From positions 22,633,503-22,697,502 of the forward strand of contig JASEVX010000011.1 of the NCBI GenBank assembly GCA_031761405.1: a stretch of DNA of 64,000 nucleotides, read 5' to 3'. Positions 1 to 64,000 of the stretch are shown one piece after another. Source of the DNA: Serripes groenlandicus. Taxonomy: Eukaryota; Mollusca; Bivalvia; Cardiida; Cardiidae. Below the pieces are notes generated by a model that was given only the letters and a program-made list of their open reading frames with translations, searched no databases and had not been told where the DNA came from. Position numbers and translations under genes: made by a program. Positions within the stretch are counted from its first letter, which is position 1. The number at the start of each line of letters is the position of its first letter.

Positions 1-386
1 GCTGTCAATATAACGGTTGTGAATAAGAAATAGTAATGACGCACGCTGTCAATCCAACGGTTGTGAGTTAGAAATAGTAGTGACTCGGGCTGTCAATCTA
101 ACGGTTGTGAGTTAGAAATAGTAGTGACGCTGGCTGTCAAGATAACGGTTGTGAGTTAGAAATAGTAGTGACGCGGGCTGTCAATCTAACGGTTGTGAGT
201 TAGATATAGTAGTGACGCGGGCTGTCAATCTAACGGTTGTGAGTTAGAAATAGTAGTGACGCGGGCTTTCAATCCAACGGTATGAGTTAGAAATAGTAGC
301 GACGCGGGCTGTCAATCGAACGGATGTGAGTTAGAAATAGTATTGACGCGGGCTGTCAATCCAACGGTTGTGAGTTAGAAATAGTA
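1..386 (+). repeat. 44-bp minisatellite derived from a tRNA-SINE
   Basis: Nearly nine head-to-tail copies of a 44-bp unit start at 1, 45, 89, 133, 177, 221 and so on. The array runs off the window's left edge and into the assembly gap on the right. Copies differ by a few bases. The unit (gacgcgggctgtcaatccaa, then cggttgtgagttagaaatag) matches 32 of 37 bases of the tRNA-like part of the SINE at 43295, from the anticodon arm into the B box, so it looks like an amplified SINE piece. No coding potential. Confidence 0.9.
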
Positions 387-586
387 NNNNNNNNNNNNNN
401 NNNNNNNNNNNNNNNNNNNNNNNNNNNNNNNNNNNNNNNNNNNNNNNNNNNNNNNNNNNNNNNNNNNNNNNNNNNNNNNNNNNNNNNNNNNNNNNNNNNN
501 NNNNNNNNNNNNNNNNNNNNNNNNNNNNNNNNNNNNNNNNNNNNNNNNNNNNNNNNNNNNNNNNNNNNNNNNNNNNNNNNNNNNNN
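387..586. other. Assembly gap (200 N)
   Basis: Exactly 200 Ns follow the minisatellite. The round number suggests a placeholder, so the true array length is unknown. Any reading frame crossing it is an artefact. Confidence 0.98.
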
Positions 587-829
587 ATCGTTTTAAGTTT
601 GGTAAAGTACACCTAATAAATTCTAGTTTTATTAGTTTTAATAATTAAAATGTAAACCCCGTTGAACAGTCATACACTTGCAATAAAGCATGGTACATAC
701 CCAGCGCAATAACATACTATCATGGAACTCTCATGTAATACTATTCTGATGTAGGCAGTGCACATATCTAGTAGCTATTGCAGTGCATGATGACATACTA
801 TATCCTTTATATCCGTCGGTAGACCAAAG
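587..829. other. Unassigned AT-rich spacer
   Basis: No gene, repeat unit or RNA seen. It lies between the gap and the next tandem array. Confidence 0.6.
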
Positions 830-2165
830 CTTGTCCGAGTGATAACTCTACAATATGGTCCTCAAACTTGACTTGGAGGTTGGGCCTCACCAGTAGTTGA
901 ACCCTACTGATTTTGAGGTCATCCGATCAAAGGTCAAGGCCACATTGACCTTGAACACTAAAAGCTTGTCCGAGTGATAACTCGACATTGCCTGCATCCA
1001 TGATCCTCAAACTTGACATGGAGGCTGCGGATGAGCAGTAGATGTACACTGTTGATTTTGAGGTCATGAAGACAAAGGTCAATGTCAAAGTGACCTTGAA
1101 CGCGAAAAGATTATGACCCCTTCGAAGAAAAGGGGAATATTGCTTTGCACATGTCGCTCGGTATGTCGCTAGGTCGGTCCGTCGGTAGACCAAAGCTTGT
1201 CCGAGTGACAACTCAACCATGCCTGAACTTATAGTCCTCAAACTTGAATTGGAGATTGGGCCTGACCATAAGTTGAACTCTATTGATTTTAATTTCATCG
1301 GGTCAAAGGTCAAGGTCACAGTGACCTTTAACACGAAAAGCTTGTCCAAGTGATAACTCGACATTGCCTACACCCATGGCCCTCAAACTTGACATGGAGG
1401 ATGGGGGTGACCAGTAGATGAAAACTTTTTATTTTGAAGTAATTGTGTCAAAGGTCAAGGTCACATTCAGTGACCTTGAACGCGAAAAGCTTATTCGAGT
1501 AATAACTCGACATTGCCTGCACCCATGTCCCCCAAACTTGACATAGAGGCTGGGCCTTACCAGAATATAACCCTATTGATTTTAAGGTCATCGGGTCAAA
1601 GGTCAAGGTCACAGTGACCTTTAACGCGAAAAGCTTGGTCGAGTGATAACTCGACATTGCCTGCACCCGTGTCCCTCAAACTTGCCATGGAGGCTGAAAA
1701 GAACCAGTAAATGACCCTTATTGATTTTCAGTTCATCGGGCAAAAGATCAAGGTCAAACTGACCTTGAACGCGAAAAGCTCGTCCAAGTGATAACTCGAC
1801 ATTGCCTGCACCCATGGCGCTCAAACTTAACATGGAGGCTGGAGGTGACTAGAAGATGACCCCTATTTATTTTGAGGTGATCAGATGAAAGGTCAAGGTC
1901 ACAGTGACCAAGCTTGTCCGAGTGATAACTCAACAATGGACCTATGTTCCATAAACTTAATTTGGAGGTTGGGCCTGACCAGTAGTTGAATCCCCTTGAT
2001 TTTGAGGTTATCGGGTCAAAGGTCAAGGTCACAGTGACCTTGAACGTGAAAATATGGTCCGAGTGATAACTCGGCATTGCTTGCACCCATGGCCCTCAAA
2101 CTTGACATGGAGGCTGAGGGTGACCGGTAGATGACCCCTATTGATTTTGATGTCATTGGGTCAAA
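830..2165. repeat. Degenerate tandem array, ~135-150 bp unit
   Basis: About nine diverged copies. The recurring core is 'gtccgagtgataactcgaca', then 'cctcaaacttgacatggagg', then 'ggtcaaggtcacagtgacct'. Core starts fall near 838, 970, 1203, 1349, 1494, 1640, 1787, 1919 and 2060. Minus-strand open frames across it share repeated words (VTVTLTFDP) because the DNA repeats, not because a protein is encoded. The type is widespread in mollusc genomes. Confidence 0.85.
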
Positions 2166-2386
2166 CATTGTCCAAATATTTCTGACAACATGGCGCTCAG
2201 TGGGGCATAATGTTTGACAAACATCCCTTCTTTGATTATTGGTTGATAGTTTATGAGGATAATGTTTACCGGTTTCTTTTCATACGAGTATCGTTCAATT
2301 GTTAACGAAGTGTTTTCAAGACACATTTTGATTTTAACAATTGTTAATCGTTACATAAATGATGAGAATATAGGTCAAAAGTTCCC

Positions 2387-3318
2387 ACGGACAAAAGCTC
2401 CCATGCTATTTTTGACAGGGTGGACAAAGGGTCCCACATAATTTTGACATGGTGGACAAAAGCTCCCATATAATTGTTGACGGAGTGGACAAAGGGTCCC
2501 ATATCAATTTAATAGGGTTGACAAAAATTCCCATGTTATTTTTGACAGGGTGGACAAAGGGTTCCATATAATTTTAACAGGGTGGACACAATCTCCCATG
2601 TTATTTTTGACAGGGTGGACAAAAGGTCCCACATCATTTTAACAGGTTGGACAAAGGTTCCCATAGCGATGAGCCATCCTGGTATTTGTCATTAGGTGAC
2701 AGACAGTAAAGGTGTTGAGTACATTTACTTCTTATTGATTTTTTTTTATAGAAAACCCACCAGAAAAAACCCAGAGTTTTAATAAAGTCAAATTTATTTC
2801 CTGTAAATTAAAATTATGACAAAAATTATAGCACACAACACATAGCATATGGTAACTTCTAGGGTAAAACATAAAGCACATCATGATAATAAAACAATGA
2901 ACAATGGATATACTCGTATATACAAACAAAACCGCTTTCGAAGTAGTTCATGCATACATATTCAAACAACACACAGTCTGGTAATTGCCATTGGCACAGC
3001 TATTTACTTAAGTCGTATACATTGTCTGATGACACAACGAAATTCACTAACAGTTTTCTGTCCTTCTACAAGTTGTGTACATAGTACCTTTATCATTGTT
3101 TTTGATGATGAACAGTTTTCTTCCTCTGTCTCTTTGCTGGCTGTATTCCATGATGATATTGGAGGTTTTCGGTTTCAATGATTGATGTTGGAGCTGTTGT
3201 CCACCCTGTTAAAATTATATGGGAGCTTTTGTCCACCCTGTCTAAATGATGTGGGAGCTTTTGTCCACCCTGTCAAAAATAGCATTGGAGCTTTTTGTCC
3301 ATGGGAGCTTTTGTCCGT
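2387..3318. mobile_element. Fold-back element with tandem-repeat arms
   Basis: The outermost 19 bases are perfect inverted repeats: acggacaaaagctcccatg at 2387-2405 and its reverse complement at 3300-3318. The left arm (to about 2670) is a tandem series of ~37-bp units of the type 'tttgacagggtggacaaa'. The right arm (from about 3192) carries the same units in reverse complement ('tttgtccaccctgtcaaa'). The ~520-bp middle is AT-rich with no recognised gene, though it has an open frame of 110 codons at 2849-3181 that matches no family I know. Arms of short tandem repeats are the hallmark of Foldback-type DNA transposons. No clear target duplication is visible. Confidence 0.7.
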
Positions 3319-4527
3319 CTCTTAAATGCTGATTGTCTACACGTATAGATTGTATTTTTAAAATGTAGGAAACTATCAGATGGTCGTTTATATCACAGTT
3401 TCTATGGTGCATTATACCTTATAAGGAAATGTACCACGTGATTTCTATGGTGCATTATACCTTATAAGGAAATGTACCACGTGACTTCTGAATCATCTGA
3501 GCATAATTATTAAGACCCGCCAGTCGACTTTAAACTTCCACAAAGGCCTGACGTATATTTTAAAGAGTAAAAAGAAAGCGTGAATGAGACAGGAAATATA
3601 TATTTATTTATCAACAGCAGGAATTTTGGTAAGTTACCTTAACATACGTATTACATTTTACTTGATTAGGTAATTTTGAGACCCTATCGTGATTTTTAAA
3701 GTCATGTTTTAGATATATTTATTCAATTTAAACATTATCTTAGACGTGGCGTAACATGAATTTACAAGTCATGTTTTAATTTTGATTGATTCAATGTAAC
3801 CATGAACTTAGACGTGGCGTGCTTAACATGTAAGAGTCTATGGAATTATGTTGACAACTTTAAACCGGAGTTAGTCTGCGGACCTGCTTAACATCCCACC
3901 CTAAACTTTTGAGGATGGTCACTATGAAACGTAATTGACCTCGTACATCTGAATTGATCATTTAGTCCATTGTATTCTTAAATATGCAGACACGTACCGA
4001 CGGTAATGCCTGTATTATCTAATTCACGAAGGTATCTTTTTCAACTGTTTGCGACGGCATTGGACTGAACGATTTATTCACCCTTTACTATTCCGCATTT
4101 GGATGAAACGGCACAGTATGCAACTAGAAACCGGCATGGAACACTTGCACCTTGCACGTGTCAGGTTGCCTGACAATTCTCCAACAGGGTGTTTGCATAA
4201 TCGCTCCATGTACAATTCGACGGACAGGCACCTAATGCCAAACGAAGCCAATTTAGCGCGCTTACGGACATACATTGCATAATTAGATATATATTTTGCC
4301 GACCGCTGACGTTACTTTTAGGCTGTTCAGACATACAATTGACTTTTGGCTACGCCGGCTGACACAAACAGATAAGTTCCGGGTATACCGGCTGGTCCAT
4401 AAGATCATCTGCAGTTCCTGTTTGTCAATCCGCGACCGGGATTTTTATTTTAAATATTTCAAAAGATCTGCATTTGCAAAAGTTGGAAATGTAGAATATT
4501 CGGCCGTTCTGAGTGGCCTTTAAATGT
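3319..4527. other. Unassigned spacer
   Basis: No gene recognised. Short open frames at 4049-4523 lack domain features or splice context. It contains the direct duplication listed separately. Confidence 0.5.
3399..3484. repeat. Direct 43-bp duplication
   Basis: Two adjacent, essentially identical 43-bp copies starting with tttctatggtgcattatacc, at 3399 and 3442. Confidence 0.9.
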
Positions 4528-4760
4528 TGGATATCCTGACATTCTTACTGACTTAAACAATCAAGATATCACTTTTCTGGTTAGACCATTCTGACTTGCC
4601 AATACTATGTAGGATATCCATTTAGTCGGACTATAGCCCATACAGGATATCCTGCCATATATGACTGACCTTTTAAAAATAAGGATATCTAGCCAGTCTG
4701 ATTGGCCTATAAAAGGGAGGATATCCTTCCATTCCAACTGGTTAATGCAATACAAAATTC
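4528..4760. repeat. Degenerate array with GGATATCC palindromes
   Basis: Five or so diverged units of roughly 50-60 bp. Each has a ggatatcc or gatatc palindrome followed by a variant of 'tctgattggcctata'. No coding content seen. Confidence 0.55.
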
Positions 4761-4849
4761 GCTGTCATTCTGACTATATAGTCTGAACAATGTAGGAAAT
4801 CAAGCCATATGTGTTGACCTATACAATGTAGGATGCCAAATATTACATT

Positions 4850-5700
4850 TCAAGTATATCATTGGTTTGCTGGCCGATCTTTACATTGGCCAGCACACCA
4901 ATGATATTATTAAAAGTGTGAGACCGGCCGCACATCAATGATAATTTTGAAATGAAATGTATGGCCGATCTTTACATTGGCCTGCACACCAATAATATTT
5001 TCAAATGTTAAGATCGGCCCGCACACCAAGGATATTTTTGAAATGTAAATATCAGACCCACACCAATGATATTTTCAAAATGTTAAGATCGGTCCGCACA
5101 CCAATGATTGTTTTTTAAATGTTAAGATCATCCCGCACACAAATTGTATTTTCAATATGTTCGGCTCGAACACCAATACTTTTTTAAATGTTACATCGGC
5201 CGGCACACCGATGCTATTTAAAAATGTTTGCAGGCCTTTCTTTAACTGGCTGTTTCAAAAATATCATTCATGTGCAGGCTGATTTTTACATTTCAAGATA
5301 TCATTCATGTGCATATAATATTTACATTTCAAAAATAGTATTGATATGCAGGCCTGTGTTAAACTGTAAATCCAAAACTATTACTCAAAATATCATTGGT
5401 GTGTTTGCCGTTCTTAAAGTTTACATTTAAAAATTATCATTGATATGCACTTATGCAGACCTATCTTAAACTGAACATTTCAAAAATATCACACATATGC
5501 AGGCTCATTATTACATTTCAAAAATGTCTTTGGTGTGCGGGTCAGTCTTTACATTTAACAAATATTATTAGTTTCCGAGCTAATCTTTATCTTACAATTT
5601 TCAAAATACCATTGATTTGTGGGTCGATCGTCATATTTACTATTTAAATATACCTTTAATGTGAGGGCTGATAGTTATATTTATATTTTCAAACTACCAT
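4850..5700. repeat. Two opposed degenerate arrays (large inverted repeat)
   Basis: From about 4850 to 5220, ~60-bp units read 'gcacaccaatgatattttca' then 'aatgttaagatcggcc'. From about 5225 to 5700 the reverse complement recurs ('atatcattggtgtg', 'atatcattcatgtgcaggc'). The two halves face each other around 5222, so a single strand could fold into a long imperfect hairpin. No gene seen. Confidence 0.65.
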
Positions 5701-5975
5701 TAAATACCAAGTTAACAAGAATACATACTGTATCAACCGTGTATGTAATACATGAACGTAAACTGTTTGTTTAAAACAAGTTACCTACAAGTACTGTGAC
5801 CGACTTTAAGTCTAGCATATTCCAAAGGATTCGACAGGATGATGTAGAATTGAATTTTATTTGTTATAAATCATCAAATACTTTTACTTGAGAATAAAAA
5901 ATGATAAATAAAGAATAATTCTTGATTCACAGAAGTTGACGTTTTGAAACTATATACAGTCAATTTACCCTTAAC

Positions 5976-6333
5976 CAGGGACGTATATATTAATACACTA
6001 CATGTTTTGATAATATTTTATCCTTATGAATAATGCCAGTCTATTAATTTTTGGAACAAAATTAGTACAATTCAAAAATAACAATACCTGTGTCTTTTAA
6101 ACCAATCATTCTTCAAAAAACAAAGAAATTCCAATTGATTTATGTATCTCTAACATTAGTTGAAATGTTAAGCTTTCAGAATAAGTATATTTTGTTTGTG
6201 TGCCAAATGTGACTTCAAAGTTATTTTTGCTACAAAAAGGGACAATGTAGACAATTTTATTTCTCCATGTGATGTTTTAACCAGATAACAGGTGTACAAA
6301 TGTAGTTGATTATCCCTCTTATCTACGTCCCTG
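5976..6333. mobile_element. hAT-like MITE (358 bp)
   Basis: Ends are perfect 10-bp inverted repeats, CAGGGACGTA at 5976 and TACGTCCCTG ending at 6333. They are flanked by direct CCTTAAC at 5969-5975 and 6334-6340. CAGGG termini with 7-8 bp target duplications fit the hAT superfamily. The interior is non-coding. Confidence 0.7.
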
Positions 6334-6340
6334 CCTTAAC

Positions 6341-7689
6341 GGATCAGTAACGAAACTACGTAGGGCATAAAAGAAATGGTCAATATTTCGTAACGTTTAT
6401 GTATAAATTTATAGTCCAGAAGAAAAATCATTTTCCTTTACATTGACAAACACGTTTTCCGTTTAAGTGCAGAAACAGCTGTACTGACCGTTGTTTACCA
6501 GTACGAGTTATTGATGCATTACCGGATCAATTGTATTAATAGCGGATCACGTGACCTTCTGATATCATCTCAAGCAACATTTTAGCTGTCAAAACTTCTG
6601 CTATTATTTGTACAAGCTAAATTCTAACTAAAAGCAGAATTGTATTGATAAATTACCGATTTAATCACTAGTATCTTCGGGAATGGCTAAATTGTACGAA
6701 CATAATTTTGAGAAAACACCTCAGACTCAAGTCAATAGAAACAAAATGGCGATCCGCTAATGATAACTAACCTGTCTATTCTATTATTGCTTCAGTGTAA
6801 ACATTCAAAAACAAATGATGTATGCATATTTAATTTTTTAAGAATTGAAATGGACCTTATGTTTGAAGGTATGGCATTCCGTATTATGTACTGCAAAATA
6901 GTAAAGGCTCTTTCTGAATAGTTCTCTAGATAAGGTTTAGGACATAAAAGGGCATTACTTAAAACCGAGCGTAAATGGTAAAACATGGGTGACTGTGAAG
7001 AAAACCTGTCGGTTACATATCCAGGTGTGTTTGTCCATTTATAACTTTGTATATCAATATTGATTTGTTATATTCTAGTCTTTCATAAATATCCAGCCAT
7101 TCCAATTCCTCGAATTTTGGTTTGGATGGGGATTCATAGGGTGTATCGAGGGTAGCCAGAGTTTTCGATCCCAAGATTTTTCAACCCCAGTTTCCTAAGA
7201 ATTTTCGTCCCAAGTTTTAGTCGACCCCATTATCGGTGTTAATAGGTGTGAATGGATGGTTTAAGTGTAATAAACAGTCATGCCATTAGTAAGAATTATC
7301 GATGACAATAATAATGACTTTCCCTCCTTGGTTCTTTGATTATTAAACCCTTCACAACATACAATACATCAAGTGTCTGTATCTAATAAAAAACAAGTGT
7401 ACCCTTTCTGTGATATTCTTCTTTCACAGATGTCTGCTTTTTAGAAATAATTTCTTCTTGTGTATAGACGTTTGACGTTTGTATAACTTGAAACTTAACA
7501 TTAAGCTATCTACGGGTTAGGTATACAGACCTCTGCTATTGTGTTGTCTGCAAGGACGCCCTTTCGAACCTCAGTGGCTCGACATGCTCGACATGTTAAC
7601 TCTAAGATGATGAGGCGTCTTCGGGCTTTACAGTAATCAAGTCTGGTGATCCCTACAACAACTCAATTCAATAACATTTATCACATTTC
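6341..7689. other. Unassigned spacer
   Basis: No gene or long repeat recognised. A motif of the form '(cg)atcccaag' / 'cccaagttttagtcgacccc' recurs loosely around 7160-7230. Confidence 0.5.
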
Positions 7690-8519
<830 letters not shown>

Positions 8520-8521
8520 AT

Positions 8522-8707
8522 TTATAAAATATTAATAGTGGCGTCGTTTGGATCCGTTGGTTCATGTAGATTAATACTTTTATTATTTTGTTCAGATTCT
8601 TTCCTATGGTAATCCATTAGGTCTTTTTTTTCAACATGATTCTTATCGAAATTTACGGTTCTTTTTATACTCTCTTCATTTTCTAATATTTTATTAAACA
8701 ATCCCAT
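8522..8707 (-). pseudogene. Short ORF, possible remnant of the virus-like element
   Basis: 61-codon open frame on the minus strand, Lys/Asn/Glu-rich, starting MGLFNKILENEESIK. I do not recognise it. It shares strand, AT-rich codon use and neighbourhood with the degenerate ATPase upstream (8985-9575), so it may belong to the same fossil element. It could also be chance in AT-rich DNA. Confidence 0.2.
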
Positions 8708-8984
8708 TTATATTATATTATAAGATTTATATTATATTATAAGATTTATTTATATTATATTATAAAAAAAATTATATTATATTATATTATAAGATTTATA
8801 TTATATTATAAGATTTATATTATATTATAAGATTTATATTATATTATAAGATTTATTTATATTATATTATAAAATTTATATTATATTATAAGATTTATAT
8901 TATATTATTATTATATTATAAGATTTATATTATATTATTATTATATTATAAGATTTATATTATATTATAAGATTTATATTATAT
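8708..8984. repeat. AT-rich ~20-bp tandem repeat
   Basis: Many copies of 'ttatattatattataagatt' with indels. Low complexity, no gene. Confidence 0.9.
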
Positions 8985-9575
8985 CTCCGATACATTTTCT
9001 TTTGACAATTTCATAGGTTTGTCTAGATAATCATATTGCCTTCTTGTATCGGAGTAATAATCGTCTAAATCAATATTTTGCTCTTTAAAAATGGAGTTTA
9101 CATCTGTTTTTGAAGGTAACTCATGAAATATATAATGCGAACAATTTAATCGAATATCCTTTATAATAAGACTGTGATAAGTAAATCTCGAACAGTTTTT
9201 ATGTCTGCCTTGAATAAATTAATTTATTATATCATTCTGATTTTTCTCTTAAACATAAACATCAAATAAAAAGATTTTTTGGGATTCGTTATCCAAATCA
9301 TTGACATCTATTATTTCATCTTTCGAATAATACATTGTTTCATCTAAAGAAAATCTTTTCTTCTTCACGATATCTTTCAGACAATTAATTAGTACTTCGT
9401 ATTTGAATTGTTCTAAATATTTTGCGTACAAGAATACTCTTTCATAATAAATTAGCGGCTTGAAACACATGTGTAATAAAGTACTTGTCTTTTCAGAACC
9501 TGAACTTCCACATATTAACATTTTAAAACAAGAATCTGGCATATAAGTATACAACGTTGGTGGTTGAGGTATCAT
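8985..9575 (-). pseudogene. Degenerate FtsK/HerA-type DNA-packaging ATPase of a virus-like element
   Basis: The open part (9249-9575, 108 codons) has a Walker A-like motif, GSSGSEKT, after a hydrophobic strand (FKMLICG), then a segment with YERVFLYAKYLEQFKYE and an acidic stretch ending KIFLFDVYV in the Walker B position. Further downstream on the same strand (down to about 8985), broken frames still read like the rest of this family, including an IQGRHKNCS stretch and a SQSYY-like sensor segment, interrupted by stops and shifts. The P-loop is off consensus (Glu where Gly is usual). This arrangement is typical of packaging ATPases of Maverick/Polinton-like elements and related large DNA viruses. 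It is clearly broken and gives no sign of being functional. Lineage is not resolved. Confidence 0.6.
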
Positions 9576-9675
9576 AATTTGGTATTTCCATTATATAAAA
9601 TAAAGATAATTATCTCAAGTTATTTTAAATTATCTTAAATTATCTCAAGATATATTATATCATGTCTTTATTAAA
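9576..9675. promoter_or_regulatory. AT-rich divergent spacer
   Basis: About 100 bp between the minus-strand ATPase remnant and the plus-strand ORF at 9676. It contains repeated 'ttatcttaaattatctcaag' words. As the gap between divergent genes it may once have held promoters; this is inference from layout only. Confidence 0.3.
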
Positions 9676-10437
9676 ATGAAAAAAACGAAGGAATTAACTA
9701 AATCATTTAACGATACTGTAAAAGAATATACAATCAGAAGGGGAATGGTCCAAGAAACGATATACAAAATGATGTCTCCGGTTAATAATCAATTGGCTAC
9801 TCTTCCTATAACAGAAATACAAATATTTAATTTACCACAAAACCAAGCCAAAGAAATATATAAGCTAATAAAAAGCGATAAAGAATCAATATAACCAACA
9901 CCCTTAGGCCTACTATAGTGAAAAAGACGATGAACAGCCTTTATCACTTACAGAAGAATATGCTGACAGCATATTGGAAACAGAATATGCTAACAAAATA
10001 TTAGAAGAAACATATAAAAAATAAGACATTTTAGTAAACCCTGATGCGGATAAGACTATGGGATTATTAGTAAAAAATATAGTGATGTAATTCCGCTTAG
10101 CAAATTATTGAGAAAACCTTGATAAATGGTAGAAAAGACAGACAGATATTCCTAAAACTATTCGATCTTTAAGTGGTGAAATAGCAGGTTTTATAAAGAA
10201 AAATAGAAAAGGACTAAGAAGATATTAAAATAATCGAATCCAAAGAATCACTAAAATTTGAACTTGTAAGTTGCAACGATAGACTTATGACTATAATAAA
10301 GAATAAACCTACATTTACATATTACAAAATGGATAAAAATGGAAAATATGGAAATTTAAAAATTAATGTACCAAAACCATATTTCAAAAAGAAATTAATT
10401 GCATCTAATGGCTTGGGAATAGTACTGCAAGAAAATA
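9676..10437 (+). pseudogene. Degenerate gene of the virus-like element, N-terminal part
   Basis: An open frame of 72 codons (MKKTKELTKSFNDTVKEY...) is followed, after frameshifts and stops, by coding-like segments (EEYADSILETEYANKILEET, then NPDADKTMGLL, KTIRSLSGEIAGFIKK, FTYYKMDKNGKYGNLKIN). Charged residues and codon use match one decayed gene. Function unknown. It diverges from the packaging-ATPase remnant and probably comes from the same element. Coding-like sequence stops near 10437, where a reverse-transcriptase fragment begins. Confidence 0.4.
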
Positions 10438-11260
10438 TAGATGACAGTTGTATTTGGGGATAATAATGTAAATATTAATATTTTGGCCGATTATCTGGAT
10501 CATGAAATAACATATGATGATCTTAAAAAAGCAGTTTTTTCCCAAAATAATGAAAAAAGTAGCGGAATAGATGGATTAATAGCAGAAATATATAAGCACT
10601 CGTTTGATGAAATTTCACCGTTTATATTGAAATTATTCAATCGAATAGTTTCTAACAGCGAATATCCAGTATCTTGGGGAGACGGCATAATCGCGCCAAT
10701 TTTTAAGGGAGGGGAATTGAAGATACCAAAAGTTAATTAATGTCTTAGCCAAAATATACTCACAAGTTTTAATGAATCGGCTTACCAAAATGGACACATG
10801 AGAATGAAGGAATATTAATGAATCAATTTGGATTTCAAAAGGGTAAATCGACAACAGACTGTATTTTCTTATTACACTCTATTATTGCTAAAACATTAAA
10901 CATTAAACAGCAAAAGCTTACTGTGTATTTATAGATTTCGAAAAATGTTTCGATCGAATTAACAGACCGTTTAGATGGCAAGAATTGTTAAGTCACAATG
11001 TCAGTACAACATTTGTTAAGGCTTTTAAAGCTAGGTAGACTATAGTAAAACAATGCGTACGATATAACGGTAAAACTTCTGATTTTTTTCCGATCACATA
11101 TTGGATTAAAGCAAGGGGACCCTAGCTCAAGTCTTATGTTTCTAATGTTCACTAACGATAAACAGCATAAATACCGATTTAAAAATCATATTCAACATAA
11201 ACAATTGATACACAATTGGAAGCTGTTTCATCGTTTAAATATCTGGGAATCCATTTTTAA
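10438..11260 (+). pseudogene. Non-LTR retrotransposon reverse transcriptase fragment (part 1)
   Basis: The open frame 10441-10740 has the RT fingers block KSSGIDGLIAEIYKHS, then SPFILKLFNRI and WGDGIIAPIFK. Further pieces in shifted frames follow: FGFQKGKSTTDCIF near 10830, FIDFEK near 10930, and GLKQGDP near 11105. SFKYLGIHF, the usual motif after the catalytic domain, is near 11229-11256. Multiple stops and frameshifts mark it as dead. The frame ends abruptly at TTAA 11257-11260, where another element is inserted, and resumes at 14466. The 5' endonuclease part is missing. Confidence 0.75.
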
Positions 11261-13200
11261 CCAGGTTTTCCGAATAAATCTGGTTATTAGTTTGGCGAAG
11301 TCGGCGGGCGGGTGGGCGGGGGTCAACTTTCCTTGTCCAGACCATAACTTTGCCATGCATAGAGATATTTTCAAATAACTTAGCACAAACATGCACCATA
11401 TCAAGACAATGTGCCAAATGCAAAAAAAAAATCTGTAGATTCAAGGTCAAGGTCACAGTGATAAGAAATAGACTTTAATTGAACTTGTCTTGTCCGGACC
11501 ATAACTTTGTCATGCATAGAGATATTTTCAAATAACTTGGCACAAATATGCACCATATCAAGACAATGTGCCAAATACAAAAAAAAATCCGTATATTCAA
11601 GGTCAAGGTCACAGTGATAAGAAATAGACTTTAATTGAACTTTTCTTGTCCGGACCATAACTTTGTCATGCATAAAGATATTTTCAAATAACTTGGCACA
11701 AACATGCACCATATCAAGACGATGTGCCAAATGCAAAAAATAATTCTGAAGATTCAAGGTCAAGGTCACAGTGATAAGAAATAGACTTAAATTGAACTTT
11801 TCTTGTCCGGACCATAACTTTGTCATGCATAGAGATATTTTCAAATAACTTGGCACAAACATGCACCATATCAAGACGATGTGCCAAATGCAAAAAATAA
11901 TTCTGTAGATTCAAGGTCAAGGTCACAGTGATAAGAAATAGACTTTAATTGAACTTTTCTTGTCCGGACCATAACTTTGTCATGCATAAAGATATTTTCA
12001 AATAACTTGGCACAAACATGCACCATATCAAGACGATGTGCCAAATGCAAAAAATAATTCTGAAGATTCAAGGTCAAGGTCACAGTGATAAGAAATAGAC
12101 TTAAATTGAACTTTTCTTGTCCGGACCATAACTTTGTCATGCATAGAGATATTTTCAAATAACTTGGCACAAACATGAACCATATCAAGACGATGTGCCA
12201 AATGCAAAAAATAATTCTGAAGATTCAAGGTCAAGGTCACAGTGATAAGAAATAGACTTAAATTGAACTTTTCTTGTCCGGACCATAACTTTGTCATGCA
12301 TAGAGATATTTTCAAATAACTTGGCACAAACATGCACCATGTCAAGACGATGTGCCAAATGCAAAAATAATTCTGTAGATTCAAGGTCAAGGTCACAGTG
12401 ATAAGAAATAGACTTAAATTGAACTTTTCTTGTCCGGACCATAACTTTGTCATGCATAGAGATATTTTCAAATAACTTGGCACAAACATGCACCATAACA
12501 AGACGATGTGCAAAATGCAAAAAATAATTCTGTAGATTCAAGGTCACGGCCACAGTGATAAGAAATAGACTTTAATTGAACTTTTCTTGTCCGGACCATA
12601 ACTTTGTCATGCATAGAGATATTTTCAAATAACTTGGCACAAATATGAACTATATCAATATGATATGTCACATGCAAAACTTTTGTCTGTAGCTTCAAGG
12701 TCAAGGTCACAGTGACAATGCTTCGTAACCATGGCGACAAACTCCAAACATGGATTTTATTCTCATCGTTGGTTTGTAATTTCACCCTATTTTGCAATGA
12801 GCATATTTCATGAACTTGTAACTCAAGCATCTAACTTCAACAACAATATTTCTATTACATGCTCAAATTGAGTAAGTTTCATAACCTCGGGCCCTGGATC
12901 TAGTCTGTTTGCAAAGGCATAAATGCCTTACTATCAAGTAAAGGGTTAAGGCAGATCACTGATTATCAACCTGGCATTAGGGATCCTAAAATGTGGCTGC
13001 TTACAACAAATGATTGACTGTATTGAACTGATATTTGTTAGATAAAATTGTGATATATTGAATTGACAAAGTAATTATGATTATTCATCAATAGAAATAG
13101 TCCCTTTAACTTGAATTACTAGCTTTGATTAACTATTAACAGAAAGATTTGACAGATCTGTTAATTCCTAATCAAACACCTTCCATTATAGAAAACCTGG
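11261..13200. mobile_element. piggyBac-like (TTAA) non-autonomous element carrying a satellite
   Basis: The left end CCAGGTTTTC at 11261 directly follows TTAA (11257-11260). The matching inverted end GAAAACCTGG is at 13191-13200, but the base run after it (tttc) is not TTAA, so the right flank is mutated or rearranged. Inside are a G-rich leader (ggcgggcgggtgggcggggg) and the 157-bp array. It lies inside a dead reverse transcriptase. No transposase is encoded. Confidence 0.55.
11334..12725. repeat. 157-bp satellite array, nine copies
   Basis: Monomers start (tgtccggacc) at 11334, 11491, 11647, 11804, 11961, 12118, 12275, 12431 and 12588, a period of 156-157 bp. Copies 3 and 5 share the same set of variants (cataaag, ctgaag), hinting at a 314-bp dimer step. 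The minus-strand frames of 105-161 codons here just repeat with the DNA (VTLTLNLQNYF) and shift frame each monomer, so they are not genes. Confidence 0.95.
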
Positions 13201-14465
13201 TTTCATGGAATGTCCATGTCTTGTTGTGGCGATTGGTTTGACAATCGCCACAATGCTAACAGAAACAACAACAACGAAAAATATTTACATAGTCGGTTTT
13301 GAACAATCGGTTGATATTTGTTTTCTTTACTGCAAACTAATTTACTCACATCCGTTATAGTTCCATCATTGATGCAGAGACGTGATAAATAATAATTATG
13401 TCAGTGCTACTTTGGTACCGGATTGTAACTAATATTTGAGTTTTATCGAGACATTATCTACATAGAGTTAAAATATGTAAATATTATCTTCGTCATGATT
13501 GGGCAGATAATAAATATCATTGCGCGTTCTATCTGCCTTGCAAATAACTCTGATGATACTCAAATCTGGAAATTCCAAAAGGTTCTATAAATAGCGCGTT
13601 ATAGACTGGTTATCTTAATATTATAAACGCTTTATTTTGTAGCTGTTTAAATATATGAAAGCGTCTAGATGATACGACTGGTTTACAAAGGTTTAAAGGA
13701 CACACGATGTCAGTGTGTACACACGTTATATATACACGTCTGCACGTTTTAGAGTCAATTAGCAATCAATGCTGAAAGTGTAGCCTAATTTAGTTTGGAG
13801 ATCGAGCATTATAATATATGCCTATATTTTTATAAATTGAACAGTTTGGCAAATAGTGAAATTGTGCTTTTTGAGCATGTTTGTGTTTGTTTTCGCACTC
13901 AAATTTTTCGAAGCAGTTTAACACCTCAAATACATATAAATATACTTAGTTTATATGTCTCTGACAACCCTCAATCATGCAATGTGAAGGGACTAAATTG
14001 AACAGACCTGTTTAATATCGGACATCATTGAAACAAACACCAAACTAATGGATACTGTTTTCTCTCCTTCCTTGATAATTTAGTCATTTCTAAAGTGGAC
14101 AAAATATTTTATCTTAATATGGCCCAGCGACCTGGTGATGAACATGTGATTACCCGAACAATTTAGATTACAAATAGCCATTCTAATGAGCTAAAACGGT
14201 AGTCTATCGAGTACCAACTAGATGTTTCATAAATTTGGAATGGCCTAATTTTGAACACATCACGACCAATTTCAGAACGTAACTAAAAAATCACCAAGAC
14301 AACATTCTGGCAAACTAACATTATTCTACTGTCAAAGGATGCAGGGTTGATACATTCTCAAATTTACCTGCACCAGAGTCATCGCAAGCCCTACACCGAT
14401 ATACTGCTTGTTACTTTGCAGGATTTTCCATACGATCGCCACTACAGTGCCATTGGCGCTTTGAT
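13201..14465. other. Spacer inside the interrupted retrotransposon
   Basis: No gene recognised. It holds a perfect 12-bp-stem hairpin (TTGTGGCGATTG at 13224, CAATCGCCACAA ending 13253) just past the piggyBac-like end, and a TATAAATAG box near 13587. It ends at a second TTAA (14466-14469), where the reverse transcriptase resumes. It may be part of a larger or second insertion. Confidence 0.4.
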
Positions 14466-15345
14466 TTAAAAAATGGATCACGGTACAGACCCCAAATCAG
14501 AGTTGCACAACAGTCTGCGCATGCCCTACACACATTTTTTTTATTGTTTCCAATCAGTTAGAATTATCTGCAATGGACAAATGTAAGCTATTTGATGCTC
14601 TAGTGGGATCAATTCTAAATTATAATGCATCTGTTTGGGGATTTTGTGACGCCAAAAAAGTCGAGCAAATTCACTGTAAATTCATGAGAAAAGTATTAAA
14701 GGTAAACAAAATCTACAAATATCTATGGTTTGTATGGAGAACTTGGTCGGTATCCAATGAAAACGGCAAGATAATTAATAATAATAAAATTTTGTTTAAA
14801 TATTTTGAAATCAACCAATCCTTTGATAATCAATATCTATAAAATGTTAAAGGATGATGCAAACAATGGTTTAACATATAGTGGTTTAAACTCGGCACAT
14901 CACGTTAAATCCATATTACAACACATTGGTCTAAGAAATATGTGGATGTTACAAAACCCAGATAGTATCAAACACTTATATATCAAACAGAGAATACTAG
15001 ATATGTTTAAAAAATCTGGTATAGCAATATAAATAACTCCCCAAGATTATTTCACTATAATTTATTTAAACACAATTTTGAAATATCAAACTATTCTAGC
15101 TCAATTCAGGTTATATTCTAAAATCTTGCCATAGAAACTGGCAGGTATACCAATATAGATAGACAACAACGCACATGTACTCAGTGTTATATGGGTATGA
15201 TAGAAGATCCTTATCATTTTCTACTTGTTTGTACCAAGTATAGAGAACTAAGACATACATTGCTTAAATCATATTTATATATCTATACAAAATTTAATAC
15301 TGTCATCAAACTCAACAAGTCGCTAATGAACTGCCAGTTTGTATA
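14466..15345 (+). pseudogene. Non-LTR retrotransposon reverse transcriptase fragment (part 2)
   Basis: Coding resumes with KNGSRYRPQIRVAQQSAHAL at 14470, the segment expected straight after the FKYLGIHF motif that ends part 1. Next come KLFDALVGSILNYNASVWGF (14580), YKMLKDDANNGLTYSG (14833), and a C-terminal CTQC...HFLLVC Cys/His knuckle near 15178-15232. Stops and shifts throughout. Taking out 11261-14465 and keeping one TTAA brings the two halves within one base of frame, so they are one element split by insertion. Confidence 0.7.
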
Positions 15346-17461
15346 CACACATGTTTTATTGCGCATGCGCAGTACTTTGGTTTCGAAACATATGGTATGA
15401 TCTGGGACCACTATACTCATCAGTGGCCCAGGTATGATGCAATTTTTTATTCTTGGCGGGGGTAAATTATTGTCATCATGGGGATCTACAAAATGCAAAG
15501 ACTTGATATGCCTAATCAATATCATTAAAGACCAAAACAATTCGTTCTAGGTATAGTTTTATTGAGATTAAGACTACAATTATTGTCAATCATTTTTTTT
15601 TAAACAAATTTAACGAGCAAAGAGAAAGAGAAAGTCGTCCAAATATCAAATGAATATATATGTTATACAGAACGATTAAGGTGATAAAAAACACACCTGG
15701 CATCAACTATCTAACAACCACCGACTATTTAAATTAAACTTCAATGTTCCTTTTGTGGTCTGCTTAAAAATGTTATACACGGTCCCCGGTATATAGCCTA
15801 GGCCTATGTCTCTGCATGGACGTCTTATTATAAAGCCGACAAGAGAAAGTTGATGCAACGCATCAATGTCGCCGGAAATCCATACTGCAGTTATGCATAA
15901 CACTAACATTATAGTAGTTGAATAAACAGTTATCAACTGAGGGGCATATTGGAACATCAGGGGTGGGGTCAAGTGAACATGTATCATAACTTGCATTGTT
16001 TTGTCAACGAAGTGAATGATAATTGAAGCCTTTCATTGTTTATGATCAATTTCCATATCAAAGTAGGTTGACCATACACACAACCAACTAATTATTGATC
16101 ATAAACAGTAATGGAAATTAGTAATCTTGCCAATCATTAGTCTTAGTATGTATACAGTGCTTTCATTAAGGAATAATTATAAGATTTGTGAATTCCACAT
16201 ACACTTTTCAAGATGTTTGTCAGAATATTTTGCAGCAATCTACTTTAAAACCCTGAGATAAGGGTTAAATCGCTGAAGACATGAGTTTTCTCTTTTTCTC
16301 AAGATGATATTAGCTTGGCATCCTAATTATATCATACTTTAACAAATGTTGAAATGTAGTTCAATATTTATAAATTAGACCACCTTCGAAATATAATATC
16401 AACTAAACAGTTAAATCTTATTGAAATTGTTGTATAATTTAAACTTAATTTCGAACATAAACTGAGCCCTACAACATGTTAATTTATTTTAATTCTTTCC
16501 TTCCTTTTTCATAATGAAAATAACAAACTACTCATGTTTTAAAATTATGTTTTGATGAGCGCCCTTGTGTCAATGACGCATAACAATATGCAGATCGAAA
16601 GCAATATGCCTTTAGGGAATTAAATGACACATTTAAAATTGTCAAGGACGAAATAATTTTGTACGAAAGACCCGATTCTTTCTTATTAGCAGAGGTGTCG
16701 TTCTTGAAACTCTCTTTATAGGCAGAGTGTTCGTTCAAAGTAATTTTTCTATTAAAACCAGTTTTATCTCGGTTTGTTCTTTTCTTCATTTGTTTCGAAC
16801 CAAATAAACATTTTAAATCGCATATGATTTACTATTTGTAAGTGAGTGTAAAGAGCGGCTCTCTGCAAAGGAGATTGATCTACGCAGTTGGTATTCGCGA
16901 GTCACGCGATCAACAGTTTTAGCTTAGAAACAGTTCATATTTTAGATATACATGGATAAACATTATAAAATGCCTTCTTCACAAATCAAGACATCTCTTT
17001 GAACATGAAAATAACATTCAGTAAGTTAAAATTGCCATTAGAAGGAGAATATTCGACGTCATTTTCATCAGCAGGGTGCGCGTATGTAAACAACATTAGA
17101 CTGTGCGACGTAAAGGTTTGTAGTTATAGCCTTTTGATTACATGTAGTATTTAGTGTAAAATACAGTATTTCATTCTAGCAAATAGGGATTGTTTTGTCT
17201 TCGTAAATAAAACAATAAAACATAAATGCGAGTCAAAATAAAGAAACTGAAAATACCTAAAACATCGGAATATTTATTTCATTTTAGATGTGTCATTACT
17301 TAGTGTTTTTAAACAAACACAATTGTAATATGTTCAAGACATCTAAATGTGTTTCTTTCTAATAATACCCCCCCCCCCCCCCCCCCCCCCCCTCCCATGT
17401 GATTTTCGAAAACCTATTAAAAATAGAAGTCGCGGGCTTCTGCCCGGCGACTAATAACAGA
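15346..17461. other. Unassigned region splitting the retrotransposon tail
   Basis: No gene recognised. Structures seen: GCGCATGCGC palindrome near 15361; hairpin ctgggaccact / agtggcccag at about 15398-15433; inverted repeat gtttatgatcaat / attgatcataaac within about 16040-16107; C25 tract at 17368; and hairpin gtcgcgggc-ttct-gcccggcgac at 17429-17451. Retrotransposon coding appears to end before it and resume after it, so it probably holds one or more insertions whose ends I could not define. A 5' UTR exon of the caspase gene could lie anywhere between here and 20974. Confidence 0.4.
17368..17392. repeat. C25 homopolymer
   Basis: An uninterrupted run of 25 C, then tccc. Length may be affected by sequencing error. 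Confidence 0.95.
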
Positions 17462-17690
17462 AATTAACAGGTTAGCTAGATTTATTTATCTGTCTTTTAA
17501 GGAAAGAGATTAGATGTAAAAGATATTGTAATATGGATATACGTGTACCCTATGCTATAAAATATGTTTATTTGTTCTTCTGGTAAAGAATTCATGTCAT
17601 TACCACTTTGTATGAATATGTATGGCTATAAATAGTGTTAATGTTTAACGCCAATAAATATCATGTTATGTTATGTTCTGTTACCTTATC
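17462..17690 (+). mobile_element. 3' end of the non-LTR retrotransposon
   Basis: A short coding tail, NRLARFIYLSFKERD followed by TAG, resembles the C-terminus expected after the Cys/His knuckle of the 14466-15345 fragment. An AT-rich 3' UTR follows, with an AATAAA (17652) and a (TGTTA)n tail ending near 17690. Placement as the tail of the same copy is inference. Confidence 0.4.
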
Positions 17691-17699
17691 ATAAAAAGA

Positions 17700-18310
17700 A
17701 ATTATAGCCATAAAATCAATACGATTTGTCAAAGCAATTATTTCAAGAATTAACTGATTTAAGTGAATTGTACTGCAGCTCTAAAGGGACACACACGAAT
17801 TTTTTTTTATCTCGTGCGCACGAGATAAAAAAAAATTCGTATGTAATTTATAAAAATGTGTGTGTATCTTAAGAGTTGCCGTAGGCAGCTCTAAAAGGAC
17901 ACACACGTTTTGTTTTATTTCGTGCGCACGAGATACTATGTCGTGCGAACGAGATACTATCTCGTGCGAACGAGATACTAAGTCGTGCGAATGAGATAAG
18001 TATCTCGTGCGAACGAGATACTATCTCGTGCGCACGAGATACAAAAAAAATCGTATGTAATTTATAAAAATGTGTGTGTCCCTTTAGAGCTGCCGTAGAA
18101 TTGCCTATTAGTAAATTACGTAATAAGATTTATAATAATGATTTAATTAGTAAATTACAATTAATTTGCGGTTCTATCGAAGCTGGAAACAATAATCGAA
18201 GCCTAAAGGATAGAGGAATACAAATGATTGATAAGTTATTAAAGCAAAAAGAAATAATCCCGGATCAACATGAAACGATATATAAACAATATTTTTTATA
18301 TATATTATAA
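17700..18310 (+). pseudogene. Virus-like element gene fragment split by a MITE
   Basis: An open frame runs LSKQLFQELTDLSEL up to 17770, and PISKLRNKIYNNDLISKLQL from 18104 to the stop at 18308. The 327 bp between is a MITE with a GAATTG target duplication. Removing the MITE and one GAATTG leaves a single continuous frame. Codon use matches 9676-10437, and it may be the downstream part of that gene, separated by the retrotransposon. Function unknown. Confidence 0.45.
17771..18097. mobile_element. Palindrome-rich MITE with GAATTG target duplication
   Basis: Inverted ends: tactgcagctctaaagggac at 17771 and its complement ending ctttagagctgccgta at 18097. Direct GAATTG lies at 17765-17770 and 18098-18103. 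The body is two head-to-tail units joined at about 17883. Each is built on the palindrome ATCTCGTGCGCACGAGAT. The second unit has about six tandem variants of CTCGTGCGnACGAG every 20-26 bp. It encodes no protein and interrupts a reading frame cleanly, so it is a genuine insertion. Confidence 0.8.
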
Positions 18311-19069
18311 AAAAAAGAATGGAAAAAAATTGAAACTATTTCAGAACTAAATGTATATCTTACAAAATACGTAGCAGCATATAGAAAATGTTATACATTT
18401 TGTGGAAATATTAGTACAGGAATAGATCTTTGTTCTACACCGATCAAGCACGATACTTGCTACAGTTCAAGCAATTCCCGTTTGTATATAAGCCATAGGC
18501 TTAGTTCCTGCGGTAAAATAAACTAAAAATGAAAGTAAAAACAACAAAACTCAAGATGCATCATAGAAAATTTAAACAATTACCGTCTCTTTGTTAAATT
18601 GTCAAAACTGGCAATGATGAAAAAGAAATAGTCTCAGATATATTCAATAAGCTTCTTGCTATACTTAACAGTGATGATTTTGTGGAACCTTTATTAATGT
18701 ATTTGAAAAAATAAATAAAAAAGCGATACCAACCAAGGCTTCATAACAAGCGAAGCAGAAATAGTTTTAAACTAATTCCAGTTTCTTTCTGTGGACAAAT
18801 TAAAGAAAAGATCTAATTATTTTAAAAACCAATCGAGTTTCAGATATTCAAATTACAATTTTCGGATGTGCAGAAGGCTAATGTAAAAAAGTGTATATTA
18901 TTGGACAATAACTTGGGATTGTAGAATACACATAATAGTCACTGCGGGTTTATTTCAAACTAATTAGAAGGGAGGAGGTTGGTTTTTGTCTCGCCCCAAC
19001 GAAGATGCGAAAGCGAGACTAAGGTTGTGTTGCTTTTCTGGCGGCGAAGGTGGCGTCAAACATTTGCAT
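18311..19069. other. Decayed AT-rich sequence, probable tail of the virus-like element
   Basis: Broken coding-like pieces in several frames (KEWKKIETISELNVYL near 18316, KLLAILNSDDFVEPLLMYL near 18649) suggest more remnants. From about 18970, a different dispersed repeat starts (gtctcgccccaacgaagatg). Confidence 0.3.
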
Positions 19070-19900
19070 TTAGCTCAACGTTAGGGTTTCATATTTACAT
19101 ATAAGTACTAGTGCTAGGGCTTTCATATTTGGAGTAAACTTACATCTAATGCCCTTCTTCACATTGTATGCTGAAGATGCTGAGTGTGACCTTCTTTTTA
19201 GGGAAAAGACATACTTTTTGGTGGGCTTTGGTTGATTTTGAGAATTTGACATAGCTTCTTCATTTGTTGATAGATTTATTTCAAATTGTGCAAACACATT
19301 TAATGAATAAATTTTTAACATATCAAACGGGTTTAAAGGTGAATACCTTTCTTCACATTGTATGCTGAAGATGCTCAGTGTGACCTTCTTTGTGGGGTAC
19401 AAATCATGATTTTTGGTGGATTTTGTGAATTGGAGATAGCTTCTTCATTTTTTGGGTTAGATTGATTTCAAATTGTGCACACATTTTTCATAAAATGTTC
19501 TTCAATATATCAAACGGGTTTTTGTGTCAAACATTCGGATTTTTCTTTTTTTAATTTCTTGTATTTGTGTATTTTGTTAAGTTTATCTCAACGTTAAAGT
19601 TTCGTTTTTTTTACATTTCCTCAAAAAGTACAAGTGTACTAGGGTTTTCAAAGTTCAGTCATAGTCATAACTTATACTCTTCATGACATTGTATGTTTGA
19701 GCTTGTGAGTGTTACCTATTTTTTGGGTAAAAACATGAATTGTGTTCGATTTTGAGAAACAAACTACCTTCTTCTTCTTTTGTTAGATTGACTAAACATT
19801 TTGCACACACTTTCAATGTATAATGTTTTTCAATCAATCAAGTTGTTTTTTGGGTCATATCATACATTTGGGGAAAAAAAAATATAAATTTGGTGTATTT
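19070..19900. repeat. Degenerate long tandem repeat (~200-330 bp unit)
   Basis: Three diverged copies of a unit with 'cttcttcacattgtatgctg', 'agatgctgagtgtgaccttc', and 'atatcaaacgggtttt'. The 110-codon minus-strand frame at 19070-19402 spans two copies and is not credible as a gene. Confidence 0.7.
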
Positions 19901-20029
19901 TTGGACTTATGTCATTTTTACGATTGTGTTTAGCTCAACCCTTAAGTTTTATTATTTAAGTATAGGTATTGGACAAATTGTCCAAAGCCTACGAATTCAA
20001 AAAGCGAAAACTGCGCTGAGACCCTCAAA

Positions 20030-20130
20030 TTCCTCTTACTACTTGTCTGCCTCGGGTCGCGGGAGGTCATCGGTTTGATCCCAGGCCAGGTCATACCAAA
20101 GACTTTAAGAGTGAAAGTTAGTTTCGGAAA
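20030..20130 (+). mobile_element. tRNA-derived SINE fragment
   Basis: A B-box-like segment (ggtcatcggtttgatcccag) precedes 'ggtcataccaaagacttta', which is shared in reverse complement with the SINE at 48050-48246. The A box is lost. Confidence 0.55.
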
Positions 20131-20974
20131 AAGATGTAAGCATAACAAAAGTCAAAACAACGGCCCAAAAACAAACACACTTAATTCATTCCTTGACCAT
20201 TTTTCCTATTTTTTTCAATTGTGTGCCACTCTGCAATTTTAAGAAAAAACTAGATCGAATTTATGAGATTAGCCTGAGATTCAGATTGCTTCTGATCACA
20301 GTTTCCAATTTCCTTACAGATGATGTTGTCATTTACTTTTAAATGATGTCATGCACATGCCATTCATTTTTCTATTAGTTGTTTAGCAATACTTGATTAC
20401 TGCATGAAGATCTATGTGAATTGTAGAATAAATAATTTTGGTAACATATTTATTTGAGTTTAACAGTTTTTAGGGGTATACAGTCATATCAACTCATTTC
20501 TTATAAGTATGATAGTCTGAGTCATATCATCTCGGCCAGTTCAGCTAATCATGCCTTTCCTGGATTACTTACCACGGGATGTAAAACAAAACTTATTCCC
20601 TGGGAACTTGATACACAAAGACTAGTAAGCCAATCGCTGATCGGCGAGTGTTAATATTGATAACCATTGAAGGGATGGTCAACTTGGTTTCAACCTCACT
20701 TCTTCTTGATGTATACATAGACCTATGTATACCTATCTTTAAAAGCACTGATTTATCACAGCCAACAGAATAACAGACTGATTTAGCTGGACTAGACTTC
20801 TCACAAAATGAAAAGAGGTGGGTTTTCACCGTTTGTAATTTGAAATGTGAAAAAGATAAAAAAAAACTATTTTACACTAAATCCTATTGGTTAAATTTTC
20901 TTTTTATGTGTAATAAGGATGTGCTCTAGATCTTTGGGACTTCAGCTTTCTCACATATTGTATTATTATTGCAG

Positions 20975-21125
20975 ATTAACAGATGCAAGGATGGATCATT
21001 TCCAAAAACAGATACTGAAAACAATTAAAATTGACCTGATCAAAACAATTGCAAGGCCGGATGTTGTCAGTGACAAGCTGTTTGAAAATGAAATATTTAC
21101 AGAAGACATGAGACAAAATGTTAAG
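20975..21125 (+). CDS. Caspase exon 1 (5' UTR end + CARD helices 1-3)
   Basis: The acceptor ttattattgcag precedes it. Sixteen untranslated bases come first, then ATG at 20991; donor aag|gtatga. It encodes 45 residues, with hydrophobic spacing and FENEIFTEDM typical of the CARD N-terminal half. This ATG is chosen because CARDs of this class start within a few residues of helix 1 and the intron 5' of it has stops. Confidence 0.85.
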
Positions 21126-23679
21126 GTATGAGACTGTATAAAAGTATTATTTTACAGCAAACTTGATAAGGACTCTCTGGAAAGTCATCGTTAATTGAAT
21201 ACATAGACAGAATTTTAAGGTCACCTTATCTCAAGGTCAGGTAAAGTTCTTTTGATTGGTATTTCTTAAAGACAACTATTGACAGAAAGCATGAAAGAAA
21301 ATGATGATGTATGAGCCTGTATATAAAGGCAGGGGACAAGTGGTGTGAAAGCTGGTCATTTTAGCTCCCCTGAGCACAAAGTGCTCAAGATGAGCTATTG
21401 TGATCACATTGTGTCCGTCGTCCACAGTGCGTCATCCACAATGGCCTTGTTAACACTATTCATGTTACATTTTGCATCCGATCTTCATGAAAGTTTATCA
21501 GAACATTCATCTCCATCAAGGCTAGGACAGCTCAAACTGAAGGAAAAAGAATAACATTCTAGAATCCTCATTTTAAACCTGAGCATGTTGAAACTTTAAC
21601 AGAACTAGTCTTGATGATGGTATGAATGCCACGTTCAAAAATGGGTAATGTCAGGTCTAAAAGTAGATAGTTAGGCTAAATTGAAGGAACATCTTGTTAA
21701 CGCTCTAGAGGCCGCAATTTTTGCTTCAGCAGGTTGACATTTTGTCAGAATGTTTGTCCTAATGATATATAGGTCAATCTCGACAATGACTCATATTGGG
21801 TCAAAACCTAGGTCACTGGGTCTTATTGTAGGACAATATTGTTAAAAATCTGGAGGCTGCAATTTTAACTTGAAAATATTGAAACTTTGTCAGATTGTTT
21901 CTCTGGATGATATGTAGGCCATGTTTGAACAGGGTCATGTCAAGTCAAAAACAAGGTCACCAGAACAAATTGATGGAAACTCTTGTTAAAACTCTAGAGG
22001 CCGCATTTTTGTTCAGCTATGGTGGCATAATTCTGCCACCACTTAACCACTTAATTATCACATTATATAACTAGTTTGTCACTTAATTATCACGATAAAT
22101 ATCTGATTAACGCTTTAATTTGTTATGTCAACAGAAACTTCTGTCAACACAAAAAAGTATATGTTACTGCCCACTACTGCCAACAGATACCTATATAATG
22201 CCATTTAAGATATATAGTATGTGGTTAACGTGTTATGTAACTTGTTAGTGAGATAGGTATCGTGATAGTTATGTAGTTAACTAGTTAGTGTGATAAGTAT
22301 CGTGATAATTATATGGTTAACTAGTTATGTAACTAGTTAGTCAGATAATGATCGCGTTAATTATCTGATTATCTAGTTCCATGACACGTTAATCACTTAA
22401 CAGACATCTAAAGAATAGTTTTCTCATTAAGTAGGTAACTAGTTACATAACTAGTTAACCACATAAATATCACGATACTTATCTGACTAACTAGTTACAT
22501 AACTAGTTAACCACATAAGTATCACGATACTTAACTCACTAACTAGTTAACTACATAATTATCACGATATGTATCTGATTAACTAGTTACATAACACGTT
22601 AATCAATTAACAGATATCTAAAGAATAGTTTTCTCATTAAGTAAGTAACTAGTTACATAACTAGTTAACCACATACTTATCACGTTACTTATCTGACTAA
22701 CTAGTTACATAACTAGTTAACCACATATTTATCACGATACTTATCTGACTAACTAGTTACATAACTAGTTAACCACATAATTATCACGATACTTATCTCA
22801 CTAACTAGTTAACTACATAATTATCACGATACTTATCTCACTAACTAGTTACATAACACGTTAATCAATTAACAGATATCTAAAGAATAGTGTTCTTATT
22901 AAGTAGGTAACTAGTAACATAACTGAACAACAGATTATAGAAATAATATCAGGTTACCCGTCCCTACAAATAACAGCCGATATAAGGGTACTTTGCTTCA
23001 AGGTTACTCTAATACAACTACACAAGATGTCAAGCTTGTTAAGGTTTATAAATCCGGGTTAGTAGAACAAATAAGCTGTTATATGAATCACCATTTATTC
23101 TAAATGCGTTTTCTTTCAGCCATCACTTATTAACATGTACCCGTATGCTACGTTAACAGCGTATTACGGAACAGTTTGAGGAACCAAAAGTCCTTAAAAT
23201 TAGCGAATATTTGTGAGTATGGAATATATAATCAACTGTGTTAGTGATTTATATTTTAAGCCTATTCCCCTGGTATCCAGCTATTTGTATCATCATGAGT
23301 GATTCTATCAAATTACCACATTGGTAAAGACTTGCTTTTGATATAAGTACTGTTTCATGGGTAACGAACAGTGTTGACAATGCTAAGAATGCCCGAATGC
23401 ACAGGCTGATCATTGTATTCATTACATGCAAATGTTATTTTTTACTTCTAAACGTGTCTCATACACCTGTCCATATATGTCTTCTCTGAGTTTCGTTTCG
23501 TCCGAGGAGATTTACGAATTGGACTATATATTTTTTTTTTTTTGACTGCATGTAAATTGTACTACTGTAAATAACCTTTTTGTTTCCCCGTTTTCAAGGA
23601 CTTTTCGTATGCTTTTGTATATGTTTGTGTGTATGTATGTGTGTATATGTATGTGTGGATGTGTATATGTATATATGTA

Positions 23680-23732
<53 letters not shown>

Positions 23733-26700
23733 ATGTGTATGTGTATGTGTATGTATATATGTGTGTATATATATGTAGGTTTATATGTTTGTGTGTATAT
23801 ATGTATTTATTTATGTTCTCACTTCTGTAATGTTTGTTATGAAATGTACTAACTCTTCAAATATGGAGGAAATAAAGAATATCTATCTACTTATCTGACT
23901 AACTAGTTACATAACTAGTTAACCACATAATGATCACGATACTTATCTCACTAACTAGTTACATAACACGTTAACCACTTAATATATACATATGTATCAC
24001 GATACTTAACTCACTAACTAGTTAACTACATAATTATCACGATATGTATCTGATTAATTAGTTACATAACACGTTAATCAATTAACAGATATCTAAAGAA
24101 TAGGTTTCTCATTAAGTAGGTAACTTGTTACATAACTAGTTAACCACGTAAATATCACGTTACTTATCTCACTAACTAGTTACATAACTAGTTTATCACA
24201 TACTTATCACGATACTTATCTCACTAACTAGTTAACTACATAATTATCACGATACTTATCTCACTAACTGGTTACATAACACGTTAACCACTTAATATAT
24301 ATCAAAAATGGCATAATGTAGGTAACTGTTGGTAGTAGTGGGCAGTAACATATACTTTTTCGTGTTAACATAAGTATCTGTTACCATCAAAATTAACGCG
24401 TTAATCAGATATTTATCATGATAATTAAGTGACTAAATAGTTATATAACATGATAATTAAGTGGCTATGTGGTGGCAGAAGTATGCCACCATATTCAGCA
24501 GCTTGAACAAAATCCAGAATGTTTGTCTAAATGATATCTAGGCCAAGTCTGAATATGGGTCATATTATGTCAAAAACTAGGTCGCTTGGTCAAATTGAAG
24601 GAAAACTTTGTTAACAATCTTGAAGCTGAATATTTAACTTGAAAATATTGAAACTTCGGTGGAATGTTTATCTTAATGATATGTAGGCCAAGTTTGAATA
24701 TGGGTCATGTACGGTGAAAAACAAGGTAACAAGGCCAAATTTAAGAAAAATCTTGTTAACACTCTAGAGGACGCAATTTTTGCTTAGCAACTTAAAATTT
24801 TAACCGAATATTTGTCTTAATGATATCTAGGTCAGGTTCGAATATGTGACATATTGATTCTAAAACTTTGTCACTAAGCTAAATGGAACGACATCTTTTC
24901 AACACTCTTGAGACTGCATTTTTTTCCAGCAGTTTGAGACTTTGTCATATGTTTTGCATTAGAAAGAATATTGCATAACTCAGGTGAGCGATCTAGGTCC
25001 ATCATGGTACTCTTCTTTCCCGCAACTTCTCCCCTATAACTCAAATATTGTGGGTTCTCAAAAGATTCGTCTCAACATAAGGTTTGAGTGTCAAATAAGA
25101 TTTTTGGAACATGAGAAATGCCCTTTATCGAGAGCTATGTAAAAGTTTATTTTAGACCAAACTTGATAAGGACTGTAAAATGAATAAACAGACCTCATAT
25201 AATAAGGTCAACGTTAGCTATTTTATTTGGCCTTTTTTTCCATTGTCTGTTTACCATGCAAGTTCAAATATGGGTCATGTTGGATCCAAAACTTCAGGTC
25301 ACTAGGTAAAATTAAAGAAAAAACTTGTTTCAATGTAGAGGCTGCATTTATTTATTTATTTGAGCATAATGAAACTTTGTCAGAATACTTATCTTGATAA
25401 TATATAGGCTATACTTTAATATGGAATATATTTATAGATCAAACCCTAGGTCAATTTAAGAAAACCTTGTAGACACTCTAACAGCCACATATATTACTTA
25501 TGTGTTGAAACTTTGGCTTGATGATATTTTGTTTAAGTTAAAATATGGGATAAAAATAAAACTAATGGGTCATAACCTAGGTCACAAGAACAAATTCAAA
25601 GAAAATCTAGAGGCCATAATTAATATTATTTGACTTTATCTTGATGATTTAAGTTTTGCTATGGGCATGTCTGGTCTTAGCTTATTGTTAAGCTTTTACT
25701 TCTCTTAGTATTGTTTATGAACACCTCAATATACGCTAGAGACATGGTACTTATGTTTACTTTCATGGCCACCATGGACCTTGTTTTCTTTAAAGATTTA
25801 AAAGTAAACTATCCTTTCCCACACGCAACAAATCTGCAAGAGACAACTTTGAAAATATCTAGGCAACAATATGAAAAACTTCACAATAGCAAGTATAATT
25901 AATAAATACAGTTGAAAACATTGTTCTTCATGAGCCTTTCCACCTTTTGTCACTTGATAGCTCACCTGAACACTAAGTGCTCAATGTGAGGTTATTCTGA
26001 TTGCCCTTTGTCCGGCATCCGTCTGTGGTCAACATATTCTCCTCAGTAACCAGTGGGTCAATTGGGAAAGCATCCTCTCAATGTCCTCACCACAATTCCA
26101 AGGTTTTTGATACATACACAAATCTTGTTTCCATGGCAACCAAAACAAAAATTTCATCTAACCGGTTGACAGATTTTCAAATAATTTTGTAGAAATTTTC
26201 CTTGGCTGACCTTCTATCTGATTCCTTCAAGCCATATTGATTGGTTGAAAAACATGGCTGCTAAGGGGCGGGTTGTTTTGCAATATATGGCTATAGTGAA
26301 AACATTAAAAATCTTCTTCTCCAAAGGTATGGGTTCGGTTTCCAAATAACTTTTTTAGAAATGTTCCTTATGTGACCCTCTCTTAGATTCCTACGATACA
26401 TGTTGATTGGTAAACAAAACTTAGCCACGAGGAATGGGGCTGTTTTGTCTTATAATGGCTATAGTGTAAACTTTCAAAATCTTCATCTCAGAAAGTATTT
26501 TGCCGATTTCTAAATCATTTTATAGAAATGTTCCGTGTGTGACCCTCTGTCAGATTCCTTCGAACCATGTTCATTGGTAAAATAACATGGAACATTATAA
26601 CCAATTTCCCCTTTTGTCATGATAGTTTTTCAAAATTCGTCTGCTGCAGAGGCGCTAGAAAGCATTGGTATGTGGGAAAGGGTTAAAACATATTAAATCC

Positions 26701-29700
26701 TTTTAAAGGCGATGGAAAAAGACGATGAGAAAACTCGCCATTTATTAGACATCATACCAGAAACAGGATCTTTAGCTTTTGATGTACTGATTCGAGTGTT
26801 AATGGAAACTGGAAATAGTGTTGCAGCTAGTAATCTTCAGTCTGCTATCTCTCAGACGTATGGAAGACAGGATGAAGATCTGCCAGATAGTAAGTATATG
26901 CTTTCCCGCCTGCAAATGCATATAGATCCATTTGCAGCAGAGACTTTTGAAAACATTGTGGCAAAATGACGAATTGCTATAATGGCTAAGCAAATCAGAA
27001 ATTATGTTACTTTTGTGAATTTAGAATTAGATTGATATTTATAAAAATGAAGACCCTAGTCAACTTTTTTTGATAATCCCAGAAGTCTAAGTATGGAGGA
27101 GAATTGTTTTCTCTCTCAACCATTATTTCTCTATTTTAGCAATTAAAATTGTCCAACTTGCAATAAATCTGCAGCAGACGACTTCGAAAACATAAGGATG
27201 AAAATATATAAAATCTCTAAAGGAAAGTCAGTGTAAATATTGTATAGAATTGAAAACATTGTGGCAAATGATGAAATTGCTCATTAGTTTTCAAAAGTCA
27301 TCTGCTAAAGATGCTTCAGAAAGCGTCTATATGTGGGAAAGGGTTAACTTCAATATTGTAAGTGCTCACAAGAATCGTCTCGGTAAGATGATCTTTCAAG
27401 TACCCACTCTACTGGGTTTGGTAGATTTGGGCTTGACTTTGTGTTAAAAAGGAATTCAATCATATCAAGGCAGTCAGTACACCTGTACATGTGTTTCATA
27501 GCTTTCGCATACAAGTACCCAACACTACAGTATTTCAAAGCAACTGGCTGCTTTTCAACATAGATTGTTATCCTATTGACGGAAGACGAATGTCGCTTGT
27601 CGGATTCAAACTCACAACCCCTTGATTAACATATACCGGATGAGCTCCTGGGGCATCGGCTCTATTGGTTTGGAGATCAAATAATGATCCTGAAATATCT
27701 TGAGATATATGATGAATTATCTACATTCTACATTTCAGAATGGCCTAGTGAGCAAGCGATGAAAGAATATATCTTTGTCAGGCCATGTGATGTAAATTCT
27801 CAGCTTTTTCGCGATAAACGGGATAGTAAAGGTGTAAGTATTTGGGGGGATCTTTTTGCTAGACCTGTAGGACTTTCCTTATCTCTGCTGCAGAGATATT
27901 TTGCCAATATTCCTGGGAAAGTAGCTGTGATGAACAATTTCTACCTTTTTCACACTATTTTTAACTCTAATTTCAAAAGTTTACAAATGTTAATTCAAAT
28001 TTGTTGCTGGACTATACAGTCATTTATTTCAGCATCACTGTTGTCATTCTCTCCCAACTTAGTTTAATTGTTGCATTCACCCTCTCCATACCCGATGGAT
28101 TCTGCAAACTTCGGACTTATCAAAAACTGACTGTCATCAAAATGTTTCATACATATTTTAGAATGTTTACTCGGCACGAATTTTGTTGTTACTGTCTATA
28201 TATTTTTTTTTTTTTTTTTTTTATTAAAGTGAATGATGTTTCGTGTCTATGGATAATTACAGACAATTCTATCACGTAGAATGGAAAATTTCTTGAAATA
28301 TTTTGTGATTTTAACTTTTTTTTCGAGAGTTAAATGTGACACCATTTATACCTTGATAACAGCTTAATATATTTTGTTTTTCATTTTTTTCTCACAAATT
28401 CTCTTTTTATATTGAACAATCTATAAATAAAGTTATATATGAACTTTAATATGATTTGTAGTTTTTATTTGATTGTTTTTATTTTGGTTTTTTTTTTTTA
28501 GGTTTTCGGCCATAAGTTTTTGTGCCTATTATCTGGGACGTATATATAGTCGTCCCAGCTATGATGAAATTTAATTTTACGTTAGGTATAATAAATTATA
28601 TAATCACATTAAACCCTCTTTGGTAGTGTCAATTAAATATTATATGACACTACTAGTTTGATTCCAGTCTTACGCTCAAGTCTTTGTTACAACCAAACTA
28701 TGAAAATGACGTCACGTCAGAGGTAAACGTTGGTCACTTTGGCGCCTAAACCGGCAAATTGCATGTACATCTTTTGCGATAAATAGAATATCTTATTCGT
28801 GTTTATTTATTATCACTTTTAAATAAACTCATTAACTAAGCTGAATATGACGTTTGCCAATGCTACCGGCATATCATCTTAGTAAACTTGTTTATTAAAA
28901 GTGATAATAAATAAACACTCATGATATATCCTTTATTTACATTCTAGGTTTACTCCATGAACAATAAGAGCAGAGGAAGATGTATCGTTATATCAAATAA
29001 AACTTTCATCAAATTAGATATCAGGTGCGGAACGGAGAAAGACGAAGATGCCTTGTATAGATTATTCACTCAGTTGCAGTTTGAAGTTGTCATTCACAAA
29101 GATAAAACGGCAAAGGTAACTTTCCAAAGTTTGACATATCTACAGCAGAGGTTTGAAATCATTATGAGCAACACCTTTTGTCACAATGTTTTCAACCCTA
29201 TTCAATAATTATACTTTAATTTAATGCAGACTTTCCTCATTTTTGCCAAGATGATTTCAAAGTTGTCCGCTGAAGATTTTCGTATGTTGTAAATTGCTAA
29301 TTTAATCACATCATACATACATCTTAATTCATCTGCATGTGGGTAAGGGTATTTGTACATTATCAATACATTTTGATATTATTATAAGTGAGTTATAATT
29401 CGATATCAAACATATTTAAACTTGGCAACGAATACAATAATAAGTATTCGAATATTCGATCACAAAGTATTCGAATATTCGATCTATAATATAATTATGT
29501 TCATGTTTTGCCAACAAAGAGTTTATAAATTTGTTATATGTTGTAAAGTTTTTTTTGTTTTTTTTTTCAAATATATATTATTGTCTTAATTTGTTCATCG
29601 GAATCCGGTGTGGTCGAGTGGTTAGCGTCGGGGATTTCGAAACCGGGTGTCCCGGGTTAGATCCCCTGTCGCGGCACTACGGTCATGGTGGAGTGCCCCT

Positions 29701-32700
29701 GGGCAAGGCACATTTTCTAGCCTAGTACTGGTTTGTTTACCCAGGGATCATGAATAATTAAATTTAATTGCGCTCTAAATGACCTTAGCTGTCGATGCGC
29801 CATAAAACAACATATATTCATTCATTCATTAATTTGTTCATCTCTCATTTACATTACCGTTCAACCGATCAATTCGAATGTAAAGAATATTTGTGAAAAA
29901 TACGTCGGTAAAGTACTCAGATTATAATGAATTGATCACTTGCTTAATGCATTCAGTTATGATTATCATGTTTACATCTTTAATACTGTAGAAAAAGACG
30001 TGAAATGTTCCCAATTTTCAACTCTATTAGAAATATTACAAATCCGACAGGGACCGTCGTGAAGGCTTAATGTCGTTATTAGAGTAGAAATGTGGAAATG
30101 TCCATTAGGAGCAATTTAACCATGTTCTTGCTGTATAATACATGAAACTGAAATATTGCTGAAAAATGGGCACGAAATGTATCCAGTACCATATTGCTAA
30201 TCAACATACAATTACACGGCCAAAACGATGGATTTGTCTCATTGATGTATATTTTTAAAAAGCCATAACTAAATGTTTTACAAGATGAAATTACGGCGTT
30301 TTAGAACGAAACCATCGGTATTATATCGATCACTTTAATAGCCTAAAGCAAGGATTATAAGTTTTACATGTTATCTACAGTATTGACACCTTAAATAATA
30401 CGCGTAAACTGGACCATCGATAACCCTTTACTTCCAGTTTTTAGTTGAAGTTAAGATCGCGACAGTTTCGGTTCTATTTTTTTTCATATTTACCAAGTTT
30501 GAGGAAATTCGACCACAGGACACATCTGTGTAGTTTGATACAACTCTGCACTGTTTGCTGATTAGTGACATATAGTTTCTAGTTTCTTTTTGTGAATTTA
30601 AATAGGGCATATTTCTATGCTTTATTACTTTATTACTTGTCATAAATATGCCAAGGTCAGTTTTTCCTGGAACACAGCTTATACATCTTGATAATGTAAT
30701 GCTTAAACTATATTTATGCAAATTTATAAAAATTCTGAATGTTGAATCATTGAAAAAAAAAAGAAAAGAAGGGATTTTTTATGCATTGAACTTGATTACA
30801 TTATTTTCAATTGTGTCTTTTTTACGTGATGGCTACATTTTTAAATTTAATTCTTCTAGTCATATAAAGATTGAAGTGTTGCCAAACAAATGATGTCAAC
30901 CTGAAAAAAGAATTTGAATAATTAAAAATATATATAAATATTACATAGGAAAAGTATGGAGTATACAGAAGAAAGGGCCGGAAAACATTTCCAAGCCTGG
31001 CTACTCCATATTTGTATTTCATATTTTTGTAGATTAGGTAGCACACCAACTAAAATTCTGTATGTTTTCAAAAAAGGATGAAACCGTAGCGATCGCCTTT
31101 AAGTACATGTTTATATAATTTATCTGTTTTTCTTTTAGGAAATGTTAAACATTCTCAAAGACGAAGCAAAACATCGAGATCATGAAAATGCCGATTGTTT
31201 TGTCTGCGTGATCTGTAGTCATGGTAACAAGAAAGGTATATTCGGTGTTGATGACAAGATGATTAGACCCGATAAAGTAGAGGAATTTTTCGATGGCGAT
31301 AAGTGTCCAGCATTAGTCACTAAACCAAAACTGTTCTTTATTCAGGCTTGTCAAGGAGGTTTGTACCTAGTTTGCTACACCTATTACCTGAGATCAAAAT
31401 AGGCCAGCGGCCTCTCGGATAAATATAATGGAATTAATCATACAAAGAGTATCAAAGCGTTTGCAAAAAGTTTGTTGTGATATACTTGAATAACTGCATT
31501 GGTTGTTTGGTCAGTCGATTTGACATTTTATCTTTATGGCGCAAACAATTGGCTAAAAGCCAGTCCAGCTTATGAAAATGGAATTGTATGTGTATTTTCC
31601 TCTCAAACTGGCTGCTCATGGGGTGGGCTGTTTTGCTTTATATGGCTAGAGTAAAAAAAAATTCCTTTCTGAGTTTGAAGTTGATTTTCATATATTTCTT
31701 TAGAAATGTTTATGTGTTTAAATTCCTTACAGTCATATTGATTGGTTTTGAAACATGGCCGCTAGAGGGGAGGGGCTGTTTTGCCTTATATTGCTAAAGT
31801 AAAAACCTAAAAATCATCTATATTGCTAAAGTAAAAACCTAAAAATCATATAAAACAGTTATTTAATAAAGGTGAAAACATTGTGAAAAAAATGAGCAAT
31901 TTGTCCATTTGCCATAATATTTAAAAAAGTTTCCTGCTCACAGATGTTTTTAAAATGGGTTTAAGTACTATAGGGTTTTTTTCAGGTACGATTGATTATG
32001 GAGTAGATCAGTTCAAACAGATGCAACTTACAGATAATACTAAAACCGATGCAAAAATGTTTGAGCCAACAAATGATACGTTTCCCACAAAAAATGATAA
32101 GGTTCCCACAAAAATTGATATGCTGATCGCCAAATCAGCTCATCCAGGTATGTTGATGTATTTACCCTTTTACAACACTGTGACAAAAGGAGAAATTGCT
32201 CGAAACTAGCAATTTCTTCTTTTGCCACAAGGTTTTCGAATTTGTTTTACTCACCATGCCGTCGTTCGTCGTTCGTCTGTCGTCAACTTTTAACTTGTTA
32301 ACACTCTACAGGCTACATTTTACATCCGCATAAAATCCGGTCATGTCGGATAAAAGAATCTTGTTAACACTAGAGGCCGCCAGTTTTGCTTCAGCATTTT
32401 GAAATTTTGTCAGAATGTTTGGCGTAATGATATCTAGGAATGGCGGACATTTGCCACTGCGGACATTCTCCCCTTCCTTAAAAAGTGCATAGGCGGACAG
32501 CCTTCCCTTGGTCTTTTTCACTTTTTTTTTTTTTTGATGTTCGCCGCTTCCGGTTCAAGACGTGTTTAATTTTCGTGAGGAATTATTTCCAATCGAAATC
32601 CAAATAAATCGCTGTTAATAAAAGTGAATTAGTTTAATTTATTGTGCACAGATGAAGATGAATATATAAAGAACCAACAACATGAAGTTTTAGGGAAGTA

Positions 32701-35700
32701 GACATTTTATTTAACTTGTATATAACAAAACTTTTGTCGCCCACTATTTCAATTGGCTCGTGCCATGGCCGCCATATTGAACAGATGTCAGTGTCCAAAC
32801 TAACAAAGGAAATCGGAAAGTTGATTGTGGAGGAGGGTAATAGGCCTACGCCTAGTAAATCACTAGAAACATTTCTAATTTCTTATAGCAAAGGAAGATT
32901 TATCCAAAGAGAAATAACAGAAAATTATTACGGAAAATCCGGATCCTATCTAAAAGCGGAGCTACCATTGATGATTTTGGCTTTCGTCGTCAATTCCTTA
33001 CAAACATTAGGCTAGCAACTAATCCTCTGGTCCTGATTTGGTTCGGCACTTGTGAACTCACTACCAAAAATGGAAAATTCATTGAATTAGAGGGCGACGT
33101 CTACGAAAAAGCAGATAGACTTATAGTCAAGTATCGCTACCTGATATCAGACATCCAACGATGCAATAGACAATCTGAAGTAATTTTTCTTAAGTGCCCA
33201 TACTACTCCATCATTGAATGGAACAGACACAAAGGTTGCAGTGATCTATCTAAATACACAAATCAGGACATAGCTCTTTTCTCTCTAATAGATTATTTCA
33301 ATCAAAAACTTGACAACTTAAATTCAATCAGAACACCAAACCTATCTCAGGATATTATAAGATCCAGCAAAAAGAAAACGGACTCTCGCGTGAAATATAC
33401 AAAAAATTTAAATCTTTATCTGGACGGCATCCACCCAGGAACTCACCTTTCCAAGCTATGGCTTCATAACATTTTGAAAATAAAGAATCAAGTGGAATGC
33501 AGCCAATCTCGCCCAAATCAAGAATAGGGAAACCCTTTTCTAACAATAACAGTAAAAATAAAAATCTACAGTGGCAAAGGGCAAAGGGCAACACTTAAAT
33601 AATTATCTAACGAACAAGGAATGTTCATAATCTATAAACTAGAATAGGGAAACCCTGTTCTAAAGTTTAAAAAATTTAAACTCACAACTTGACAAAAGAG
33701 TTACAGTGGAATACAACTATATCAAAAAACAAATACCAAGACTAAAATGGAATGTCTACTCAATGAAACGACGTCAATATAGATAATAGGGAAGCCATGT
33801 AATCTAAATCTAACTCTAAATATAAATAGATGTTAACTCAGATCAAACAATGGTTCAATGATAAAGGAAAACACAATATTACTACAGAAATATTCAAGAC
33901 AGGGAAGCCCTGTTTTTGCCTCAAGCAATCAAAAGAAACTAATAAGGGATACCACTATAAAGGCATATCTAATAAGGACTAAGAAATCGCAATAAAGACC
34001 ATAAAAGTCTATTGAAAATAACATATTATCTTAGACAATCGGATATTGAAATAGGGAATCCCTGTCTCGATTACAGATAAACAGAAACAAACATGGCAAC
34101 ACCATTTTGTTCTACGCCAATGGCCAGAAATAAGAGCGCTAAAAGAGCAAGAGTCGGAAGCAACACTTGTCCAAAATGTGAAAATACTATTACAGATAAA
34201 GAAAGCCATCTAGCATGTAGTGTCTGTGAGTTAAATTATTGCATCAGTTGTACCAACATCTCATCTGGATTAGCAGAAGCACTCAAAGAAGACACTAGCC
34301 AAAACTTCAAATGGACATGTAATGGATGTAAACAAAATTTCCCATGCATGACAAGCTTATCTCAAAGACTAAAATCAATCGAAGAAACTACCAACTTCAG
34401 ATTAAACAATGTGGAAGATAAAGTCACAGAACTAGGCGAACAAATGGACTTCAAAATAAAAACAAACATTGATATAATTAGACCAAACCTAATTGAGGAC
34501 ATCAAAAAAGAAATCAAAGATTCATTACAAATGGATGTAAGACAAGAAATGAGAGAAATTGAAGATCAAAAAATCCGTGCCTTAAATGTAATTGTCTTCA
34601 ATTTGAGAGAAAGCGACAGTACATCTAGTCAAGTTAGACAAACTCAGGACAACCAAAATTTCAAGCTATTATGCAGGCATATTGGCGTAGATGACTTGGA
34701 CATCAATGTATGTTTTAGAATTGGAAAGCCAGGAGAAGGCAAGCTAAGGCCCCTTAAAGTTGTGCTAAACAACAAAAAACAAAGAAAAGACATCATTATT
34801 AAGGCTTCTACAATCAAAAATCTTCCAAAAACTAATATACTAAATAAATGTATAATAACGAAGGATCTCACCCCTAGACAAAGAGAATAAAACAAAATAA
34901 GGAGAGTCCAACGTTACAAAGACAAACAAAATACCAGAGATGGAAGTTTAGACATAAACCCAAAATATAATAACGAGACAATAAGTGACAAAAATGACCA
35001 AACACTTAAAGGAAAGTCTACCTCAGACCTATATCTGACAAGCCCCATTCAAGAGAAATCACAGAATCTTCTCTCATCAATCCAGTACCATAGAGGAAGT
35101 AGAGAATCATTAAACAGTGATGACTCTTTCGCTACAGACGACATGGGAGAAACATTTATAGGAGGGAACCTAATACAAGGAAATAATACAATAAATTATT
35201 CAGACATCAATGTAGATAAGGCATAGGACGAGTGTTTTATTTTTAACAAAAAGGATGTAAATATTTCTCAAATCAGTGTAATGTACACAAACGCCGATTG
35301 TCTTCTAAATAAAATGAGTGAGCTCAAATCACTAATTAAAGATAAACAATATGACATTATTGCAATAACGGAAACCTTCCCAAAACAAAAACATAACGTA
35401 AACTACGACTCAGTTGAATGGTGCATCCAGGGATATAACATTTTTTATTGCCCTGATAAAGGACTAACAGAAAGAGGATGTTTAATTTATGTCAAAAATA
35501 ATTTAAAAGCATTCCAACTAAACAATGTGGAAAACAAGCTCATAGAAACAGTTATAATTGGTATTGAATGTGCAAACAAGAAACACATCTTATTCTCATG
35601 CACATATCGCAGTCCTAGTTCTAGCGACAAATCCGTGCTGAAAGAAATCGAAAATATAATGATACTAAACAACTCAAATAATATCAATTTTGATATTAAA

Positions 35701-38700
35701 ATACACGTGGGTGACTACAATTTCAAGGAAATCAACTGGGAAACAGAAACCACCTCAATGGGACCAGAAAATATCTCAACTTTATTTCTAGAAATAGTAC
35801 GAGATTCGTTCCAACACCAACTTATCAAACAACCTACTAGATACAGAGGTGACAATACACCAAGCATTTTAGACCTTATATTTACAAACGAACCAGGAAT
35901 AATCGGCGAGATATCCCATAATGCACCACTCGGAAATAGTGACCACGAAGTTTTAGAGTTCGAAATCCTTAAGATAGACAATGAAAAAGTATATAATGAT
36001 GTCAAATTATCCTACTGGAAAGGAGACTACAAAGAAATAAACAGAGAATTATCCAATGTCAATTGGAATCGGGTGTCAACCCATGAGGATGTCAATGAAA
36101 TCTGGAGCAGTTTTGCCGATCAATTATCAAATATTACTAGAAAACACATACCAGTATGCAACTCTGCCCCCAGAAAATTTGACACTCCATGGATGGACAC
36201 TCAGACACTACAGGCAGTAAAAAGAAAAAGAACCATGTGGAAAAAATTCAAGTACAGCCAATACCCAGAGGCCAAAATAAAGTATGACATAGCCAAGAAT
36301 GAGGCTAACTACAAAATCAGAAATGCAAAAAGATGTTACGAAAAATCAATCGCTATGAAAATGAAGACAGATTCAAAAATATTTTGGAAATTTGTTCAGT
36401 CTAAAACCAAAACTAAAGAAAAAATACAATCAATAATAGACAAAGAGGGAAACATCCATACCGATAACAGGGAAAAGGCAGAACTCCTTAACACATTTTT
36501 CGAGAGTGTCTTCACGAAAGAAAATAATGAAATACCAGCCTTTGCTGACAGAACCGCTTATAGACTAGATACAGTAAAATTCACAGAATCAAGAACACTT
36601 ATAAATCTATCAAAACTGAAAGAATCTAAATCACCAGGATACGACTCCATGCACCCAAAAGTTATAAAAGAAACAGCACCACAAATAAAGACCCCATTAA
36701 CTAACCTATTCAACCAATCAATGAAAGTTTCCATTGTACCAACGGAATGGAAACGAGCAAACATAATGCCTATCCACAAAACGGGACCCAAGAACCTTGT
36801 ATCAAATTACAGGCCAATAAGTTTAACATCAATTATAGGGAAGATAATGGAAGTAGATATTAGGGATGCAATTATGAAACACATGGAGTCAAATAACTTA
36901 TTTACAAATCATCAACATGGATTCAGGAGTGGCAGATCATGTCAGACCCAACTCTTAGAAGTCATTGAAGATTGGACTTTCAACCTTGATAGAAAAAACC
37001 AAATGGATGTCATATATCTAGACTTTCAGAAAGCATTTGACACCGTACCGCATAAACGATTATTACAAAAACTAAAAGGATATGGAATATGCGGAAATCT
37101 ACATAAATGGATAGAAAATTTCTTAAGTGGACGTGAACAAAGAGTAGTCCTTAACAACTCACACTCAATGTGGACGCCGGTAATTAGTGGTATCCCTCAA
37201 GGAAGCGTCTTAGGACCAATTTTATTCACAATCTACATAAACGACCTCCCGGATGTGGTAACCAACATAGCCAAACTATTTGCCGACGATACCAAAATAT
37301 ACTCGGTTGTTAACAACACCAAAGACAAGGAAAACCTCCAAAAGGACCTGAACGAATTATCAAAATGGTCAAATACATGGCTTTTAAAATTTAACAATAA
37401 CAAATGCAAACATCTCCATCTAGGACAAGATACTAACTACACCTATCACATGAGCGGCAATATAATATCAACAACCACAGAAGAAAAAGACCTAGGTGTC
37501 ATAGTGGACAACAAACTAAAATTCAGCCAACACATAAGCTCAAAAGTTAAAAAAGCAAACCAAATATTAGGCATTATAAGAAGATCATTTTCGCATTTGG
37601 ATAAAGATATGCTACTAGTCCTTTACAAGAGCCTGGTGAGGCCACACTTGGAATACGGAAGCTCAGTTTGGTCGGTAATTAACAAAAAGGAAGACCTACT
37701 CCTAGAAAATGTCCAAAGAAGAGCTACTAAATTAATACCGTCACTCAAACATAAAGAATACCAACAGAGGCTAAAAGAACTTGGATTACCTACATTACAG
37801 TATAGGAGATTAAGAGCTGATATGGTGGAAACATACAAGATTTTAAACAACATCGACAAAGTAAATATTCATAAGTTATTCCACTTTCATCAGACTAACA
37901 CAAGAGGTCACAACCAGAAGTTGTTCAAATGCCACTGTAGATTAAACATTCGAAAGTATTTCTTCTCACAACGAATTATAGTACCATGGAATAATCTGCC
38001 TGATAGCGTCGTAAATGCAAAAAATGTAAATAACTTTAAAAACTTGCTAAACAAGTGCTGGAATGATCCAGTTTTTAAATTTGTGCCATATTATGGAGGA
38101 CCGGAAGCGGCACAACAAAACAAAATCCAAAATGGACCAGAGAGGCGGAAGCCTAACACGGTCTCGACAACAAGGTAAACAAGGTAAACATAGCGGACAT
38201 TCTCCCCTTCAATAGTTTGCCTATACATATATTTTCTTAACTTAGCAATTATCGGATTTCCATTAGAATATTTAATCCGCAATTGTTTTTTGTTTAACAG
38301 TTTGCCCTTTAATCCCCAATTAACAGTTTGACTATAATTACCTTCATTGATGTATATGTTGTGAAATACAACTGATCCTTCTTTCAATGCGTAAAGGTTT
38401 TGTTTTGTTTGTGTATGTGATGTTATCAATGTAACAAAATTGAAAACAACTGCAATCGATGATTTATTGGCATTTTTTGAAAACACTGCGGGAAAAGGTT
38501 GAAATTGCTCAGATCACGTCAATTGATATTGCCTTATTTTTAAGTTACGTCCAAAGTCGTAAGAGTCTTTATCAATTTGATTTATGTTTTTCATATCTTT
38601 TCTCTCCAAGAATGTTTAAATGAAGTTCCGACGTACTCAACCATTATTCAAACCCGAGACTTGGAACGTTCACCTTGCCACCTTGACGGGTCAAGCGCGA

Positions 38701-41700
38701 ACTAACAATGTCTGTGAGGGTTGGAATAATGGTTTCAGTAGGTTGGTTGGCCACAAGAATCCCTCACTTTGGACTGTTCTCAAGTGCCTTGAAAAGGATG
38801 CGACGATGGTAGAAGCTGACATTCTCAGACATCAGATGGGCCAGACTTTTACGCAGAGGTGTAAACGTTCATTAGTCAAACATCAAGAGACTCTTCACAC
38901 GTTGTGTAGCCGATACCTTGAAAAACAGAAGTCCCTTTCAGAGTTCTTGAACACTATTGGTTCTAACATTAGACTTTCAAAGTAATTAAAGAATGTATAG
39001 ATAGATGAAGTGAAATAGCTTTGGCTGCGTTTTTTCCCTGTGCTTATTTTTATAGTATATGCTATTCCGTGTGCTTATTCATATTTGAAAATAAAGTATA
39101 TTGTAAAAATGTGATTAGCTGTTGTTCTTCTTTATCATGTTTCTTGTCTTTACTATCCGATAATGTTCATTGCGATAAAAAAAAAGATAAGCAAAGAAAA
39201 CTAGCAATATCTCCTTTTCTCACAACATTTCCACTAATTTCACTAATTAGAATGGGTTAAGAATGAAGGGGTGAATGTCCGCGTGTGAAGGGGAGAATGT
39301 CCGCCATGCACAAACTGACTAAAGGGAGAATGTCCTCCATGTAAAAAAGACGAAGGGGAGGATGTCCGCCTATGCACTTCTGATGAAGGGGAGAATGTCC
39401 GCAGTGGCAAATGTCCGGTTACCATATCTAGGTCAACACTCCGGATGCTGCGTTTTTGGACTGTACCCCTAAGGGTACTGTCTATAGCCAAGTGCATTTT
39501 GAGAAATCGTACAACAATTGGCTCCCTGATTATAAACAGTATGACAGATTAAAGCTGGGTACCAAAAACCGAGAGGGATTTTTTTATACCCACAACAAAA
39601 AAGTAGTGCCAATTATCAGGCAATATAACTGCTTTTCGAAAACAGTGGTGAATCAAGATATCTGAATTTTGAAAAAGGACTGTAAAAAGGCAGCATTAGT
39701 GGTTGAAGTATTACGTTTACAATTTTGCGTTGAAGTTTGAATTAATATATTCATAAACAATGTATGAATATATACCAATTTTTTACATGTTTCAATCAGA
39801 AAGAATTTAATTTTTAGAAACGAAATAATGTTGACACTATTACAATTCATAGGTTATTATGTTTCTTAAAATTTCGTTTAATATAAAATCGTAGTACGGC
39901 AATTTTGATGATATCACGTGATATTTTGATTTTCTTGTAGATCAGAAGTGATTTTGGGATATTTGGTAGTATTAACAATAATGCCAAACGCTTCGATGAA
40001 AAACTATCTGTAGTATTAACAATAATGCCAAACGCTTCGATGAAAAACTATCTGTAGTATTAACAATAATGCCAAACGCTTCGATGAAAAACTATCTGTA
40101 GTATTAACAATAATGCCAAACGCTTCGATGAAAAACTATCTGTAGTATTAACAATAATGCCAAACGCTTCGATGAAAAACTATCTCCCAACTAATTATCT
40201 AGCCAATCGATTCATTTTACTGAAAGAGATTTTAAGGAACGACAACTCTGCGAAGGAGAACTTGCAACTTCCGTTCAAAATGAAAGTAGAAATCTGACAA
40301 GCTGCCCTGACGATAGATTGTTATTGTGGAGAAAAGACACATGAAGTTTTATATTGAGGAAGACTGACAGGAAAAAAATGTGTGCACGCCTAAAATGTTC
40401 ATTTAGTCATCAATCCGTAAAACGTTCGAGGTAGGTCTGTCAATTAAACTGTAATTTGGAGTGGATTTTTTTTTCGCCCTGTGCTGTATCGTTACCGAAT
40501 ATGAAAATAAGCTCACATGTATTGTCTGAAAATAGCCCAATTCCTGTAGACATTCTTGTTCGTTTTATCATCTGACACCTGTTAATTATTTAAAAGGGTG
40601 GCATATGAAGGAAAATAAAAAATAATAAATGAAGGACTTCGGAGACTTCGTACATATATTGTACAAGTATATCATTGTTACTGTATGTATACACTATTTA
40701 GGCTCATTTGAGGAATTAGGAGACAAAAGTGGTTAAGTGATGTGAAAAGACTTAGGAGACAAAAGTGGTTAAGTGATGTGAAAACTGCTTTCAAACTTAA
40801 GTGTGTACAATTATTTGTATTGATGATATCAAAGATCTAATTAGGTCTTTGATGATATTATGTATACGAGCTTGTTATTGAAAAGAATGAAGAAATACAA
40901 TGTATATGGATAAATGAATCTTCCAGATTTTGTCTATACTTAGATGGAGCATATGCATGATGCTTTGCCAAAAATGTTATTCAATTAACGCACAAAAACA
41001 TATGTATATTTGTGTACGTTATGTTATAAATTGTCTAGTGAATCCATGTCTAACTGACACTTTGCCTTGACGTCATTTATAAAGTTATATTGACATAAAA
41101 GTAGTGATGCTACGCCGTTTCTAGGTCTAAATTACATGTAAATAGTCAGTTAAGACTGGTGAGACTGCATACTATGGTATATAGGCTCCTCTGAGTCTTC
41201 ACTGGATACATATGCATTATAACCCCAAATAACTTAATGCAGATCAATAATTGCAAAGTATCTATTATAAACGGACTATTTTATTATTCAAATCATAGCA
41301 TACATATATATTGATAAAGAATGGTTTTGTGCAGACATGCATACACATCTTGATTTTATTTTTTATTGTGCAATCAGTAACTGTATGTATTTTTGTTTCG
41401 TTTCAGATCATGGAAATGTTGACGGATTATATTATGCACAATACGCAACATTACTTGTGAAGAAGATTCATAATGTCAGTGTATGGGACATTTTTACAAC
41501 CAACCTTTATGTATTGAAAAAGTTGAGGTATATTTACTGTTATTTCCGGTTTCGTTTTTAGTTGAATCAGAGAAATAAAAGACAAATGGCAAGTCCTGGA
41601 CGCAACAGCAGCGAGTCGTTGTGACAAGTATTCTGAATGAAAGTGTTTATTCTCTAAAGGTAACTCGGAAAACAATAACGGAATGGAAGGACAAGTATCT

Positions 41701-44700
41701 AGGAGATATAAACGACACAAATACGAATCAAGGATGCACAATGTGATCTGTTTTTGTTTACTATAATACAGGAAGATAACTGTGTAATTAACTAATTACT
41801 ATGAACAAGACATTCAAGTAAATCATTTTGGGCTATAACACAGTCTTCCAGAAAGACACTTGTACATGATAACTAACATTAAGTAGATCATTTTGAACTA
41901 CATATTGTGTCACACAGGGTGAACCTGTTGATAATTTTGATCAGGCAGATCATTTGTTTTGTTAAATGACCCAAGATGTAAAAGATTTGTTAAATGACCC
42001 AAGATGTAAAAGATTTGTTAAATGACCCAAGATGTAAAATTTAAAAGTAAAACTGTAAGTTTACTAGCCTTTGTCAACAGTAAGAGGCATAAGTAAAAAG
42101 CATTGTGACAAAAGGAGAAATTGCTCGTATGGAGCAATTTCTTCCTCTGCTTCCATGTTTTCAAAAAGCCGTCTGCTGCAGAGGCGTCAGAAAGTGTCTA
42201 TTTGAGGGAAAGGGTGATTGAAATATTATAATTAGCTCCTCTGGCTGAAAGCTAGTCGAGCTTATGTCATGGCGAATTGTCCGTCGTGCATGCGTTAACT
42301 TTTTGCTTCAAACGACTTCTCCTACTTAACCACTTGGCCAATTAAGATGAAACTTCCTAGGAAGCATCCTCTTAATGTCCTCTTCTAAATTCATTCAAAT
42401 TTTTTGGATCGATGCAAAATTCTGGTTTCCATGGCAACCAAATTAAAAAAGTAGGGAAAACTTAAAAAAGCTTCTCCTCCGAAAGTGTCAGGCCGATTTC
42501 CAAATAATTTTGTAGAAAAACATGGTCGCCAGGGGGGGGCGGGGCTATTTGCATTATATGGCTATAGTGAAAACTTAAAATATCTTTACCTCAAAAAGTG
42601 TTTGGCAAATTCTCAAATTATTTTGTAGAAATGTTCCTAGGGTGACCCTCTATCATGTTCCTAGAGTGACCCTCTATCAGATTTCTTCAAGCCATGTTGA
42701 TTGGTCGAAAACTATGGCTGCCAGGGGGCGGGGCTATTTTGCCTTATATGGCTATAGTGAAAACTTAAAAAATCTTCTCCTCCGAAAGTTTCAGACAAAT
42801 TTTCAAATAATTGTGTAGAAATGTTCCTTTAGGAAGAATTAATTTCACAATCAAATTATTGATCACAAAAGGAAAAAGCACATTATGAGATTTAACTTCT
42901 GACATAAAGTTTAAAGAGTTTCTATTGCATAATTATTGTCTACAGCCTATATACATGCAAAGGTCAGTTTACTATTTTTTTCTATGTATATTCAAGTTGA
43001 TATGTACTCATCATGCAACAGAATTTACATGTACAAAATATGTCCCCAATTTTTCAATTGTTGAACATAGTAATGGGAAGAAAAGTTTGAAATTTTTAAC
43101 ACAACTGTACATTTTGACCTGTTGATTTTTTTGCAAACTTCAAGGATTGGAAGAAATATTTGAACGGAAACAATATCACAGGCTCTTTTTAAAAAACTTT
43201 ACCCAAATTTAACCAATCTACAGCAGACAACTTTGAAAATATCTTTGCAAGCTCACTTTGGTACAGCATGTTTCCTATTGTATTACTCAGTTTACCGTAG
43301 CTCAGTCAGTAGAGACACGGGCTGTTAATCCAGGGGTTGTGAGTTCGAACACCAGCTTGGCCTACATTCTTTCCGACATTTGACATGACTACCACCAATG
43401 GGCTTTCAGACTATGTGGAAAAGCAGCCAGTTGCTTGGAAAGTATGTTGTGTGAGGTACTGGTATGAGAAAGCCAAGAAACATATGAGTAGTTGAACTGG
43501 CTGCCGTGATATGACTGAAAGATTGATGAAAATGGTGTTAAACCTCAATGAATCAATCAAACTATTTTGTTCATCTAATACCTTCTCATTGTATACTAAA
43601 TAGGCTGAGTGTTTTGGGGTAAAAAGTATCAATTTTGATGTATTTTGGTTGTATTAGAGAATTGGACATTGTTGGTTAAGTTACAGGTCAATTTGACAGA
43701 AAATCCACAGGTGAAATTTGTCTATCCTTGTAAGCCTGTGTGGCATGCTTAGGCTGATCCGGATCGATACTTTACGCAGAGTCCACAATGTTGGTTTGCT
43801 CGCAGGACTGCTCAAATTATAGGAAAATCTAGTTAACACTCTGGAAGCCGCATGTTTTACTTGAGCATGTTGAAACTTTCTCAGAATATTTGCTTGTATG
43901 ATATCTAGCCTAAGTTCGAATATGTGTCAGATCCAGTAAAGAACTAGGTCACTTAGCCAAACACTGTAGAAAAATCTTGTTTACCCTATATACACTGCAT
44001 TTTTGTATTGAGCATTTTGAAACTTTGTCAGAAAGTTTGTCTTGATGATAGGCCAATTTCAAATATTGGTTATTTTGGATAAAACATTAGGGCACTAAGC
44101 CAAGTTGGAGGAAAATCTTGTTAACCCTTTCCCTCATATTATAGAGGCGTTCTGACGCCTCTGCAGCAGATGGCTTTTTGAAAACATAGAGACAAAAGAA
44201 GAAATTGCTCAAAACGAGCAATTTCTCCTTTTGCCACAATGTTTTCCACTTTTAGTCATAGGTTATCCATTCAATTATAGAGGTTTTGTATCATTTGACA
44301 AAATATGTTCAAAGTCGTCTGCTGCAGAATTGTCGTATGAGGGAAAGGGCTAAGACTCTGGAAGCGGCACTTTTAGCTTGAGCATGCTGAAACTTTGTCA
44401 GAATGATTGTTTTTATTATATTTATTTTGAATATGGGTAATGTTTGTTAAAAAATTAGGTCACTATGCCAAGTTGTAGGACAATCTTGATTTAACACTTA
44501 AAGAGACCACAATTTTAACTTTAGCGGTTTGAAACTTTGTCAGACAGTTTTTCTTGATGATATACAGGCCAATTTAGACATTGGTCATGTTGAGTCAAAA
44601 ATTAGGTCCTTTGATCAAATTTAAGAAAAATCTTGTTAATGCTCTGGAAGCCATGTTTTTAACTCTAGCATGATGAAACTTTACCAGAATGTTTATCTTA

Positions 44701-47634
44701 ATGATATTTAGGCTTCGAATATGGTCTGGCTAAAAACTAGGTCACTAGGCCAATAATGAGAACTATTTTGTAAACACTTCTCTCAAATGTTCCTTGCGTG
44801 ACTCTTTACTAAGAGTGTTAATATTAAGTTGATTCTTTAGATACTATAGATAATAAATAGCTTTGCTACAGGTACTATTTTACCCTTTCTACACTACAGA
44901 CACATGTTGTCTAATCTTCAGCAGATGGATGGTATGAGAAATTTTGACAGTTTTCTCAATGTTTTATTCACTTTTAGTTTCATCAATACAGATTTACTAG
45001 TATCTTTAGTTAAACATTTTCAAATCATCTGCTGTAGAGTTTATCCATGTGATAAATTACCTATCACAAATGTGTTTGTTTATCTAACTGTATCTACTGT
45101 CTACAGTTCAAGAGTTTAATTATAGATATCTGGAAATAAGGTTAACCCTGTCTTAAATAAATGTTTGAACTGTATGCATTTCTGCTTTTTTGTTTACATT
45201 GTTTTAAATTATGTGACTTGTGTTGTAACTTTCCAAAAAATGGAACAGTTAACCATCTTTTTTTCCCTCATACAATGGGTACCGTCCCACAGCACTTTCA
45301 GTGCTTTGATTAACTTAAGCATGTTGAAACTTTAGTAGAATGTTTGTCTTAATGATATGTAGGCCAAGTTCGAATATGGGTCAAAAACTTAAAAATGCTT
45401 CAGTAGCTTCAAATTTTGTCAGGATGTTTATCTTAATGATAGCCATGCCAAGTTTGAATATTGGGTCATATTGGGTTAATGTCAAAGCTGGACATAACAG
45501 GATTAAAGCAAGACCTAATCAGGGTCTATATCGCTTTTATCTTTTCCCTGATTATGACCAGTTTTTGACAATATGGAAGAAAAGAGAGGAAGCTTTGCAG
45601 GGGGAAAAAGCAATTTCTCATGTTCGCAAATTGTTAACTTTAATTCAGTAGTAACAGGTGTTACAGCTTTTCCACGTTAATTGTCAAAGGAGACAGATCA
45701 TAAATATTTCTGTTTATCAATGTTGCTCAGTCAGTAAAGATGAGGGCTGTCAATCCAGGGGTAGTTGGTTTGAACATTGCCTCGGCAATTCATTCTTTCC
45801 AATGACATTGTGTTATTCATCAGACTTTAAAAATGGTTACAGGTAGCAATGGCTTTCCCTCCTTATCCCTCATAGTTAGTATGACGACTAACTTGCTTGT
45901 GTCATGATACAGACGACTTAGAAATATTGGAAAATTTCTATTAATGAAGATATAATTACTGAAAAAAAATAAAAATATTGTTGCAGAAGGATAAATAACT
46001 AATCATGAGCAATTTGCGCTTTTGCTACAATGTTTTCAAAAGTCGTCATTTGAAGGGGCTTCAGAAAACATGTGCATATCGGAAAAGATAAAAAAAAACA
46101 TGAAGATGAATGCTTTCCATTTCTATTTAAGATTATGTTTCTTTGCGGAATGAGAAAAGCGGATCATGGTTCATCCAGGCAGTGGTTTATGTGTTTCGAA
46201 AATTTGCTCATGAGAAACATTTACTGGAACTTCTAACCCTGGTATGTATTAATCATTTGCATTGACTTTGAACATGTTCCTAACAATGTGAGCCTCAATG
46301 TAACATATCTTGTTAATCTTTCATTTTTATTTTCCTTACCGTATATGAACCTAGATGTTTTCAAACTTGGCTGCTGCAGATTTATTGTATGTGGGTAAGG
46401 CTTCATCTTATCTTACTTCTTGTTAACAACTATTCAAAAGTAAATTATCTGTAAATACGGAAAAAAGGAAATACCAATGCCTTCATAAGGAGGAGTCAAC
46501 TGGTCTTTCACATATTCACATTTTCTTTCTTATAACTCGACCAATCCCTTTATTGTGGTACTCAAAAGAATCGTATAATAAAGTCTTTATTGATCAAGTA
46601 AGGCTTAAAACCCTTGTCAACTGATACATATTAAGAGCATTCCCTATATTCAATTAGTATACTTTTAGTTATACGGGTAAACAAATAGACGGCGTAACCG
46701 CAATCGGAATATCTCGGTGATGAATATAGATGACGGAATTACCCGAGTAGTTGCGATTGGGCGTAGCCGGCGATTTATTTTCCCGTCCATAGGAAATGTG
46801 TATTAACTTTTTGCTATATCATGTATCCAAAATTGTGTCCAGAGAGGATTTGTTGTTGCAGTCACGATATTCCTACGTATAAAGAAATGAAAACACGTAA
46901 TCTGATATGAAATAATTTGCGTGTAATTACACTCGTTGTATTTTTAAAATGAGTTCAAATAAAAACTAATAAGGTTTACTGACTGACTAACCAGGTTGGA
47001 AAAAAAATCTATAATAGCGACGTCATTGTATTATCGTTACGCAACATGTGAATAAAACGACAGAACGGATAGGTATGTATTATTGACTCGTCACAAATGT
47101 AATTCCGAAAATTGTAGAATTATTTCATTGGAAGTACTTTACGAAGGGCAAGTCGATTATTTGTTGTACCTGTCATCATTATTTCATGGATTTAAAACCT
47201 TGGCCATATTGAATATATGCTTAACCAGATGATGATTTTTTAATGTTTTTGTTCAGGTCGGTAGGACTTGTAAATATAGCTTATAATCAAAGCACTGATA
47301 GTGCTGCAATCAAGGGCCTATCTGCAGATCATAGAGAACGATTTACGGATCACAAAAGGTAATAAATGTTTACCCGAAATAGGTAGCACCTATGCTCATA
47401 TTAGTAGTTTTTTAAAAGTGTTATGCTGCATAATTAATCTTCCAGGAAGAAGACATTGAGATTGATTTAAAAGAAATATTTATGTCTTTGTAGGTCAACA
47501 GACTGGTGGCTAAGGGAAGAGCACCACTAGAGAAAAGTGTTTACGTTGACGAGGAGGAATTAATGCAGACGGCCAATCATTTTTCGTGTCTTGAAAAACT
47601 GTTATTTTTCTTTCCCGGAGTACTTGAGGAGTGA
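20975..47634 (+). CDS. CARD-containing initiator-type caspase (8 coding exons, ~403 aa)
   Basis: Cysteine protease of the apoptosis/inflammation pathway, acting in the cytosol after CARD-driven oligomerisation. Coding exons: 20991-21125, 26709-26889, 27739-27833, 28948-29115, 31139-31358, 31986-32147, 46132-46241, 47494-47634. Phases are 0,1,0,0,1,1,0. CARD occupies residues ~1-90 (starting MDHFQKQILKTIK). p20 carries the RCGTEKDEDAL substrate-Arg block, the catalytic His in ICSHG (~221) and Cys in QACQG (~264). A linker with several Asp follows. p10 carries YVSLRN and GSWFIQ and ends in LLFFFPGVLEE. The ending resembles caspase-2 type proteins (…YLFPG…), and overall length fits caspase-2/9. 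YVSLRN has Leu where many caspases have Trp in the S2 pocket. The gene looks intact. An upstream non-coding exon must exist, because exon 1 starts at an acceptor. Exact orthology (2-like or 9-like) is not settled. Confidence 0.9.
21126..22011. repeat. Intron 1: dispersed mollusc repeat
   Basis: From about 21340 it carries the 'agctcccctgagcacaaagt' / 'gtgctcaagatgagctattg' repeat, then degenerate copies of 'gaaactttgtcagaatgttt' and 'gatatctaggcc'. Related pieces recur at 24500-25700, 25960-26610, 31560-31860, 32250-32430, 42230-42840, 43800-44110, 44340-44790 and 45300-45470. No gene. Confidence 0.7.
22018..24493. mobile_element. 2.5-kb fold-back transposon with long inverted arms and 6-bp target duplication
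   Basis: Direct TTCAGC at 22012-22017 and 24494-24499 brackets the element. It starts TATGGTGGCATAATTCTGCC and ends in the near-exact complement; each tip is itself a hairpin (TGGTGGCA...TGCCACCA). Left and right arms match in inverted orientation for at least 250 bp, including the landmark 'agtatatgttactgcccact' (22157) and its complement near 24335. Inside the arms are arrays of ~50-bp units rich in the palindrome AACTAGTT with 'ttatcacgatacttatct'. The middle is a ~0.95 kb block of different sequence (22920-23890). No transposase frame. It lies in caspase intron 1, inside a dispersed repeat. Confidence 0.85.
22920..23890. other. Unique block inside the fold-back element
   Basis: The AACTAGTT array stops and resumes around it. 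It contains a (TA)n/(TG)n microsatellite (23620-23820) and ends 'ggaggaaataaagaatatct', then an atct-type tail, which looks like a retroelement 3' end. Frames rich in Tyr/Ile/Val/Cys come from the microsatellite. Probably a secondary insertion; source unknown. Confidence 0.45.
24500..26609. repeat. Intron 1: dispersed repeats
   Basis: Degenerate copies of the 'gaaactttgtcagaatg' / 'gatatctaggcc' and 'gctcacctgaacac...gtgctca' repeats, including the 'ccatggcaacc' and 'ggctatagtgaaaac' modules. A left MITE end lies at about 25815-25940. Short frames are not genes. Confidence 0.6.
26610..26686. mobile_element. TTAA MITE, right half, abutting exon 2
   Basis: It reads gtctgctgcagaggcg...tatgtgggaaagggttaa, the right arm of the family whose full copies are at 44121 and 63431. 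It ends 22 bases before exon 2. The left-arm-like sequence 'gcagcagagacttttgaaaa' / 'cattgtggcaaaatgacgaa' sits at 26934-26970, just past the exon 2 donor. Confidence 0.7.
26709..26889 (+). CDS. Caspase exon 2 (CARD helices 4-6)
   Basis: Acceptor cttttaaag|gcg, donor gata|gtaagt, phase 0 in and 1 out. It encodes AMEKDDEKTRHLLDIIPETG and onwards through LMETGNSVAASNLQ, the classical second half of a CARD. The acceptor lacks a long pyrimidine tract, the nearby upstream sequence being the end of a MITE. Confidence 0.88.
27150..27348. mobile_element. TTAA MITE copy in intron 2
   Basis: Left arm 'aaatctgcagcagacgactt', centre 'gaaaacattgtggcaaatga', and right arm ending tatgtgggaaagggttaa. The left terminus is eroded. 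Confidence 0.7.
27438..27655 (-). mobile_element. tRNA-derived SINE, minus strand
   Basis: The reverse complement shows a B-box-like ggttgtgagtttgaatcc, then 'aaaagcagccagttgctttg' and a tail 'gactgccttgatatgattga', the same modules in the same order as the SINE at 43295. Old and diverged; the A box is poor. Confidence 0.7.
27739..27833 (+). CDS. Caspase exon 3 (pro-domain to p20 linker)
   Basis: Acceptor acatttcag|aa, donor ggt|gtaagt, phase 1 in and 0 out. It encodes WPSEQAMKEYIFVRPCDVNS and a short basic tail. The donor at 27834 is fixed by phase: using gtgtaag at 27832 would break the frame of exon 4. Confidence 0.75.
27834..28947. other. Intron 3
   Basis: AT-rich, with T-homopolymers near 28207 and 28492 and a gtagtgtca/tgacactac hairpin near 28623-28655. 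No gene. The strong inverted repeat near its 3' end is listed separately. Confidence 0.6.
28799..28918. repeat. Strong intronic inverted repeat next to exon 4
   Basis: Arms 28799-28828 and 28890-28918 (gtgtttatttattatcactt and its complement) match over about 28 bp with one extra base, with a 61-base loop. It ends 29 bases before exon 4. It could be a degenerate MITE. Confidence 0.85.
28948..29115 (+). CDS. Caspase exon 4 (start of p20)
   Basis: Acceptor acattctag|gtt, donor aag|gtaact, 56 codons, phase 0/0. It contains YSMNNKSRGRCIVISNKTF and RCGTEKDEDALYRLFTQLQF, the first p20 strand and the Arg-bearing P1 pocket segment. Confidence 0.92.
29442..29483. repeat. Twin palindromic motif in intron 4
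   Basis: Two copies of agtattcgaatattcgatc 25 bp apart, each centred on cgaatattcg. Confidence 0.7.
29600..29828 (+). mobile_element. tRNA-derived SINE with 14-bp target duplication
   Basis: TTAATTTGTTCATC flanks it at 29586-29599 and 29829-29842. A box gtggtcgagtggttagcg, B box gggttagatcccc, body 'ctagcctagtactggtttgt', tail (attc)n. Same family as the copy at 50177. Confidence 0.9.
29843..31138. other. Rest of intron 4
   Basis: AT-rich with no recognised gene or repeat. The 97-codon minus-strand frame at 30428-30721 has no domain or splice support. Confidence 0.55.
31139..31358 (+). CDS. Caspase exon 5 (catalytic p20 core)
   Basis: Acceptor tcttttag|gaa, donor ggag|gtttgt, phase 0 in and 1 out. 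It encodes EMLNILKDEAK, CFVCVICSHG (catalytic His) and KLFFIQACQG (catalytic Cys). Both catalytic residues are intact. Confidence 0.95.
31359..31985. other. Intron 5
   Basis: Contains dispersed-repeat modules (31560-31860: 'cattgattggttttgaaaca' type) and MITE pieces (31870-31930). No gene. Confidence 0.55.
31986..32147 (+). CDS. Caspase exon 6 (p20/p10 linker and start of p10)
   Basis: Acceptor tttttttcag|gt, donor ccag|gtatgt, phase 1/1. It encodes TIDYGVDQFKQMQL, an Asp/Thr/Lys-rich linker (…KTDAKMFEPTND…) with plausible self-cleavage Asp, then KIDMLIAKSAHP, the first p10 strand. Translation joins smoothly to DYVSLRN in exon 7. Confidence 0.92.
32164..32245. mobile_element. TTAA MITE core hairpin just after exon 6
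   Basis: acaaaaggagaaattgct and agcaatttcttcttttgcca pair around a 7-base loop. This is the central hairpin of the MITE family, 16 bases past the exon 6 donor. The outer arms are missing. Confidence 0.65.
32439..32521. repeat. MULE left terminal inverted repeat
   Basis: Matches the complement of 39343-39423 over about 75 of 83 positions, including a second unit gcataggcggaca. It ends at the point where the CR1 element is inserted. Confidence 0.85.
32785..33527 (+). CDS. CR1 SGNH-hydrolase (esterase)-like ORF, one frameshift
   Basis: About 247 codons. ATG at 32785 (MSVSKLTKEIGKLIVEEG) opens a frame that stops at 33015. The conserved reading moves by one frame at about 32968 and continues GFRRQFLTNIRLATNPLVLI, WFGTCEL (the block normally G-x-N-D) and LDGIHPGTHLSKLWLHNI (the catalytic D-x-x-H block) to TAG at 33525. 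Esterase domains are established in ORF1 of CR1-like elements, where they are usually fused to the PHD part; here the unit is a separate upstream ORF. Whether the off-consensus blocks allow catalysis is unclear. Confidence 0.6.
33521..34068 (+). repeat. Five spaced GGGAAnCCC hairpin motifs between CR1 ORFs
   Basis: aataGGGAAACCCttttcta at 33523, aataGGGAAACCCtgttcta at 33643, aataGGGAAGCCatgt at 33785, acaGGGAAGCCCTGT at 33899 and aataGGGAATCCCTGT at 34050, spaced 115-150 bp. Each can form a small hairpin. The first overlaps the esterase-like stop codon and the last ends 26 bases before the next ATG. The sequence between motifs is not repeated. Confidence 0.8.
34093..35226 (+). CDS. CR1 ORF1: PHD-type zinc finger, coiled coil, nucleic-acid-binding domain
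   Basis: From ATG 34093, residues ~24-82 form a C-x2-C ... C-x2-C ... YC-x2-C ... WTC-x2-C PHD-like finger (CPKCENTITDK, ACSVCELNYC, FKWTCNGC). A coiled coil follows (~85-165), then an RRM-like segment (ALNVIVFNL, VCFRIGKPGEGKLRPLKV) and LTPRQRE. TAA at 34888 stops the frame after 265 residues, but coding-like sequence goes on in the same frame to TAG at 35224, so the TAA is probably a recent nonsense mutation in an ancestral 377-codon ORF. It is in the same frame as ORF2, 54 bases away. Expected role: RNP protein that binds the element's RNA. Confidence 0.75.
35281..38178 (+). CDS. CR1 ORF2: apurinic-like endonuclease and reverse transcriptase (965 aa)
   Basis: Intact frame. The N-terminal EEP endonuclease (~1-230) has YTNADCLLNKMSEL, DIIAITET, HVGDYNFKEINW and GNSDHEV. 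The RT follows with KSPGYDSMHPKVIKE, YRPISLTSIIGKIME, HGFRSGRSCQTQL, DVIYLDFQKAFDTVPHKRL, GIPQGSVLGPILFTIYINDL, catalytic LFADDTKIY and DLGVIVDNKLKF. The C-terminal region (LEYGSSVW, NVQRRATKLI) is typical of CR1/Jockey-group elements. The protein nicks target DNA and copies element RNA by target-primed reverse transcription. The stop codon lies inside the aaggtaaac tail, leaving almost no 3' UTR. All key residues are present, so this copy could supply activity. Confidence 0.92.
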   Translation: MYTNADCLLNKMSELKSLIKDKQYDIIAITETFPKQKHNVNYDSVEWCIQGYNIFYCPDKGLTERGCLIYVKNNLKAFQLNNVENKLIETVIIGIECANKKHILFSCTYRSPSSSDKSVLKEIENIMILNNSNNINFDIKIHVGDYNFKEINWETETTSMGPENISTLFLEIVRDSFQHQLIKQPTRYRGDNTPSILDLIFTNEPGIIGEISHNAPLGNSDHEVLEFEILKIDNEKVYNDVKLSYWKGDYKEINRELSNVNWNRVSTHEDVNEIWSSFADQLSNITRKHIPVCNSAPRKFDTPWMDTQTLQAVKRKRTMWKKFKYSQYPEAKIKYDIAKNEANYKIRNAKRCYEKSIAMKMKTDSKIFWKFVQSKTKTKEKIQSIIDKEGNIHTDNREKAELLNTFFESVFTKENNEIPAFADRTAYRLDTVKFTESRTLINLSKLKESKSPGYDSMHPKVIKETAPQIKTPLTNLFNQSMKVSIVPTEWKRANIMPIHKTGPKNLVSNYRPISLTSIIGKIMEVDIRDAIMKHMESNNLFTNHQHGFRSGRSCQTQLLEVIEDWTFNLDRKNQMDVIYLDFQKAFDTVPHKRLLQKLKGYGICGNLHKWIENFLSGREQRVVLNNSHSMWTPVISGIPQGSVLGPILFTIYINDLPDVVTNIAKLFADDTKIYSVVNNTKDKENLQKDLNELSKWSNTWLLKFNNNKCKHLHLGQDTNYTYHMSGNIISTTTEEKDLGVIVDNKLKFSQHISSKVKKANQILGIIRRSFSHLDKDMLLVLYKSLVRPHLEYGSSVWSVINKKEDLLLENVQRRATKLIPSLKHKEYQQRLKELGLPTLQYRRLRADMVETYKILNNIDKVNIHKLFHFHQTNTRGHNQKLFKCHCRLNIRKYFFSQRIIVPWNNLPDSVVNAKNVNNFKNLLNKCWNDPVFKFVPYYGGPEAAQQNKIQNGPERRKPNTVSTTR
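38190..38619. other. MULE interior, left of transposase
   Basis: Begins with a third subterminal motif (gcggacattctccccttc at 38193). The rest is AT-rich. A TTAA-MITE-like piece (gaaaacactgcgggaaaagg) occurs near 38477. A possible acceptor (ctctccaag) precedes the transposase ORF. Confidence 0.5.
38620..38985 (+). CDS. MULE transposase, C-terminal fragment (121 aa)
   Basis: The frame contains FKPETWNVHLATLTGQARTN, NVCEGWNNGFSRLVGHKNPS and LWTVLKCLEKD. 'RTNN-x-EGW-(H/N)-x-x-F-x-x-x-(V)GH' is the conserved C-terminal signature of metazoan MULE transposases. The DDE catalytic core and any zinc finger are absent, so the protein cannot transpose on its own. An AATAAA signal lies at about 39091. 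A spliced upstream exon at 38605 cannot be excluded. Confidence 0.75.
   Translation: MKFRRTQPLFKPETWNVHLATLTGQARTNNVCEGWNNGFSRLVGHKNPSLWTVLKCLEKDATMVEADILRHQMGQTFTQRCKRSLVKHQETLHTLCSRYLEKQKSLSEFLNTIGSNIRLSK
39243..39423. repeat. MULE right end: five subterminal repeats and terminal inverted repeat
   Basis: gaaggggagaatgtccgc recurs at about 39265, 39288, 39320 (variant), 39353 and 39385. The last two form the inverted repeat with 32439-32521. Confidence 0.85.
39424..39665 (+). other. Unassigned ORF-like stretch
   Basis: The frame MDCTPKGTVYSQVHFEKSYN... (39456-39662, 69 codons) has balanced composition and looks more coding-like than its surroundings. I recognise no domain and see no certain splice sites. 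It begins right after the MULE target duplication. It may be part of an unknown repeat. Confidence 0.25.
39666..39965. other. Intron 6 spacer
   Basis: AT-rich; nothing recognised. Confidence 0.5.
39966..40185. repeat. Five perfect 44-bp tandem copies
   Basis: The unit starts gtagtattaacaataatgcc, at 39966, 40010, 40054, 40098 and 40142. No difference between copies. Confidence 0.95.
40186..41406. other. Intron 6 spacer
   Basis: No gene. A 36-bp direct duplication (ttaggagacaaaagtggtta) lies at about 40717-40790. Confidence 0.55.
41407..41561 (+). other. Candidate extra caspase p10-like exon
   Basis: The acceptor tttcgtttcag|at gives phase 1, so exon 6 can splice to it and produce DHGNVDGLYYAQYATLLVKK. 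A donor gtcagt at 41475 would leave phase 0, the same in/out phases as exon 7. The GLYYAQ block lines up loosely with GSWFIQ of exon 7. Without that donor, the frame reaches a stop at 41559. Similarity is weak and the donor poor; it could equally be a chance ORF or a piece of something else. Confidence 0.25.
41562..42092. other. Intron 6 spacer with 28-bp triplet repeat
   Basis: Three copies of 'ttgttaaatgacccaagatg' plus 'taaaagat' at about 41959-42040. The rest is unassigned. Confidence 0.6.
42093..42222. mobile_element. TTAA MITE, right half
   Basis: Core hairpin (acaaaaggagaaattgctcg / gagcaatttcttcctc) and right arm 'gtctgctgcagaggcgtcag' ending gagggaaagggt. Confidence 0.7.
42230..42840. 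repeat. Dispersed mollusc repeat
   Basis: Modules 'ccatggcaaccaaa', 'ggggcggggctattttgcct' and 'tatatggctatagtgaaaac', in two local copies. Non-coding. Confidence 0.6.
43295..43561 (+). mobile_element. tRNA-derived SINE, near full length
   Basis: A box tagctcagtcagtagag, B box ggttgtgagttcgaacacc, body with 'aaaagcagccagttgcttgg' and tail 'tgatatgactgaaagattga', ending in aatcaatcaaa. The tRNA-like head is not a functional tRNA: there is no acceptor stem pairing. It is the source-type sequence of the 44-bp minisatellite at 1-386. Confidence 0.85.
43800..44110. repeat. Dispersed repeat copies
   Basis: Several degenerate copies of 'gttgaaactttctcagaata' / 'tgatatctagcctaagttcg'. These uninterrupted copies act as empty-site references for the MULE insertion. 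Confidence 0.6.
44121..44354. mobile_element. TTAA MITE, complete copy (~230 bp)
   Basis: It starts TTAACCCTTTCCCTCATA and ends gagggaaagggCTAA. Inner arms carry 'gcctctgcagcagatggc' and 'gtcgtctgctgcagaa'. The centre is a hairpin (gaagaaattgct...agcaatttctcc). TTAA flanks with CCC termini suggest piggyBac-like mobilisation. The family has a dozen or more full or partial copies in the window. Confidence 0.8.
44355..45470. repeat. Intron 6: dispersed repeat copies
   Basis: More degenerate 'gaaactttgtcagaatg' / 'gatatttaggcc' copies, with an unassigned AT-rich stretch at 44800-45290. Confidence 0.5.
45474..45651 (+). other. Unassigned ORF-like stretch
   Basis: The frame reads NVKAGHNRIKARPNQGLYRF, then FPDYDQFLTIWKKREEALQ, to a stop at 45649. 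It is more coding-like than its surroundings and breaks a dispersed repeat. No family recognised. It could be a retrocopy scrap or a piece of an unknown transposon. Confidence 0.25.
45722..45860 (+). mobile_element. tRNA-derived SINE, head fragment
   Basis: Diverged A box (tgctcagtcagtaaag), then 'gagggctgtcaatccagggg' and a damaged B box. Same family as 43295. Confidence 0.6.
46132..46241 (+). CDS. Caspase exon 7 (p10 core)
   Basis: Acceptor ttctatttaag|at, donor ctg|gtatgt, phase 1 in and 0 out. It encodes DYVSLRNEKSGSWFIQAVVY and onwards to LLELLTL. Arg of SLRN is the P1-binding residue; the usual Trp before it is Leu. It lies 14 kb from exon 6, across the MULE/CR1 nest. A partial TTAA MITE (45990-46095) is just upstream. 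Confidence 0.93.
47494..47634 (+). CDS. Caspase exon 8a (C-terminal exon)
   Basis: Acceptor gtctttgtag|gtc, 46 codons plus TGA, phase 0. VNRLVAKGRAPLEKSVYVDE, then LMQTANHFSCLEKLLFFFPG and VLEE. VNR-x-VA and the FFPG end are typical for p10. The middle part corresponds to loop L4, which shapes the S4 pocket in caspases. Confidence 0.92.
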   Translation, partial: VNRLVAKGRAPLEKSVYVDEEELMQTANHFSCLEKLLFFFPGVLEE

Positions 47635-48049
47635 CATCACATGAACATGTATATGTCTAACAGCGATATATAAAGACTATTAATTGTTAAATACTAAATT
47701 AATCAACTGTTCATGTAAATTTCTTTCTTTCATTTATCTTATCATCTAGACTTGAATGTTTATCTTGTCTGTTTTTCGGAGAAAAAGGTCGGGCTATTGT
47801 GATACATTTGGCGTCGTCACAACACATAAACCGTAACTTAAAAAATGTTCAACATTTTCAGATGAAACTAGGGACACATGTGGGAAGAGTATGCATGTCT
47901 ATACCAAGTCACGTAATTCTGGCATTAATAATTATCCAGTAATGCCCTTTTTTGACTTGGAAAAAAGCTGGCGAGCGTTGGTGTACGCTCCATGCAACTC
48001 TTGGTTTTGTTTGTATGATGATTAACGCCACTTCCAACAATGTTCAATT
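47635..48049. other. 3' flank of exon 8a
   Basis: Likely 3' UTR at first. No AATAAA is close by. A short frame after an ag (atgaaactagggacacatgt) is conserved in copy B but has no recognised domain. Confidence 0.4.
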
Positions 48050-48246
48050 ATATCTTGGCTTTGGCTGGGTAAGATCCAGACACCAACGAGTCAGTCATTA
48101 TGCTTACCCCTACAATCCGGAGCGCCTTGGAGGGAAATATTTACAACCGTTTTTAAAGTCTTTGGTATGACCCGACCGGAGATCAAACTCTCGACCTTCC
48201 TCACATGAGGCAGACACTCTACCACTACACCACCTAGGTGGTTTAG
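48050..48246 (-). mobile_element. tRNA-derived SINE, minus strand (copy in A)
   Basis: The complement reads ggtggtgtagtggtagagtg (A box), gagagtttgatctccggtc (B box) and 'ggtcataccaaagacttta'. It is present at the orthologous site in copy B (55451-55655), so it predates the duplication. Confidence 0.8.
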
Positions 48247-48479
48247 GGCTCATTCATATAACTTGATGCCAGTGTAGTAAACAAGTTTTAAAAGCATTAT
48301 GAGAAAAGATAAAATTGTTCATAATGATAACTCCTCTTTTTCTCACAGTGCATTCAACTCGTTGGCAAAAATATACATGACATATTTCAGATATCATGCT
48401 TTTTACATGACTCTGAAAATATAATGGGAAAATCTCTTAAAATGAAAAGATAAGTATTGAAAAGAGTTGGAAATATTGT

Positions 48480-48660
48480 GGTCGAAAGAGAAATGTATCC
48501 TTCTGCCACAATATGTTCAATGGTTGTCTGCTGCAGATGCTTTAAACGTCTCTTAAACGGTTAGCCCTTTCCCACATACAAACACTTTTGAAAACATTGT
48601 GGCAAAAAGAGAAGTTGCCCTAAATGATTATTGTTCTTTCGTTTATAGTTTCCATATGTA
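48480..48660. mobile_element. TTAA MITE pieces
   Basis: Right arm 'gttgtctgctgcagatgc' followed by a left terminus 'agccctttcccacatacaaa', i.e. parts of two adjacent copies. Duplicated in copy B at about 55880-56060. Confidence 0.6.
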
Positions 48661-48829
48661 TTACTTGATGTTTTCCGAGTTGTCTTTTGTATGTGTAAAA
48701 GGCATAAGATACATAAGTAAACCTTCCATTGTAAACTTAAACATTGTAATAATAGATTTATATACCAATATTTGATAGTAATTAAATTCAGTAAAACAAT
48801 TTCACATAGCTACTGGACTGAAAAAAGTG

Positions 48830-48945
48830 AATTATTATATACCATGGAATAATGTCTATGTATTTGTTAATAAAATCTATGATAATAGACATAAGCAATT
48901 TAAGTATAAATTGCTTCATAGAATTTTTCTAAGTACTGATTTAAA
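48830..48945 (+). pseudogene. LINE ORF2 C-terminal scrap (copy in A)
   Basis: YIPWNNVYVFVNKIYDNRHK, then QFKYKLLHRIFLS, resembles the conserved C-terminal W-x-x-x-Y ... K-x-(F)-Q/K-Y-K-(L)-L-x-R-I region of many LINE ORF2 proteins. The same scrap is at 56235-56350 in copy B. Confidence 0.5.
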
Positions 48946-49649
48946 ATTTAGTTTGCAAGATCGACCAACGTCAACCCAAGAACTCGGTCTAACGATGATT
49001 TCAAAGTACAGGGTCAATAACCGATATTATTGCATACTTTCATTTTGTCCCGTTCACTTTGCACTATTGAAAGTAGTCATGATTTTTCGGTCATGACCGG
49101 TGTCAAGGTGTGATCATGACCGTAGATAAGGACGTGCAAAAATTCGCATAATTAACATGCTTGGGGCTACTTCTTTATGTAAACAAACATAGCTGACCTA
49201 AATATCATTATTATACCTCAAGTGACTTTGTAATGTTAAATTATCATATTCTCATCCTTGGCTATTTATTACTGTCTCATGCCAACAGTACGTTTTTGAC
49301 CTGTTAACAGTAAAGTATTATATGGCACGCGCGTCATTCACGTAAAACAATAACGTCACTTTCCAAACGGCATTTGCAACAAAATGACTTCTAACGTTAA
49401 CAAACAGTTTGTTTCGATTTCGGAAGCAAGTTTATCAACTCTAGATAAAAAATAAAAACCAAAGAGTTTACAACATGAAAGTATGAAATAATCGTTGGAC
49501 CGCGTTCTTTGGCGAACGTAGCCTCGCAAGCTCAGCAATGTCAACCCAAGAACTCATTCTTACGATGATTTCACAGGTACAGGGTTAACATCTATAACAA
49601 AAGAAGTATACGCTTCACCCAAAAGAAAAGTACATAATTTGCTTTGCAG

Positions 49650-49925
49650 ATGACTTATCTAACTTTTCCCACATACAACAAAACTGCAGCAGATGACTTA
49701 TCTAACTTTTCCCACATACAACAAAACTGCAACAGATGACTTATCTAACTTTTCCCAAATACAACAAAACTGCAACAGATGACTTATCTAACTTTTCCCA
49801 TATACATTGTACAACAAAACTGCAACAGATGACTTATCTAACTTTTCCCACATACAACAATACTGCAACAGATGACTTATCTAACTTTTCCCACATACAA
49901 CAAAACTGCAGCAGATGACTTTGAA
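49650..49925. repeat. 43-bp minisatellite made from a MITE end
   Basis: Six copies of 'cagatgacttatctaactttt' trimmed as cagatgacttatctaacttt + tcccacatacaacaaaactg. The unit is the TTAA MITE left terminus (cttttcccacatacaacaaa + actgcagcagatgactt). The array leads straight into the rest of a MITE copy (to about 50035). Absent from copy B. Confidence 0.85.
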
Positions 49926-50176
49926 ATATATCAAAACTAGGATGGAATGTATAAATATTGAAGAATTACATCCTTTTGTCTCAATGTTTTCAAAAGTTGT
50001 CTGCCTCAGATGTGTCAAAATGCCTCTTTATTTATTATGCTCTCAAAAATTATATGATCATTTTTATAACCCAATGTTAATATGCAACCTGATTTTCTAG
50101 ATTTATATTGAACAGGAAATAGGTTCTTATTCTTACCTACAACTTATATAATAGCGCAATGCTTCATTCTTTGAGG

Positions 50177-50392
50177 TGGACTCCGCCGTGGTCGAGTGGT
50201 TAGCGTTAGAGAATTGAAATCGGGCATCCCGGGTTCGATCCCCAGTTCAACACGAGAATCATGGTAGAGTGCCCTTGGGACATTTTCTAGCCTAGTACTG
50301 GTTTATTTACCCAGGGATCATGAATAAGTGAAATGTTGCCATGATATAACTGAAATAATGTTGAAAGCGGCATAAAACCCAAATTAAACAAA
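50177..50392 (+). mobile_element. tRNA-derived SINE with 12-bp target duplication
   Basis: Direct CATTCTTTGAGG at 50165-50176 and 50393-50404. A box gtggtcgagtggttagcg, B box gggttcgatcccc, 'ctagcctagtactggtttat', tail 'gatataactgaaataatgtt' + gaaagcggcataaaaccc. Present only in copy A. Confidence 0.92.
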
Positions 50393-50549
50393 CATTCTTT
50401 GAGGCTTAACCCTTTCCCACATACAACAAATCTGCAGCTGACAACTAGGAAAATATCTAGCCAAAGTTATGAATAATATCTCTGATCTAAAACTTACTTA
50501 TTGGATAGGGTTGAACGAATTGTGGCAAATGGAGAGGCATCTATAAGCA

Positions 50550-51672
50550 TCTTGTACTCTGATTGAACTTGCTGGTTTTCTATTTGTTCCCTCTTAAGAA
50601 GACTACAACCATTTCCCATATGTAATAAATCTTCAGCAGACGAAATATGGAAAATCTCTTGAAATGAAAGTATAATTATTGAATAGAAATGAAAATACTG
50701 TTGAAAAGGTTGTGTAAAAATTGTATTTGTTTTATTATCATTTATTATACTCTGGTTGAACTTGCTGGTTTGCTTTTTGTTGCCTCTTCGGAAGGCTTAA
50801 ACCATTTCGCACATGCCAACAAACTTGCAGCAGACGACATATAGAAAATCTCACTTAAATGAAAGTATAATTATTGAATAGAAATGAAAATATTGTTGAA
50901 AAAGTTGTGTAAAAATTATATTTGTTTTATTATCATTTATTATACTCTGATTGAACTTGTTGTTTTTTATTTGTTCCCTCTTCAGAAGGTTTCAACCATT
51001 TCGCACATGCATCAAACTTGCAGCAGACAAAATATAGAAAATCTCTCTTTAATGAAAGTATAATTATTGAATAGAAATGAAAACATTGTTGAAAAAGTTG
51101 TGTAAAATTTATATTTATTTTATTATCATTTATTATACTCTGATTGAACTTGCTGTTTTTTATTTGTTCCATCTTCAGAAGGCTTCAACCATTTCGCACA
51201 TGCAACAAAGTTGCAGCAGACAAAATATAGAAAATCTCTCTTTAATGAAAGTATAATTATTGAATAGAAATGAAAATACTGTTGAAAAAGTTGTGTAAAA
51301 TTATATTTGTTTTATTATCATTTATTATACTCTGATTGAACTTGCTGGTTTTCTATTTGTTCCCTCTTCAGAAGGCTTCAACCATTTCGCACATGCAACA
51401 AACTTTCAGCAGACAAAATATAGAAAATCTCTCTTAAATGAAAGTATAATTATTGAATAGAAATGAAAATATTGTTGAAAATGTTGTGTAAAAAATTTTT
51501 TTGTTTTATTATCATTTATTATACTCTGATTGAACTTGCTGGTTATCTATTTGTTCCCTCTTCTTCAGAAGGCTTCAACCATTTCTCACATGCAACAAAC
51601 TTGCAGCAGACAAAATATAGAAAATATCACTTAAATGAAAGTATAATTATTGAATAGAAATGAAAATATTGC
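50550..51672. repeat. 194-bp satellite, array 1 (~6 copies)
   Basis: The monomer has 'tattatactctgattgaact', 'cttcagaaggcttcaaccat', 'ttcgcacatgcaacaaactt', 'gcagcagac' and 'aaagtataattattgaatag'. Same monomer as 57130-63236. Confidence 0.93.
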
Positions 51673-52323
51673 CTTGCATGACTGGATTATGGCCCTTGAA
51701 ATTGTCAAAATTGCTATAATACAGCTAGTGAACACAATAGAGCCTCCATTTACTCTCTGATCTCTACCAAACTTAGATAGTAGTTAAATATGGATGAGAG
51801 CTTGGTTCCGTTTGAAAACCAGCCAGATGTGCCCTTGCATGACTGGATTATGGCCCTTGAAATTGTCAAATCTGCTATAATTGAACTTGTGAACACAATA
51901 GAGGCTCCATTTACTAACTAATCTTCACCAAACTCAGATAGTAGGTAAATATGGATGATAGCTCGGTTCCTTTCTAAAACCAGCCAGATGTGCACTTGCA
52001 TGACTGGATTATGGCCCTTGAAATTGTCAAAATTGCTATAATACAGCTTGTGAACACAACAGAGCCTCGATTTACTTTCCGATCTTCACCAAACTTAGAT
52101 AGTAGTTAAATATTAATGAGAGCTTGGTTCCTTTCGCAAACCAGCCAGATCCGCTAATGCAAGACTGGATTATGGCCCTTGAAATTATCAAAATTGCTAT
52201 AATACAGCTTTTGAACACAAAGAGCCTCCATTTACTATCCGATCTGCACCATACATACATGCTCTGTAGTGAAAATGACCAGAGAACCATACCAGTAGAG
52301 CATAGGCCTTCATGGGCCTCTTG
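51673..52323. repeat. ~159-bp tandem repeat, four copies
   Basis: The unit contains 'cttgcatgactggattatgg', 'cccttgaaattgtcaaaatt' and 'gatagtagttaaatatggat', starting near 51674, 51833, 51996 and 52153. It ends in a 'catgggcctcttgttatt' tail common in mollusc repeats. It separates duplication copies A and B. Confidence 0.85.
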
Positions 52324-53492
52324 TTATTTTCCTTACCGTATATGAACCTAGACGTTTTCAAACTTGTCTGCTGCAGATTTATTGTATTTGGGTAAGGCTT
52401 CATCTTATCTTACTTCTTGTTATCAACTTTTCAAAAGTAAATTATCTGACGACACGGAAAAAAAGGGAATACCAATGCCTTCATAAGGAGGAGTCAACTG
52501 GTCTTTCACATATTCACAATTTCTTTCTTATAACTCGACCAATCCCTTTATTGTGGTACTCAAAAGAATCGTCTCATAAAGTCTTCAAGGATCAAGTAAG
52601 GCTTAAAACCCTTTTCAACAGATGCATATTAAGAGCATTAACTATATTCAATTAGTATACTTTTAGTTATACGGGTAAACAAATAGACGGCGTAGCCGCA
52701 ATCGGAATATCTCGGTGATAAATATAGATGACGGAATTACCCGAGTAGTTGCGATTGGGCGTAGCCGGCGATTTGTTTCCCGTCCATAGGTAATGTGTAT
52801 TAACTTTACTATATCATGTATCCAAAATTGTGTCCAGAGAGGATTTGTTGTTGCAGTCACGATATTCCTACGTATAAAGGAATGAAAACACGTAATATGA
52901 TATGAAATAATTTGCGTGTAATTACACTCGTTGTCTATTTTTAAAATGAGTTCGAATAAAAACTAAAAGGTTAACTGACTGACTAACCAGGTGGAAAAAA
53001 ATAATCTATAATAGCGACGTCATTGTATTATTGTTACGCAACATGTGAATAAAAAGACAGAACGGATAGGTATGGATATATTGACTCGTCACAAAAGTTC
53101 CGTAAATTGTAGAATTATTTCATTGGAAGTACTTTACGAAGGGCAAGTCGATTATTTGTTGTACCTGTCATCATTAATTCAATGATTTAAAACCTTGGCC
53201 ATATTTTAAAGTTGAATATATGCTTAACCAGATGATGATTTTTAGTGTATTTGTAAAGGACAGTAGACTCGTAAATAGCTTATAATCAAAGCACTGATAG
53301 TGCTGCAAGCAAGGAGCTATCTGCAGATCATAGAGAACGATTTACGGATCACGAAAGGTAATAAATGTTTACCCGAAATAGGTAGCACCTATGCAATTTT
53401 GTATTCATTTTTCAAGAGCTTTATGCTGCAGAGTTAATCTTCAAGGAAGAAGACATTGAGATTGATTTAAAAAAATATTTATGTCTTTGTAG

Positions 53493-53633
53493 GTCACCAG
53501 ACTGGTGGCAAAGGGAAGAGCACGACAACAGGGCAAAGCTGAAGCTGAACAGGAGCATTTAATGCAGACGGCCAATCATATTTCGTGTCTTGAGAAATCG
53601 TTATTTTTCTTTCCCGGAGTATTTGAGGAGTGA
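53493..53633 (+). CDS. Caspase exon 8b (alternative or relic C-terminal exon)
   Basis: Acceptor gtctttgtag|gtc, 46 codons plus TGA, same phase and length as 8a. VTRLVAKGRARQQGKAEAEQ, then EHLMQTANHISCLEKSLFFF and PGVFEE. Codons 11-22 differ almost entirely from 8a while the rest is nearly identical. No exon 7 copy precedes it, so it can only be used by splicing from exon 7 past 8a. The frame has no lesion. It could be a real alternative terminal exon or an undecayed duplicate. Confidence 0.7.
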   Translation, partial: VTRLVAKGRARQQGKAEAEQEHLMQTANHISCLEKSLFFFPGVFEE

Positions 53634-54042
53634 CATCACATGAACATGTATGTGTCTAACAGCGATATATAAAGACTATTAATTGTTAAATACTAAATTA
53701 ATCAACGGTTCATGTAAATTTCTTTCTTTCATTTATCTTATCATCTAGACTTGAATGTTTATCTTGTCTGTTTTTCAGAGAAAAAAGTCGGGCTATTGTG
53801 ATACAGCGTCGTCACAACACATAAACCGTAACTTAAAAAATGTTCAACATTTTCAGATGAAACTAGGGACACATGTGGGAAGAGTATGCATGTCTATACC
53901 AAGTCACGTAATTCTGGCATTAATAATTATCCAGTAATGCCCCTTTTTGACCTGGAAAAAAGCTGGCGAGCGTTGGTGTACGCTCCGTGCCACTCTTGGT
54001 TTTGTTTGTATGATGATTAACGCCACTTCTAACAATGTTCAA

Positions 54043-55450
54043 CAAGCAAATTCATGAAATTTCTATCCCCCGCTTGGAGGAAATATTGTAGGAAAAAAGT
54101 GCGGAAAACCCGAACGGACGGACGGAGGGAGGGACGGACGGAGGGAGGAACGGACATGACCATACCATAATAAAACGGTTGTATAAAAAAAGGTTCACAT
54201 TTGTGGCAGTTATTGCACGGAAACGGCAAGAAACGACATTTTTTGTTAAATAAGGGGCCATAACTCCACCAAATAAAGTCTGCCGAAAGTGACGATCGAA
54301 GTTGGCCTAGCCCTTAAGGCATTTAACCTTGTTACCAAGTTTGAAAAAAAAAGGTTCACATCTGTGGCAGTTATTGCACGGAAACATTAAGAAACGACAT
54401 ATTTTGTTAAATAAGGGGCCATAACTCCACCAAATAAAGTCTGCCGAAAGTGACGATCGAAGTTGGCCTAGCCCTTAAGGCATTTAACCTTGTTACCAAG
54501 TTTGAAAAAAAAAGGTTCACATCTGTGGCAGTTATTGCACGGAAACAGCAAGAAACGACATATTTTGTTAAATAAGGGGCCATAACTCCACCAAATAAAG
54601 TCTGCCGAAAGTGACGATCGAACTTGGCCTAGCCCTTAAGGCATTTAACGTTGTTACCAAGTTTGAAAAAAAAAGGTTCACATTTGTGGCAGTTATTGCA
54701 CGGAAACAGCAAGAAACGACATTTTTTGTTAAATAAGGGGCCATAACTCCACCGAAAGTGATATTCGAACTTGGCCTAGCCCTTAAGGCATTTAACGTTG
54801 TTACCAAGTTTGAAAAAAAAAGGTTCACATTTGTGGCAGTTATTGCACGGAAACAGCAAGAAACGACATTTTTTGTTAAATAAGGGGCCATAACTCCACC
54901 AAATAAAGTCCGCCGAAAGTGACGATCGAACTTGGCCTAGCCCTTAAGGCATTTAACGTTGTTACCAAGTTTGAAAAAAAAAAGGTTCACATTTGTGGCA
55001 GTTATTGCACGGAAACGGCAAGAAACAACATATTTTGTTAAATAAGGGGCCATAACTCCACCAAATAAAGTCCGCCGAAAGTGATATTCGAACTTGGCCT
55101 AGCCCTTAAGGCAGTTAACGTTGTTACCAAGTTTGAAAAAAAAAGGTTCACATTTGTGGCAGTTATTGCACGGAAACGGCAAGAAACAACATATTTTGTT
55201 AAATAAGGGGCCATAACTCCACCAAATAAAGTCCGCCGAAAGTGATATTCGAACTTGGCCTAGCCGTTAAGGCATTTAACCTTGTTACCAAGTTTGAAAA
55301 GAAACGGTTCACATTTGCGGCAGTTATTGCACGGAAACGAAGTGTGACGGACGGACAGACGGACAGACGGACAGACGGACAGACAGACGGACGGACGGAC
55401 AAACCGAAATTAATAACCCCCCTTTTTTTCTTCGAAAAAGCGGGGGATAA
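54043..55450. mobile_element. Insertion with ATCCCCCGCTT ends carrying a 161-bp array
   Basis: Copy A (47.99-48.06 kb) gives the empty site. Near-terminal inverted repeats: ATCCCCCGCTT at 54065-54075 and AAGCGGGGGAT at 55438-55448. The ends are lined by ggacggacgg(ag) simple repeats. Inside are eight ~161-bp units (one 143-bp) with 'aaggttcacatttgtggcag', 'aaataaggggccataactcc' and 'cttggcctagcccttaaggc'. Non-coding: frames on either strand repeat with the unit. It inserted after the segmental duplication, or was lost from A. Confidence 0.75.
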
Positions 55451-55655
55451 TTATATCTTGGCTTTGGCTGGGTAAGATCCAGACACCACTGAGTCACTCA
55501 TTATGCTTACCCCTACAATCCGGATCGCCTTGGAGGGAAATATTTACAACCGTTTTTAAAGTCTTTGATATGACCCGACCGGAGATCAAACTCTCGACCT
55601 TCCTCACATGAAGCAGACACTCTACCACTACACCACCTAGGTGGTTTAGGGCTCA
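55451..55655 (-). mobile_element. tRNA-derived SINE, minus strand (copy in B)
   Basis: Orthologous to 48050-48246, with the insertion 54043-55450 abutting its end. Confidence 0.78.
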
Positions 55656-56234
55656 TGCATATAGCTTGATTTCAGTGTAGTAAACAAGTTTTAAAAGCAT
55701 TATGAGAAAAGATAAAATTGTTCATAATGAGAACTCCTCTTTTTCTCACAGTGTTTTCAACTCGTTGGCAAAAATATACATGACATATTTCAGATATCAT
55801 GCTTTTTACATGACTCTGAAAATATAATGGGAAATTATCTTTAAATGAAAAGATAAGTATTGAAAAGAGTTGGAAATATTGTGGTCGAAAGAGAAATGTA
55901 TCCTTCTGCCACAATATGTTCAATGGTTGTCTGCTGCAGATGCTTCAAACGTCTCTTAAACGGTTAGCCCTTTCCCACATACAAACACTTTTGAAGACAT
56001 TGTGGCAAAAAGAGAATTTGCCCTAAATGATTATTGTTCTTTCGTTTATAGTTTCCATATGTATTACTTGATGTTTTCCGAGTTGTCTTCTGTATGTGTA
56101 AAAGGCATAAGATACATAAGTAAACCTTCCATTGTAAACTTAAACATTGTAATAATAGATTTATATACCAATATTTGATAGTAATTAAATTCAGTAAAAC
56201 AATTTTACATAGCTACTGGACTGAAAAAAGTGAA

Positions 56235-56350
56235 TTATTATATACCATGGAATAATGTCTATGTATTTGTTAATAAAATCTATGATAATAGACATAAGCA
56301 ATTTAAGTATAAATTGCTTCATAGAATTTTTATAAGTACTGATTTAAAAT
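56235..56350 (+). pseudogene. LINE ORF2 C-terminal scrap (copy in B)
   Basis: Duplicate of 48830-48945, with ISTDLK in place of LSTDLK. Confidence 0.45.
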
Positions 56351-57129
56351 TTAGTTTGCAAGATCGACAACGTCAACCCAAGAACTCGGTCTAACGATGA
56401 TTTCACAGTACAGGTCAATAACCGATATTATTGCATACTTTCATTTTGTCCCGTTCACTTTGCACTATTGAAAGTAGTCATGATTTTTCGGTCATGACCG
56501 GTGTCAAGGTGTGATCATGACCGTAGATAAGGACGTGCAAAAATTCGCATAATTAACATGCTTGGGGCTACTTCTTTATGTAAACAAACATAGCTGACCT
56601 AAATATCATTATTATACCTCAAGTGACTTTGTAATGTTAAATTATCATATTCTCATCCTTGGCTATTTATTACTGTCTCATGCCAACAGTACGTTTTTAA
56701 CCTGTTAACAGTAAAGTATTATATGGCACGCGCGTCATTCACGTAAAACAATAACGTCACTTTCCAAACGGCATTTGCAACAAAATGACTTCTAACGTTA
56801 ACAAACAGTTTGTTTCGATTTCGGAAGCAGATTTATCTAGATAAAAAATAAAAACCAAAGAGTTTACAACATGAAAGTATGAAATAATCGTTGGACCGTG
56901 TTCTTTGGCGAACGTAGCCCCGCAAGCTCAGCAATGTCAACCCAATAACTCAACTCAGTATTACGATGATTTCACAGGTACAGGGTTAACACCTATAATA
57001 AAAGAAGTACACGCTTCTGCAGCTGACAACTAGGAAAATATCTAGCCAAAGTTATGAATAATATCTCTGATCTAAAACTTACTTATAGGATAGGGTTGAA
57101 CAAATTGTGGCAAATGGAGAGGCATCTAT

Positions 57130-60100
57130 AAGCATCTTGTACTCTGATTGAACTTGCTGGTTTTCTATTTGTTCCCTCTTAAGAAGACTACAACCATTTC
57201 CCAGCAGACGAAATATGAAAAATCTCTTGAAATGAAAGTATTATTATTGAATAGAAATGAAAATACTGTTGAAAAGGTTGTGTAAAAATTATATTTGTTT
57301 TATTATCATTTATTATACTCTGATTGAACTTGCTGGTTTGCTTTTTGTTCCCTCTTCAGAAGGCTTCAACCATTTCGCACATGCAACAAACTTGCAGCAG
57401 ACGACATATATAAAATCTCACTTAAATGAAAGTATAAGTATTGAATAGGAATCAAAATATTGTTGAAAAAATTGTGTAAAAATTATATTTGTTTTATTAT
57501 CATTTATTATACTCTGATTGAACTTGCTGGTTTGCTTTTTGTTCCCTCTTCAGAAGGCTTCAACCATTTCGCACATGCAACAAACTTGCAGCAGACGAAA
57601 TATAGAAAATCTCTCTAAAATGAAAGTATAATTATTGAATAGAAATGAAAACATTGTGGAAAAAATTGTGGAAAAATTATATTTGTTTTATTATCATTTA
57701 TTATACTCTGATTGAACTTGCTGTTTTCTATTTGTTCCCTCTTCAGAAGGCTTCAACCATTTCGCACATGCAACAAACTTGCAGAATATGGAATATAGAA
57801 AATCTCTCTTTAATGAAAGTATATTTATTGAATAGAAATGCAAATACTGTTGAAAAAGTTGTGTAAAATTATATTTGTTTTTATTATCATTTATTATACT
57901 CTGATTGAACTTGCTGGTTTTCTATTTGTTCCCTTTTCAGAAGGCTTCAACCATTTCGCACATGCAACAAACTTGCAGCAGACGAAATATAGAAAATCTC
58001 TCTTAAATGAAAGTATAATTATTGAATAGAAATGAAAATATTGTTGAAAAAGTTGTGTAAAAATTATATTTGTTTATTATCATTTATTAGACTCTGATTG
58101 AACTTGCTGGTTTTCTATTTGTTCCTTCTTCAGGAGGCTTCAACCATTTCGCACATGCAACAAACTTGCAGCAGACGAAATATAGAACATCTCTCTAAAA
58201 TGAAAGTATAATTATTGAAAAGAATGAAATCATTGTTGAAAAAGTTGTGTAAAAATTATATTTATTTTATTATCATTTATTATACTCTGATTGAACTTGC
58301 TGTTTTTCTATATGTTCCCTTTTCCGAAGGCTTCAACCATTTCGCACATGCAACAAACTTGCAGCAGACGAAATATAGAAAATCTCTTTTAAATGAAAGT
58401 ATAATTATTGAATAGAAATGCAAATACTGTTGAAAAAGTTGTGTAAACTTATATTTGTTTTATTATCATTTATTATACTCTGATTGAACTTGCTGGTTTT
58501 CTATTTCTTCCCTTTTCCGAAGGCTTCAACCATTTCGCACATACAACAAACTTGCAGCAGACAAAATATAGAAAATCTCTCTTAAATGAAAGTATAATTA
58601 TTGAATAGAAATGAAAATATTGTTGAAAAAGTTGTGTAAAAATTATTTTTGTTTTATTATCATTTATTATACTCTGATTGAACTTGCTAGTTTTTTATTT
58701 GTTCCCTCTTCAGAAGGCTTCAACCATTTCGCACAAGCAACACACTTGCAGCAGAAGAAATATAGAAAAATCTCACTTAAATGAAAGTATAATTATTGAA
58801 TAGAAATGAAAATGTTGTTGAAAAAGTTGAGTAAAAATTATGTTCGTTTTATTATCATTTATTATACTCTGATTGAACTTGCTGGTTTTCTATATGTTCC
58901 CTTTTCCGAAGGCTTCAACCATTTCGCACATGCAACACACTTGCAGCAGAAGAAATATAGAAAATCTAACTTAAATGAAAGTATAATTATTGAATAGAAA
59001 TGATAATGTTGTTGAAAAAGTTGAATAAAAATTATGTTCGTTTTATTATCATTTATTATAATCTGATTGAACTTGCTGGTTTTCTATTTGTTCCTTCTTC
59101 AGAAGGCTTCAACCATTTCGCACCTGCAACAAACTTGCAGCAGACGACATATAGAAAATCTTACTTAAATGAAAGTATAATTATTGAATAGAAATGAAAA
59201 TATTGTTGAAAAAGTTGTGTAAAAATTATATTTGTTTATTATCATTTATTAGACTCTGATTGAACTTGCTGGTTTTCTATTTGTTCCTTCTTCAGGAGGC
59301 TTCAACCATTTCGCACATGCAACAAACTTGCAGCAGACGAAATATAGAACATCTCTCTAAAATGAAAGTATAATTATTGAAAAGAATGAAATCATTGTTG
59401 AAAAAGTTGTGTAAAAATTATATTTATTTTATTATCATTTATTATACTCTGATTGAACTTGCTGTTTTTCTATATGTTCCCTTTTCCGAAGGCTTCAACC
59501 ATTTCGCACATGCAACAAACTTGCAGCAGACGAAATATAGAAAATCTCTTTTAAATGAAAGTATAATTATTTGAATAGAAATGCAAATACTGTTGAAAAA
59601 GTTGTGTAAACTTATATTTGTTTTATTATCATTTATTATACTCTGATTGAACTTGCTGGTTTTCTATTTCTTCCCTTTTCCGAAGGCTTCAACCATTTCG
59701 CACATACAACAAACTTGCAGCAGACAAAATATAGAAAATCTCTCTTAAATGAAAGTATAATTATTGAATAGAAATGAAAATATTGTTGAAAAAGTTGTGT
59801 AAAAATTATTTTTGTTTTATTATCATTTATTATACTCTGATTGAACTTGCTAGTTTTTTATTTGTTCCCTCTTCAGAAGGCTTCAACCATTTCGCACAAG
59901 CAACACACTTGCAGCAGAAGAAATATAGAAAAATCTCACTTAAATGAAAGTATAATTATTGAATAGAAATGAAAATGTTGTTGAAAAAGTTGAGTAAAAA
60001 TTATGTTCGTTTTATTATCATTTATTATACTCTGATTGAACTTGCTGGTTTTCTATATGTTCCCTTTTCCGAAGGCTTCAACCATTTCGCACATGCAACA

Positions 60101-63100
60101 CACTTGCAGCAGAAGAAATATAGAAAATCTAACTTAAATGAAAGTATAATTATTGAATAGAAATGATAATGTTGTTGAAAAAGTTGAGTAAAAATTATGT
60201 TCGTTTTATTATCATTTATTATAATCTGATTGAACTTGCTGGTTTTCTATTTGTTCCTTCTTCAGAAGGCTTCAACCATTTCGCACCTGCAACAAACTTG
60301 CAGCAGACGACATATAGAAAATCTTACTTAAATGAAAGTATAATTATTGAATAGGAATGCAAATATTGTTGAAAAAGTTGTGTAAAAAATTATGTTCGTT
60401 TTATTATCATTTATTATACTCTGATTGAACTTGCTGGTTTTCTATTTCTTCCCTTTTCCGAAGGCTTCAACCATTTCGCACATGCAACAAACTTGCAACA
60501 GACGAAATATAGAAAATCTCTTTTAAATGAAAGTATAATTATTGAATAGAAATGCAAATACTGTTGAAAAAGTTGTGTAAACTTATATTTGTTTTATTAT
60601 CATTTATTATACTCTGATTGAACTTGCTAGTTTTTTATTTGTTCCCTCTTCAGAAGGCTTCAACCATTTCGCACATACAACACACTTGCAGCAGAAGAAA
60701 TATAGAAAATCTCACTTAAATGAAAGTATAATTATTGAATAGAAATGAAAATGTTGTTGAAAAAGTTGAGTAAAAATTATGTTCGTTTTATTATCATTTA
60801 TTATACTCTGATTGAACTTGCTGGTTTTCTATATGTTCCCTTTTCCGAAGGCTTCAACCATTTCGCACATGCAACACACTTTCAGCAGAAGAAATATAGA
60901 AAATCTCACTTAAATGAAAGTATAATTATTGAATAGAAATGAAAATGTTGTTGAAAAAGTTGAGTAAAAATTATGTTCGTTTTATTATCATTTATTATAA
61001 TCTGATTGAACTTGCTGGTTTTCTATTTGTTCCTTCTTCAGAAGGCTTCAACCATTTCGCACCTGCAACAAACTTGCAGCAGACGACATATAGAAAATCT
61101 TACTTAAATGAAAGTATAATTATTGAATAGGAATGCAAATATTGTTGAAAAAGTTGTGTAAAAATTATGTTCGTTTTATTATCATTTATTATACTCTGAT
61201 TGAACTTGCTGGTTTTCTATTTGTTCCCTTTTCCGAAGGCTTCAACCATTTCGCACATGCAACAAACTTGCAGCAGACAAAATATAGAAAATCTCTCTTA
61301 AATGGTAGTATAATTATTGAATAGAAATGAAAATATTGTTGAAAAAGTTGTGAAAAATTATTTTTGTTTTATTATCATTCATTATACTCTGATTGAACTT
61401 GCTAGTTTTTTATTTGTTCCCTCTTCAGAAGGCTTCAACCATTTCGCACATGCAACAAACTTGCAGCAGTAGAAATATAGAAAATCTCTCTTAAATGAAA
61501 GTATAATTATTGAATAGAAATGAAAATGTTGTTGAAAAAGTTGAGTAAAAATTATGGTCGTTTTATTATCATTTATTATAATCTGATTGAACTTGCTGGT
61601 TTTCTATTTGTTCCTTCTTCAGAAGGCTTCAACCATTTCGCACATGTTACAAATCTGCAGCAGACGAAATATGGAAGATGTCTTGAAATGAAAGTATAAT
61701 TATTGAATAGAAATGAAAATACTGTTGAAAAAGTTGTGTAAAAATTATATTTGTTTTATTATCATTTATTATACTCTGATTGAAATTGCTGGTTTTCTAT
61801 TTGTTACCTCTTCAGAAGACTTCAACCATTTCCCACATGTTACAAATCTGCAGCAGACGAAATATGGAAGATGTCTTGAAATGAAAGTATAATTATTGAA
61901 TAAAAATGAAAACATTGTTGAAAAAGTTGTGTAAAATTATATTTGTTTTATTATCATTTATTATACTCTGATTGAACTTGCTGGTTTTCTATATGTTCCC
62001 TTTTCCGAAGGCTTCAACCATTTCGCACATGCAACAAACTTGCAGCAGACAAAATATAGAAAATCTCTCTTAAATGAAAGTATAATTATTGAATAGAAAT
62101 GAAAATATTGTTGAAAAAGTTGTGTAAATTTTTTGTTTGTTTTATTATCATTTATTATACTCTGATTGAACTTGCTAGTTTTTTATTTGTTTCCTCTTCA
62201 GAAGGCTTCAACCATTTCGCACATGCAACAAACTTACAGCAGAAGAAATATAGAAAATCTCCCTTAAATGAAAGTATAATTATTGAATAGAAATGAAAAT
62301 GTTGTTGACAAAGTTGAGTATAAATTATGTTCGTTTTATTATCATTTATTATAATCTGATTGAACTTGCTGGTTTTCTATTTGTTCCTTCTTCAGAAGGC
62401 TTCAACCATTTCGCACCTGCAACAAACTTGCAGCAGACGACATATAGAAAATCTCACTTAAATGAAAGTATAATTATTGAATAGGAATCAAAATATTGTT
62501 GAAAAAGTTGTGTAAATATTATGTTCGTTTTATTATCATTTATTATACTCTGATTGAACTTGCTGGTTTTCTTTTTGTTACCTCTTAAGAAGGCTTCAAC
62601 CATTTCGCACATGCATCAAACTTGCAGCAGACGAAATATAGAAAATCTCCCTTAAATGAAAGTATAATTATTGAATAGAAATGAAAATATTGTGGAAAAA
62701 GTTGTGTAAAAATTATATTTGTTTTATTATCATTTATTATACTCTGATTGAACTTGCTGGTTTTCTATTTGTTCCCTCTTAAGAAGGCTTCAACCATTTC
62801 GCACATGCATCAAACTTGCAGCAGACGAAATATAGAAAATCTCCCTTAAATGAAAGTATAATTATTGAATAGAAATGAAAACATTATTGAAAAAGTTATG
62901 TAAAAATTATATTTATTTTATTATCACTTATTATAATCTGATTGAAATTGCTGGTTTTCTATTTGTTACCTCTTCAGAAGACTTCAACCATTTCCCACAT
63001 GTAACAAATCTGCAGCAGACGAAATATGGAATATCTCTTTAAATGAAAGTATAATTATTATATAGAAATGAAAACATTGTTGAAAAAGTTGTGTAAAAAT

Positions 63101-63236
63101 TATATTTGTTTTATTATCATTTATTATACTCTGATTGAACTTGCTGTTTTTTTTATTTGTTACCTCTTCAGAAGACTTCAACCATTTCCCACATGTTACA
63201 AATCTGCAGCAGACGAAATATAGAAAATCTCTTTAA
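57130..63236. repeat. 194-bp satellite, array 2 (~31 copies)
   Basis: Head-to-tail monomers of 193-195 bp. A six-monomer block of about 1162 bp is repeated back-to-back almost without change (about 58030-59191 and 59192-60354), a higher-order unit. One half of the monomer is the TTAA MITE left arm; the rest (attatatttgttttattatc, ctgattgaacttgctggttt) is other sequence. Each monomer holds an open frame of ~63 codons on the + strand, which repeats only because the DNA does. Confidence 0.95.
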
Positions 63237-63239
63237 ATG

Positions 63240-63417
63240 TTTCATCATCCTAGTGCACCAAGTATTCCTATGGTTTACACAAACAAAAAGTATAGACTAT
63301 AATGAACAAGACATTGAGGACGAATTCCACTTGAATCTACTGATCAGTGCTTGTTTTCTGAGCTGTGTTATACTTTGTATATATACGTTTATCATGTTGG
63401 TTGTCAGATTCCCATAA
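63240..63417 (+). other. Candidate single-TM coding stretch
   Basis: The frame reads TQTKSIDYNEQDIEDEFHLN, then a hydrophobic segment LLISACFLSCVILCIYTFIM, to a stop at 63415. A possible acceptor (catcatcctag) ends at 63253. The satellite stops just before it. It could be an exon of a neighbouring gene or chance; no family recognised. Confidence 0.2.
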
Positions 63418-63430
63418 ATTGACCTTGCCT

Positions 63431-63660
63431 TCAAACCCTTTCACACATACAATAATTCTGCAGCGGACGACTTTGAAAATTTCTAGGCAAAAATATGGAA
63501 AATCTCTTAAGATGAAGTTTTATTTATTGACTAGAGTTGAAAACATTGTGGCAAAAGGAGAAATTGCTTATTATGACTAAACAAAATTTAGCTACAAGGG
63601 TTTCAAAAAGACGTCTGCTGCAGATGAATTAAAATGCATCTACAAATGGGAAAGGGTTAA
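63431..63660. mobile_element. TTAA MITE, complete copy
   Basis: Left end tcaaaccctttcacacatac; arms 'ctgcagcggacgactttgaa' and 'agacgtctgctgcagatg'; right end aatgggaaagggTTAA. It lies 195 bp from the end of the satellite whose monomer shares its left arm. Confidence 0.82.
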
Positions 63661-63965
63661 TTAATTAAATAAAAATTGCACCTAGAACTTGATCAAGAAT
63701 TAATTTAATTCTTGTGTCTAGTAAAGATGCTTGAACTACTTTATTGTATTTAAAAAACAGTCTGTTCTCCTAAGTCATCAGCTAAGTTAGAACTATTGTT
63801 GTGTGATTGCCTTTTAATGCTTTGTATATTCAATTTCTGCATTGATGCTTCTGCATTAATACTCTTTAACGTCTGTCCTTGCTTTAAAGTAGATTTCGAT
63901 ATAACCAATTAGACTCTTTGTTATATTTTGTGTCATAATATCAGAATCCTTGGCATATTTAATCA
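63661..63965. other. Unassigned spacer
   Basis: AT-rich, no feature seen. Confidence 0.5.
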
Positions 63966-64000
63966 AACCGCCTTGATCGTATAGTGGAAGAGTGCGTGCC
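63966..64000 (+). mobile_element. tRNA-derived SINE head, cut by window end
   Basis: 'cgtatagtggaagagtgcgt' resembles the A-box region of the SINE at 48050 (gtgtagtggtagagtgtctg in that orientation). Too short to be certain. Confidence 0.35.

Follow-up and report, generated by a model that had tools for sequence, protein, structure and literature searches.

In the window analysed here (the whole stretch of 64,000 nucleotides), a CARD caspase gene that belongs to a group of four neighbouring related copies carries two tandem last exons, 8a and 8b, at its 3' end, and the pattern of change supports diversifying selection on this gene, in particular on codons 11–22 of the last exon. By homology, these codons belong to loop L4 of the substrate cleft, which is expected to help set the target choice of the protease. 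The whole explanation, i.e. tandem and possibly alternative last exons in a CARD caspase under diversifying selection, has in our judgement a slightly better than even chance of being correct.

Gene structure and duplication of the last exon

The assignment of the gene to the CARD caspases, made in the initial annotation, is borne out by CARD and Peptidase_C14 matches that both score above the Pfam cut-offs, and the open frame comprises 403 amino acids with either 8a or 8b as last exon (Table 1). A recount also reproduced the exon pair as described there in positions, length, phase, acceptor, stop and differences. That is, both exons have 141 bases, phase 0, a TGA stop and the same 10 intronic bases upstream (gtctttgtag), and 23 positions distinguish them, 16 in codons 11–22 and 7 in the remaining 105 bases. 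The statement that exon 7 is unduplicated held as well: a tblastn search of 47001–64000 with the full protein recovered 8a and 8b, along with a single match at chance level (E 7.7), but no second exon 7. From exon 7, 8a is 1,252 bp and 8b 7,251 bp away. One exon 5 lies near the 8a/8b pair and the next ones about 180 kb and more upstream; the four gene copies are near each other on the same scaffold of what is probably a bivalve genome. Exon 8 is duplicated within a larger unit, composed of a 1.7-kb block around the exon and 1.57 kb of downstream sequence; this larger size of the copied unit is absent from the initial annotation.

Contig C976, which belongs to the same genome and is 198 kb long, is colinear with the window from about window position 8508 to C113:22740600, with 98–99% identity around the last exons, and contains a single exon 8 of the 8a type. 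This contig probably represents the other haplotype, so that 8b, which it lacks, would be a presence/absence polymorphism.

Table 1. Features of the caspase gene and of the duplicated unit (window positions)
Feature	Position	Strand	Basis or remark
Exons 1–6, CARD caspase	20991-21125, 26709-26889, 27739-27833, 28948-29115, 31139-31358, 31986-32147 (span 20991..32147)	+	splice sites, open frame; CARD, Peptidase_C14
Exon 7, single copy, phase-0 donor	46132..46241	+	identical in C976 (0/110 differences)
Last exon 8a	47494..47634	+	
Last exon 8b	53493..53633	+	
Codons 11–22 of 8a, loop L4, PLEKSVYVDEEE	47524..47559	+	homology to solved caspases, model of relative
Codons 11–22 of 8b, loop L4, RQQGKAEAEQEH	53523..53558	+	homology to solved caspases, model of relative
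Duplicated block, copy A	46324..48047	+	98 substitutions in 1708 columns vs copy B
Duplicated block, copy B	52321..54042	+	
Downstream part of unit, copy A	48046..49616	+	35 substitutions in 1564 columns vs copy B
Downstream part of unit, copy B	55449..57017	+	
Segment lacking from copy A and from the matching place in C976	54043..55448	+	
Intronic cluster of A/B differences (14/55)	47392..47446	+	

Possible use of exon 8b

In the haplotype of the window, the last exon is tandemly duplicated together with its flanks, and substitutions that change amino acids have accumulated in the L4 loops of both copies. The pair is likely to work as alternative last exons: exon 7 would be spliced to 8a in most transcripts and, with 8a skipped, to 8b in some, which would yield two caspases with common CARD and catalytic residues and different L4 loops. 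However, 8a precedes 8b, and splicing may therefore never reach the latter. A full-length search returned no product with 8a or 8b from this species, full-length relatives being at most 41% identical, and a search for an exon 7+8b product found none for this species and one unscored candidate.

Evidence for selection on loop L4

The 16 differences within L4 touch 11 of the 12 codons and alter the residue in every touched codon; frame, acceptor and p10 core are kept in both exons. Differences are enriched in L4 relative to the remaining exon (Fisher p = 1.2e-6) and to the noncoding remainder of the duplicated block (Fisher p = 9e-12), and no 36-column window reached 16 differences in 20,000 block permutations (maximum 13). 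A second, intronic cluster (permutation p = 5e-5 with L4 left out), likewise absent from the initial annotation, shows that clustered differences are not limited to coding sequence, which counts against the explanation given here.

Polarisation of the exon 8 changes by parsimony, using three paralogs (P1–P3) as outgroup, revealed 16.7 replacement versus 0.3 silent changes in L4 since the 8a/8b split, distributed over both lineages (common stem of 8a and C976, 8.7 replacement and 0.3 silent; 8a, 2 replacement; C976, 1 replacement; 8b, 5 replacement). At 3.9%, 1.4 changes would be expected between 8a and 8b, as against the 16 observed (p = 3e-12); the excess persists at 18%, approximately the noncoding divergence to the paralogs (p = 0.001). 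Thus, the change exceeds the neutral expectation and is amino-acid-changing, which fits the diversifying selection suggested at the outset. Outside L4, parsimony assigns 0 replacement and 2 silent changes to 8b, with 3 exon sites ambiguous; constraint on this part of 8b rests on these two silent changes.

The whole gene repeats the L4 pattern between the haplotypes. Exons of C976 and the window differ by 6.4% (76/1191) as compared to 1.4% in the 200-bp intron flanks (44/3183; p = 7e-17), and the changes comprise about 70 replacement (69.7) and about 7 silent ones (7.3) in 396 codons. Silent sites tend to lie above the flanks (3.0% versus 1.4%; p = 0.09), and part of the exon excess may therefore be mutational or derive from conversion between paralogs. 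A small conversion or replacement event, the other origin initially offered for the L4 difference, is not supported, as no donor was found among six exon-8-like places in the same genome (best candidates scored) and no template within 2 kb, the two loops retain homology above shuffles (20/36; p = 0.0003), and C976 represents a stepwise intermediate, having GCTGAA in codons 18–19 like 8b where 8a has GTTGAC; a donor located outside the present assembly is possible. Taken together, the polarised L4 excess, the haplotype pattern of the whole gene and the missing donor support diversifying selection on L4 and the gene as a whole, but not replacement of the loop.

Comparison with known caspases

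A different L4 may perhaps confer a different P4 preference. However, altering the S4 subsite and the surface of L4 did not by itself switch P4 choice in caspase-3 (PMC7846959), which counts against such an effect here. The proposed placement of codons 11–22 in L4 is corroborated by homology and modelling. In the AlphaFold model of the relative P0005 (pLDDT 88.7), which retrieved the caspase fold from the PDB, they align to residues 403–411, inside the predicted loop that leads from helix 386–399 to strand 417–420. A profile alignment likewise puts them in L4 of caspase-7 and CED-3, the solved structures from which the position of the loop was transferred to exon 8.

Both terminal exons fit a single CARD caspase gene

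The gene comprises seven upstream coding exons followed by either of two tandem last exons, 8a and 8b (see table), and the spliced product has 403 amino acids with 8a and likewise 403 with 8b. Either version contains a caspase domain (PF00656; 184.8 bits with 8a and 184.9 bits with 8b; curated cut-off 21.4), and an N-terminal CARD (PF00619; 47.3 bits; cut-off 23.9) identifies the protein as a CARD caspase. Catalysis by caspases relies on a His in the motif SHG and a Cys in QACxG; the predicted counterparts, CSHG and QACQG, are encoded in exon 5. Searching the protein collection yielded 2163 candidates, 525 of them with E <= 0.001. Of the best 120 of these 525, which were listed, 23 were aligned in one protein alignment (A1) and 46 in another (A2). 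In the first ten rows of matches listed, the full-length proteins are CARD caspases with 35–41% identity and the named ones are from bivalves. The protein searches returned no product of this species, all relatives listed being too distant, and exon 7 joined to 8b as query gave one candidate, which did not score. A tRNA scan detected no tRNA gene.

Coordinates of the caspase exons and of the duplicated blocks in the window
Feature	Position	Counterpart	Strand	Divergence
CARD caspase exon 1	20991-21125		+	
CARD caspase exon 2	26709-26889		+	
CARD caspase exon 3	27739-27833		+	
CARD caspase exon 4	28948-29115		+	
CARD caspase exon 5	31139-31358		+	
CARD caspase exon 6	31986-32147		+	
CARD caspase exon 7	46132-46241		+	
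Exon 8a	47494-47634	53493-53633 (exon 8b)	+	
Block 1 (exon part)	46324-48047	52321-54042		98 substitutions / 1708 columns, 5.7%
Block 2 (downstream part)	48046-49616	55449-57017		35 substitutions / 1564 columns, 2.2%

Exons 8a and 8b each match the phase of the upstream donor and terminate the frame. Moreover, a single exon 7 in the window and a single exon 5 near the pair are there to serve both. The distance from exon 7 is 1,252 bp to 8a and 7,251 bp to 8b, the last ten intron bases are identical at both acceptors, and the first AATAAA, a candidate poly(A) signal judged as a motif only, lies at +1235 past 8a and at +536 past 8b.

Divergence of the exon pair is concentrated in one loop

Our recount agrees with the initial annotation: 8a and 8b differ at 23 positions, 16 of which fall within codons 11–22 and alter 11 of these 12 codons. 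These codons form the window of highest difference density, and none of 20,000 permutations produced one as dense. A gapped alignment of the segment exists, its edit distance still being 16, and misalignment was therefore rejected as the cause of the differences. A second significant cluster (14/55) lies in the intron at 47392-47446, 47–101 bp upstream of exon 8; it counts against a purely coding reading. By eye, copy B, that is the unit around 8b, seems closer to the paralogs in the right part of this cluster. A third patch (47240-47283), set apart from the block rate, is not significant taken alone (p = 0.11). Without the loop, the intron cluster and the third patch, block 1 diverges by 3.9%. 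Copy B also has a stretch of its own at 54043-55448, is devoid of a counterpart of 49617-50430 and carries a longer 194-bp array. This tandem array reaches 31 copies at 57202-63239, as compared to 5.8 copies behind 8a.

By homology, codons 11–22 correspond to loop L4, the loop expected to line the S4 substrate subsite. This assignment is based on the following comparisons. In the A1 profile, the segment that VNRLVAKG precedes and the next strand follows is paired with the part of caspase-7 lying between VNDRVAR and KQIPC. An AlphaFold model of a relative, P0005 (pLDDT 88.7, pTM 0.72), predicts a helix at 386–399, a loop and a strand at 417–420, the loop residues 401–410 having a mean pLDDT of 68. 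Codons 11–22 align to P0005 residues 403–411 with three inserted residues. The best matches of the model in the PDB are caspases, and all 50 matches listed are caspase entries. In 14 sequences from the closest set, 9 of the 12 L4 columns have an entropy of 2.1–3.1 bits, at or near the maximum of the exon, the remaining three consisting mostly of gaps; one C-terminal column is equally variable. Passages of PMC7846959 describe how L3 and L4 contact P4 and how one residue of L4 in caspase-6 rotates into S4, but altering the S4 subsite and the surface of L4 was insufficient alone to switch the P4 preference of caspase-3.

A probable second haplotype points to diversifying selection on the whole gene

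The animal's own genome (1.76 Gb, 1739 contigs) was searched for further copies. Exon-8-like sequences occur at six places with 8a DNA as query and at the same six with 8a protein: 8a, 8b, one on the 198-kb contig C976 and three on the window's own contig, at 22.27, 22.43 and 22.49 Mb. The 10 kb examined around each of the latter three, the paralogs P1–P3, contain an exon 7 and a single exon 8, and the L4 of these paralogs reads PQEGSGEAQ(K/Q)GQ. Contig C976 contains all eight exons and one exon 8 only, which differs at 6/141 positions from 8a and at 18/141 from 8b. It is colinear with the window from ~8508 on and, as judged from two sampled stretches, continues past the window to its own end at position 22740600 of the window's contig, with identities of 98–99% around the last exons and 93–98% elsewhere. 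The upstream half of C976 gave no match to the 7 kb sampled at position 22620000 and no colinear match to window positions 587-8508. These alignments are read most simply by taking C976 as the other haplotype, though it may instead be a segmental copy of recent origin. C976 lacks ~32522-38187 of the window, and the element at 34081-38178 is therefore probably an insertion polymorphism. This part of intron 6 has open frames of 269 and 983 amino acids, the latter resembling a LINE reverse transcriptase. An exon-5 query found 53 places in the genome at E <= 0.001, among them contigs C1185, C1074 and C224; C1185 carries rows of caspase-like frames, mostly ~360 amino acids long and spaced near 1.77 kb.

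Across the 396 codons aligned between window and C976, replacement differences number 69.7 and silent ones 7.3 (pN 7.4%, pS 3.0%; p = 0.008 for replacement versus silent sites). Exons differ at 76/1191 positions as compared to 44/3183 (1.4%) in the adjoining 200-bp flanks (p = 7e-17), and silent sites versus flanks give p = 0.09. Longer noncoding stretches differ at 51/2828, 58/3869 and 34/2589 positions. Across 20991-47634, exons 1–6 and 8 diverge by 4–14%, most changes replacing amino acids, and exon 7 has no difference at all; in addition, a 21-bp length difference is present in exon 6 and a 3-bp one in exon 2. That is, by site counts in this single gene the replacement rate exceeds both the silent and the noncoding rate, as expected under diversifying selection. 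This contrast is new relative to the initial finding and provides stronger evidence for such selection than the exon pair alone. An exon/intron divergence ratio of 4.6 and 9–10 replacements per silent change point to an arms race at a cell-death protease, involving an inhibitor, a substrate or an adaptor, even if 8b is silent.

Origin and possible use of exon 8b

When changes in L4 were assigned by parsimony with P1–P3 as outgroup, 8.7 replacements and 0.3 silent changes fell on the stem shared by 8a and C976, two replacements on 8a, one on C976, five on 8b and three on the common stem. The rest of the exon acquired four replacements and three silent changes after the split by the same approach, three sites being ambiguous. 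With counts rounded, the ratio of replacement to silent changes in L4 differs from that outside it (p = 0.017). The 16 changes observed in L4 between 8a and 8b compare with 1.4 expected at 3.9%. The excess holds even at 18% divergence (p = 0.001), a value close to that by which noncoding sequence differs from the paralogs (17.7–19.8% in two long segments) and thus near the greatest age that the split could have. Therefore, an old split masked by gene conversion would still require an excess rate in L4. The likeness of 8a to Mercenaria-type loops had suggested that 8a carries the ancestral loop, an idea that comparison with the paralogs refuted.

Judged from the sequence, alternative use of 8b appears somewhat more likely than its being a silent orphan. 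A more far-reaching reading is rather unlikely: two long-diverged L4 versions of an immune-type caspase, at first alleles under diversifying selection, may have been captured as tandem alternative last exons, so that one chromosome would yield two protease specificities, and allelic variation would have turned into splice variation that is still segregating.

A possibility that we take seriously, though at less than even chances, is that 8b is an orphan, a last exon that stems from a diverged allele or gene copy and came to lie behind a complete gene through unequal exchange. In this case transcripts would stop at 8a, the L4 divergence would have been selected while 8b still had upstream exons of its own, and 8b would now be silent and bound to decay. 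Indeed, 8b has no exons 1–7 alongside, is missing from C976, is separated from exon 7 by 7.25 kb with 8a in between, and has no product in the protein searches. Private differences in block 1 number 82 for B as compared to 14 each for A (the unit around 8a) and C976, and in block 2 they number 18, 16 and 6, respectively; the exon region of B therefore represents a lineage older than both haplotypes, and its downstream part hardly so. Furthermore, B shares ~16 bp at its left edge with the end of a repeat that is present in intron 7 of the paralogs and missing from A and C976, suggesting that an unequal exchange took place at repeats. However, 8b retains an intact frame, stop and acceptor, no substitution occurs in the 46 aligned intron columns upstream of the exon, and parsimony places no replacement and two silent changes in 8b outside L4, each point being weak at 5.7% divergence. 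The presence or absence of 8b allows these ideas to be tested by genotyping.

An assembly artefact that joined two haplotypes end to end is an improbable source of the tandem pair. The blocks diverge by 2–6%, which is of the order found between bivalve alleles, and C976 has the single-exon arrangement. However, the stretch from 8a to 8b is free of N gaps, the sole gap in the window being one of 200 bases at 387-586, and the exon-8 sequences of A, B and C976 all differ from one another (at 6, 18 and 23 positions in pairwise comparison), which is one sequence more than a diploid animal can have unless the exon was duplicated; the argument would fail for pooled DNA.

The least probable account, a conversion or replacement event of the kind considered in the initial annotation, in which L4 of one copy was taken over from another sequence by conversion or template switching, would fit the clustered, multi-base changes within codons (for the lineage of 8a, GGC to AAA and GAA to TAC) and the second cluster in the intron, but both lineages changed, C976 is intermediate at codons 18–19, 20/36 positions are still identical, and among the six exon-8-like places of the genome an 8a-like loop occurs nowhere but on C976, leaving no donor among them. 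Nearby or inverted templates for the L4 and intron clusters were rejected, as matches within 2 kb were no better than in shuffled sequence; likewise conversion from P1–P3 into 8b, the L4 distance of 8–9/36 (22–25%) being no closer than that of the flanks (18–20%).

Comparison with known systems

CARD caspases of other bivalves, annotated as ‘Caspase 9’ in Mactra, ‘caspase-3-like’ in Mercenaria, ‘caspase-7-like’ in Mya and ‘caspase-2-like’ in Dreissena, likewise combine CARD and Peptidase_C14 and share the C-terminal pattern VN..V...GRT...Q...FFPG at 37–41% full-length identity, but in these proteins L4 has another sequence and is shorter by 1 to 10 residues. Caspases-3, -6 and -7, in which L4 lines the S4 subsite, have the same fold and L4 position as the window caspase. 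In the excerpts of PMC7846959, the specificity differences of these enzymes lie between genes or species, whereas here they would distinguish alternative last exons within a single gene. Among the matches listed, neither titles nor the openings of abstracts mention a caspase in which an exon swap exchanges L4, a weak search restricted to open-licence papers. Human CASP10 isoforms (Mch4, FLICE2) have alternative 3' ends that affect the small subunit and give differing C-termini. They are probably the nearest precedent and are not known to stem from a young tandem exon duplication. Were 8b in use, the choice of last exon would let a single gene adjust its protease specificity, in a loop for which caspase specificity is otherwise compared from one gene to the next. 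In Dscam, tandem homologous exons are used alternatively. Unlike in Dscam, the exons described here are terminal, are present on one of two probable haplotypes and are putative alternatives in the mRNA; like in Dscam, homologous exons of equal phase stand in tandem and diverge in a recognition loop.
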